Below, piece by piece: positions 1 through 64,000 of a stretch of 64,000 nt of DNA. How positions within the stretch are numbered: the stretch's first letter is position 1; every line of letters begins with the position of its first letter. The notes under the pieces were generated by a model. That model was not told the DNA's origin. It was given only the letters and a program-made list of their open reading frames with translations, and did no database searches. This DNA is from Corylus avellana (taxonomy: Eukaryota; Streptophyta; Magnoliopsida; Fagales; Betulaceae): the NCBI RefSeq assembly GCF_901000735.1, contig NC_081542.1, forward strand, positions 15,973,577 through 16,037,576. The letters are read 5' to 3'. Position numbers and translations under genes: made by a program.

Positions 1-2718
1 AATTGGCTCTTAAAGGTATGTTGAGAAATCCATCTTCAGCAGACAAACAAGCTTATAAATTGAGTTTGCACTTACTTTTCTGCTAGATCCTTGTATTTGT
101 CAGCATCTAGATTAGCAATCACTACATCTTCATCAGATTTAAATGCTGTAGCTACCTTTTCATAGGTCTGAAGCAACAAAGGAAAAACCCAGATCATTAC
201 AAGTGCAGAAGTTAAAAAGGCTCCGATCACAATAACCAAACAAAAGAGTTAAGACATACAGGAGCAAGGCTCTTGCAGTGACCGCACCTGCAACCGCAAT
301 CCATTAGATACTAACCAGTAATATAGAATTAAATAAAGAAATAAAGAAATACAGAAATCAATAACGAAATTCACTACCCATGAAGGAAGAAAGACCAACA
401 GTCTCTTAAAAGATGTTGATATTAAAAAGAGAGAAGAATAGGCATGCTTACCATGGGGCATAGAACTCAACCAAAACATCTTTGGTTTCATCCAATACAA
501 CCTCATTAAAATTATCAGCTGTGAGCACCACTACATTGGATGGAACTGTAGCTATCTTCACATTAGTCCCTGCAAACAATTGACCTCATTGAAAATTCTG
601 TGGTTATGCCGGTATATACACACACAAGAGAAAATAAAATAAGTAATTCCGGGGGATACAAGTTCCTAAAAGTGTGAGGAGGAAAATAATAAAGCACATA
701 ATCGTGTGTAGAAACACACTCTATGGTGACACATTCTTCAAGATGCAACAGGGAAGATAACAATACTACAAAATCATGTGTGGTAACCAGTTTTAGAAGA
801 TGCTAGTCTAACTGTAACACTTCGGTCTCATATTGGAAAGATGAGTAGCTCACATAGAGTGGATGATTTATAGAAAGACCCGCATTGCTTACTTACAAGG
901 TGAAACTAGGCTTTACAAGTGATTTTAAGGAATGTCTAAATTGATTAGTCATTTTAGAGGTGATGGCGCAGATGTGGCTAGCACTTTTCCTAAGTCATTG
1001 CACTAAACCTTAGAACTCATCTAAGGGCACAAAGGTAGAGCCAGAGACACATACATCCTCTAAAGATTACCTAAAGTGAGAGGTGCACATCGTACAATAG
1101 TGTCATACAAGTTAGGACTAACACGCATTCAGCGGGCTTCATAAAACGAAGCCATCAAAGTGAAAACCGAAAAGACCCTGAAGGTGCACTCACAAAATAT
1201 AAATGAATGACTAAATAAATAAAACAATTAGTTTTCTTCAAAAAATGCCTAATTGTAATTTATTTATGTCTAACCCTAAAATCCAACCAGAAGAAAATCA
1301 TTTTGGTTCACACGTTGGCACAAGGTAATTTTAAAGGAAAGGTATACTACCTCCTTCAGTATTCACAAACTCAGTGAGGGCTTCTGCAGTACGTGGTCCT
1401 TCATACCTATATACATATACATCATACAATTAATATTCATGAAGAGTAGCACATTATGTATGTGAGGGAACATTGACGAAAACTTTTCACAACTGTGTTG
1501 AATAGTTGAATTATCCTCACTTTTTAGGTTCCAACGATCCTTTTGGAAACCATTTAATGGTTGGATATCCAGAAACATCGTATTTGCTGCACAAGCTCTT
1601 CTGTTCATCGCAGTCCACCTACTCCACATTATCGAATCATATGTCATGAAGAATTCAACACTCAAGGCAATAGCATCGTATAAATCAGTTTGAAGAAACT
1701 TCATCACTAAAAAATAACATCTAATTGTTCACCATAGGCATAAAAAGATGTCATCAGATGAATATCACTAACAAAAATACGAAAATTAAATCATAAATAA
1801 GCAGTGCAACTACACTAACAAGTTTCTAAATAAACAAATGCAAACCATTGTAAAGAGCTTACCTTTCCAATCAAGACCGACTTGGCCTTTCTGAAACTTG
1901 TGCCGAGCTTCTCAAACTCTGGAGCAAGCTTTTTACAGTGCCCACACCTGTCACACAAACGAAATATCGATGTAAGTTTGACTTGCTGGGAAACTCTCTG
2001 TGGGAAACCAGAGTTTCCCACAAACCCACTATCAGAACAGAATAAACACTGAGATACAAATCTTTTCAATCCTTCTTAGAACCTTTCAGAAAATCTAAAA
2101 CGAGAAAAGAAAAAATAAAGAATATTCGAAAAGTTCCTTTCTTTATTACACAAAGTTTGAAATGGCTTAAAAGACACAAACTTAAACACAGAACCCAATT
2201 AGTAATCTTTAAAAGCTTCTCTTTTGCACTTTCGTAATTTATTTTTGACCCACCTCGAAATTTACTACAATGCAATACAATTTTTCATCCAAACACCTTC
2301 ACTGCATATATAATCGGACGAAACTCTAATAAATAAATAAGATTTAATCCCAATCTTATTCTTAAGCACCCAGTAACAAAATCCTTAAAAAAGTAGAAAA
2401 GAAAAATAAAAGAATCACAGAAATCAAACGCATCGGATTGAATAAAAGCCACTGAGCCTAAACCCAGATCTTACATAACAATAAAGCACCGATCCACTCG
2501 TCACAGTACAAGTTAAATCAAGAGCTGAAACAAATGATTAACAAGATAGAATCAAACGGGTACCATGGAGCGTAGAATTCGACAAGAGATCCTCGGTCCT
2601 GACCGACCTCTTTCTCGAAGTTCGCTTCGGTCAGCACAACGACGTCTTCTGCAAAGGCTGCAACGGCTAACAAGGCCAAGGTTCCAAAGGCCACCCAGAT
2701 CTGAAGAAGCTTTTCCAT
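1..2718 (-). CDS. PDIL2-1: Protein disulfide isomerase, PDIL2-1 type (5' part, runs off window)
   Basis: ER-lumen thiol-disulfide oxidoreductase that forms and rearranges disulfides in secretory proteins. Seven exons can be joined in frame on the minus strand: 2718-2564, 1947-1863, 1618-1521, 1406-1351, 569-452, 287-260 and 167-76, all with GT-AG introns. They give the first ~210 residues. The ATG opens a hydrophobic signal peptide ([10 protein letters not shown], cleavage near residue 23). Two thioredoxin domains follow, each with a CGHC active site, near residues 53-56 (a) and 172-175 (a'). In both, the Trp codon before CGHC is split by an intron at the same place. The stretch [20 protein letters not shown] is typical of plant PDIL2. 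Family members are ~360 residues and end in an ERp29c domain, which would lie before position 1. Family assignment is firm; the symbol is by resemblance. Confidence 0.93.
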
Positions 2719-3205
2719 CTCTCTCTGTTTTTTCGCTCTGTTTTTCTCTTTGCTCTGTACCAATGTCAAGTTTGGAAATGGGAATTTTATTTGTAGTTTA
2801 TTTTGACTTTTCTTGGAGCAACTGTGTTTTTGCTTGAGTAACGTGTCACAGTCCCATTGGTTATCAGAGGGGTGACGTGTTGTGGGTGACGTGTCGAGAT
2901 GTGAGAGGGCAGAGCTTGTGCCGGAGGAATTCGGTGGGGGCGTACACATAACTTGACTTGGCTTAACTTTTGGAACAAGAGATTTTTCCTTTTTTTTTTT
3001 CTTTTCTTTTTTTTTTTTTTCATTTGTCTTTTTTTTTTTTCTTTTTATGAGAGATGGGTAAATTTATCGTTATATCAACTGGACTTAACGACGCTTTCAC
3101 AAATTTAATGATAGATTTTAAAAAAAATGAATTATGAATGAGTAACATCACTCAAAAATAAAAATAAAAATAAAAAAGTCACGTCAACATCATAAGATAG
3201 TGGCA
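2719..3205. other. PDI upstream region and T-rich tract
   Basis: Upstream DNA of the PDI gene. It holds the ERSE and a T/C-rich low-complexity block at about 2988-3042. No further gene is visible. Confidence 0.6.
2842..2860 (-). promoter_or_regulatory. ER stress response element (CCAAT-N10-CACG) upstream of PDI
   Basis: The plus strand reads CGTG, ten bases, then ATTGG, which is CCAAT-N10-CACG in the orientation of the PDI gene, 124 bp before its ATG. This is the consensus ERSE bound in plants by NF-Y together with bZIP28/bZIP60. Two further ACGT cores in a TGACGTGT context lie just upstream near 2873 and 2888. Spacing is seen directly; function is inferred from the motif and the ER role of the gene. 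Confidence 0.65.
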
Positions 3206-3987
3206 GAATAAAAATATGCTAATTAAACTTTCTGATTCAAAGGTTGAACGCTGTCACATCAACATAATAGCATAAAAGTGAGATGAGAGATAAATATTTA
3301 GAATTAGTCTTACATAATAATTTTTTATCTAAATTAAATGAAATTCCTCTAATTTAGTATATTAAGGTATTATTTGTCCTCATTAGCGTTCTATAAGAAT
3401 TATATGTTCTAAAAATATGCTAGTTTTAAGTTAGAGAAAAACTTTGTCCATAATTAAAAGTCTTATATATACGATAGTTAGACCCAAATTTATGGACTTA
3501 ATCTGATATGGTGCTGTAACCGGGTCTATTAAAAAAACTCAAATGACGCTAGCACACAAGTTTTAATTTTCCAGGGACACAAATTTCATCTAAACCAGCT
3601 TGGATGAAATTTTATTCAATTTACTTTAATAAATAACAAGTGTAATCTAACATATTTGAGTTTCTCATAAATTAATATTTGGGTTCCTAAGTTAGTAAAA
3701 GGGTAACAAATCACTATTAAGAATGTTAAAGAAAACATGTGTCTCTTACATGGTGGAGGGACACTTGATTTGTTAAAAGAGAACTAAAGAACATGACTTT
3801 TGGCTAGTACCGAGGAATGTAGGAGTATTTCTAGGGTTCAAGTGAAAATCCAATTGGCAAATATTATGTTGGATTAAAGAAGTGGGTGGTGATCCATTTG
3901 TTTCATGGATCACGATCATTTTATGATCTAAATTAAATTTCACAAAATTAATAGTATATATATTATCATATGATATTATATCAAATA

Positions 3988-4150
3988 ATGCTACACACCC
4001 ACTTTCTTATTCCTATTTCCACTATTTTTAAGTAGCTTTGAAAATTACAAATGAATTTAGGATAATTTACTATTAAATTTTGATTTAATGATAATTTTAA
4101 AAGCTACCTAAAAGAGTGTGAAAAGAAAGTGAAGAAGTGCAAATGTGTAT
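3988..4150. mobile_element. Small inverted-repeat (MITE-like) element
   Basis: The two ends, TGCTACACACCCACTTTCTT on the left and a diverged reverse complement on the right, form arms of about 60 bp around an AT-rich centre. The second copy lies at about 7743-7906. Superfamily not assigned because target duplications are unclear. Confidence 0.5.
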
Positions 4151-4586
4151 ATATATTAACACAATGTATATTATTAAATACAACATAAAATAAATCATTT
4201 CCATTTCACTATTCCTCGTTTCATTGGATCCCACAACTATGGTTTATAAAGGGCAAAAAAAAAAAAAGGAATAAAAATTATAGACTTCAACATCCAAGTT
4301 TAATAAGAGTCAATATCAGTTAAGTACATGCCTTCGAAACCCTAAAATATCTAATAATGATACAAGCCAATATTTTGCCACATTCTATCTTCCATCAAGG
4401 GAATCATGATCATGACATGGTGAGAACCTAATTGTCCCGTCAGATCTCCCTAAAATACTTTCAAAATCAAAAATCAAAGATTTTGACAGCCAAGATTAGT
4501 ATTTAACTCTTGATAATAATCTTCTGGATTTTCATGAAGGCTTTTGCATCGCAGAGAGTACCTAATAGTGATATACATAACTCCCA

Positions 4587-6038
4587 TCAATATTGGGAAC
4601 TTCTCTCCCTACTCGCAGGGTGAGATTCGAGGTGCATTAAGGAATGATGCAGAATCTTTAAATCTTCTGCATATACCTTCTTCATGGACATTTGTGCTTC
4701 CAAGTCATCCAAATGACTGATGATCTGTAACCCCAAATTGCACTGAGTATAATCTTTGTTGGTCATCACTTCAGAGGCAGAGTCTCTAGAATGCAAACAG
4801 GCTGTCCATTTGCAGTCATCCATGCTCGTGTGGTTCAATCTGACAACCAAAGGCATACTCAACTGAGGAGAAAGATTATGGAAGTCATGTATTCTTACCT
4901 AACACTGACGAAAAGAAATCTGGCATCGTCAGCTTCATCTAATAGCATGTCCAGAACATTAAGTACTTTTGAAATACAAAAAAGACATAAGGAAAGGTAT
5001 ATAATGGGTAGTATTTCTTACTTTGTAAGTATGCTTTGTGCGTTTTTGTTGTCCTCCACACTAAACAAGGCATCCACCAATCCCTCCTTTGTCCTTACAA
5101 GCCCCTCCAAAAGACCAAATGACACGCATATAGAATGTATTGCTGAATCAGCAGTCTCTGAGCTGACGTTGCTAATCCTAATGGTAACAGTTTCCTCGAC
5201 ACGCAGAGGACAAATTGGTAGGATGAAGCTGCTCACTCTAATTCCACCAACAGCAATTGCTCTCTTGCAAGATTCTACACTCTTGAAGCATGCAAATTAT
5301 GTACTTATTAGACAACCACATGCAAAAATAGGTAAGGGAAAGAGGAGGGATGGATGACCAAAAAAACAAAACAACCAAAATATGTACCTCAAATTGGACA
5401 TAGCAGCAATTAAATTCATTTGGTTTACTAGTCATGGAAGCCTTAGAAATCTCCCCAAAAACTGAAAGTGCCTTTTTCAACAGGGAAAGGTTGATTGTGG
5501 AAGGGACATTCTCAACAGAAATAGAGCTTGAACTTTTGAAGTTAGAAACATTTATATTGGTAGGAGTACTAGAAATATTGACTTGGTTGTCTGGCTTGAG
5601 AGTAGGAGCTGGTGAAGAGTTAACCAGTTTTGATGAGACGCCCTTCGACCTGGGCTGACCTTCTGCAGGCAAAGACATGCGAGATGAAGATCTTTTTCTA
5701 GGTTCATCTTTCTGCTTAAAATTGAGATTCAAGGTTCGGTCAGAACTCACTTTACATTTTTTTAATGAGTATTCATGAAGATTCAACTATAGCGAACTAT
5801 TAATATAGAAATAGTGAATACATAGCCACACAGAATCCCAACAGTACACTATATGCATACCCTAAAACGGTCTGGCTTTTCTGTCTTCAATTTCAGATGT
5901 GTACCTACACCTTGTGCTACTGGTACGCCTAATTCAGACCAGTCATCATCTTCCTCAGAGGAACTATGGAGGGATCGCCTCAGGCTCTGAATGCCTTCTG
6001 ATTGGGTATTGGCCAGTATCCTTAGGTAAGATGTAGCC
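4587..6038 (-). CDS. RRM-domain protein gene, 3' four exons (copy 1, interrupted by gap)
   Basis: Probable RNA-binding protein of unknown role. Four exons join in frame: 6038-5861, 5786-5388, 5281-5022 and 4839-4587 (stop), giving 362 residues plus a split first codon. An acidic, serine-rich N-terminal part (SSSEEDDDWSELG) and a basic, proline-rich linker come first. An RRM follows with RNP2-like ISVENVP and RNP1-like CCYVQFE, running across an intron into SVESCKRAIAVGGIRV. A second degenerate RRM-like fold follows (IRISNVS, DALFSVED, then LNHTSMDDCKWTACL across the last intron). The C-terminus is a helical tail. The last acceptor is set at 4840 because it restores ILTK-LNHTSMDD. The 5' exons fall in or beyond the gap. 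No family name recognised. Confidence 0.72.
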
Positions 6039-6213
6039 CTAGTACAGAATTATCATTTCCTAAAGTTATTTATCTTAGCATTAAATCAACATCCACAAAG
6101 AAATGTTATTTGTTCTAATGTTTTAACCAGAAATGTCCAAAGGACTTATATCTACAAATTGCAGTGGAATTCGATTTAGCACTCTTAACATGGGGGGATT
6201 CATAACACTTTAA

Positions 6214-6244
6214 TTTGAATAATAATAATAATAATAATAATTAA
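6214..6244. repeat. AAT microsatellite
   Basis: Uninterrupted run of AAT/TAA triplets, repeated at about 9975-10000 in the second copy of the block. Confidence 0.9.
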
Positions 6245-6860
6245 AAGGTGTGCAGCAGATTGTTTTTGGATAAGTTAAAAGGGTACATAAATTTAATGAA
6301 GATAATGTATGTGTTCCATAACTTGAACAACCAGCTTAGCAGATGGCGTTACAATTGGACAACTGTGATCAGAGAAGCATTGAAGCTCTTGATGGTTATC
6401 AAAACTAAAACTCTTCCATGGCCGACTTTAGTACAACAATCTAACTGATAAGGTGCACCAAGACTATGCAGAGTAGAAATCAATAGAACAAGAAGCATTA
6501 AAGCTCTAACTATCATACTCCTTTGGTAAAACAATTGTACCCAAAATGCGTGCATCCTACAACTTCACTTTCTTCCATCAATTTTTTGCAAGGGTTCCAA
6601 CAATTTACAAGTGATATCAATATAATATATTGAGATTTTGGTAAAATTCGAATCATCAGCTATCATGGCCTGAAATACAAGCATCTTAATAATTAATTTG
6701 GATAAATTAGGGGCTTAGGGCTAAAACCCATAAATTTTCAGTTTCCTTTGTATTTGTCTACTAACTCTGCAACGATTCAATCAAAATATTAAGAAATGAA
6801 AATAAAAGTTTGTTAAAACCAGTCCAACTGCTTACCGAAAATAAAAACTTTCAACATAAT

Positions 6861-6960
6861 NNNNNNNNNNNNNNNNNNNNNNNNNNNNNNNNNNNNNNNN
6901 NNNNNNNNNNNNNNNNNNNNNNNNNNNNNNNNNNNNNNNNNNNNNNNNNNNNNNNNNNNN
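6861..6960. other. Assembly gap (100 N)
   Basis: Exactly 100 Ns, a common placeholder for a gap of unknown size, between two near-identical copies of the same sequence. Confidence 0.99.
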
Positions 6961-9900
6961 GAATAAAAATATGCTAATTAAACTTTCTGATTCAAAGGTT
7001 GAACGCTGTCACATCAACATAATAGCATAAAAGTGAGATGAGAGATAAATATTTAGAATTAGTCTTACATAATAATTTTTTATCTAAATTAAATGAAATT
7101 CCTCTAATTTAGTATATTAAGGTATTATTTGTCCTCATTAGCGTTCTATAAGAATTATATGTTCTAAAAATATGCTAGTTTTAAGTTAGAGAAAAACTTT
7201 GTCCATAATTAAAAGTCTTATATATACGATAGTTAGACCCAAATTTATGGACTTAATCTGATATGGTGCTGTAACCGGGTCTATTAAAAAAACTCAAATG
7301 ACGCTAGCACACAAGTTTTAATTTTCCAGGGACACAAATTTCATCTAAACCAGCTTGGATGAAATTTTATTCAATTTACTTTAATAAATAACAAGTGTAA
7401 TCTAACATATTTGAGTTTCTCATAAATTAATATTTGGGTTCCTAAGTTAGTAAAAGGGTAACAAATCACTATTAAGAATGTTAAAGAAAACATGTGTCTC
7501 TTACATGGTGGAGGGACACTTGATTTGTTAAAAGAGAACTAAAGAACATGACTTTTGGCTAGTACCGAGGAATGTAGGAGTATTTCTAGGGTTCAAGTGA
7601 AAATCCAATTGGCAAATATTATGTTGGATTAAAGAAGTGGGTGGTGATCCATTTGTTTCATGGATCACGATCATTTTATGATCTAAATTAAATTTCACAA
7701 AATTAATAGTATATATATTATCATATGATATTATATCAAATAATGCTACACACCCACTTTCTTATTCCTATTTCCACTATTTTTAAGTAGCTTTGAAAAT
7801 TACAAATGAATTTAGGATAATTTACTATTAAATTTTGATTTAATGATAATTTTAAAAGCTACCTAAAAGAGTGTGAAAAGAAAGTGAAGAAGTGCAAATG
7901 TGTATATATATTAACACAATGTATATTATTAAATACAACATAAAATAAATCATTTCCATTTCACTATTCCTCGTTTCATTGGATCCCACAACTATGGTTT
8001 ATAAAGGGCAAAAAAAAAAAAAAGGAATAAAAATTATAGACTTCAACATCCAAGTTTAATAAGAGTCAATATCAGTTAAGTACATGCCTTCGAAACCCTA
8101 AAATATCTAATAATGATACAAGCCAATATTTTGCCACATTCTATCTTCCATCAAGGGAATCATGATCATGACATGGTGAGAACCTAATTGTCCCGTCAGA
8201 TCTCCCTAAAATACTTTCAAAATCAAAAATCAAAGATTTTGACAGCCAAGATTAGTATTTAACTCTTGATAATAATCTTCTGGATTTTCATGAAGGCTTT
8301 TGCATCGCAGAGAGTACCTAATAGTGATATACATAACTCCCATCAATATTGGGAACTTCTCTCCCTACTCGCAGGGTGAGATTCGAGGTGCATTAAGGAA
8401 TGATGCAGAATCTTTAAATCTTCTGCATATACCTTCTTCATGGACATTTGTGCTTCCAAGTCATCCAAATGACTGATGATCTGTAACCCCAAATTGCACT
8501 GAGTATAATCTTTGTTGGTCATCACTTCAGAGGCAGAGTCTCTAGAATGCAAACAGGCTGTCCATTTGCAGTCATCCATGCTCGTGTGGTTCAATCTGAC
8601 AACCAAAGGCATACTCAACTGAGGAGAAAGATTATGGAAGTCATGTATTCTTACCTAACACTGACGAAAAGAAATCTGGCATCGTCAGCTTCATCTAATA
8701 GCATGTCCAGAACATTAAGTAGTTTTGAAATACAAAAAAGACATAAGGAAAGGTATATAATGGGTAGTATTTCTTACTTTGTAAGTATGCTTTGTGCGTT
8801 TTTGTTGTCCTCCACACTAAACAAGGCATCCACCAATCCCTCCTTTGTCCTTACAAGCCCCTCCAAAAGACCAAATGACACGCATATAGAATGTATTGCT
8901 GAATCAGCAGTCTCTGAGCTGACGTTGCTAATCCTAATGGTAACAGTTTCCTCGACACGCAGAGGACAAATTGGTAGGATGAAGCTGCTCACTCTAATTC
9001 CACCAACAGCAATTGCTCTCTTGCAAGATTCTACACTCTTGAAGCATGCAAATTATGTACTTATTAGACAACCACATGCAAAAATAGGTAAGGGAAAGAG
9101 GAGGGATGGATGACCAAAAAAACAAAACAACCAAAATATGTACCTCAAATTGGACATAGCAGCAATTAAATTCATTTGGTTTACTAGTCATGGAAGCCTT
9201 AGAAATCTCCCCAAAAACTGAAAGTGCCTTTTTCAACAGGGAAAGGTTGATTGTGGAAGGGACATTCTCAACAGAAATAGAGCTTGAACTTTTGAAGTTA
9301 GAAACATTTATATTGGTAGGAGTACTAGAAATATTGACTTGGTTGTCTGGCTTGAGAGTAGGAGCTGGTGAAGAGTTAACCAGTTTTGATGAGACGCCCT
9401 TCGACCTGGGCTGACCTTCTGCAGGCAAAGACATGCGAGATGAAGATCTTTTTCTAGGTTCATCTTTCTGCTTAAAATTGAGATTCAAGGTTCGGTCAGA
9501 ACTCACTTTACATTTTTTTAATGAGTATTCATGAAGATTCAACTATAGCGAACTATTAATATAGAAATAGTGAATACATAGCCACACAGAATCCCAACAG
9601 TACACTATATGCATACCCTAAAACGGTCTGGCTTTTCTGTCTTCAATTTCAGATGTGTACCTACACCTTGTGCTACTGGTACGCCTAATTCAGACCAGTC
9701 ATCATCTTCCTCAGAGGAACTATGGAGGGATCGCCTCAGGCTCTGAATGCCTTCTGATTGGGTATTGGCCAGTATCCTTAGGTAAGATGTAGCCCTAGTA
9801 CAGAATTATCATTTCCTAAAGTTATTTATCTTAGCATTAAATCAACATCCACAAAGAAATGTTATTTGTTCTAATGTTTTAACCAGAAATGTCCAAAGGA

Positions 9901-10616
9901 CTTATATCTACAAATTGCAGTGGAATTCGATTTAGCACTCTTAACATGGGGGGATTCATAACACTTTAATTTGAATAATAATAATAATAATAATAATTAA
10001 AAGGTGTGCAGCAGATTGTTTTTGGATAAGTTAAAAGGGTACATAAATTTAATGAAGATAATGTATGTGTTCCATAACTTGAACAACCAGCTTAGCAGAT
10101 GGCGTTACAATTGGACAACTGTGATCAGAGAAGCATTGAAGCTCTTGATGGTTATCAAAACTAAAACTCTTCCATGGCCGACTTTAGTACAACAATCTAA
10201 CTGATAAGGTGCACCAAGACTATGCAGAGTAGAAATCAATAGAACAAGAAGCATTAAAGCTCTAACTATCATACTCCTTTGGTAAAACAATTGTACCCAA
10301 AATGCGTGCATCCTACAACTTCACTTTCTTCCATCAATTTTTTGCAAGGGTTCCAACAATTTACAAGTGATATCAATATAATATATTGAGATTTTGGTAA
10401 AATTCGAATCATCAGCTATCATGGCCTGAAATACAAGCATCTTAATAATTAATTTGGATAAATTAGGGGCTTAGGGCTAAAACCCATAAATTTTCAGTTT
10501 CCTTTGTATTTGTCTACTAACTCTGCAACGATTCAATCAAAATATTAAGAAATGAAAATAAAAGTTTGTTAAAACCCGTCCAACTGCTTACCGAAAATAA
10601 AAACTTTCAACATAAT
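6961..10616. repeat. Copy 2 of the 3.65 kb direct duplication
   Basis: Begins at the first base after the gap and equals 3206-6860. It continues into unique sequence at 10617, so this is the copy joined to the right-hand flank. Confidence 0.9.
8343..9794 (-). CDS. RRM-domain protein gene, 3' four exons (copy 2)
   Basis: Same gene as at 4587-6038, with exons 9794-9617, 9542-9144, 9037-8778 and 8595-8343. The predicted exons are identical to copy 1; the C/G difference at 8722 lies in the last intron. This copy keeps its upstream DNA. A candidate first exon lies at 11185-11137 (MTMKPTLRACLSALFTG, followed by a GT donor), but its phase does not fit 9794 directly, so at least one linking exon is missing from this model. 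The visible N-terminal part is rich in Leu, Arg and Ser, which with the candidate first exon could suggest an organelle-targeting sequence; this is inference only. If the duplication is an assembly error, only one real gene exists. Confidence 0.72.
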
Positions 10617-11136
10617 CTAATGTCCAGTGCACATTCAGCAATCACCAGATTAAAAGTGTTCTGGTGGAAACTGTTTTTTATGTTTTTATGAGTGCTGTGT
10701 TTTGGTTGTTTGTTAATGTTTTTTGTTTAGAGAGGAGCAAACAAAAGATGGAAAACAAAAACTTTAAAAGTTCCTTCTTTTCTATCCAAACCCAACCTGG
10801 TATTTAATTTAACCATCATAATTTCTGATATATCCACATTGACAAGTGCATCACAAAACTAAAACCCTAAACCCTTTTGATATTTTGCTCAACCACCATC
10901 ATTTACGCACACAAACATACACATTCACAAACTAAAGCACTAGTACAGAAAAAAAACAAACAAACAAACAAATTCGTAAAACAGAGCTCCAATAACCTTG
11001 GCTTCGCGGAGAGGGAAACGACGCCGTTTTCGCCTGCGAATATAGCTACTTTTCAGAATCTAACAAGTTGGACTATTATTCGGGAAAGAGGCGAAAAAGG
11101 TGTAAAATGAGAGGGAGAGTTATGGTTAGGGTTTAC
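10617..11136. other. Probable intron or 5' region of the RRM gene
   Basis: AT-rich sequence with AACA/AAAC runs near 10948-10975. No linking exon of the required phase could be identified with confidence. Confidence 0.4.
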
Positions 11137-11185
11137 CAGTGAACAGTGCCGAGAGACAAGCTCGGAGTGTCGGCTTCATCGTCAT
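11137..11185 (-). CDS. Candidate first exon of the RRM gene
   Basis: Minus-strand ATG at 11185 opens MTMKPTLRACLSALFTG, then a GTAAAC donor at 11136. It is 49 nt long and leaves phase 1, whereas the next supported exon needs two bases, so an intermediate exon would be needed. It could also be a chance ORF. Confidence 0.35.
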
Positions 11186-11264
11186 CTTATGCGAACGTAC
11201 AGTTTTTTCTTTTCAATACTGAAAACTCGTCTTAGTTGGTCCTTCCCTTCCTATCTAATCCACG

Positions 11265-11309
11265 GAAGCCCAAGCCCAAGCTCAAGCTCAAGCCCAAGCC
11301 CAAGCTCAA
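11265..11309. repeat. Hexanucleotide tandem repeat AAGCYC
   Basis: About seven units of AAGCCC/AAGCTC, reading Lys-Pro/Lys-Leu in one frame. Simple repeat near the presumed gene start; no coding role supported. Confidence 0.8.
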
Positions 11310-11385
11310 AAGCACATCATGTTGGAGACCAAACTTCAGTACTTTGTATCTGCTTTGTGTGTATTATATTTTGTGCTTAAAGCTG

Positions 11386-11960
11386 TTGTGTCAAACTTTT
11401 ACTGAATGTTGTAACACCACGTCTAGATAGAATGGACTCTTTTATACATTAGACGAAAACATACTTTTTGTGGAGTTTGGAAAGCTTATTCAAAGGGCTA
11501 AATTTGTATTTCATGGAAAAAATTTCACCTTTGATGTTATAAGGCGAAAGAGTCTTAAAATGATCTGGTACAAAGATTGAAGATCTCATTCAATCAAAAC
11601 CAATCTAATTCAAACGAGAATGTGCGTCAAGTTTTCGAGAATGACTCGATTGTAGTTCCAATCAAACAGTGGATTAAAAGGACTTTTTAGGAGCATCATT
11701 CGCAATTGCGATCGAAAGGCGTTTGAATGAGAAAGCCATAGAGAGTTTCGATCAAAGTGTCATTCGAAGCTCGTTCAATCCCTACACACATAAACTGTGG
11801 AACCCTAATTTTGGTTCAACCCAAACTTATTTTGGTTCGAATGAGGTTGCGGCAAATTGTTTTAAGCAATTGACTTAGCCTAAAAGGTTATGTTTTCTCC
11901 CCTTCTATATAAGCCGCACATAGCACAACTTTTATATACTTAGAGAGACATTGTTTCATT
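11386..11960. other. Intergenic, possibly LTR-derived
   Basis: No gene seen. A TATATAAG box near 11905, with downstream sequence that resembles a retrotransposon transcript start, suggests an old LTR fragment. No matching second LTR or TG...CA ends were found. Confidence 0.3.
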
Positions 11961-13425
11961 GTTTTGTGAGCATTTTACCACTGTTCTTGAGCCTAAATAT
12001 TCAAAACTTTTCTTTGTTTTATCCTTGCCATTCAAATCATAGAAAACCTATAGTTACCAAAATTATGGGTTGCAGTAAACAAGGTTTGTTTATGTATGTG
12101 ATTTCTATAGAAGATGGCTAAAGGTTATGAAGCTACTGCGGTGGGAGGTGAACGTGTCATTTACCACGGTTGTAAGATTGGATTTTCAAAGTTACAAATG
12201 TTTTATAAGTCTTCTATAGTGGATGCCTTTAGAGTTAACTAGCTCCGAAATAGTTTTACTTTTAAAGAGATATTCAAAAGGTTTTTAATTTATTACCAAA
12301 AAAAGTGTGTTGATGATTTTTTTTTTAAAACAGTTCAATCTCATTCATTGATAAACGAGCATGAAGTTCAAACAACACAATGCAAAGTTTTGAAGCAACC
12401 ATAATTGAAGCTACGAGGTTACAAGCGTCAAAGATGATGTATTACATTTCAGACTCATACAAAATCCGCAAACCTATGACTAATTTTCAAATTAAACAAC
12501 AGATCTGCGCCAAACAGACACAAATCAATGCATAGATAGCTCTTATTCCTCAGTCTTGAGGGCAAAGAACCTCAAGCCAAAACTCATCATCTTCAACCCG
12601 AAAGCTAGGATAATGTTCACATCCACAACTTTGTCTAGACCAAATCAACTATCCAGAAGGGCATCAGGCGGGCAGATCGAGAGAGAGGACTGAGCATTAT
12701 TACAAGCAAAAAACAAAAATGATACAGGGAAACAAATCAAGACAGAAAAAAAGAAAAAAAAGAAAGAAAAAAAACCACACTAGAGCATGACAGCAGCCAA
12801 AAAGAAGAGCTGATCGCGCACTCGCCGGAAACCGAAAACGGAAGGGGCGTTGGGAGCTCATCACAGCGGGGGTGCGAGAAAAAGTCCCAGCAGAGGACGG
12901 TGGGTGGCGGAGCAGGGGCGGAGGAGATCGGCGGCGCACTCAAACGGAAGGGGAAGTTTAAGTGAAACCCCATGAAAACAAGTAGAAACAGCAAAAGCAA
13001 AAACATAAAGAAAGAAACACAAACTCTAGCCAAAAACAAGAAAATGAGAGAATACAAGAAAATAAAACAAAGAAACAAGAAACCCAAAACACAAACCACG
13101 TCGGGGAGGAAGGTTGCCGGGGAAAAATGGCCGGAACGCAAAGAACCTAGACGAAGCTGAAGAGGACAAGTGGAGGGGCGAGTGACGACGTGGGTTTGGC
13201 AAGGGTAGAAGATCGGGCAAAAAACGGCCGATCCAAAAGCCTAGAGCAAAAAAATGGGACCAAAGGAGGGGGAAGAGGCAGAGAGGAAAGGAAAGGAAAA
13301 AATCGCCCAAAGAGCTAGGGGCATCAGGCAAATAGGCTAGCTTGCTAAGAGAAAGAGGGCAATGGGAGGGGAGGGGAAGGGGGTGGAAGAAGAGGGAGAG
13401 GGTCGGAAGGTCGGAGGGGGGAGTT
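11961..13425. repeat. Tandem array, unit 1
   Basis: Starts at GTTTTGTGAGCATTTTACCA and runs to the next occurrence of that motif at 13426. It holds ~360 bp of host-like sequence and then a reverse-oriented retroelement. Units 2 and 3 have the same order with many scattered substitutions and small indels. Confidence 0.85.
12319..13425 (-). mobile_element. Non-autonomous poly-A retroelement (LINE-like), array copy 1
   Basis: On the minus strand the 3' end is TCAATGAATGAGATTGAACTG followed by a poly-A tail (poly-T at 12319 on plus). The 5' part is C/T-rich on that strand. There is no ORF with reverse transcriptase motifs, so it is either a non-autonomous derivative or only the untranslated parts of a LINE. 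It resembles the elements at 24372-25066 and 25195-25875. Confidence 0.65.
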
Positions 13426-14910
13426 GTTTTGTGAGAATTTTACCATTGTTCTTGAGCCTAAATATTCAAAACTTTTCTTTGTTTTATCCTTGCCATTCAA
13501 ATCGTAGAAAACCTATAGTTACTAAAATTATGGGTTTCAGTAGACAAGGTTTGTTTATGATTTCTATAGAAGATAGCTAGAGGTTATGGAGCTACTGCGA
13601 TGGGAGGTGAACATGTCATTTACCACGGTTGTAAGATTGGATTTTCAGAGTTACAAATGTTTTGTAAGTCTTCTATAGTGGATGTCTTTAGAGTTACCAG
13701 AATAGTTTTACTTTTAAAGAGATATTCAAAAGGTTTTTAATTTATTACCAAAAAAAGTGTGTTGATTTTTTTTTTAAACAGTTCAATCTCATTCATTGAT
13801 AAAGGAGCATGAAGTTCAAACAATACAATGCAAAGCTCTAAAGCAACCATAGGCGAAGCTACGAGGTTATAAGTGTCAAAGATGACGTATTACATTTCAA
13901 ACTCATACAAAATCCGCTAACTTATTACTAATTTTCAAATTAAACAGCAGATCTACGTCAAACAGACTCAAACCAATGCATAGATAGTTCTTATTCCTCG
14001 GCATTAAGGGTAGAGAACCCCAAGCCAAAACTCATTCTCTTCCACCCGAAAGCCAAGATAACGTTCACATCCACAACCCAAAGGTCTGGACCAAATAAAC
14101 TACCATGAAGGGCATCAAGCAGGCAGATCGAGAGAAAGGACCAAGCATTATTATAAGCAAAAAACAAAATCGATACAGGGAAACAAAACAAGATAGAAAA
14201 AAAGAAAAAAAAAAAAAGCCAGACAAAATTACAGGAAAATAACCAATAACAAAAAAAGCACACTAAGAGGATGACAACAGTCGAAAAGAAGAGTTGATTG
14301 CGCGCTTGCCGGAAACCGAAAACGGAAGGGGCGTTGGAAGCTCATCACGGCGGGGGGTGCAAGAAAAAGGCCCAGCAGAGGATGGTGGGTGGCGGAGCAG
14401 GAGCGGAGGAGATTGGTGACGCACTCAAATGGAAGGGGAAGTTTGAGTGAAACCCCATGAAAACAAACAGAAACAACAAAAGCAAAAACATAAAGAAAGA
14501 AACACAAACTCTAGCAAAAAACAAGAAAATGAGAGAATACAAAAAAAATAAAACAAAGAAACAAGAAACCTAAAACACAAACCACATCGGGGAGGAAGGT
14601 TGCTAGGGAAAATGGTCGGAACACAAAGAACCCGGACGAAGCCGAAAAGGACAGGCTAAAGGGTGAGTGACGACGTAGGTTCGGCAAGGGTAGAAGATTG
14701 GGCAAAGAACGGCCGATCCAAAAGCTTAGAGCCAAAAAAAGGGGACCAAAGGAGGGGGAAGAGGCGAAGAGGAAGGGAAAGGAAAAAATCGCCCAAAGAG
14801 CTAGGTGCATCAGGTAAATAGGTTAGCTCGCTAAGCGAAAAAGGGCAATAGGAGGGGAGGGGAGGGGGGAGGCAGAAGAGGGAGAGGGGAGGAAGGCCGG
14901 AGGGGGAGTT
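13426..14910. repeat. Tandem array, unit 2
   Basis: Second copy of the unit, with the retroelement at about 13766-14910 (-). The junction with unit 1 joins a GAGGGGGG run directly to the unit start with no clear microhomology. Confidence 0.85.
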
Positions 14911-15768
14911 GTTTCGTGAGCATTTTACCATTGTTCTTGAGCCTAAATATTCAAAACTTTTCTTTGTTTTATCTTTGCCATTCAAATTATAGAAAACCTA
15001 TAGTTACCAAAATTATGGGTTTCAGTAGACAAGGTTTGTTTATGAATGTGATTTCTATAGAAAATGGCTAGAGGTTATGGAGCTACTGTGGTGGGAGGTG
15101 CACGTTTCATTTACCACGATTGTAAGATTGATTTTCAGAGTTATAAATGTTTTGTAAGTCTTCTATAGTGGATGTCTTTAGAGTTAACTAGCCTCGGAAT
15201 AGTTTTACTTTTAAAGAGATATTCAAAAGGTTTTTAATTTATTACCCAAAAAAGTGTGTTGATTTTTTTTTTTTTTGAAACAGTTCAATCTCATTAATTG
15301 ATAAACGAGTATAAAGTTCAAACAACACAATGCAAAGCTCTGTAGCAACTATAGCCAAAGCTACGAGGTTACAAGCGTCAAAGATGACGTATTACATTTC
15401 ACACTCATACAAAATCCGCTAACCTATGACTAATTTTCAAATGAAACAGCAGATCTGCACCAAACAGACTCAAATCAATGCATAGATAGCTCTTATTTCT
15501 CTGCATTGAGGGCAGAGAACCCCTAGCCAAAACTCATTCTCCTCGACTCGAAAGCTAGGATAACGTTCACATCCACGACCCAAATGTCTGGACCAAATCA
15601 ACTACCCCGAAGGGCATCAAGTGGGCAGATCGAGAGAGAGGATCAAGCATTATTACAAACAAAAAACAAAACCGATACAGGGAAAGAAAACAAGACAAAA
15701 AAAAGAAAAAAGAAAAAAAAAAGTCAAACAAAATTACAGGAAAATAACCAACAACAAAAAAAGCACAC

Positions 15769-15891
15769 NNNNNNNNNNNNNNNNNNNNNNNNNNNNNNNN
15801 NNNNNNNNNNNNNNNNNNNNNNNNNNNNNNNNNNNNNNNNNNNNNNNNNNNNNNNNNNNNNNNNNNNNNNNNNNNNNNNNNNNNNNNNNNN
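15769..15891. other. Assembly gap (123 N) inside unit 3
   Basis: In unit 2 the bases between the corresponding flanks (14264-14496) number 233, so the true missing length may be about 233 rather than 123. Confidence 0.95.
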
Positions 15892-16303
15892 AAGAAACAC
15901 AAACTCTAGCAAAAAACAAGAAAATGAGATAATACAAGAAAATAAAATAAAGAAACAAGAAACCCAAAACACAAACCACGTCGGGGAGGAAGGTTGCCTG
16001 GGGAAAATGACCGGAACACGAAGAACTCGGACGAAGCCAAAGAGGACAGGTAGAGGGGCGAGTGACGACGTGGGTTCGGCAAGGGTAGAAGATCGAGCAA
16101 AGAACAGCTGATCCAAAAGCCTAGAGCGAAAAAAGGGGACCAAAGGAGGGGGAAGAGGCAGAGAGGAAGGGAAAGGAAAAAATCACCCAAAAAACTAGAG
16201 GTATCAGATAAATGGGCTAGCTCGCTAAGAGAAAGAGGGCAATGGGAGGGGAGGGGAGGGGAGGGGAGGGGGGAGGCAAAAAAGGGAGAAGGGAGGAGGG
16301 CCG

Positions 16304-16331
16304 GAGGGGGAGAACCTTTGTTCTCCCCCTC
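16304..16331. repeat. GC-rich perfect hairpin at the array breakpoint
   Basis: GAGGGGGAGAA, a six-base loop, then TTCTCCCCCTC: 11-bp perfect arms. The junctions of units 1/2 and 2/3 break inside the left arm of this palindrome. Confidence 0.75.
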
Positions 16332-16400
16332 TGACGGCGCTTTCTGCTTTTCGCTCTCCTTATGCGGACATGTACCAAAAAAAAAAAAAAGTGTGTTGAT

Positions 16401-17642
16401 TTATTTTATACTTTCTTGATTTTAGTATTTATATCTATGGTGTTTGAATTGAAAACTGATAATTGGAACCGTGTGATAAAATTGGTAATAATTTAGAAAG
16501 TTAAATGTATTTTTTCTAAAAGGACTATCAGTACACTATATATTTCAGCAAATTATGTCTATGTCCATTGCCTGATCCATCAAAACTTTTCCAACTAGAC
16601 AAATTGTCTCTATTTTCCATCTCTGTTACAAAACACATTTCCAATTGTAATTATATTTGCTTCCTCTACCATTAATGACAAATTCTTCCACGTGTCTAAT
16701 CATTCCTCTATCATCCGTTAGTTATTTGCTCTAAAAGAAGAACTAGAGAGAAAATTGAAAGATAGATCAAAGATTTAAAACCGCTATTTAGAGGGTTTCA
16801 TATAAATAAGACCTTAGAACTTGACTAAAAGTAATCAAAACTCCAAATAGTAGACAGAATTTCATCTCATAAATTGCTGCATAAAGCAAATCTATACAAA
16901 AATAAATAAATAAAAATAGTAACCTGCAGTAACTTGTACGGCGCTAGACTTACCACATTGTCTTCTCTCCTTCTAAAATGATTATTCTTGTTTCCTCTCC
17001 GAGGCAGTAAGAGAAAATAGCCCAAAAAGGCTTGATTGCTCAACAATAAATCTTAAGAGTACGGAATGGGAATATATGTACAACAATCAAAGATATAGCA
17101 CAACGTATTATATATATATATATATATACACACGTAAAAGGAGGTGTCAATGTCCTTAAAAAGTGCTACAAAAAAAATAATAATAATAATAAAAAAAAAT
17201 AAAAATTTTTTTGCACCGGCGTGCAAGGTATCAGTGCCCATCAAAATTGTCGGCTCCTAGTTGGTCATGATGGGCATATGCAACGACTGCTGTAAGTGTA
17301 CGTCCTTTCAGCGATTAGTTTTGCAGGATTGAAGGTGTAGAGTCTGTAGACGGTAGAGTGCTACGTGTGCAAGTGCAAGGAACTTGAAAGAAGGCATTTG
17401 TCCATTTCCATGCATTTATGTCAAGTTTGAACGCTCAACTATAACTTTCCAAACTCAATAAATTTGTTCATATTTGCTAATATTATTATAAGAGAAATGC
17501 TTAAGGGCACTATAATGTTCACATTTTGTTTATTTTTAGTGACGTGGTAGATGGACAATCACATGAGATAGAGGATTAAAATTTGAAATTTGAATTGCAT
17601 TGTAGCATATCTCTTATTATATTTATTTTTACGATAAAATAG
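16401..17642. other. Intergenic
   Basis: AT-rich. A TA run lies at about 17107-17127 and AAT/A-rich tracts at about 17168-17205. No gene or ordered repeat recognised. Confidence 0.5.
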
Positions 17643-17660
17643 ATTAGTTATTGGTTAGTT

Positions 17661-17768
17661 TTTTTTTTTTTTTTTTTAACATGTCCGAACAAGAGGGGGA
17701 AGGGGATTCGAACTAGTGGTCTCCGTTTCATTAGACGTGATCCCAACCGATTGAACTACCTCTTGAAG
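17661..17768 (-). mobile_element. tRNA-derived SINE, copy A
   Basis: Read on minus: an A-box-like segment in GGTAGTTCAATCGG, a B-box-like AGTTCGAATCCCC, then GGACATGT and a poly-A tail (poly-T at 17661-17677 on plus). It is about 108 bp. The flanks TAGTTATTGGTTAGTT and TAGTTATTGGCTAGTT form the target duplication. Confidence 0.7.
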
Positions 17769-17785
17769 ATAGTTATTGGCTAGTT

Positions 17786-17888
17786 TTTTTTTTTTTTTGA
17801 CATGTCCGCACAAGAGGGGGATGTGGATCCAAACTAATGACCACCGCTTCATTAGATGTGGTCCCAGCCGATTCAACTACCACTTGAG
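17786..17888 (-). mobile_element. tRNA-derived SINE, copy B
   Basis: Same family and orientation as copy A, with a mutated B box (AGTTTGGATCCAC). The third copy of the flank, AATTATTGGTTAGTT, follows it. The pattern flank-SINE-flank-SINE-flank suggests either a second insertion at the same site or a tandem duplication of SINE plus target. Confidence 0.7.
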
Positions 17889-18039
17889 AACAATTATTGG
17901 TTAGTTAATACACATTTAATTGGTACTATAGTAAATAGCAACATTTTCTTTAATATTTCTTCCCTTTCTAAGAGGTTAAGTTGGGAAGAATATAATAATA
18001 ATAATAAAAGAATGAATAATAGTATTTAAGAGAAGGATC

Positions 18040-18586
18040 TAAGGTCTTTGTTTTTTGCGGGTTGTTTTAGATCTAGTTTATATATCTAGATCTAGATCCA
18101 GATCTAGTCTCTTCAACCTTAGATCTGATCGCTTTCTTCGGCCAATGCGTGTCTTCCGAAAGAATGTTTACGATGTCGTGCTCCTCCGTTGCTGCTTGTA
18201 AAGTTTTTGTTTTGTGCTTTGTGTTTTTTTATTTTTTTGTTTGTCCAGGCTTTCAAGTTGAGGATGAAGTAGATCGGTGTGGGGGCTTAACTCTCACGGC
18301 CGAATTTTTAGTTTCAAGTTTTTTATTTTTATTTTTATTTTTTGTATTTGGACTACTCATGTCCTAAATCCAGTCTGCACGAAGCAGATATGTTCTTTAA
18401 ATATAATTGTACATGGATCAGGGGAAGCTTGAAGTCATTTTTATGACTTTGTAACATTCATAGTTTTTTGCTATGATTTTTAGAGCTGTATGCTCAGTGA
18501 TGTAAAAGTTTTATACTCATAAAATTTCATCAATAGAAATTCCATATTTTTCAAAAAAAAAAGAAAAAAGAAAAAAAAAAGAAGAG
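18040..18586 (+). mobile_element. LINE-like poly-A retroelement fragment (plus)
   Basis: Contains repeated TCTAGATC motifs, then a segment also found inverted at 25195-25875 (CTCTTCAACCTTAGATCTGA; GGCTTAACTCTCACGGCCGA), and ends AAATTTCATCAATAGAAATT followed by a long A-rich tail. No reverse transcriptase ORF. Confidence 0.65.
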
Positions 18587-20738
18587 AAAGTATAAAAGAT
18601 GTTAGATAATTTGGTGGATTTGGTATTGAAAAATAAGTAGGTAAAATAAATAAGTGTGTTTTTTGATTAGGTATTTTACATATTATTGTTGGAGATACTC
18701 TCAGGGCGTTCATTCTTGGTTAGCCAAAGATTATTTTAGGTTGTACATATTTTCTATTATTACTAGAAAATGAGGAAAAAGTGAGCTAAGAGAGTGAGGG
18801 GCAACATAATCAAATTTTGTTAGCCCCAAGCTTCTCCGTCTATATAGACTATGCAAGGGAAACACTTTATAAAAAGGAAATGAGTTGAATCATTAAGTGG
18901 TGCACCAATTATTTTGCCAGACATTTACTTCCTGTCTTTTTTTTTTTTCTTCCTTCCGGTCATTTCAATGTCCTCCACTAACTTTGACATCTAAGTGACT
19001 CCTCGCTAGATCACCGACATGTCACTTAGAAATCTAGGTCCAATAATTTTTTATTTTTTATTTTTTTTCCAAGCATTATTGATCTTAATTAAGTTCAATG
19101 TGCGATCGACTGACATCTTCAATTATGATACCAATAACATGATGGCATATGTTGTTGCTAGATCACATTCAACAACGATGACATGATGTCGCTAAATGTG
19201 AGAATTAGTTTTAGCATGTGATCGTTGTTGATTGTACTTAATTAAACTTTTTTTATTAATTAAGTTAAATTAATAAATATATAAAATGAATAAAATATAG
19301 ATAGATTTAAAATTAAAAAAATGGATAAATTTAAATAAAATTTAAATTAAGTTCATTACAAATGATATGCATATTAACTTCCTCTAGCTTGTTTCTTTGT
19401 AGGGAGAAACAGAAGAACATAAGACTTTTAAAAGGTCTTATCAAGAATACTATAAATCATCATCATCATCTTATAGTGAAGAAGGGTTTAATACTAAATT
19501 TTATATTTTATACGTGTTAATTTTTAACATAAAATAAAATAACCACATTTGCATGATCCACTCTTAAGTATTTTTCTTTTTCTAAAAGTATGATCCACTC
19601 TATTCTTGAGTTACGTATCTAAGATTTAGTTGGTGCATTAAAAGTTTGCTGGACATATATTATTACTTCATAAAATTTGATCATTAATTAGCGGCCAATT
19701 TCTCATCGACAACTTAAACGTCGTCGGCTCGTCGCGAATATACTATATAAAGTTTTTTTTTTCTTTCTTAAAAAAAGTTACGAAATTCACATCGCGACAA
19801 CGACCTTTAGTCGTTGCTGATATGACGATCGATATCAATGATGACTCAAGGCTAATTGTCGCCGAGACACTATTAAAAAAATATAATATAATATTGGGGT
19901 AACTTCACTGAAAACCCCTGAACTTTCACTCGATTTGACAAACTCTCCCTTAACTTCAAAATCTCTCAATTTAGTTCCTTGAACTTTCAATTGTTCTCAA
20001 TTTGAACTCATTCATCAAATTTAATGGTTAGAAATATCAAAAACGACCAAAATATCCCTAATTTTCATTTTTTTTAAATAAAAGAAGGTTTTTAAATTAA
20101 TGGTAAAGTTGAAATTTTATAAAAAAGTCAAGCATATAATCGTCATTTAACATTTAAAATTTGACGTGACAACTTTTTTTTGCCATTGCTGGTATAAGGA
20201 TATAAGTGTGGACTCAAAGGTCATGATCACTAATATGCTATTTAAACATACGTTAAAATATGATATGCGTACCAGTAACAAACAAAACATTCACATGCTT
20301 TAAAATGCTGTTTAAAATATATATATATATCGCAAATACTAACGTATCAGGGACGACAACTTTTCTCGACCGGACAAATGCGACCATTATTAGCGATTTG
20401 TCATTAATTCCTATGTCCGATGTCGTTGTAGAATGTAGTGTTATATACATGGAGTAGAAAAGAACACATATCCACCATATTTGACAGAAATCGATACAAC
20501 ATGAGAATATATATATGATTTTCTAAATGCAGGCACATGACTTATATATATATATATATTCTTCTTAGAACAAAATTGATAGAATGAAGTTGAGCATCAA
20601 ATTGTGCTCTAGTAATAATGAAATTTCACATTAATAATTAATTAACACAAAGAAAGCAGAGATTAACTAAGGATGTCTCAACTCTCACCTGCAAACATTT
20701 ACAACCGAAAGAGAGAAAAAATAAAAATAATTATTCGA
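18587..20738. other. Intergenic, AT-rich, with a Mutator-type arm
   Basis: At about 19895-20070 lies GGGGTAACTTCACTGAAAAC followed by text typical of a long Mutator-like terminal repeat, related to the arm at 60175-60432. Its partner end is not found nearby. A weak inverted repeat (TTAATTAAGTTCAAT / reverse TTAATTAAGTACAAT) spans 19088-19245. TA runs occur near 20318 and 20543. Confidence 0.4.
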
Positions 20739-22641
20739 TCAGGATAGAAGCCAAGCCAAGATAGCATCTTGTTTGTTAAAATCTATCTCTCCTAATTTAC
20801 AATCAATATCCCCTTCCAAATTATCACTCTCCCACAACAAGGATAACCTTTCCTCGATTTCATTATCCCATTTCTCATTCCCTTGAAGAACACCCTCCTC
20901 CCATCCCCAATCATCTCCAATATTTGAACTGAGATTTTCACTCATCATCATCATCTCCTCGCTTGCTGCTGCTACCTTTTTCGTACACATAAACCCCCCA
21001 CTGCTGTCTCCATCCTCACTAAAACCCATGACCACATCATTACTTTCTCTCCCCTCATTTAAATTCAAAACCCCGTATTCCAGCAAACCAATGTCATCAA
21101 AACACAACAACCCACCATCAATGCCTTCCTGAATATGATCATCCAGTGGTCCTGAAATCTCTTGATTCTCTTTCTGATCACCACTAGGGTTTTCACAAAC
21201 CATTTGCTTTTCACACTTTTCTGCCTCATTTGAACAAAGATATTGTTGGCTTTCGTCTATGGCTGGTGTGGGGGGCAATGGGATATTGATGATTCCGTCG
21301 ACATCTTTAGCTTTCGTTGCTGGGATTAATGTTGGAATATTATTCCCGACATATTTTTGGAAGTTCTTCTTGTTCTTCTTCATCTCCCTTCGACTGGTTC
21401 TGCCGCCTCTTCTCTTTAGAGGAATAATATCCGTCTTAGAAAAGTCCATGCTCATCTGTAGGGTTTCACCGGAAGCCCTAGTGCTGAAAGTGTGAATCTT
21501 TCTGCTCAAGTGAGAGTTCCAGTAATTCTTTATTTCGTTGTCTGTTCTTCCAGGCAATTTACTTGCTATTACAGACCACCTGCATTTATTTTTATTACTA
21601 AAGGTTAATAATGAAAAAATAACCTTCATCCTTTCTAGATTAAAAAATGGAATTTAATGTAGTTTTTCTGTCTTGTACGTAGTTTTAACGAGGAAGTTAC
21701 TTTCAAGGAATTTAATAAGCTATGTTTCTTCGTTAAATGCTGAAACATGACTTATTTTAAACGTTTAGCTGAAATAAACAGTTGAGATTTATGAATTTGA
21801 GAATTTCAAATTTAACCCTTGTGATAGTGTTAAAAACATAAAAATTTAAGATAATAATAATAAATACATTACTTATATTAAACTTAATTTCAATTTTATC
21901 CTTAATCTCTTACTCAAGTTGCATTCTTTCCCTGCGTACGTGCAATTAAGTGTTGACACAGACAGTAGGGAAGAAAAAACAGCAAATAAAGGGGAAGCAG
22001 CCAAAAGAAAGAAAAAATATGACAAGAGAAAACATCAAGTTCGTAATTAAAAAGTAACCCATTTATAGCTAGGCTGAAAATCTTTATAAGGAGAGAGAGA
22101 AAGAGAGAGAGTGTGTTTGAGATTTTTGTTTTTGTTTTTTTGTTCATTTGGCTGTACATGAAAGACATGAAAGACTGAAGAGGAAAGAAAAGGAGTTTCT
22201 TGATTTTATATATGTTGATCATGTGGTGGATAATATATGCACCAACCTATTTCCCAAAGAAGCATGCAACTTCACGATAATTTCGTCTTCTTCAGCAGAA
22301 ATGTTTCCTCTCTTCACGTCAGCTCTCAAGTAGTTAATCCATCTCAGCCTGCAACTCTTCCCACACCTCAGCAACCCTTCAAAATATCAGGAAAAAGGAA
22401 ATTAAGAAACAAGTTAAAATGAATCCCATTATTTGGTAATTTTATTAATTATGAACTCATTTGATTAATTTAAAGTAACATTAATGAAAGAATTGCATTA
22501 TTTTTTACCTGCATTCTTTGGCAATGACCTCCATGACCCTTCACCATTAGCCTGAATATACTTGCTCAAGATCTCATCCTCCTCTTCAGTCCACCTCCCC
22601 TTCTTCAACCCCACTTTCTCACAGCATGGAGCTCTTCCCAT
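20739..22641 (-). CDS. MYB12: R2R3-MYB transcription factor, subgroup 7 (flavonol regulator)
   Basis: Nuclear activator expected to switch on flavonol genes (CHS, CHI, F3H, FLS). Three exons: 22641-22509 (133 nt), 22376-22247 (130 nt) and 21579-20739, the canonical R2R3-MYB layout, encoding 367 residues. The N-terminus [18 protein letters not shown] opens the R2 repeat; R3 ends [20 protein letters not shown]. The subgroup 7 signature [13 protein letters not shown] lies at about residues 143-155, and the protein ends in WLLS, the second subgroup 7 motif. The bHLH-binding signature in R3 is not intact ([10 protein letters not shown]), in keeping with bHLH-independent action. The long acidic C-terminus fits an activation domain. 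Orthology to MYB11 or MYB12 rather than MYB111 is inferred from neighbours; the symbol stands for that clade. Confidence 0.92.
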
Positions 22642-24371
22642 TTTACCCAGTGATCAGCCGGTTGACTATATATGATGCATATATATTATATATAATATAT
22701 ATAATATATATCTATGTAGATTTTCCATATATAAGCAAACAAAAGCTAAAAAGTTTTGCATATTTATAGAAAGAGAAAGATCTAGAGGCCTCTACGGGGT
22801 CTTGGCCACGTCGGTGTGGGGCTATGAGGCGATAGATGTGTGGTGGGAGATTCCGCCACGAGGGCTGCCAATCAAGGCGACAGTCGTGGCTTCTCTACTG
22901 TCGAGAGCCTCGTGACGGGGCTTCATTGTCCACGTTGACGCCCGCTCGTCTGAACACCATTGTGCCCCCCGCTTTTAATTATTTTTGTCGTTCCTTGGAA
23001 TCTTATAAATTTGCCTTTAGTATTTCATCTATCGATCCCATGATGTCCGTATATTGTACGTTCTTAAATTATGTATAATTTTTTAATAAAATTTAATTTA
23101 ATAATTGGTTGAAATTGACCCGTCAGATAGTTTGTAAAATAAAAATGTAGTTCTAATATTAATGTTTTAGTTTAGGAATGCAACATATTATCTTTTTTAT
23201 CTTCATTTTATTCTCAAACTAAGTTTATACAGCTTTTAAATTACTATTAAATTTGAGATACATCATTATTAGATTTTGATTCAATAGTAATTTTAAAAGT
23301 CACATCAACTTTTAAAATTACTAAAAGTTGATGTGATTTTAGTATAAACTTAATTTTAGTAGATAATACTAAAATTAAAAAAATATGGTATTTAACGTAT
23401 TCATTTTAGTATACAAGGAATATATATGCTATATATAATAAGATCGAGAACATGATATTCTCTAGGGCCGCAGAGTGAGAGTTCGTATTTGATTAAGTTT
23501 CTATATATGTTGAGCTTTCTAGTCTTAATTTCGTCTTAATTAAATTCATCTTTTTCTATCTGCTTAAATTTTTATAATAAGTGGTGATTTAACATTTAAA
23601 AATAAAAATATTATAAAAAAAAAAAAACATTTTTCTTTTTCTTTTTTGGCATCTGAAAAAGGGATGGTAATCCACCCGCGGGGACGGTGAATTATACGGA
23701 TGCTTTTCTTTTTTTTTGGGTGCCCAGAAAAATAATAATGTTTTTTGGGATATCGTTTTTATAAGTAAGAGTATCTTAGGAAATTTTGTTGAAATATGAT
23801 TTTATTTTAGTTTGAATATTTAGTCATTCCTGTGTTAACAAACAAGTGAATATTCATTCTAGATTCTTACATTCCTAATTAAAAATACTCATTATATATC
23901 CTTAGACAAAATTTAGAACTAGGAATAAGAACTCCTAGTACTAGTTTGTTTTGTTTTGTTTTTTTTTTTTTTTTTGGAGGATCATATATATATTATCGGA
24001 GTAAGCACTAAGCACTAATTTCGTAGTGATTACTCATCAGAATATATAATTTAGGAGATCATTAATAATTCTATCCAAAATATATATATATATATTCTAA
24101 CTAAGATATTTTATTGTATTTAAAGGGAGAACAAAAAGCATGTCTTGGGCCCTTGGCTAGCTAGGCACTATACATATTAAAGACACGAATTTTTTTTTTT
24201 TTTTTTTTTTTTAATTTTTTAAAAGTATAATAACGACAAAATCAACAATCAATATAGGGATGACTTCTCTACCAACCATTTGACGTGCCCTCCTACCACT
24301 TGCCACTCGCCACTTGCCATTGCATTTAGAGATTACTTGGTTCCTATTTATTTATTTAGGAGAATCTTCTA
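22642..24371. other. MYB upstream and intergenic region
   Basis: Just upstream of the MYB start is a run of TATATA (22670-22712). A GC-rich block at about 22785-22975, unlike its surroundings, looks like inserted foreign sequence but matches nothing I recognise. A 13-bp perfect hairpin (CACATCAACTTTT / AAAAGTTGATGTG) lies at about 23302-23336. Confidence 0.45.
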
Positions 24372-25066
24372 TTTTCATTATTTGAAAAAATATCGAGAGC
24401 ATAAAATTCTTACATTAGAAAACATAAAACGCTGATAAATCATAGTTAAAGCTATGAGGTTACAACGTTATAGAGACAAAACATAAAAATCTTACAAAGA
24501 TTCTATCTATGACTTTACAATCAGGTTTTATCTATGACTTCAACATCCGCAAACTCATGTCCAAATATTAGTTATAGAACAGCTCCAGGCAAACTCAATT
24601 TAATACATAGGTAGCCCATATTCTCAACTTTTATTTTTTGGGCCATGGGAGCAAAACCCTCTCACCAAAACTAATTATTCTCAACCCAAAAGTCAAGACA
24701 AAAACCTTTACCCCGAAAATCGCTTATGAAAGCATACCTAAGGAAAAGTCAAACCCTTATTCAAAAAACATAATAAAAAACTAGCAAACAGCTACAACAG
24801 CCATGGCGAGGGAGGTGAAGTGAAGCGTATTGGCCGGCACGTGGCTGAACGAAACCAATTAAGGAGACTAGATCTAGATTTGAAAAACTAGATCTAAAGC
24901 CCAACCGATTCTAAGAAGGCGAAGAGCAGCGTAGCACGGTGAAGGGCAGACGTAGGCAGCACAACATAAGTACATGGATGACCGGAGCAATTGGACTGGT
25001 CAGAAAAAACCAAAAAAAAAAAGAAGGTAAGGAGGAGGTAGGAGGGAGGGGAAAGGAGCCCATAGT
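24372..25066 (-). mobile_element. LINE-like retroelement relic (minus)
   Basis: Shares phrases with the tandem-array elements (AAAGCTATGAGGTTACAA, then CAACCCAAAAGTCAAGAC) and a purine-rich right end on plus. It is the most diverged member of the local family and lacks a clean poly-A. Confidence 0.5.
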
Positions 25067-25194
25067 AATTCGTTCCTATTACTTGTACTAGTATTTCTAA
25101 TAATGTTATGCATTTTAGCTAATTAAAAAGCTTTTTTTTTTTTAATACAAATTTCAACCATTTTTATATTTTATTTTTAAAATATATATTTTTA

Positions 25195-25875
25195 GTTTTT
25201 TTTTTTTTTTTGAAAAATATAAAACTTCCATTGATGAAATTTCATTAGTATAAAACTCTTACAACATAAAGCATACAACTCTGAAAAATCATAGCCAAAA
25301 GCTATGAAAGTTACAAAGTCACAAAAATGACTTCAAGCTTCCGCTAGCCCATGTATAACTACATTTAATGAACAAATCTAATTCGTGTAGACTAGATCTA
25401 AGACATGGATAGCCCAAATACAAAACAAAAATAAAAAAACACTTATAAACTAAAAATTCGGCTGTGAGAGTCAAGCCCCCACACTAATCTACTCCATCCT
25501 CAACCCAAAGGCCAAGACAACAAATCAATCCTCCACTCGAAGGCCAGGACAAACAAAATAAAAAACAAAAAACATAAACCCCACAAGCAGCAGCGGAGGA
25601 GCATGATATCGTAGACATACTTTCGGAAGACACGAATTGGCCGAAGAAGACGATCAGATCTAAGGTTGAAGAGACTAAATCTAGATCTACAAACTAAATT
25701 TAAAGCAATCTGCCTGAAACGAAGACTAATAGAGCCTACAAAAAAGACACCAAGCATTGGTACCGTTAAAGGAAATGAGGGAGGATCTAGATCTAGATCT
25801 TCTCTTCTCTTGAAGTTCTTTTTGGTGTTGTCTAAAAGAAAAGAGAGATGGATTCTAGAGAGAAGACAGGGCCTC
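25195..25875 (-). mobile_element. LINE-like retroelement fragment (minus)
   Basis: Reverse complement relative of 18040-18586. The 3' end on minus reads AATTTCATCAATGGAAGTTT then a poly-A tail (poly-T at about 25197-25211 on plus). TCTAGATC repeats sit near its 5' end at 25790. The pair makes an inverted repeat 7 kb apart around the MYB gene. Confidence 0.65.
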
Positions 25876-26296
25876 CAAGAATGTTAGGTGTTGAATTTGA
25901 AAAACAACACATTTTTTATTGTTTTCTTAAACCATCAAGAAAGAACATAAATAAATAATTGTAACAAAAAGAGAAATATTTTTTTAAAAAAAATTACATA
26001 AGCTATAGTGTTTGCCTAAAAGCACGTAGCTAATTAAAAATTTTACGTTTTAGACAAGGAGATCAAGACAAGCTGCTGAACGTAATTTTTGTCTCATACC
26101 AGTTAAATATCTAAGAGACTAAATGCAATCCTGAACGAGAGATTAGCATATGAACTAATTTGTATCGTGTGCTTTTGCACACAAGATTCATGTTAGAAAT
26201 GTCATGCGTATTCAATTGCTGATGTGACATGCATCCTTAACATGCGTCATATGTACACAAGACACAAGCATTACTTTTCTTCTTATTAGAGGCTTA

Positions 26297-26699
26297 GAGC
26301 ATTCCCAGGCCTCAGCAACTTTCTTGTCATTTTCTCTATATTTAATAATCAAAATTACTTTTTACTTCCTTATGTCAAAATACACCCCAATAACTTCCTT
26401 TAATCATTTCCTATATCATTAAAATATTTATTTTTTTTAATTATATTATATATATGAGAAGAGAGATGAGAGAGAATTGTGAGAGGAGAGAGGAGAGAAG
26501 AGAGAATTATTTTTTTTAATATTTTAATAACCATAAGGATTTTAATAGTGGAACCCAAAACATTGGGTTCCACTGTACCAATCCTAATGTTTATGGTTCA
26601 TTTAGAAAATCTGTTGTAAGATATTTTTTGCGATTTTTTGAACATATTCTCTAAACTTAGGAAACAGACTCCCTTATAGGGAGTCTGCTGGGAATGTTC
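26297..26699. mobile_element. MITE with TTA target duplication
   Basis: Ends GAGCATTCCCAG and, inverted, GAACATTCCCAG, flanked by TTA at 26294-26296 and 26700-26702. A 3-bp TWA duplication suggests a PIF/Harbinger-type non-autonomous element of 403 bp. Confidence 0.6.
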
Positions 26700-26828
26700 T
26701 TAGTACGATTTTATATTAATTTCTTGTTGTATCGCCATAATTTCAACAAATTAATGTAAAGGTCCATTAGGTTATGGATGTGAAATTTAAATCCATTCCC
26801 AAACAAAGGAAAACAAAATAATTAACGT

Positions 26829-27563
26829 GTTTAGCATAGATTATGGGGGAGAAAATGAAACTAATAACACCCCTTTAGTTGGAGTATGACCTTTAACAGA
26901 TGGGTTGTGATTTATTTATTTATTTTATATAAGTAAGAATTTATTCAAAATTTAATAAATGCAAAAAAAAAAAAAAAAAAAATCACAAGCAACACCTCAA
27001 AAACAAGAGGGCCTAAAAATTAGAGGTACCTACCCAACGGCTGCATTTAATCAGGCTTAGTTTGAACTTTGAAGCAAGGCTAGCCTGCTTGCAACGATAT
27101 TGAATGCCATTTTGACTCATGTAGTACTAGGCAGCAATTCAGATAGATGGCGTAGAGTGTACTTTTTTTTCACACAAGAGAAGTCACGAGTTTAATTACA
27201 TTTTTATTTTAATTAAATATTTTAAGTGTCGAAAGTTTGAAACAACACTTAAAAGAGAACGCACGTTAAATATTAATTAAATAATTAAATTTAATATATG
27301 TCATGCATATGAAGTTAAAATGGCATGATCATTGTCCTTGCAAGCAGCTAGCCTTGCTTCGAAGTTATTCAAACTAAACCTAAATGCCAGCCAATATGTC
27401 AAGCTCCTTGGACGCAGGTGCTTGATTGTGTTAGTGTCTCATTGACTTTTAAGCCGTCTAGGGTTATATATATATTGCATGTTGTTTTTTTGGGTGTTTT
27501 TTTTTTTTTTTTTTTTTTTTTGTCGTTATTAATTTCATTTTCTCCCCCATAATCTATGCTAAA
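26829..27563. mobile_element. Foldback element with outer and inner inverted repeats
   Basis: The outer arms share TTTAGCATAGATTATGGGGG and further bases to ~38 bp, inverted at 27520-27563. A second pair of arms of ~75 bp lies inside (around 27058-27125 and 27305-27390; GAAGCAAGGCTAGC and its reverse). The exact ends and target duplication are not resolved. Confidence 0.55.
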
Positions 27564-29150
27564 CCCGAAGGCTTGTTTGGTAATTTGCTCTGTTTTTTTT
27601 TTTTTTTTAATAGGAAAACTTGTTTTCGAATAATTTTCTCTTTTTATTTTATTTTATTTTAAAAAAATTATTTATTTGATAAAATTTATCTGAAAACTGT
27701 TTTCGATAAGAAAAAAAAAAAATAAGAGAAAGTATTTACTTGTATATTTAAGGACAAAAGACAAGAAATTAACATACTTTATGATTGATTGTTGACGAGA
27801 CAAGAAACATACTTTGGTGGTGAGATGTTCCTTTCAATTTTTTTAATGCTTTTCCACCACTTGGACGTTGATTAGGCGGCTAGCATTTGCAAAAATAAAC
27901 TCAACGGAATTTTACCAAACATGAATTTATTATTGAATTTGTACGCATGAAAGTTATAAGAGTTTACAAATCTAATGATTTATTCATTAAATTTATAAAA
28001 TGAAACAGTTAAAAGATGATCGTTAACGTTCCTCTAAATTAAGAGTAATACTACACATCACATTGAGGTGGTGTGACATTAATAATTTTTTTTTTAAAAA
28101 GATAAATTTTAAAAAATTTGATGAATGCTATTTACCCAGTATGGTGTTAAGCCATGCTCGTAAATTAAATTGGGTTGGAGATGGAGTAGGACATTATTCA
28201 GAGGTACAGTAGGTGTTGAAAAACAATCCCAGTGGTTCACACTAGTTTTTATGGTGATTTGTGCCTCTCGATAGTGTACTCTCACACCCAAAAAGTCCCC
28301 AATGTAGTCTACGATTGAAAGATCCATACGGACCATATGTATACTTTTCTAAGCTCTAGCTTAATTTGAGCTTTGTTGTTATTCAAAGTTATGTAACTGC
28401 TATATTGAAACATGTGTGACTATAGCCTATTAAGTTATGTGGAGTCTGATTTTTGTACCCAACCCGGTTCGTACTTGATCTAGATGAAATTTTTCCGAGG
28501 CTTAGTCCATAGAGCAAAAGTTTGACATGTTTTGGTGTTTTGACCTAGTTGGGGGTCATATTTATGGTTGCTTATGACTAGGGGTTTTTATACAAATGTA
28601 TTATTGACCCATCTTGTCTTATCTCTCTCAAAAATAGTAAAACCTCGTTAAGACTTTGTGGATGTAACTATTCGTGGTAAACCGCCAAAATCTCTGTGTT
28701 TTGGGATTATTTGTTTTTTTGTGCTTTTCTTAATTTTTGTGTCTCACCGGTTCTAAAAAATATGATAGATTTCATAACGCAATCTTCTTTAAAATAAGAG
28801 TTTATAGGATGTGAAAACTCCAACAGATTGCTCTTGGTCTTGGAGGAGCAATTTGGACATTAAAAGCGTCATTCTAGATAAAGTGTTGGGCATATTTGGG
28901 AAAGACATTTTTCCAACTCAACTCCACTCTGAATTTATGCTTGGGAGCTCTTTAAACTCAAGTCCAAATTTTTCAACTTAATTCAAAAAATTTCAACCCA
29001 ACTAATAAAAATCATTAATAATTTTTTTTTAAAAAAATATATAGAGAGAAATGGTGGCCAGACTACCCCCAAGCAGCGATTGAGGGTGGCTTGATCAACC
29101 CCCATTAATTTCAGAGGTAGTCAATCGGTAGCTATTGGCTTACGTTAGGA
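27564..29150. other. Intergenic
   Basis: AT-rich with long T or A runs. A 75-codon minus ORF at 28109-28336 has no features of a real gene. Nothing else recognised. Confidence 0.4.
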
Positions 29151-29153
29151 GAT

Positions 29154-29860
29154 GTAAATGTATTTTTTGTGGGTTACTAATCATCTCTTTGTTTATGGCC
29201 CATTCTCATGAAGTATTTGGTTTAATATTTTGAATAGATATAATATTCATTGGGGTCATAGGAATTGTGAGGAGTTTATTGGTGGATGGCCTCCCACTTT
29301 AGAGAAAAATCCATCCCTCTTCATAGGCAAATCTTTTTTCCTCCATGGCGGGTAGAATTATGGTCGCTGCCATATATTGTTTGCTCTATGACCCAAGACA
29401 AATGCTAGATTGTTCCGAGAAGCAGAGATTCCGAGTCCATTCTTTTGGAGATTTTGTTTTGGGTTAGATTTAAAGTCAACTCCTTTAAAGGTGTTCGTGA
29501 TTCTTCAATTAATCTTTCTTCATGCGGTGTGAGATAGCTTGCAATAACGCAACCCTGAGGTGTTCTGCATGAAGCTAGTGTGGCACGGTAAAATTATTCG
29601 TCGCCACTCTTTTATTTTTTGGCTTGCAATTAGAAGAATATTGTATACTCATGACAAATTGAATGCTATTGGCTTACTTCCAAAGATGAAAAAGTATTTT
29701 CTGTGAGTCGAGTGAGGATGATACAAAGCACCTCTTTGTTTGTTACTCGTTCTTATAAAGTATTTGGTTTAGTATTTTGAATAAAAGTACTATTCTTTGG
29801 GCTCATAGGACTTGCGAGGAGTTTATTCAGTGAATGACCTGCTTTACAAGCAAGTTTTTT
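29154..29860 (+). pseudogene. LINE zinc-binding (zf-RVT) relic, partly duplicated
   Basis: At about 29575-29720 the plus strand reads WHGKIIRRHSFIFWLAIRR and then DKLNAIGLLPKM, the start of the zf-RVT region that follows reverse transcriptase in plant LINEs, then stops. The continuation around 29690-29848 also occurs, diverged, at 29154-29297 (shared AAGTATTTGGTTTA and GCGAGGAGTTTATT-like text), so the tail is duplicated. Broken by stops in every frame. Confidence 0.55.
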
Positions 29861-30780
29861 TTTTTTTTTTTGTGGTGACTGCTATAGAATTTTTGCTCTA
29901 TAGGCTAAAAGTTTCAAAACAAGTAAAACACAAAAAAAATTAAACCATTAAATTTGTTACATATTAAACTGGCTCAGTCTATCACCCATACCCTACGTTA
30001 AAGCCCACTAAGTCATAACACAATGACATATTGGACTTGTAAGCATGCATACCCCATTAAATTAACAAGAAAGACAACTAAAGTGATCGCAATTATGATT
30101 AAAATAGTGACAGGGCATTGTGCTCTATGTGAAACATGTGAATATGATTTGACTCCAGCAAATTTCTATTCACTATTCACCCCAACTAGTTTTTAGTGAA
30201 ATTGTTATCAATTATTAGCTAAAAAATAGCTATATTCATTAAACTTTTCTTTTTTTTTTTTTTTTTTCAAAACAAAAATATTAACAAACAATTCAAAATA
30301 CTTTCATATTTATATAATTATATCATATCTGAATAGTTAAAAAAAAAAAAAAACCACATTAAGCCAATAATATTTGAAAAAATTGAACAATATGGTGCAA
30401 ATCTAAATCTAAAAAAATAAATAATAATAAAAAAATAAAAATAAAAATAATAATAAAAAATCACTTTTAAAAAGTTTTTAATTTTTCCAACTGATTGTAC
30501 CTCATTAAGTTATACACGTAAACAACATTAAGACAGTTTTTCTCTAAACTGAATTGAAGGAAACTTCTTTAATTTAGTCTATTAAATTGATATATGTCCT
30601 TAATGTACGTGATTCTCACATTCATTTTAAAACGAACTCAAAGAATATGTCACGTGCTAAGTTAATTTTATTAAAAAAATGCATTTGAAAATGAAAATTT
30701 CTAATGAGAATATGTCAATTTAATAGTATGAATTAATAGAATTTTCTCCAACATATTTATTTATTATTTTTTAAAACTTC
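29861..30780. other. Intergenic, AT-rich
   Basis: A/T homopolymer tracts and AAT-rich runs near 30245-30470. No gene visible. Confidence 0.5.
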
Positions 30781-30958
30781 GTTTAATTTCATTCAAATTT
30801 TGGGAACTCTTTGGTAAGCTTGGACTGTTTAGGCCCAAAAAAAATAACAGAAAAATCAACTGGGCTGGTATTTTGTTTGGGCTTCCTCGGCGTAAGCGTC
30901 ACGTTCAATGCAATTTCCAGCCAGTTGAAGGAAACCACAGAGGAAAAAGCGCGATCCA

Positions 30959-30977
30959 CGTGGGAAAATATGATTGG
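30959..30977 (-). promoter_or_regulatory. ER stress response element (CCAAT-N9-CCACG) upstream of ERDJ3B
   Basis: The plus strand reads CGTGG, nine bases, ATTGG, which is a perfect CCAAT-N9-CCACG on minus, 205 bp before the ERDJ3B ATG at 31182. It overlaps a palindromic CCACGTGG. ERSEs work in either orientation and recruit NF-Y and bZIP28/60. A further ATTGG box follows near 31001. Confidence 0.75.
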
Positions 30978-31181
30978 TTTGAACAACCATAAGCGTGCTC
31001 TGATTGGGCAGTTTCCGCAAGAACACGTTGCGAAGCGTAGCTTCACTTTCCACTGCCCAAGTCTTTGGAGCCGGGAACGACCCAAAACTCAGAGAGAAAA
31101 AAAAAAAAAAAAAAAATCCTTGGGTTCTTTCTTCTCTTGCAAAGATCTGAAATCAAAGCCCTAAGCTTTGCTTCGCTTTCA

Positions 31182-34100
31182 ATGGCGCATCGAAGAACAA
31201 ATATCTTGTTCCTCCTCTGCTCTCTGTGCTTCGCCTTCTCCGCCATTGCAGGGTACATCCCTGACCGACCATCTCTGTACATCAAATGCTTAGCATGAAT
31301 GAATGTGTGTTGTTGAAAATTCTTCAATTTGGTGGTTTCAGGAAGAGTTACTACGATATACTGCAGGTGCCACGTGGCGCGCAGGACGAGCAGATCAAGA
31401 GGGCGTATCGGAAGCTCGCGTTGAAGTACCATCCCGATAAGAACCCGGGAAATGAGGAGGCTAATAAGCGATTCGCCGAGATTAACAACGGTGAGAGAGA
31501 CTACAATGATTTGTCTTTGATTGTTTAATTAGTGGATGGTAATGATTAGTGGTTTTTGATTATGTTTAACGCTGATTAACAGCGTACGAGGTGTTGTCGG
31601 ATAGCGAGAAGAGGAATATATACGATAGGTATGGGGAAGAGGGACTGAAACAGCATGCGGCTAGTGGAGGAGGCAGAGGTGGTGGAGGAATGAACATCCA
31701 AGACATTTTTAGCCAGTGAGTTTTTTTTTTTTTGTTTTTGGAATTTTGCTGTTGAATGTCTGAATTGTAGGATTGTGGGTTGAATCTGTTTGGAACTGAA
31801 ACTTAGGACTACTTGAATTGAATCTTTGCTCTTTACATTGTTCTGGGTCTTCGAGTTATGAGATGTGTGGTCTCAAATGGTACTTGCATTGTAGTATGCC
31901 TTTAAAAGAATGAAATTTCCCAGAAATAGAAATTGCCCAGAAGTGAAAAATGGTTTGGGAGTGCCATTTTCACGCATGGAAAATATGGCATTGATGAGGG
32001 GTTGTGGAAAAGGATCGGAGTTTGTGTCCTTTGGTGCTCATTATTGTGGTTTATTAAGAGTAAAACTGATTTTTTGGATTTCAATGCTTATTGTTGGCTG
32101 GTATTTGGTAGAAACACACATGAAAGAATGGCACTCACAGTGTTATCTGCCTATGCATTACATGATCTGTTAGGTTCATCAAGGTGATTTTGTGGTATAT
32201 GTTAAACTACGTTGGCCGTTGTTATCGTTAACTTAAATGAGGAAGCTGTTATTTCACATGTAAGAAGGGTAGTTACAGTTGCACAATTATCTGTATGTAT
32301 GTAGTCAACAATCAAAATTGAGTGGTCTCAGCGATGTCCCTGTTTCTTTACTACTGACATGAAGTTTTCTACTAGGTTTTTCGGTGGAGGCCAAATGGAA
32401 GAGGAAGAGACAATTTCTAAAGGTGATGATGTGATTGTCGAATTGGACGCAAGTTTGGAAGATTTATACATGGGAGGCTCTTTGAAGGTAATCTCATGTC
32501 TAGATATCTAATATGAGAACATGTATGTCCTTCTTAAACAAAATAAATCTTTTGTAACATTGGCTATATAGCCAGGCATGGCTGGAAGACTAACACTAAG
32601 CAGCACAGATATCAGTTCTGAGAAATTCTAAATGGAAAACTATGATCTACTAACCACCAGTCTTATCTCAAACATTTTAAAATGGAAATAACTGAACTCC
32701 AGTGTCCCCAATAATCAAGTATTTCTTTCTATTGTTGTGCTGTAGATTAGTTTTTATCCTTTTTAATCTTATTTCATATCTGCTCCCTGATGGCAAAAAG
32801 ACTACCTATGAAATAAGTTTAATTTCCTTTATTTTTACCTCGGGGACAATATTTCTTTTCAACCACGGTCACTTCTGAAAAATGTGACAAATCATGATAT
32901 TTCAGTTGGTTAGATAGTGTCTTCTTCTTTTATGTGACCTTTTATGTGGGATGTATCAGGTTTGGAGGGAGAAAAACATTTTAAAGCCAGCCCCGGGCAA
33001 GAGACGTTGTAACTGTAGAAACGAGGTCTATCACAAGCAAATAGGTCCCGGGATGTTCCAACAGATGACAGAGCAGGTATGCAATGCCTCTAAAAATTCT
33101 GCAGAGAAAGTCTTTTGAAGCATTTTTCCTTAACTCACAATTGTAGGCAATACTATCAGTGCTTCTTCATTCTTTTTTTTTTTGAGATCCTTTTGTTTTG
33201 CTTCAAATTATTTTTTATGCACGGCAGTGGCATGCTCATTCACCCATTTCATTCTTCTCCATGTCTTTGTTGACCACTATCTCTTGCATGCTATTTCCTA
33301 TATTATGACATATTTCATATGCTCTTTCAGGTCTGCGAGCAATGCCCAAATGTCAAATATGAAAGGGAGGGATATTTTGTCACTGTTGATATAGAGAAAG
33401 GGATGCAGGATGGGCAAGTAAGCTTTTTAGAATTTTCAATTTAAGCCTTTTAATGCTTTTATTGTTTTAGAATAATGGAATTTTTTTACTTCCCTTGGAT
33501 GTCATTAACAATGTATATGCATGTGTCTTGCCAAAAAAGAATGCCAGATATTTGTCATACAAACAAGTTTCACTTTCTTAATGTTTGAATTGGAAGAATC
33601 AGTCAAAAGCAGTGTGCTGTAGTTGATCTTTCGAAGTTTTTCAGTATTATGTTGATGTAAAGGTTCCTTTTTCTTTATTCCAAAAGAGAAAAAAAGAACG
33701 AAACAACACTTTTGATCACCATATCAGGATATGGAAGTAGAGAACATTAATTGTATATGTGTACAGCAAATTCATAATATTGCTAAACCGAATATTTCTT
33801 GATTTTTAGAGTAACATTTTGTGTGCTTTTCCCAGGAGGTCGTTTTCTATGAAGATGGTGAGCCTATAATAGATGGAGAACCTGGAGATTTAAAGGTTAG
33901 TTCTTCCTTAACATTCGGTTTAGTAATTGGTCTTTCTACATCTATCGTCTACTGACAAAATATACCATTTTTTTCGGCAGTTTCGTATCCGCACAGCCCC
34001 CCATGATCTCTTTGTAAGGGAAGGCAATGACTTGCACACAGCTGTCACTATAACACTGGTAACTATTACCAAATTTCTGTCCATATCAATAGCTGTAGCT

Positions 34101-34696
34101 TCATTGTGCAAATTAGGTCACATCTTCCATTTAGAGAATTTAACCATAGATATCTATTTCTGCCTTAGTACAAGGTTTGTAGTTATTAGTCTGATCAAAC
34201 ATCAGACCATGGTCATACTCATTTCACGGTTTCATTTTCTCTTAAATTCTATCCTTCCCAAAACCAAAGTGCTTATTTTCATGTGGAGTTGATTTTCTGA
34301 ACCCTCTCCAGGTTCAAGCCCTAGTTGGTTTTGAGAAGACAATCAAACATCTTGATGACCATTTGGTGGACATCAGCACAAAGGTAAGGAAGAACATATC
34401 CTATAGCCTCCTTTTATATTACTAAGATCAGTGATTGAGTTGGTGGAAGAAATTGGGCTTGTTTGACAATGCTTTTTACGACAGTCTTTTGCTTTTATCA
34501 AACGAAGCTTGACATTACTATCTTCTTGACTACTCAGGGAATTACTAAGCCCAAAGAAGTGAGGAAGTTCAAAGGGGAGGGTATGCCATTGCATTTTAGC
34601 ACAAAGAAAGGGGATCTTTATGTGACATTTGAGGTTCTATTCCCGGCCTCTCTAACACAGGACCAGAAGGAGAAGATCAAGGCAGTTTTTGCTTAG
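31182..34696 (+). CDS. ERDJ3B: ER-resident DnaJ co-chaperone ERdj3-type
   Basis: Hsp40 of the ER lumen that feeds unfolded clients to BiP. In Arabidopsis ERDJ3B works with SDF2 in receptor-kinase quality control. Ten exons: 31182-31252, 31342-31490, 31583-31715, 32376-32487, 32960-33076, 33331-33417, 33836-33895, 33981-34058, 34312-34383 and 34538-34696. All introns are GT-AG and phases agree; 345 residues, as in the family. Residues 1-23 are a signal peptide. The J domain starts [13 protein letters not shown], with HPD at 54-56. A short Gly-rich linker (GGGRGGGG) follows, then the C-terminal client-binding domains, which include a small Cys cluster (CNCRNE...VCEQCP). No KDEL tail is seen, as expected for ERdj3. 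The upstream ERSE suggests induction by unfolded proteins. Confidence 0.95.
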
Positions 34697-35479
34697 GAGA
34701 TAGGCGAACCGATTTTGTTTAGATGTACCCATTGTAACATGATGACGATAAGTCGATAATATAGAAAAATTCAACGGCCCCTTAGGTTTCTCCCTTTCCT
34801 ATTTAACTCTTTTTCCTTTTTGTTTTGGTTTAGTATTTTCGAAGCCGTTTCGGCATAATATTTTGTCTCTATTTGCGGTATAGTGTCTCCCTTGTTTGAG
34901 GAGAACTACAATAGAAACTGCAAGCATTAAATTTACTGAGAAATATTTCATTCTTGTTATTCTTGGTCCCCTTTTGCAATATAGAGACAAATGGTGGATT
35001 TAGCATAAATGTTTGTAGCTAGAATTATCTTTTTTATGTATTATATTAAATGTTTGTCCTTCTGTTGTTAAATTATTATATGGACCCAAATCAACTACCT
35101 AGAAAAAAAAAATAAGTTGACCAACAAATTCTCTGTACCTAGAATTGAATCATAAAAATGTTAATAGTCAATAATATACCTGAAGGAAAATAAGGATTTG
35201 GCTTAGGTGCTGTAATTTTTTTTTACTGTTCCTAAGCCAAATTTGGAAAAGAATACCTATTATACGTATCCAAATTAGTACAATTTTATTTTTCTTCTCT
35301 TTTTGGGTGAGCAACAATAGGGAAAGGGAAAGAGAGGTTTTATTATTATTATTATTATTATTTTTTAATCCAAATGGAATAGAAATGGAAAGAGAAGTGA
35401 GGATGCTGTAAAAAAAACAATAATAGGAAGCGGCATATTTAACAATATTGTGTGCTTTAGAATTCGAAGGTATTGATGT
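34697..35479. other. 3' flank of ERDJ3B and intergenic
   Basis: A TTA microsatellite lies at about 35340-35363. No other feature apart from possible far 3' LINE remains on the minus strand. Confidence 0.4.
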
Positions 35480-36153
35480 TTGAGAAGTTGTCCAACTTTG
35501 AAACATGAAACTTTTGATGGATGTCCGCAATGATTGGGCCTCCCCTTCTAGGAGGAGGTTAGTGTTGGAGTGAGAAGAGGGAAGAGCCACAATCAGCAAA
35601 GCAGCTTGGGCTTCACCCAAATGGAATGCTACTTTAAAAGAGCATTGATCCAAATCTCTATTGGGATGTTTTCAAAAGCACCACAGTGTAGGGGCCCATT
35701 TGGAGCTCCTCCAGATGATCTTGGCAAACTGGCAACCCAACAATACATGTCGAACCGTTTCCTGATCAGGCCCATTACAAATGGGACAACACCATTTTTC
35801 TACTTGGACTGCAGACATAAACTTAAAACAAGTTTGATCTCACATGGAGTAAATTCCAAGCAATCCTTCATTATAAATGCTTAAGTTTATGTTGGAGCTT
35901 TAAGCTTATGAGAGAGATTGGACGCAACTTCATGAGCCAGATTTGACAAAGGAATCGGAGGGAGATGGATCCCAAAACCAGCCTTTAGGATCAAGTTCTC
36001 TAGGGATACGAATCTTGGAAATTTGGGAGGCTGAACTAGCATCAAAAAAGATTATGAACTAGCATCAAAAAAATTATGAATGGGGTTAATGTTCTAGCTT
36101 CTGGTGGAATCACCAATGAAGTCATAGAGGTGCAAGGAGAGAAAAAAAAAATA

Positions 36154-36977
36154 GGGAAATTATATCTAAACAAGCCAAAAAATTTTTGTCTGTAAGTTTT
36201 TTTTTTTTTTTTCGACAATTTACTCCATGAGCTAATCGAAATTACAATAAAATCCATGCCGTCAATTTTTTTTTTTAATTGCTAGTAGATTGGTTGAAAG
36301 CTATTCATTTTATGTATAGAATAGCTAAATTTTTTTTTTAATTTTTAAGTTTATATATCACATGTGTGTATAGAAGGGTGGGAGCTGAGGCTAGGGTGGC
36401 TTCCCGGCCACCCCGAGGAGAGTCTTGACCACCCAAACCACGAGGGTAGCTGTGGCCCACAGGTAATTAGAGGTGAAAAGCCAGCTACTGGAGTGGTTTG
36501 GGGTGGCTTATGAGAGCTTTTTGCGGGCCCTCCCCTAAACCCAAGGGGTGACTTGCGGCCACCCCTAGGGTGGTTAGGGGCCCGCCCAAAACTACCCCCG
36601 GAGTGGCTCGCGGCCACCCCTAACTACCCAAGGGGTGGCCGCGAGCCACCCCTTGGGTTTAGGGGTGACTTGCAGGCCACCCCCAGCCCTTGGGGGTGGC
36701 TTCTGGCCACCCCAAGGGTGGGTTGCCCAACCCAGGGGTGCGCTGGGGTGGCTTCCGGTCACCCCTTCTATTTTTTTTAATTAATTTTTAAATAAAAAAT
36801 TATTATGCTAACATGACAAAACGGTGCGTTTCAATCAATCTAATGGTAGTTAAAAAAATTTAATGATAGGAATTTTTTTGTTATTTCGATTGACCCAGGG
36901 AATAAATTGTCGAAAAAGAAACTTAGGGACAAAAAATTTTTGGCGTATTTACCCAAGGTGTTTAGATATAATTTCCC
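36154..36977. mobile_element. Mutator-like non-autonomous element, 9-bp target duplication
   Basis: The arms start GGGAAATTATATCTAAACA at both ends (inverted) and run for about 115 bp. AAAAAAATA is duplicated exactly at 36145-36153 and 36978-36986. The core is very GC-rich, with repeated GGGGTGGC / GCCACCCC words in both orientations. Long arms plus a 9-bp duplication are the Mutator hallmark. ORFs in the core are repeat artefacts. Confidence 0.8.
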
Positions 36978-37335
36978 AAAAAAATATTCAAATTGAAAGA
37001 TCATTTCTTCGAATCAAAGGCTTTAGCAATGTCTAATTTAATGGCCATCGATCCTTTCTTTTTTTTTTTTGGCTTCATGGTGCGGTAGATTTCAAAGGAG
37101 CCATCATGGCATTATCCGAGGAAAGCAATTTGATTGGGGAAATAATTTTATGGAGCAATATTAGTGTGGTTTATCTCTCTCAAAGCTGCCTCTCTCTCTT
37201 GGTTATCATGGGTGAAAGTGGTTCTTTGGATGGCATCAAACTCGAGAGAGATACTTTTGGTTTCTTATTGAATAATCCTAAAGTGAGATTTGTTCCATCC
37301 TTTTAGAGCTGATTTAGTAGCTTACCATTTCCTAA

Positions 37336-38069
37336 GACATCTCCATCTCCGGCAGCATTAGATATTTTACATAGTTAAAAAGTACTATTTTATATTTTAC
37401 CTACTCATTTTTCTATACAAACTCCAACAGCTTTTTTATTTCATTCTCTATTTTTCTTTAAATATTATTATTTATTATTATTTTTTTTTTTTTCATTTTT
37501 CTCTCTCACTCTGACTCAACCCAAACCTCCCATGGCCAACCTCTGCAATTATTTCTTCCCTCTCCTCTCTCTCCCTTCACACAACCACAACCCAAGAAAC
37601 TTTAAATTTTGGAGCTTAAACAACGCTTCCACAGAAGAAGGATTTGATACGGTCGGCCTATGGTGGATCTAAACCCAATCTGCGACGGTGAGTTCTAGTG
37701 CTCATATTGGGAAATTTTTTTGTTTGGATTTCAGATGATTTTAGGTGTGGTTAACTTCGTCTTGAGGAATTGGATCAGTCTCATGGGATGTAGGTGAAGA
37801 AGAATGATTTGATACTAGAAGGAAATATGAGAGGAGGGGTTGTTGGGTGGGTTTGTCCAGAAAACCAAGAATGCCTCGGTGAGGAAGAGGAAGAGGGAGA
37901 GAGAAATAATATTAAATAATATTATATTCAATCTAGTGTGCTACAGTGAATAGCTACAAATTGCTATTCACTGTAGTAGTTAAGGTATACTAGCTAATGT
38001 GAAGCTATTGGGCAAAACTAGCTAAATGTAACTAATATCTCCCTTTTAGCTACACTACTGGAGATGCTC
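37336..38069. mobile_element. MITE with TAA target duplication
   Basis: Ends GACATCTCC and, inverted, GAGCATCTCC, flanked by TAA at 37333-37335 and 38070-38072. The 734-bp element interrupts the LINE relic between the endonuclease and reverse transcriptase parts. Same end type as 26297-26699. Confidence 0.6.
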
Positions 38070-38700
38070 TAAGGGAGTAGGCTGCATATCCTTTGACTTG
38101 GGGGCACCGGCTTCAGCAATGAGAGAGTGACTAGACAAGTCCTGGATCCAAAATGCTTCAAACCTAAAGGGTTTGGGAAGATGGTTACAGTTGCCCCCCA
38201 TAGTAAGGATGATCGGGTTGTGGTCAGAACCTAAGCAAGGGAAGTGACTCACAATGACATTAAGGAACAGAAAAACCAAGTCTTGGTTGGCCAAACTCTG
38301 ATGTAGTCTACCATAGGTCCATAACATTTATTGTTGCATGTAAAAGGATTCCCTTCAAAACCCTAAGTCAACCAAGGCATTGGAATGGACAAAGTGAGGG
38401 ATTAAAGGGTCTGCCTCCTAACTTCTCCAAAAGTGATAATAAAGCATTAAGAATACGTATAATACCCCCACAACCCCTAAAAAGGAGTTCCCAATGGAAG
38501 TAGTTTCCCAAAAACTAGCTTTGTCATACCACAAAGAAGGATCAAGACAACAAGATAGAAGCAATGGTTGATGGGAGGATCAGAGTAAACAAGGTAGGAA
38601 ATTTGAAACCTATTGGACTAACAAGACTCAACATCGACACCATCTTTCTCTACCATATCAATGCCCCAATTAGTACCAATGAGGGGAGTTGACAAACAAA

Positions 38701-40148
38701 AATGAAGCCCAACCGTTAACAAAAGACAAATTTTAAAAAATATGACCGTTATGATAAGACAAATATTCAAAAGAATGAACGTTAGGAAAAGACATTAAAA
38801 AATATGATTGTTGGAAAAAGAATAAAGATATCTTTGAATAAGCATATTTAAAAATGTTTAGGCTAATGGAAGTGCTTTGAAAAAGTGAATAATTAAAATA
38901 GAGAAAGATAATTTTTTAGTTAATTTGGTGAGTCTACATTGAATGCTCAAACCCGAACAGAGGAGTACGAGTGAGAAATTTTTTTTTTTTTTGGATACAT
39001 CAACAAAGAAATTACAACAAACAACAAAAGGCTGGGCAACCTAATAATAATCCCCCAAATTGACCACATCAGTGTAGGTAAACAAAAATTAAAAGGGAAT
39101 GCATCAAATAAATGACGCGGTCCTATTGATTTTTGGCACACAAACCAAGAACCATGGCCACCAATTAAGGTGGTTTGACATGGTGCACCAGAGATGGTGT
39201 AACCAAGAGGACTGCAACAGCACACCCGAAGGAGAGCCATAACAGTCTTGAACACCTCCATAAACACCCTGCACAGTATAGGTCAAGAGGTTGAAAGTTG
39301 AAACCTCAATTATGCAACAACTCCTTTGGGGCCACCCCCTAGGGTGTGGGTGAAGTAAAACAGCACACGGCGTGCGTGGCACGCCGTGTGCTGTGTATTA
39401 GTACTCCCTAGGGTGTACATGTTTGGTGCGTGTGGCACGAGACTGCACCTGCTCAGGGACTAGTCAAGGCGAAAACTCAGATACCTTGTCAGAAAAAGGC
39501 AAAAAAAAAAGAAAAACAAAAACAAAAACGAAAACAAAAAAAACCCCAAAAATATCATCATGTAAATTTATATTCTACCTCTTCTAATTGTCTTTCTTGG
39601 TGAACTTTGTTTAACATTACGCAAGTAGTAAACACCATGATCCTCAAAAAAAAGAAGAAAAAAAATGCACAACTAGAAATAATTAATATACGAAAGTGGA
39701 TATGCATCCATAAGGTGTCGTTGCTTTATGATTTAAGTATCACTCTTCTTTTCACCTTTCTTCAAATTAAGTACCACCTTATTAAAATAACATTCTCTTC
39801 TTAATAAATAAGGGACATTAATTTGATTGTAGATCAAAGGAATTAAGCTTTGCATGTTTCTGTATCACTACTTAAATTTTCCCATCTAGGCATTGACAAA
39901 AAAACCAAGATAGAAGGGAAAAGACCAATTCTGTCACTAACATAGTATACAGAAAATGGTCCAGTGGTATCTGCTTAAAGCCTAAATGTGGTAAAAGTAA
40001 TCTCCCTCAACAAAAATTTATTATTTACACAACCACCAAAATATAACATGTATGCATCAGCTCTAGAAAAAAAATTGAAATACCTCAGTCCAGAAAGTAA
40101 CCACAAATGTTAGTCGATTAAAACACCATCATATCATGTATATGGAAG
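38701..40148. other. Intergenic with a GC palindrome
   Basis: A perfect palindrome with 16-bp arms (ACAGCACACGGCGTGC, 3-base loop, inverse) lies at 39360-39394, and CCCTAGGGTGT is repeated directly on either side. No gene found in the rest. Confidence 0.5.
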
Positions 40149-42144
40149 CTAGCTTTCTTCATCTGCCTCAAAAACCTTCCTCAGCTTCTCTTCATCTGAC
40201 TCAAAAACCTTCCTAGCTTGTTTCAGCTCCTCATTCATAGAAAGTAACTCTGTACAGCGGTTGAGTTTTGGCATGTCCTGAAGGATGAAAGAGTAAAATT
40301 CGTAATTTATTTACTATCAAATAAAATAATGAACTTAGAACAAGAACATTATGCAGAAACATATATGCCACATCTATAAAGCAAGAAAAGGCATCAAACA
40401 TCTTCATACTATAAAATAATAGGGAGATATTTGAGAATTTTTACCTTACGCCAATGTAATTTTCTATCTAAAGCAAAGAGGAATAAATGGTGTGGGAGAT
40501 GAAAATAACCAAAGCTTTTCTACTTATATAGTATTGAAATTGAAAAAGGAAAGGAAAATTGTTCTCGTGAAGGTTCTTCCTAAACACTTTCAATAGACAA
40601 GAAAATCAAGTTGTGTATGAATGCTGTTATTAGCTGAGGCATACAATGTGTAATCGGTATGCTATATAATATTTGGATGAGATATATGAGACCAGCATAG
40701 CCAGCCTGCACCTATAAGCGGCACACCAACCGGAAGACAGTACCTCTATGATGCATTTGTGTAAATTTTTTTTTTCTTGCTAAATAGTATGCCTTGAAAC
40801 CAGGTGTAGCCATAAAAAAATTTATAGGGAAGTGAAGTGAAGTTTATTGGTGAAAATAGTAAATAAATTAGATACCTTGCGTATCAGATACAGGAAATCT
40901 TCAACTGATAGCTTTCCCCTCTTTGATCCAATGTCTTGGGCTTTATGCACCTGCAGCAACATTGAAGATATTGACATATTACTTAGAACTAGAAATAATG
41001 AGTACCCAAAGAAGTACCTACCAAATCTGTGACATACTCCACAGCAATGTCCTCCACAAGTGCCACACTTTCTGGAAGCGGCTGATAATGCAACAAAAAA
41101 TATATATTAATACGTTCAAAGATACGATAATGCATATCAATTGGATACCCTACATCATCACACCTTTCATTCTACATAATCAGAAAAATCCATGTCAATA
41201 ATATTTCATTATCGCAGTAAGTAAAAACAGGTTTGTTATTGCAGAAAGTACAAAGAGGAAAAACATTGGCACTTAAAACAGGAAAAGGTAGGCACCCTTT
41301 TGTCCAATGAGGCATAGATAACAACAGCAGAACGCATTTATGATCAAGCAATACATGGATGATACAAATGCAATTGCATATAGAGCCTGATATAGATGAG
41401 TTGATGGGACCCAATAATCCATCAGACCCAATAATCCACGAGACACTGCAATCAAAGATGACATCAAAGATGCTTCTGCAAGGTGATGATAAGAGAGGTT
41501 GAAATTTTTTTGGGCATACACAAATGTATAAACTGATCACGAAAATCAAGTTTTATTTCTTATCTGATAATTTAGATACACAAAACCGCTTGCAACAATC
41601 ATCAATGCTAATAATAAATACGGCACTTCCATCGTGATGTAGGCCATCTTTGCATACATACATTTGGATTTGTAATCCAATCCAAGACTGCATTCTAAAA
41701 TCCAAAACCTCAAAACAGATAATTGTACCCATATCACAATCAAGAAGTCCATTACAAGCTAACAAAGTTTCCAATTACAGAATGAGAAACTACATCTAAG
41801 AACTTTCAGTACCATGCATTCACATTAACAACAACCACAGTAACAGTTTTCATAAAGTCTAAAACCCCAAATCATTGAACCAATACATAGTGCTGCTACT
41901 TACATTAGGATCATCTCCAAATCCATACATCATATGCTGCACTGTAAAACCCAAAAGAAAAGAATAAGGACATAAAAAATAAATTAATAAAAGGAAAATT
42001 GCAATGAACCCAACAAAGCACAAGCGGCTCCAAATACTCACACTCTTTCTGAAACACTCCTCGTTTGCGCTTAAACGTAGTTTCCGAGGGCTGAGACGAC
42101 CCGGCCTTGGATTTCGAGGAGGGTCCGGCTGCATTATTGCTCAT
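40149..42144 (-). CDS. TAF13: TFIID subunit TAF13
   Basis: Histone-fold subunit of general transcription factor TFIID that pairs with TAF11 next to TBP; nuclear. Five exons: 42144-42042, 41941-41904, 41081-41022, 40950-40876 and 40277-40149, all GT-AG and in phase, encoding 134 residues. The N-terminus MSNNAAGPSSKSKAGSSQPS is a disordered Ser-rich leader. FKRKRGVFQKELQHMMYGFG opens the histone fold, followed by PLPESVALVEDIAVEYVTDL, VHKAQDIGSKRGKLSVEDF and LYLIRKDMPKLNR. The C-terminus holds a repeated KVFESDEEKLRKVFEADEES. Length and order match plant TAF13. An upstream in-frame GTG is not needed; the ATG at 42144 is used. Confidence 0.94.
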
Positions 42145-43713
42145 CTTGGACTTAAAATCTGTCACAATAATCAGTGAAACCCTGCCATTAAACCCAATCT
42201 AGTAAATCTAACAATATTTTAGCAAAGATAAGAGAATTGAAAGTCGAACAAGACCCCCACCTAAGCTTAACTAAAGCAGTAAGAGAAAAACTGGTGGACA
42301 GTAATTTTTCTTAACGTCGCAATTCCTGGAATTTGTAGAGATAATTTCAGATGATTCTTTTGGGAATTGGAACCGCCCAAATTCGAACTAAGTAAAACCC
42401 TAACCCTCAGTTAGTCAGTTTGGTTGCCGAGAAAGAGAGTGGAAAATAACAAAATGCCCATCCTATTTGAAGCGCACCGTTTTATATGCATATTCAAGTG
42501 TCACTCCAATTACATGAAATTGCGTGTGAACAAATTCTCATTTTCAAATCATAGGGAAAATAGTATATTGCATTTTTAAAAATCAAGTTTCATTATTTGC
42601 ATTTTTTTAAACCATACGTTTTGAATCAGCTAAATCAAACGGACCCTAAGTCTCTTAATTATCAACAAAATTATTAAGGTTAAAATCTAAATGTAAATTG
42701 TACATTATGAGTTAGATTTTAGGTTGGTTAATTCAATGTTCAAAACATTTTGGTTTAATGAAAAATTTGATAGGCTAAGTTATGTGCTTGGGCTAGCTTT
42801 TTAAACTTGCACGTTTTGTTGACGAATCGAGTCATTCGTTTGCTAGCTCGTTCAATTTTGGTCCAGACGGAATGATTAGGGCCAACTCAATAGAGTTTAA
42901 GGCCTAAGGCTACAATTTTAAGTGGGGTCTTTTATATATTTAAATATTAATTAAATAATATTAATATCAGTTTTTAGTTTATATTATTTCTATTTTCAAA
43001 GAGCACCATATTGATGGATCGGATAGTTTCATCTAAAATTCGTCCTACTCCTACCACTCTAACCTTTTCTCTTTTCTCACCCTCGACCTAAGCTGTGCAG
43101 AAAAGGCCCAAAGTCATTCCCAAGGAACAATGGAGCATTAAATTAGTCTCGATTGATAAGAGAAAAACATGAGAATAACTTATATAGGAAAGTTACACAA
43201 AAGATGAGTTTTGTGCCATCAATCAGATGGCGACACTTAATCTAAACTTACTAAATTTAATTTTTTTTTAAAAATGCCTAATTACACCAGATTATATCAC
43301 ATATAAAAAAAAAATTGAAAAGGTGGCTAGCTAGCCACCCCTTCCCCCACTTGGGGTGGCCGGCAGCCACCCAAAGTGGGCTGGCCACCCCTTCAATTCT
43401 GTGTTTTTTTTTTAAAAAAATAATAATAATAATAATAATAATTTTTTATTTTATCTAGAGTATAATCTAGTGTGGTTGAGTTTTTGTTTTAAGTATAAGT
43501 TTAATAAAATTAGCTGATATGTTAGCTTTTTGTTAGTGACACAAAAGGTGACGTTTGTGCAACATGTGCACCCAAGCCCCTCTCGAAAAACATATGTAGA
43601 TCATTGGTAAAATCATATTCAAGATTCCCCGTTCTTCTCACGTTTTGCTTTTTCTTTTTTCTTTTTTTTAAATGATATGTAGATTCATCTATATTACGAT
43701 ATATTTTATTTCA
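42145..43713. other. Intergenic with a GC-rich GGTGGC block
   Basis: GGTGGCTAGCTAGCCACC and similar inverted words at about 43322-43400 match the core of the Mutator-type elements at 36154 and 62620-63110; an AAT run follows at 43413-43441. The ends of this copy were not resolved. Confidence 0.45.
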
Positions 43714-43869
43714 AGAGTGATGATTCACATCACGCCGGGCATGCATGAACAGTCATGCACGCCCGGTTAATTTTTTTTTTTTTAATTTTTTTTTTTATAA
43801 TTAAAATATTAAATCAGCCGGGTGTGCATGACTGTTCATGCATGTCCGGCGTGATGTTTATCATCTCTC
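43714..43869. mobile_element. 156-bp foldback element with 9-bp target duplication
   Basis: Two arms of about 55 bp (core CATGCATGAACAGTCATGCA in both) surround a T-rich spacer. TTATTTCAA is duplicated exactly at 43705-43713 and 43870-43878, which points to a miniature Mutator-type element. Confidence 0.75.
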
Positions 43870-44496
43870 TTATTTCAATAGACGACATATTTTGTTGGCC
43901 TTTGCAAGAAAAAGTCTCAAAACACTTAGAAAGAGTAAAAACCTAGATTCAAAATTGAAATAAGAACCTAGATTCAAAACATTTTCAATATTATTTTTAG
44001 GGTCTTTACAGCATTTACAACGATTAAATCAACTAAAATCTTTATCAAATACACATGTCTATTCCAGCTTTTACATGTTTAAATTCTTGTTGTTTATAAA
44101 CATGAGCAAAGGAGAAGTTGGCCGTGGTCATAGGTTTTCACCTAATACAAAGTTGTTTGTTTTAATACGTAAAACCCACAACAATTGGTAAAAGAATCAG
44201 TTACAAAACCGACCAACTAGAATTTCTGAATTAATTACAGTTGATCACATTCTGTCACGTGAACGTAAACAAAAGAAGGATGAATTGACCTTTCACTCCC
44301 GCATTTCTTCTATTTTATAAAACCATAAACTTTTGTTTGAAAAAATTAAATTTATTTAGCGTGATCTATAAATTAACATATGTCCTTAAAGTAATACGAT
44401 TAACAAAATTTATAAAATTTTGATTACAATATTAGCATTGGAGATAGAGACGTCTATTACGATACTAAATGTCTCATATAGCTAAAGTGCAATTTC

Positions 44497-44531
<35 letters not shown>

Positions 44532-46595
44532 CATCATTTAAAAGCTAATTTTTAAAAGTGGATTTTACTTAAAATTTATATAATTTTGAAAAGTATTTGA
44601 TATTTCAAAGAAAATTGTAGCATAATTTGTTGGAAACCAAATAGGGGATGTTTCACAATAAAAGTCAAAAGCAATCCCAACCCAACCAAGAATCTGGCTT
44701 ACATGCTGTAGTTTAAGTAACGGTCAATATTGAATCTCTTAAAATCTTTCTTCATTTACTCTCATATTAAAAGTTTCTTAAGTAAGTCAACTTTAAGATT
44801 TAATCTTAACCATTACTTACACTACAGATTCAATCTTATGCATGCTATTATTAAAATAACAGTACCTAAGTTAGCTCCTCCAACCACATGAATTAATTGT
44901 TGTCTTACCTTGTTGAGTGTGGAAAATCATGGGTCCATCCAACTCTCACCCACCTTTAAACACTAAATTTCCCACCTAGAAAGGAGCCACGAGTTATGGG
45001 AAATCCAACCTAATTTTTCTCAACCATCAACTGCAAACGAGACTAGACTTCTTCGTAATTAAAACCGACTTTGCCAACTAAAAGCATCTCACCGAAAGAG
45101 TCAAAAGAGTACGTAAAGTTGTTTTTGCGGCTCTTTAATTATCTAAATGCACTCCAAATGTCCCTATAAACATCATTGTTGGTATATTTGAGATTTATAA
45201 ACATATTTCATTTTCAACCTTTTTTTAATAGGGTAAAGATCAACAGCACGCGGCGTGCATTGCATGCCCGTGCTGTTGATCTTAAAAAAAAAAAAAAAAA
45301 AAAATTTTGCACTGGGCGTGCCACGCCCGCGCGTGCTGCCAATCAGTGCTCTTTTTAATATATATATATTAGATGCGAGAATCACGTGATTTGAGAATAG
45401 ATGTCACTTTGATAGACTGAATTGAAAGAATTTTCTACTACCCGATTTAAAGAAAAATTTTATTCCATGAAGTGCCTCGGTTCTAGATACTAATCTATTT
45501 CTAGAACTCTATAAAAGCGGCGCAAGGTCCCCAAAATTTAAGAGAAGTAGCCCAATACATCCTTAAATTCTTAGTAGCCCAATACATCCTTAAATTCCTA
45601 GGTTCGTGGGGTTCCAAATGTCCTTATAATAAACATCATTGTCCTAAATTCATTGTTCGTATACTTGATTTTTATAAAAAGATTTTATATAAAAGTTTTT
45701 CTCCAAATTAGATTAGAATAAATTCTCTAAAAAAAAAGTCAAATTAAAAAATATATATATATTCTCAACCCAATTTGAAAGAAAAATTTATTCTATAAAG
45801 AGCCTTCATTCTAGATACTAATATTTTTCCAAACCCGATAGAAGCGGGGCAAGGTCCCAAATCTAAAAGTTGTCTACCCTAATACTATACGACCTTGTTA
45901 AAATTTAATTAAATAATTAAATTCATAATTTCTTATTAAATTAAAATTTTAAGAGAGATATTATCATCGTTGGATCACCCTTCTTCAACAAAAGTGATTT
46001 TATTTCTATTAAATCACAAATTATTTCATTATATATATATATATATATATATACAGACGAGACAATCCCCCTGTAAGACGCATCTAGCGAAAGATACCCA
46101 AAAAAAAAAAAAACACGAAACTATAGTGCTTTACGGACACGTCAAGGCGATCACTTCAAAAGGAATGCTTCTTTTTTATTCTCGTTCATCTACACCCGCT
46201 GACGTGGCTAGCCAGATAGATATCAAAAACCCCTAAGAAACCTCGACGACGGAGCCTACGCGCTTTCGTATGAAACTACGACACACGTCCCGACAGAAAT
46301 GCAACCATAAACGACGTCGCTTAGGTCCGGGGAGAAGGATATAATAATAGTAAAAAAAATAATAAAATAAATAAATATAATAAAAATACAGTTGGAATCA
46401 GAGAATTTTGGAAGATCGTTAAAGAGGGTGTGAAGGTTGGTGACCAGTTTAAATGTCCTCTCCGTCTCTCTCTCGCTCTCCCTGAGGAACAAGAAGATTC
46501 AACAAAGCTCAAAGATTGTGTGTTGGGGTGCTATAAAAACCCAAAAAAGGAACAAACAGAAAAAATAAACGTAGGGGTGATAGAGAAAGTGAAGA
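43870..46595. other. Intergenic with local duplications and palindromes
   Basis: TA runs at about 44500-44529 and 46030-46053. A palindrome GATCAACAGCACG ... CGTGCTGTTGATC lies at 45238-45281, followed by an A-run and a second GC-rich word group to about 45350. Two diverged copies of a segment (about 45443-45565 and 45766-45880; share GATACTAAT and GGCAAGGTCCC-like text), plus an exact ~27-bp tandem duplication near 45546-45600. No gene. Confidence 0.5.
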
Positions 46596-49500
46596 ATGGA
46601 TAGTTTGTGTTTGAAGACGTCAGGGATTCATGGGGCTCTGGGCTCGTCGATCTCCGTGACTGGGGGTCTGGAGGCCCGAACGACGCCGTCCCAGGTGAGC
46701 GCGGTGGGGCGGTCCGCGGGGGAGAAGAAGACGGCGCCATTTTCGAGGTTGAGATCTCTTTGGCTTAACAATAAAGGTGGAGGTGGTGGTGGGAGCGGAA
46801 GGTACAATGGGTTGGCCGTGGACGACGCCGTTTTGGCGGGGAATGACGGGATGGTGGGTGTGGAGGAGGAGAGGGAGCGAAGCGAGAACTGGGTGTTGAA
46901 GATTTTGCAGGTGAGGTCGCTGTGGAGGGAGAGAGGCGCTGGTATTGTGGAGGAAGGGAAGGAGGAAGAGGGTGGTGATGTGGGGATTGATGAGAGATTT
47001 GTTGGTGAGGAAGAGTGCGAGGTTTGTAGAGTTGATGATGATGGTGAAGAAGAGAAGGTTGAGTTTGATAGAGACTCATTTTCGAGATTGCTGAGGAGGG
47101 TGTCGTTGGCCGAGGCCAGGTTGTATGCTCAAATGTCGTATTTGGGGAACTTGGCCTATTCTATTCCCAATATCAAGGTACGCAACTTTTAGTCCCAAAC
47201 TTTTATGTTTTCTTTGATTTTGGAATGTTATGGTGATCTTCCAGATTTATTTTCAGATTGGTTTTTGGAAATGAATGGGAATTTGGAGGTTCTGGGTGTG
47301 ATTGTGGGGGGTTTATGAGACCTCAGACCGGGTTTTCTATCGTCAAGTTGGTTTAATTTTTTTATTGTTGGAGTTTTCGTGTGGATAAGCACCTGATCTA
47401 AATGATAGTTCCTGTTTCTGGTCCGGTGGTCGAATCACATTTCTCGAAGTTTTAATTTTTCTAGTTTTTGTTTAATTATGCAATGGCTTTCACCGAAACC
47501 AAATGGAGTTCTAGGAAAGTTTTATTTTTATTTTCATTCTGAAACAACAGATCGAGATGCTATTTTGTGAAAAATTGGATTCTTCCCAAGAGATTTTCAT
47601 TGGAGGAAAAAAAAAAGGTTCGAATTAGAACATGAAACCTCATAAGGATGTTGCTGTGTCCTGTGTTTGGGAAATGGATTAAGTTATCGGATTTGGAATC
47701 AGATGGATTGGAGGTCCTCTTCTGTAAAAAATAGTGAAGTGAGGATCGGAATCCAATTTCAGAGCTCCAATTTTCCATTACCTAACACAGCTTGATTGCT
47801 TGAACTTTTTCACACCATTATCATTTGATGAAAATGTATAGAGGATTTCTCTACAAGAATTAAGAAAATTATGGGGCACTAGGTAGTTAATTGACTCGGA
47901 TTGTATTTATTATTATTATTATTAACGCTCTGCCATGGTTTGCATTGATAATTTATCTCATGAATCTAATTTTCATGTCAAATTACATGCACGAAATTTA
48001 TGGTGATTTTTTATTATCCAGCCAGGAAATCTCCTGAAATATCATGGTTTGCGATTGGTAACTTCGTCGATAGAGAAGAAGGAATTGGCTGCAAAAGCTG
48101 AGAAAAATCAGTTGTCAGCTGAAACTCCAGAAGCAGAAAGGGATGCAGAGGACGAGGTGGAAGTCAAGGAGCTGAAGAATGAAGGATATCGAATAAGTGC
48201 ATCTGTTGCATACCAAATTGCTGCCTCTGCTGCTTCGTATCTACATTCTCATACAAGGAGCATACTTCCATTCAAATCCTCAAAAACCATGGCTGGTGAA
48301 CATTCACCTGAAGGAAGTAGTGGAACTGATGACGATTCTAATATGATGAACTCAGAGATGGCTTCTTTCATGGCAACTACAGACTCGGTGACAGCTGTGG
48401 TTGCTGCAAAGGAGGAAGTGAAGCAGGCTGTTGCTGATGGTTTGAACTCAACACGTTCATCACCCTGTGAATGGTTCGTATGTGATGATGATCAGAGTGA
48501 TGCACGATTCTTTGTCATTCAGGTACGGTGAATCTCTTGTTAGTACTATTTACTTCTTCGTAAACTATTTTCTCCGTGAAAGGTAACAGGGGACTGCTTA
48601 TGCTCTTTATATAAAATTTGTGTACCTCTTCAAGAATGGGCACATTGATGCATTTTGGACTGATCATTGTTTTCTCCACGGTAGATCAATGAAGCATGAT
48701 AGGCTCTATATCTGACTGCCAGTTATACCATTTAGCCAATGATGCAAATTTGAATGCTATTTTTTGGTATCTTTTTGTATATTTGGTCTTACTGAAATTT
48801 TCCCTGTGCAGGGGTCAGAATCACTATCTTCATGGCAAGCAAATTTACTCTTTGAACCTGTCAAATTTGAGGTATACTCTCGTCCACTATTTCACTATTT
48901 TAAAAGGTATTGGTTCCAATTGTTAATGATGATTGAGAAAAAATTAGTCACATGTTGACTTAAAAAATTAAGTTTATGGCAGGCAAGACTATTGTATAGA
49001 AATCTGTTGAACACATTTTCCTAATTGAGAAATGTAATACGTCTTTGTCCAGGGACTAGATGTGCTTGTGCACAGAGGTATTTATGAGGCTGCAAAAGGG
49101 ATCTATCAACAGATGTTGCCCGAAGTGCGCGCACACCTAAAATCTCGTGGAAACAAAGCAACCTTCCGTTTCACTGGCCATTCTCTCGGGGGAAGCTTGG
49201 CTCTACTTGTGAATCTCATGTTGCTGATACGGCATGAAGTGCCAATTTCTTCCTTACTTCCTGTTATAACATTTGGTTCACCATCTATCATGTGTGGAGG
49301 TGACTGTCTCCTCCGTAAGCTTGGACTGCCTCAGAATCATGTTCAGGCAATCACAATGCACAGAGACATTGTTCCCCGGGCCTTCTCTTGCAATTATCCG
49401 AATCACGTTGCGGAGATTCTCAAGGCTGTCAATAGGAACTTCCGCAATCATCCTTGTCTCAATAACCAGGTAAATTTATTTTCACTCTTCTGGAATGAAG

Positions 49501-50158
49501 TATGAGCTAATGAAACAAACAAGTTGTCTACACTGATCTAAACCATCTGACCATGTTCTTATTTATCTTTTTGTTACAGAAACTACTTTATGCTCCAATA
49601 GGTGAGCTTCTCATTCTGCAGCCGGATGAGAAATTCTCTCCTAGCCATAAGCTCCTTCCTTCAGGCAGTGGTCTATATCTTTTAAGCGGCTCATTGTCAG
49701 ATACCAATGATGCAGAGAAGCAGCTTCGGGCTGCCCAATTGGTGTTCCTTAACTCACCACACCCCCTTGAGATCCTAAGTGACCGCTCTGCGTATGGTTC
49801 CGAAGGAGCCATCCAAAGAGATCATGACATGAATTCTTACATGAAATCTGTCAGGGGCGTGATTCGCCAAGAGCTTAACCGCGTCAGGAAGGCCAGGAGA
49901 GAGCAGCGCCGCAAAGTTTGGTGGCCCCTTGTGGCACCGCGGGGCATCAATGCCGGTATAGTTGTGGGGAGGTCCATGATATCAATCAACATTAGCCAAG
50001 ATCAGTTCAACTTCTCTGGCATCTTACAAACAGGGAGAGAGTCTTTGAAAAGGTTCAGTAGGCTGGTCGCATCACAGCACATGCAGTTGTTTTTGGTGCT
50101 CTTGTTCCCAGCTCGATTGTTACTCTTAGGGGCATACGGCATGATCAATATTCGTTGA
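46596..50158 (+). CDS. PLIP3: Plastid phospholipase A1-type lipase (class 3 lipase, PLIP group)
   Basis: Chloroplast acyl hydrolase that releases fatty acids from thylakoid lipids, feeding oil or jasmonate synthesis. Five exons: 46596-47177, 48022-48522, 48812-48871, 49053-49469 and 49580-50158. All are phase 0 with GT-AG introns; 712 residues. The N-terminal ~60 residues are Ser/Thr/Arg-rich, like a transit peptide. A conserved block, [20 protein letters not shown], precedes an acidic linker. The lipase fold starts near [16 protein letters not shown]. The nucleophile is in GHSLGG (Ser ~425), with Asp in HRDIVPR (~486) and a candidate His in RDHDMNSY (~602). The C-terminus is hydrophobic ([15 protein letters not shown]), perhaps a membrane anchor. 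Similar to both PLIP2 and PLIP3; symbol chosen by neighbourhood with ERDJ3B. Confidence 0.9.
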
Positions 50159-50575
50159 CCAGTCTATCATGATTGGCGCACATGATTTCATACCTTTTTG
50201 TTGGGAATACTCATAGTTGTACAGGTGGAGGGCAATTGTTGGCATGATGGTTAGATGATTCTTTATTCGTTAGGTTCCAAAATTAGAAGAAATTCAGGAT
50301 GCCCTTTTATAGCTGGCAAATACCCAAATGGGCCAAATGGTATGTAAAGAAACAATTAATATGATTCATTTACAAACGCAATTACACAATTAGTGGTGCG
50401 ATTATGGTCAGAAAGACAAAGTTTTCCTTAAAATTGGATTAGAGAAAATTCATGTACTTAATTATATTAAACTGTCATTTGTCCTTAAATTATGTTATGC
50501 ATTTTTAATAAAATTAACAGTGTGATTTTTATATGCATTTTTAAAATGCACCGCGTAAGGGTAGCAATTCTTGTT
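50159..50575. other. 3' flank of the lipase gene
   Basis: No distinct feature; AT-rich. Confidence 0.4.
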
Positions 50576-51065
50576 CGTGTGCTTGGTTCAAATCATGTTG
50601 AGGCATAAGTATAAGATTATATAGGGTAATCATAACTTGACCTATTTAATTAAACGTGATTAGACTCTTTAATCACAACCTGCTAATTTTGTGCAAGGTT
50701 CGTGTCGGATTTGCAGGTTGTGTAAAAAATTCTCAACCCTAAATATCGCGTGTCAGGTTTAGGTCGCGTCGAAGCATTGGTATAAGACTATGTAGGTAAA
50801 CCTTAACCCGGCTCATTTAATTAAATATGTCAAACCCCTGAATCTTAACCCGCTAAATCTTGTTGGGTTAGCGAATCATGTCAAAAGTTACCAACCCTAA
50901 ATGTCACAGGTCGGGTTTTTGTCGTGTAGGGGTATGAGTAAAAAACTATATATGTCAACTCTAGCTCAACTTATTTAGTTAAACAGGCTGGCCAAACTCT
51001 TCAACTTTAACTCTCTAATTTTGTGTCAAATTTGCGAATCATACAAAAAATTGCTAACCTGAATT
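50576..51065. repeat. Degenerate tandem repeat, about three units of 155-170 bp
   Basis: Each unit has a TTTAATTAAA-like centre followed by AACCCGCTAA-like and TCAACCCTAAAT-like phrases and then a GTCAGGTTTAGGTCG-like phrase. Units begin near 50576, 50747 and 50903. Confidence 0.65.
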
Positions 51066-51644
51066 TGAAGGAAAACTTCTACCGAAAGTATTCTGTGATA
51101 GTATAGACTGTACAGTGACCAATATCTTAAATGCAAAAAAGAAAAGAAAAAAAGGATAAGTGTCGCCTTGAGTCATAGTGCCAAAACAATATCGAAGATA
51201 GAAAAGAGTTGAAAGTGAGGTCTTGCGTGAGTGCTGTAAACAAGATATTCAGCTCATTGGTGTGGTTAAGATTTACCAATTAAGCCATCAACAAAATATC
51301 TCAATCACTCCAATAATTGAGGAATGAATAACATGTATCACAACACAAATACATGCATATTTTGATTAATCTGCCGACTTACATGATCCATGTTGAGCAC
51401 GTGTAGATTCACATTTCAAACTACATGGATACCGACAAGGCAAGCCCACCCGGTACAAGTCTTTGGTCTTTTTTGAGGGTTCGCATCATGCTGTGTTGCA
51501 GACAAAATAGTTGCCCGCCCGCTCGGTCCCCAGTCCAACATGGCCGTGCCCTCAATCAATGCCTATCCATCCAACATGGCGGAGCCCTCAATTATCTAAC
51601 TACCCTCGGTCGACCACGGCATTGTACAGTATACATGCGTAACG

Positions 51645-52700
51645 AGGATCTTCTGTTATTAGATTGTCTGAATTTTACAGAAATTTAAATAGCTTAAAAA
51701 AAAGGGGTTGCAACAAGTTTAGGATGAGGGACCTATTTGTGAAGAGCAGGTGGGTCTCACAACTCCTCTATTAAGCTGCTTTAATTTTAATAAAATTCAA
51801 ACAATCTAATAACAGATCATTTCTATACGAGTTTCCGTGTACACTTCTATTACTATTCCTGTCATGTTCCTCTCCTTTTAGTGTGACTTGAATGAGAATG
51901 GTTGGAAACTGGAAAAAGCAAGAGGTGGACCGTTTAAAAGAGGCCAAAATAATGAATAGGACAATATTATGTAGATAGATGGATGGTGGGTTAACTTAAT
52001 TATCCAATTAAGTTTGGTAGGCGATGTTTATGACGATCTCTTGTTATTGAGTTGTCAAAATTGTACAAAACTTCAGGCAATCTAAGAGAGAAGGATTGCA
52101 GGCCCACTATCCTGGACAACCTAAAATGCAGAATCCATTTTCCCAAGATCAAGTGGGTCTCACGACCCCTTTTTTTTTTTTTTTTTTTTTAATTTAAAAT
52201 TTAAAATTTTATTCAAAAAGGGTAGACCAAGAACAATTGTGGCTATCTTACTTGGGCGTGACCACAGTAGTACCTACCCGCTGAGAGCCGCACAAGAGGG
52301 GCCTAGACGATAGGAACCGCGAGCGCTCTCTCAAGTCTGACTGAATCATAACCTGACCTAGCTCCCACCAAGACATCAATGGGAATCCAAGGCAGCTATT
52401 ACTAATTAGACATATGTAGAAATTCTTCATTGCATAAATTCGAACCCACGCTCTAGTACATGCCCTGACCACTTGAAAACTTTCTTGGGCCATTGAACCA
52501 CCACCCTTGATGATACGACCCTCTCTCTCTTAAATTGTTGTGTATTACGTTTACATTTGTATCACTTTCCAGACTTTTCCAGAGTCTCATTTTTAGTGTG
52601 GCTTAAATTAAGGGAAAGGTAGGAAAGTGGAAAAAGTAAGAGGTGGACCATTTACAAGAGGCCAAAATAATGATTATGACATTGCAGTTGCAGTGAAGTT
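51645..52700. repeat. Two diverged tandem copies, the second split by a SINE
   Basis: Copy 1 (about 51655-51965) and copy 2 (about 52040-52680) share TTATTRRRTTGTC, GTGGGTCTCAC and AAGAGGTGGACC followed by AAGAGGCCAAAATAATGA. Copy 2 is longer because a SINE sits at GTGGGTCTCACGACCCC. A further partial copy of the AAGAGGCCAAAAT phrase follows at 52743. Confidence 0.65.
52170..52514 (-). mobile_element. tRNA-derived SINE with poly-A tail
   Basis: On minus: an A-box-like segment GGTGGTTCAATGGCCC near the 5' end, a B-box-like GGGTTCGAATTT about 65 bp on, ~250 bp of body, then AATAAAATTTTAAATTTTAA and a poly-A tail (poly-T at 52170-52190 on plus). The flanks ACGACCC at 52162 and 52515 are a probable target duplication. 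Different family from the 17.7 kb SINEs. Confidence 0.65.
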
Positions 52701-54090
52701 AGAGTTTTTTGTACCAGTGAAGTTAGATTTGGACCATTTCCAAGAGGCCAAAATTATGAATATGACATTAACATTTGGTTGGAGCTAATTATAGGGCCGA
52801 GCATGTAGTTGGGTTGTACAAGAAGGAAAAGAAAATAGAATAACACATCACTGTAATTAGATGTTTTCAGCTGCATATATTTTTCGGAAAAATTAATTAT
52901 TTTTTGCTGTTTGTTTGCAACCTTAAAAACGGTTTGGAAAGACATTTTTTCAGCGTTTGACAAGCACAAAAAAAAAAAAATCCAAATATTTCTTATATTT
53001 AAGGCCTTCTACTAAAATTTGCAATGCCTTCTTCATCCAGATAAGAAGAACATGATTCTGCCATTACAAACAATATGCTTTTGTTTCATAAATGCCATGT
53101 TGTTTAGGCTGAATCTCCAAGTCTTACTATCGTCTTGGTCAACGTCTTTTATTTTAACTCTAAACCAACTATTGTTTAGCCATCCTAAACGTAATAAAAT
53201 CCTCTTCATTTCACAGTCAAGATTTATTTAGTTGTATTTAACAGTATATATAATGTCATGTCATGAATATCGCCCATCAGATTTTGACAAAATGGGCTTT
53301 AGAGACGCGTTAGTTGGGTTTAAATGTTATGTTGGCAGAATAATTTTCACATCTATTTCACTTTGGAGGCCCATTCAGTCGGGCCATGATCATTAGGGCT
53401 CATTACCCGTAGCGGAATGTGAGAAACTTTCCAAGAACCATCACGACCAAAAACTAACAAAACAACTAAGCACAATAGAAAAATGCGAACGATCTGGAGC
53501 TTCTGCAAGGTCCATGGCTACTTGCACTTTACCCTTCTATCATACATCCCAACATTATATCCCAAACCCTTCAAGACAACCTCATCATCTTCTTGTTTCT
53601 AGATTCTAGTAGCAAACACCAATGCATAGGGCTCACCACCACCCCTTGCAGGCGGATTCAGCCCTACCTTGCCACCACATTAGCCCCCCAACGAAAGGCG
53701 GATTTCACCATCCAACCACCCGTCCACAAGGGGTGGAATCTGACCGTAACTGCCCCCAACGGACAAATAATCCATGTTAATCTTTCAAATCTCGCCAATT
53801 GCCAAATCAACAACAATGCACACAATTATAAACCAAAATACAAAATCACCAAATCCTCATTTGGTTCATCAAAATACAAAATCAACAAACCAAAGAGAGA
53901 GAGACTTGACTCTTTGACTTTGTTTAAAGGCTGAGAGCGGCAACTAGCGAGAAATGAGGTAAAGGAGAAGTGGAAAAACCATAGATCTAAGGAAAAACTT
54001 ATATAATGTGCGTAAATGGGATGGGCAGACGACATAAAGAAAAATCTTAACAAAAAAAAAATATATAGAGAGTATGTGGGCGAACGGTTC
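52701..54090. other. Intergenic
   Basis: No supported gene. Some ORFs (for example plus 53593-53934) lack any recognisable feature. Confidence 0.4.
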
Positions 54091-54239
54091 TTATCCGCCA
54101 CCCATACTTGGATACTCACTATCCGCCCATAAATGGGCTGATTTTTCAACCCCATCCGCCGCTGAAGGTAATGGAAGAAAAATCCGCCCATTGCCCAGAT
54201 AGGCGGGCGAATTTGCACGAGCAGGCCAGCTCCCCCTAG

Positions 54240-54782
54240 ACCAATGCAGGCACACCGAAGCAAAAGCAGGAAAGGTATAGAAGCATTGTTTTGACAACTT
54301 TGAAAATATTCATAATGAAATATGTTTTGGTCAACTGAAGTATAGAATGCCGAGAGAGTGGCAGCCTCAGCCAAAACAAATATTGGCATGCAAGGGAGCT
54401 CATTTGGAGCATACAATGGAGACAATCGGTCAACGCTGGAGAATGGTTAAAGAGGAAGGATTGAGTCATGTTGAGGAGATACGCCAATTGTTTTGAAGAC
54501 AAGTCTCCAGCTCAGCGTCTCCCTGATTTCAATGCCAGCATCAACTATAAAATAAAAGTCTTTGTTGACAACCAACAGGACCAACCACCATACTTCGACC
54601 CAGCCGACATATTTTGACTCAAAAAATGGATCAGTATCTAAGGAAAAAGGGAAGAATAGGGATAAGATGTCATGTTTGACGAAGGAGCTTAAAAAGATGC
54701 TGAGTTGAATAAACAAGCAGTTGAGACTTATCTTCACCTTACAAATGTTTCTTTTAAAGATGAAATAAAGGTTAAAATGCAA
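54240..54782 (-). pseudogene. Unrecognised coding relic
   Basis: One minus-strand frame reads through GWVEVWWLVLLVVNKDFYF, then GIEIRETLSWRLVFKTIGVS, is broken by one stop, and continues SPLYAPNELPCMPIF then AEAATLSAFYTSVDQNIF. The amino-acid make-up looks like decayed protein rather than random DNA, but I do not recognise the family. It could be a transposon protein or a processed pseudogene. Confidence 0.3.
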
Positions 54783-55413
54783 TTATAAAAATATTTTGAC
54801 AAAAGGCAATTTTCTTGATTGCCTTGCTGCTACACCATCAAGAAATCACCTTGCAAAAATCAGAAAAGGTTAAAATGCAAAAAAAAAAAAAAAACTGCTC
54901 TACTTTTTGATTTTCATGGATTTGATGATATTTTAAGAGAATTTCCAAAAGTCCTCAAAGAATAATTTTATGGTTATACCAAAGAACCAACAATCCAGGA
55001 ATTAAGATGCTGATTTATGCTACCCAAGCAAGAATTATGCAAGACTTCTAGAAAATAAGTGTTGGTTAGGGCAATTTTTTAGCAAGCTCCCAAGCCCTTT
55101 GTTATCCTTAAGAACTTTACCTAGCATTGGTGAATAAGCAAAGTGACATTCCTTCCTTAAAAGGAGGCAAAGTGACAATTGTTGTTAACACAGTACCAAT
55201 ATTATTATATTTCATAGACAGGGAAAGGATTCCTACTTTTGACATTTGACATATTTAATCGTACATTTTCTCTTTGTTGCTAAGTATTTGTTCAGTCCTA
55301 CACAACTTGGCCGGGAAGAATCCAAAGTACTTAAACAAAGAGAAAGCACACAGGGCCTGGCTCGATTGTTATCCAGATACTGCCTTCCCTAATAAAGGGA
55401 AACCAATATGAAA
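54783..55413. other. Intergenic
   Basis: No feature recognised apart from a poly-A run near 54878. Confidence 0.4.
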
Positions 55414-57516
55414 CTACAGATTTATTTTACCTGCCAAGTACCATGAGTGCATGGCTAGGCTGCCAAAGGCCATGATATTAGCAAGGGATGATAACCCATG
55501 AATCATCCCAAATTTCTTGTTCATGGCTGCAAGCTTTGGGTTCACTTTTGCAACTTCAACGTTCTTTGTCCACCCAACTTCTTCCCCAATGTTTGATTCC
55601 CTCTCCACCTTATGTCTTTGCTTCATCATCTGCACCACAAGAAAGAAACATGAGAGACTAATCAAAAACTCCACGAACATGGACTTTGTAGTCGATATCA
55701 TTTTTGGCATGAATAAAAAAGAGCATTACTCAAACCAAACTTACAAATGAACTACTCAAGCCTCTTCATTGAGAGTCACAGAAGTGCAAAGACAGAAAAA
55801 AGAAATCAAAAGATTATAACTTGATTTTAAACTATTTACGACCCAGATTAAGTGTGTGATTCTTCACTATTTGGGACTAAAAAGCATCGAATCAATTGAA
55901 CGTAATACAATCATTTGGCTAAAGCTCGCCATTAAGTTAAATCGTAAACAACATGAAGCATAAGGATCAGAAGCCTTCTAAAAGATATTGTTAAGTTCAA
56001 TGACTAGTTAGAACCTACACGTATGACATATAGTCATATATATAGGGAGCTAAACTCTCTCATATTTTGCAGTTTCTCATGAGTATATAAGCAAAGTAAT
56101 TTTCACATCACCTTATAAAAACCCTGTCAAAGCAAATAATGCTGCTGGATGTATCTTTTACATATAGTTTTAGATTTAAGTGTTGCCTTTAAATCCCTTC
56201 ACCCACAAACATACACACACACACACACACATGCAACATAGGATTTGAGAATGCTAGAGGCCACCTAGCAGAGGAGATGTAATCCACAAATAGAGATTTC
56301 ATATTAATTTACAGTTGGGAAAAATCAGAAAAACCATACCGCATAACTATAAACATCACAAATTCACATTGCATAAATGTCCAAAAGAACTTGGAACTTA
56401 GAAGAAATTCACCTCAATGGTCATGGGTGTAAATACAAACAAATTGGCGAGGTTGAATGCAAACGAAGACAGCAAGAAACCAAGCTGGTACTTCTCAGCA
56501 GTAGATGACGACTTCCATGGATGCAGATACCCAAACGACCCCGCTGATATTGCACAACAGACCCCAACCATGGAGAAATACGCAGGAAACATCTTGCTTT
56601 GCAGATTTCCAAACTGATGCCGTGGAAGATTCCTAAATTGCCAAACGAGTTTTTAACAAAAATAGTTTAGGAAAATGCTACTCATACAAAACTTTCCTAA
56701 GAAATGACATAGATAATCTATTACAAGCCACATTTAATTTGGCGCACAAGGAGTACCACTCCATAATTCTGTATTAACTTTTTGTAAGACTTGTTTGTAT
56801 GGCATTGCATCTACAAATTATTATACATCACTCTATAATTATATTGGGTTTGCCGAGCCAATAATCCAGAATTGAAAAGAAAGCCAATCGTTGAACCTTA
56901 AAGCTTTATCTCTTAAGCATTTAGATAAACATTAAACTAAGCTAAAAATTGAGCATAGGAAAAACCTCTCGGTTATCTCAATTTAACTTTGCAATTTCAA
57001 AAACCAAAAATAACCCAAAACAAATCCCTTCAAATTCCTTGTCTTTTTTTCAGAATTCTTTATCCTAACACTTTCTCACTAACCAAACATAGCTTAAACC
57101 CTCTACTTAATTTTTAAGTCTCAAAATTCTAAATCATCTGCGAACCATTGCGTAATTTTTTTAAAAGCCCAACACAAATCTTACATCTTTCTAAATAAAG
57201 ACAATCATAACACGCACAAAACTGAAAACATGTAATTCCTTTTTTCTGGGTAACCCAGCACGGCCTTAGTGGCATAATAAGAACAAGGGACAAGGAGAAA
57301 AGAGGGGTACTTGAACATGATGATGCCGCCGATGAAGGTGACCCAGAGAGCGGATCCAAAGGCCGTGGAGAAGCTCAGAAGATGCGCCAGCTTGAGATAG
57401 ATTGCAAACTTCGTCGAATTCTGACCGTCCGATTGCGATCCGAACGTCTCCGGCGAGAATATCACTCCGATCGCCAAGAACGCCACTGCCGCTAGGAATC
57501 GCGTTAGCCAACCCAT
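55414..57516 (-). CDS. TMEM205-like (DUF4149) membrane protein, copy 1
   Basis: Small multi-pass membrane protein; plant members have often been labelled LEA-family but the domain is DUF4149/TMEM205-like, function unknown. Three exons: 57516-57311, 56632-56413 and 55629-55414, in phase, 213 residues. Hydrophobic spans: FLAAVAFLAIGVIF, AHLLSFSTAFGSALWVTF, YFSMVGVCCAISAGSFGY, FLLSSFAFNLANLFVF and ANIMAFGSLAMHSWYLAG. A loop with MMKQRHKVERE follows the fourth. It is a tandem paralogue of the gene at 58908-59819. A CT repeat just before the ATG lies in the probable 5' UTR. Arabidopsis At3g62580, as I recall, is a same-length homologue next to PLIP3. Confidence 0.88.
56214..56232. repeat. AC microsatellite in intron 2
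   Basis: ACACACACACACACACACA run inside the second intron of the DUF4149 gene. Confidence 0.85.
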
Positions 57517-58907
57517 CTGTCTCTCTCTCTCTCTCTCTGGGTCTGTGAAATGAAGCTTGAAGAAAAGGGTAGGTTTTATATCTATTGCAGCGCAGGTGCA
57601 CCAACGCGAAGAGGATGGGTTTGACCTTTGAGTTTTTTTGTGAGAATTTACGTCGAGTTGGTGGAGGATGCAAATGGGAACGTGCCACGTTGCGATATTT
57701 TTCTGTTTCTTTTCTACCAAAGCGGGCAATTAATCTGACCGGCACCAACCGTCTAAATGGGTCCTCGTTGGCAACAAATATCCACATGGTTTTTGGGCTT
57801 TGTATCTAAATTTAGGAAAATACAGTGGGCTGGTCAATTCTTTTGGTTAGTTTTCTAGTAAAATCAACAAATCAAAAAAAAAAAAAGTCTTATCCGACTA
57901 ATCACATTGATTAACGAAATAGTTAGCTGCTACAATTTTTAGCAAATTTGTTGAGCATTTAGCTTAAATTGCATAAAAAAAAATACATATGGTTCTCTTT
58001 CTCTCTCCTCTAAAGATGCAATTTAAAAAGCCTCAGCCCAATAGGTGAGGCAATGAAGAGTGAGCCATTAAAGCTAAAGCCCGTTTCAACCATGTGAAAA
58101 TGTTTCTGCCCAATAACTCCATTTTGTTGATGATGTGAGGGTATCATGATATTTCTGTGAGTGACACCAATGGAGGTGAACAAACTACGTAAATATATAC
58201 TCTTGTGCATTTTTTTTCTTGTAAGTTGATTTTCACATCTAAAATTTGTATTATTTTGTATTAGAGTCGAATACTGTTTGGTTCCATAAGGGGCGGAGCC
58301 AGAAACTATTATGGGTAAGGACCAGGAGTCAAAAAAAATTTGCTAGTAAAGGACTAGTTGGCTGAATTTTTTTTTTATTATTATAAGGAATTGGAGGGGG
58401 GCCATGTACCAATCCCCCCTCCCTCCGTCCCTATTCCATTGTCTATTGTTTGTTTACATTTTCATCTCTCCATAGTCTTTTTCATTTGGGTTTTGTCGAT
58501 AGAGAACCCACTCTATTTCGTTTATTTTCTCCCTTGTAACTCTTGTCCCATTATTGAATTGGAAAAAAAAAAAAAAGCCGTTATGGGTTTGAGTTACAAA
58601 AAGAGCAGCATATGAACTAGATTAAAATACAGATAGGTGAGTAAAACCGCTAAAAGAAAATTAACAAGCATCAAATCCATATCAATAAAGTAGACCGTCA
58701 TGATCATCCTAAACAACATATAATAGACAAATTCTAAAGGGAAAGCTCATATATATAATGATATAATTGAAGAGGAAAACAATTGTTATCATGTAATTAA
58801 TTAAAGGGGACTTTGTCATGATCTTATGAATCATTACAATGTTCAATCGTACAGAGTTTTTGTAATGTTCCCCAATAAAGAAAAACCAAATTGAAAGTAG
58901 AGATTAA
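57517..58907. other. Spacer between the two DUF4149 genes
   Basis: Holds the upstream region of copy 1 (CT repeat at 57518-57538) and the downstream region of copy 2. A short ORF at 58358-58615 has no support. Confidence 0.4.
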
Positions 58908-59819
58908 TTAATTGATAAAATTACCAGCCAAATGCCATGAATGCATGATTAGGGTGGCAAAGAACATGACATGAGCCAGGGATGCAACCCCATGAATCAT
59001 CCTAAATTTCCTGTTCACGGCTGCAAGCTTTGTGTTCACCATTGCAACTTCCGTGTTCTTCGACCACCCAATTTCTTCCCCAATACACAATTCTCTCTCC
59101 ACCTTATGCCTTTTCTTCATCATCTGCACCACATTAAAAAAAAAAAAAAACATGACAGCCTAATATTTAATCAAAAAGAAGAACTTCTCATTAAGAACAT
59201 TAATGTAATTACCTCGATGGTCATGGGTCCAAAGAGAAACAAATTGGAGAGATTGAATGCAAACGAAGACAACAAGAGCCCAAGTTGGAACTTCTCAGCT
59301 GTAGACGACGACTTCCATGGATGCAGATACCCAAACGAGCCTGCTGATATTGCACAACAGATCCCAACCAGGATGAAACTCGCGGGAAACAACTTGCTTC
59401 GCAGGTTTCCAAACAGATGCCTCGGAATTAAGGTTCCAAAATTGTCAACAAAATGGATTACGAAAATGCCACTACCACTAATGTACGTAACTATACTTCT
59501 ATACATGCATGGTATTCACGTATATTGCTTTGTTGTTCTGTTGAAATGTTTACTTTCTTTTCCGGGTAACCAAACATGGCGTTAGTGAGGAGATAAAGAG
59601 AAAAGAGTGTTACAGGACCATGACGACGACGGCGACGAAGGTGACCCAGAGAGCGGTGCCCAAGGCCGTGGAGAAGCTGAGAAGATGAGCCAGTCTGAGG
59701 TAGGTAGCAAGCTTCGTCGAAATCTGACCGTCTGATTTCGATCCAAAGCTCTCCGGCGAGAATATAACTCCCGTTGCTAAGAAAGACACGACAGCTAGTA
59801 GTTGCCTTGGCCAACTCAT
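58908..59819 (-). CDS. TMEM205-like (DUF4149) membrane protein, copy 2, altered splice site
   Basis: Tandem paralogue of copy 1 with much shorter introns. Exons: 59819-59614, 59420-59213 and 59123-58908. Exons 1 and 3 equal copy 1 in length (206 and 216 nt). Where copy 1 has the exon 2 acceptor TTTAG, copy 2 has TTTTGG near 59436, so the ancestral AG is gone. The next AG (59421) keeps the frame and drops four residues (209 in total). Upstream AGs near 59470-59480 would keep the frame too and add about 17-20 residues after the DUF4149 first half. Hydrophobic spans and HPWKSSSTAEKFQLG are kept, so it may still be functional. The expressed form cannot be decided from sequence. Confidence 0.75.
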
Positions 59820-59945
59820 TTCTCTCTCTCTATCACTCTCTCCTTGCAGAATGAAGGTTGAAGGTGATCTACAGCTTGGTAGAGGTTGGGTTGCTAACCG
59901 TTGACTGTCATACCCATCTCTCTCTCTCTCTCTCTCTCTCTGTGT
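59820..59945. repeat. CT microsatellites upstream of DUF4149 copy 2
   Basis: CT runs at about 59820-59846 and 59920-59942 lie in the probable 5' UTR/promoter, as in copy 1. Confidence 0.7.
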
Positions 59946-60063
59946 CGATCTGTCTGTGTAAGAGATCATGGGTTTTTGAGATTTGAGTCTGGTTAATTAC
60001 TACAAGACATGCATATCTCCTTTTCAAATTTATGTAGCTGATCCTATATATTTAATAATAAGG

Positions 60064-60163
60064 NNNNNNNNNNNNNNNNNNNNNNNNNNNNNNNNNNNNN
60101 NNNNNNNNNNNNNNNNNNNNNNNNNNNNNNNNNNNNNNNNNNNNNNNNNNNNNNNNNNNNNNN
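60064..60163. other. Assembly gap (100 N)
   Basis: 100 Ns. Unlike the first gap, the two sides do not share sequence. Confidence 0.99.
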
Positions 60164-60174
60164 AAATTGCTTTT

Positions 60175-60432
60175 TTTTAAAAAAAAAAAAAATTAATGCC
60201 TAAAACGACGTCGTTTTGGGCTGGGTATGTGTTGTAGTTTTAGGACACAAAACGACGTAGTTTTAGGGAAGGGTAAAATTGGTATAAAAAGTCAAATTGT
60301 TTGACTTTAACGTTAAAATGGTCCAAAGTGAGAAAAAACCAAAGTTCAAAGGGCCTAAGTGAGAGTTTTGAAAATTCATGGGGGTTTTTCAAAACGGCTG
60401 GAAGTTCAGGGGGCTTTCTGAAGTTTCCCCTA
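60175..60432 (-). mobile_element. Arm of a Mutator-like element, other end hidden by gap
   Basis: On minus the end reads GGGGAAACTTCAGAAAGCCC and continues with text close to the arm at 19895-20070. Two ACGACGT words (CAAAACGACGTAGTTTTA, AAAACGACGTCGTTTTG) lie inside. The opposite end would fall in or left of the gap. Confidence 0.5.
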
Positions 60433-60670
60433 ATAATAAATTTGAATAATAATAATAATAATAATAATGAGAGATAAAAGAATAGCATGTCTCAATAAAA
60501 AAAATAAAAAATAATTATAAAAAATAATAATTATTATAAAAAAATAAAAAATAAAAATAAAAAACCTCTACTATTTCACTCTTTCTCGAGAAGTTTCACC
60601 AAAGGTTTCATGAATTTTTAATTTTATTGAGTATATGTATGTTTCTATCCAAATTTAATCAGTTTTTTTA

Positions 60671-63290
60671 GGGTTAAATACTGCCCCCTAGGTTTTCAAC
60701 ATTTTATTTTTTTCTCCTTAGGGTTTCATTTTTATCACAGGAGGCACATGTAATTTTCATAATGACCAAGATGGTACCTCCGTTAAAATTCCGTCTAAAA
60801 TTTAACGGAACGTCATATCAGCATCAATCAAATGTCGTCACGTGTCATATAATTAATTAAAAAATTATATTTTTAAAGGGAAAATTACAGTTTACCCCCC
60901 CAAAGTTGTCAGCAATTTGCAATTCGACCTCCAAAGTTTTAATTTTTGCAATCCACCTCCCTAAAGTTTCAATTTTTTTTCAATTTAGGCATTCCGTTAG
61001 TCAAACCGGCTTTGACTGACGGAACAGTGATCACGTGCGACGCACTTGATCACTATTGGCATTTTTGGAGACCAAAATGCCTCCCATCCCCTGTTCTATC
61101 TCTCCCTCTCTCTCTCTCTCCGTTTGATCATTTCTTTTTTGTTCAACATCAATCTGAAACCTTTTGATCCAGATTTCATCTGATTCTGATCTGAAACTGC
61201 ACGCTGGGACGGTGGGACCTTCCTCCAGCCATCTGAATCTTCTCCAATCTCAGGATTGACGAGCACCTGAGTTTGATATTTATCTTTTTTATTTTCTTTA
61301 TATATATATCTCCATAGATTCTTATCTCATTCCATTCCAGTGGCTCAACCAATAACCAATGGCGAAAACTAAAAAATCCATGGTTTCCCGGTAGAACCCC
61401 ATTTCGCTCAAGTTGTTGTGAAACCGGAAAAAAGAAACGGTTTTTCGCACAGCTTGCTCATAGTGCAAGTCCCACTTGTATATCGTATTTGGCCGAAGAA
61501 GCATCGGACAAGTTGGAGTTCTTACCTTCTTGGGACTCCATGGACCAAGATCTGCTTTCATTATATGGGCAATACCGATCTACTTTAGTAGATCATATAT
61601 ATATATATATATATATTTTTTCCTTTTTTATTTTCATCTGATATTCATGATTCTGAAGTTTATGTAAGACGGCGGTTGATTTCAGGGAGGTTGAGATTGT
61701 TGTTGTTGATACAGTGATAGGATTATTATAATGAAGAATTGCTGTTGATATAATGATATTTGTTCATATTCTTGTTGGTGCCAAGCTAATATCTGCAATA
61801 AATTTTTGCTTTGTGTGTTTTCATATTCTTTCTGGTTTTTCTTGTGGGTTGTGAGAAGCTCAGTGTATCTATAAAATTTCAAACGAGAATTCAAATTTCC
61901 ACACGAACCACTGCAAAAGGATAGGATTGAACAATTTTCAGTTTTCATTCGCTCCTTCCTTTCCACCAGATTCTCAGTAACCAAACAAAGATTTTTTTTT
62001 TTTTTAAAAAAAAAACTCAATCAATTTACAAATTTTATATACTACCGATCTCTTTCTTATTTTCACTACCTATCTGTTCCTTTTTTCCCGACCAATCAAC
62101 TGGCTCAGCCAAAATAAAATTTTCGTTTTCCAATGAATTCAAAGTCAAAAAAAAAAAAAAAAATCACAACCAAAGCACTCGAAATTCTCTTTTCTCTCAA
62201 TTTCTCTGCATCCAAATGATGATTAAATCTCAACGTCTCTCTTTGGAATTGGCCGGCCAGCGTTAAGATCAAAGGTGATCTCCGACATGCTCGTCGTCGT
62301 TCTCGGTAAACAAAGGAGTGAGAGTCTGTGGGATGGGGGGCATTTTGGGTAGAAAAAGGTTAGAAGTGATGGGAGCATTTTCGGTAGAAAAAGGTCAGAA
62401 GTGATCACGTGCGTCGCACGTGATCACTGTTCTGTCAGTCAAAGCGGCTCTGACTGACGGAATGCCTAAATTGAAATAAATTGAAACTTTAGGAGGGTGG
62501 ATTGCAAAAATTGAAACTTTGGAGGTCGAATTGCAAATCGCTGACAACTTTGGAGGGGTAAACTGTAATTTTCCCATTTTTAAAAAAAGAAAGAAAAAAG
62601 AATTGAGAGTGACTTAGCCATTTGTGGGTGGCCATGGGATGACCGGGACATCCCCATCTGGCTGATTTGGGGGTAGCGAGCCACCCCATGACTCATAAGG
62701 ATCAAAAGTTCTCACATTGCTGTTTAACAAGGCTCTGTCCGCAGCAAACAAATGGTTGCTGCAAACAAATGGATGCCCACCTCCGCAGCAAAATAAATAA
62801 ATAAAATGTAAATAAAAAATCTTATTAAAAATTTTGAGCAAGAAGTAGGAGGAGGAAAAACGATTCTTCACCTGGATTGCCTATGGGTTGTTGGAGGAGG
62901 CTGGCGTTGGTCAGTAGGTGGACTTGTAGAGAGCGCGAGATGCCGAAGAGACACGGGTTTTGGCTAGAGAGGGAGGTTTGGGCTCCTTGGGGTGGCTGAG
63001 CCACCCCCAAACGGGCCATATGGGGGTGGTTCCGGCCACCCCCTTTGGCCATTAGGGTGGCCGAAAGGCCTGAAACTACCCCCAAATTCACTGGGAATTG
63101 TTTCGGCCACAAAAAAAAAAAAAATTTTAAAAAAAAATTAATTATATAATACGTAGCGACATTTGATTGGTGCTAATGTAGTGTTCCGTTAAATTATGAA
63201 AACCACAAATACGAGATAAAAATGAAACTCTAAAGAAAAAAAAAAAAATAAACCGTTGAAACTTTATGGGGTAAAAGAGTATTTAATTTT
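60671..63290. mobile_element. Outer inverted-repeat element hosting a second element
   Basis: The left arm (60671-60870) and right arm (about 63130-63290, inverted) share TTAAATACT, GTTTCATTTTTATC, TTAACGGAAC and CAATCAAATGTCG, with an indel of about 35 bp. A 1.7 kb Mutator-type element sits inside, next to a GC-rich GGTGGC/GCCACC core (62620-63110) like that of 36154-36977. T-rich flanks prevent a clear target duplication. Confidence 0.6.
60878..62575. mobile_element. Mutator-like element, 9-bp target duplication, nested
   Basis: Long arms of about 185 bp begin GGGAAAATTACAGTTTACCC at the left and its inverse at the right. ATTTTTAAA is duplicated exactly at 60869-60877 and 62576-62584. The interior has no transposase. 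It holds CT-rich sequence and two small minus ORFs (61322-61561; 62223-62408, ending MSEITFDLNAGRPIPK) that might be captured gene fragments, not recognised. ORFs reading TDGTVITCDA / TDRTVITCDA lie in the arms and are artefacts. Confidence 0.8.
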
Positions 63291-64000
63291 TTTTTAAATA
63301 AAATATTTTATTAAAGATCAATCATGTCAAACAGTTATTGAAAAAATGACAACAGATCGAAACAACAAAGTTGCCAAAGTCATTCAATGGCTATAGAGGG
63401 CTCAATTTTTTAGGCATAATTGTATTTCTCAAGTATTTTGTCAAGAAAATTCACAAAATATTAACATATATAATAATCTATTTGACCATAGCTCAAACTG
63501 CGGTCATGGAGAATCTTTGTGACAAAATTAAAAACCAATGGAACTTTTTGATAATCCATCAAAACAAATGGAGTGGTCGATTTTAATCTTTTTTCGTAAA
63601 AGTAATTGTTTTGATGTCATTAATTTTAGTTTTTTAGTCTTTTTTGAAATATACATTAATGTATTTTAGTAGTTTATATAGTATGTTTTTACAATGAATG
63701 GCAATGTGTTAAGTTTTGCCAACAAAGTATTTGCAATACAGTGCAGTTTGGGGTTTGTGAATGAATAACTCTTTTCAAGAAAGCTCTTATAAGTATCGAG
63801 TCATATATTGAGAGAAAGCATATATAAAGAAAGAGAGTAGTTAATATATTTAAGTAAACTATTAGTCCATTAGTTTAGGCTTTTGTATTAATATGACTTG
63901 TGGATGCAATTTTTATTATTTTTGAAAGCGGATTCTTTCACCTATTGAAATTTTTCTAGCATTATTTATGATATTCACTTTTATTTGTTTTCTTTTTAGG
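63291..64000. other. Intergenic to window end
   Basis: AT-rich; no gene, RNA or ordered repeat recognised. Confidence 0.45.

Follow-up and report, generated by a model that had tools for sequence, protein, structure and literature searches.

Two copies of a 3.65-kb sequence stand on either side of a 100-N gap in the Corylus avellana assembly, and they raise the question of whether the chromosome carries this DNA twice or the assembly prints it twice. The window (the whole stretch of DNA that was analyzed, 64,000 nucleotides) is C2:15973577-16037576; C2 has 50,858,233 bases, and the assembly has 369,928,215 bases in 12 sequences. Three runs of N lie in the window, at 6861-6960 (100), 15769-15891 (123), and 60064-60163 (100), and the copies surround the first of these:

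3206..6860, strand., copy 1, at the right end of the left assembly piece, putative redundant overlap, 3655 bp
6861..6960, strand., gap of 100 N at the join; C2:15.90-16.10 Mb has four gaps of this exact length, this one included
6961..10616, strand., copy 2, at the left end of the right assembly piece, same putative overlap, 3656 bp

When the window was compared with itself, the two copies aligned at 99.918% identity over 3656 columns, with 2 mismatches and 1 gap. Copy 1 runs up to the last base before the 100 N and copy 2 starts at the first base after them, leaving 0 bp over on each side. A base-level alignment placed the differences at 4254/8010 (an extra A in a homopolymer A run of copy 2), 4966/8722 (C/G), and 6821/10577 (A/C); both substitutions are transversions. 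Copy 2 is offset from copy 1 by 3755 up to the homopolymer and by 3756 beyond it. A first-pass annotation had described 3.65 kb printed twice around the gap, with flush borders, an offset of 3755-3756, one homopolymer length change, and two substitutions. Self-comparison and base-level alignment bear out this description, and every figure in it is right.

We then determined which gene parts are repeated. The gene inside the repeat served as query for a protein search, and the 21 proteins retrieved included P0003, "uncharacterized protein LOC132170623 isoform X3 [Corylus avellana]," which was 100% identical over 73% of the query. Window positions 1-12000 were searched by tblastn with P0001 (Carpinus), P0002 (Alnus), P0003 (Corylus), and P0004 (Castanea), giving an RRM gene of at least six exons:

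8346..11185, minus strand, RRM-protein gene LOC132170623 (Corylus avellana), exons 1-5 from P0003 and exon 6 from the P0001 alignment
11185-11137, minus strand, exon 1 with the start codon, letter-for-letter part of P0003
11033-10997, minus strand, exon 2, letter-for-letter part of P0003
9794-9617, minus strand, exon 3, letter-for-letter part of P0003
9467-9144, minus strand, exon 4, letter-for-letter part of P0003
9037 to ~8777, minus strand, exon 5, matches P0003
~8595-8346, minus strand, exon 6, P0001 alignment
4590..6038, minus strand, second printing (tblastn), exons 3-6 only, no exons 1-2 and no start codon
10617..11185, minus strand, right flank beyond the repeat: part of intron 2, exon 2, intron 1, and exon 1

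Joining exons 1-4 at GT-AG borders gives an exact match to that part of P0003. Exons 3-6 align in both copies with P0001, P0002, and P0004, and P0003 shows exons 3-5, without exon 6. Exons 1 and 2, with the start codon, occur once within window positions 1-12000, to the right of copy 2 and outside the repeat (tblastn). The earlier claim that the RRM gene is counted twice therefore holds for exons 3-6 and fails for exons 1-2. The right border of the repeat (10616) lies inside intron 2, and on the left the repeat stops between the last exon found (ending at 4590) and a neighboring thioredoxin-fold open reading frame (ORF) (2518-3063; Pfam PF00085, E value of 0.00037, 20.9 bits, below the cutoff of 23.5). 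By the exon model, neither substitution changes coding sequence, as 4966/8722 falls in intron 5 and 6821/10577 falls in intron 2. The RRM_1 domain scores over the Pfam cutoff in the Carpinus protein (28.9 versus 20.7 bits) and just under it in a single hazel exon ORF (19.3 bits). Because the right piece carries all six exons found, merging the two pieces would remove only the headless second printing of exons 3-6. P0003 ends at ~8777 by reading through intron 5, and the Carpinus and Alnus proteins go on into exon 6; isoform X3 may be an intron-retention model.

The first-pass annotation had argued for a probable unmerged contig overlap from the flush borders. Both borders do fall exactly at the gap, but flushness on its own does not settle the matter: an assembly can break off at a genuine repeat as well, and the borders would then be flush too. 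Recurrence at neighboring gaps therefore carries more weight than flushness. As a control, we used C2:15.90-16.10 Mb, which includes the window letter for letter and has six runs of N, four of them exactly 100 N long. Near-identical flanks of 3.5 to 3.7 kb meet at the gap in three of the four 100-N gaps of this 200-kb stretch, including the gap under study (15980437; 99.918%). At 15950054, the flank pair measures 3528/3539 bp, is 99.35% identical, and is flush on both sides (C2:15946526-15953692, L013-L014), with 7 transitions, 1 transversion, and 3 indels scattered along its length. At 16068663, the pair measures 3655/3618 bp, is 97.6% identical, and is flush on the left (C2:16065008-16072879, L025-L026); an unmatched head of 499 bp opens the right piece, and the differences are 24 transitions, 8 transversions, and 9 indels. 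At the fourth 100-N gap (window positions 60064-60163), no flush flank repeat was found; this and the 499-bp head at 16068663 count against an assembly artifact. The three overlaps fall within 130 kb. Their left copies are of strikingly similar length (3528, 3655, and 3655 bp), and successive 100-N gaps are separated by pieces of 30, 53, and 35 kb.

Gaps of other lengths served as a comparison. None of the five examined had a near-identical flank pair meeting at the gap; these were gaps of 123 N and 20 N in the 200-kb stretch, a gap of 150 N (L006) examined on just 1961 and 1050 bases of flank, and two gaps of 20 N in C1:30.00-30.03 Mb, for which the self-comparison listed matches of at least 200 bp. 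At the 123-N gap (15769-15891), no flank overlap flush on both sides was found; its right flank matches array units at 87 to 88%, and the matches stop 860 and 2348 bases short of the gap. The array itself (11959-16312) has three direct copies of a ~1.47-kb repeat, 87 to 90% alike, and spans this gap in the self-comparison. By arithmetic on the self-alignments, the true hidden length behind the 123 N would be ~190 to 235 bp. A megablast comparison of the 200 kb found, among repeat pairs of at least 800 bp and at least 90% identity, only the three gap pairs and one pair of the diverged 1.47-kb array. Flush overlap goes with 100-N gaps; the sample of such gaps comes from one 200-kb stretch and is small and local, and a 30-kb stretch of another contig had no 100-N gap.

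The recurrence at three gaps fits an artifact of the joining step better than three independent tandem duplications. We consider it very likely (probability of roughly 0.95) that two assembly pieces with overlapping ends were placed in a row without being merged and that the duplicate of the gene parts is not real. The earlier suggestion of an unmerged overlap is thus supported by the recurrence at three of four 100-N gaps, versus none of five others, and by the headless exons 3-6. By this mechanism, one 3.65-kb part of the hazel chromosome would form the end of both neighboring pieces, which would have been set side by side with a 100-N placeholder. The 100 N would mark the last scaffolding step, which presumably left the overlapping ends unmerged, and the real genome would have one copy. 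The few differences between the copies would then be errors or allelic variants.

If the overlap is an artifact, the copies could represent both alleles of a heterozygous tree (heterotype) or the same allele printed twice with errors (homotype). The neighboring overlaps look allelic, at 99.35% and 97.6% identity with both substitutions and indels. The pair under study differs only by the homopolymer change and two transversions, of which one lies 39 bases from a contig end, and errors fit these differences at least as well. A low-diversity allelic pair is possible. We regard the heterotype as a tentative reading, somewhat short of even odds; this estimate is not additive with the others, since the heterotype is compatible with an unmerged overlap.

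A genuine tandem duplication, very recent and ~3.65 kb or more in length, with an unassembled inner junction that left both copies abutting the gap, is very unlikely. The two copies do differ slightly, and assemblers would break at near-identical repeats, so that flush borders alone do not exclude such an event. However, a 200-kb stretch would then hold three separate near-identical duplications of ~3.6 kb, all sitting at 100-N gaps and each with its own level of identity. The apparent real case in the window (55.4 to 59.8 kb, and beyond the gap at 60064) is, moreover, only 77 to 89% alike and is not flush with the gap. Stated in full, and just as improbable, the duplication would have copied the four 3′ exons of the RRM gene and the downstream DNA, so that the intact gene and the thioredoxin-fold gene now flank a headless copy. 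In that case, copy 1 would contain a 3′ fragment of the RRM gene that lacks its head, and neither a start codon nor a promoter is in view for it. The diverged tandem pieces at 55385-59841 recur ~5.7 to 8.9 kb beyond the 100-N gap at 60064 and overlap an ORF with a DUF4149 match below the cutoff. Together with the pieces beyond 60163, they look like a real, older tandem duplication.

Chance cannot be the source of a 3.65-kb match at 99.9%, and a chance repeat or transposon is ruled out by searching the genome with the copy's leading 995 bp (40 of 791 candidates scored, so that match counts are lower bounds): only two of at least 43 listed matches, the two copies themselves, were full length. 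The other matches, at least 41, were partial and at most ~195 bp long. Most of them, at 77 to 83% identity, come from a repeat-family stretch of ~165 bp at 3575-3741 (and 7330-7496), which is probably a short transposable element. Elsewhere in the window, the self-comparison listed imperfect palindromes at 36532-36665 and 43713-43871 and an inverted pair at 60870-61088 and 62368-62586 (80 to 88%), all probably small transposable elements. Searches of the window found no RNA families at gathering score and no tRNAs.

The unmerged-overlap reading has a practical consequence for users of this assembly. The likely source of the window, the hazel 'Tombul' assembly, is described as a 370-Mb, chromosome-scale assembly from Illumina and PacBio reads (PMC8695561), and its file name is given as GCA_901000735.2_CavTom2PMs-1.0 (PMC11683083). 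If the local rate (three of four 100-N gaps in one 200-kb stretch) holds elsewhere, many joins would carry a false tandem duplication of several kilobases. Exon and gene counts would then be inflated, variants would be hidden by ambiguous read mapping, and work on recent duplication or on the uniqueness of guide RNAs could be misled. The value of the observation is practical; biologically, it is ordinary and offers no new biology.

False duplications of this kind have been described before. Duplicated overlapping contigs (DOCs) were defined by Kelley and Salzberg in 2010 as pairs aligned over >300 bp at >95% identity within 300 bp of both contig ends (PMC2864568). The hazel pair aligns over 3656 columns at 99.918%, far over the 95% threshold, begins and ends 0 bp from the contig ends, and has only the 100-N run between its pieces. 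The pair at 15950054 also lies within the end limit (0 and 0 bp), and the pair at 16068663 falls outside it (0 and 499 bp). In the same paper, mate pairs fit better once the contigs were merged for 5,698/5,947 DOC pairs in chicken, 13,159/13,571 in chimpanzee, 1,094/1,366 in cow, and 8/22 in dog (PMC2864568). As base rates, the figures reported there for chicken, chimpanzee, and cow count for an artifact at the hazel gap, and the dog figure counts against it. The final call on DOCs was made with mate pairs, whereas the hazel pair is known from sequence alone; both have adjacent pieces aligned at their very ends, producing a false segmental duplication around a gap (PMC2864568).

A second account names, as hallmarks of false duplication, a gap between the copies, low read depth, discordant read pairs, and one-copy k-mers, and it divides such duplications into heterotype (allelic) and homotype (error) (PMC9516828). 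The duplications in that account were called on depth, discordant pairs, and k-mers, whereas the hazel pair was called from its letters only (PMC9516828). The first hallmark, an assembly gap between the copies, is present at the hazel locus. Like the heterotype and homotype duplications described there, the hazel pair has its copies on one scaffold with a gap between them and repeats parts of a gene, giving a putative false gene gain (PMC9516828).
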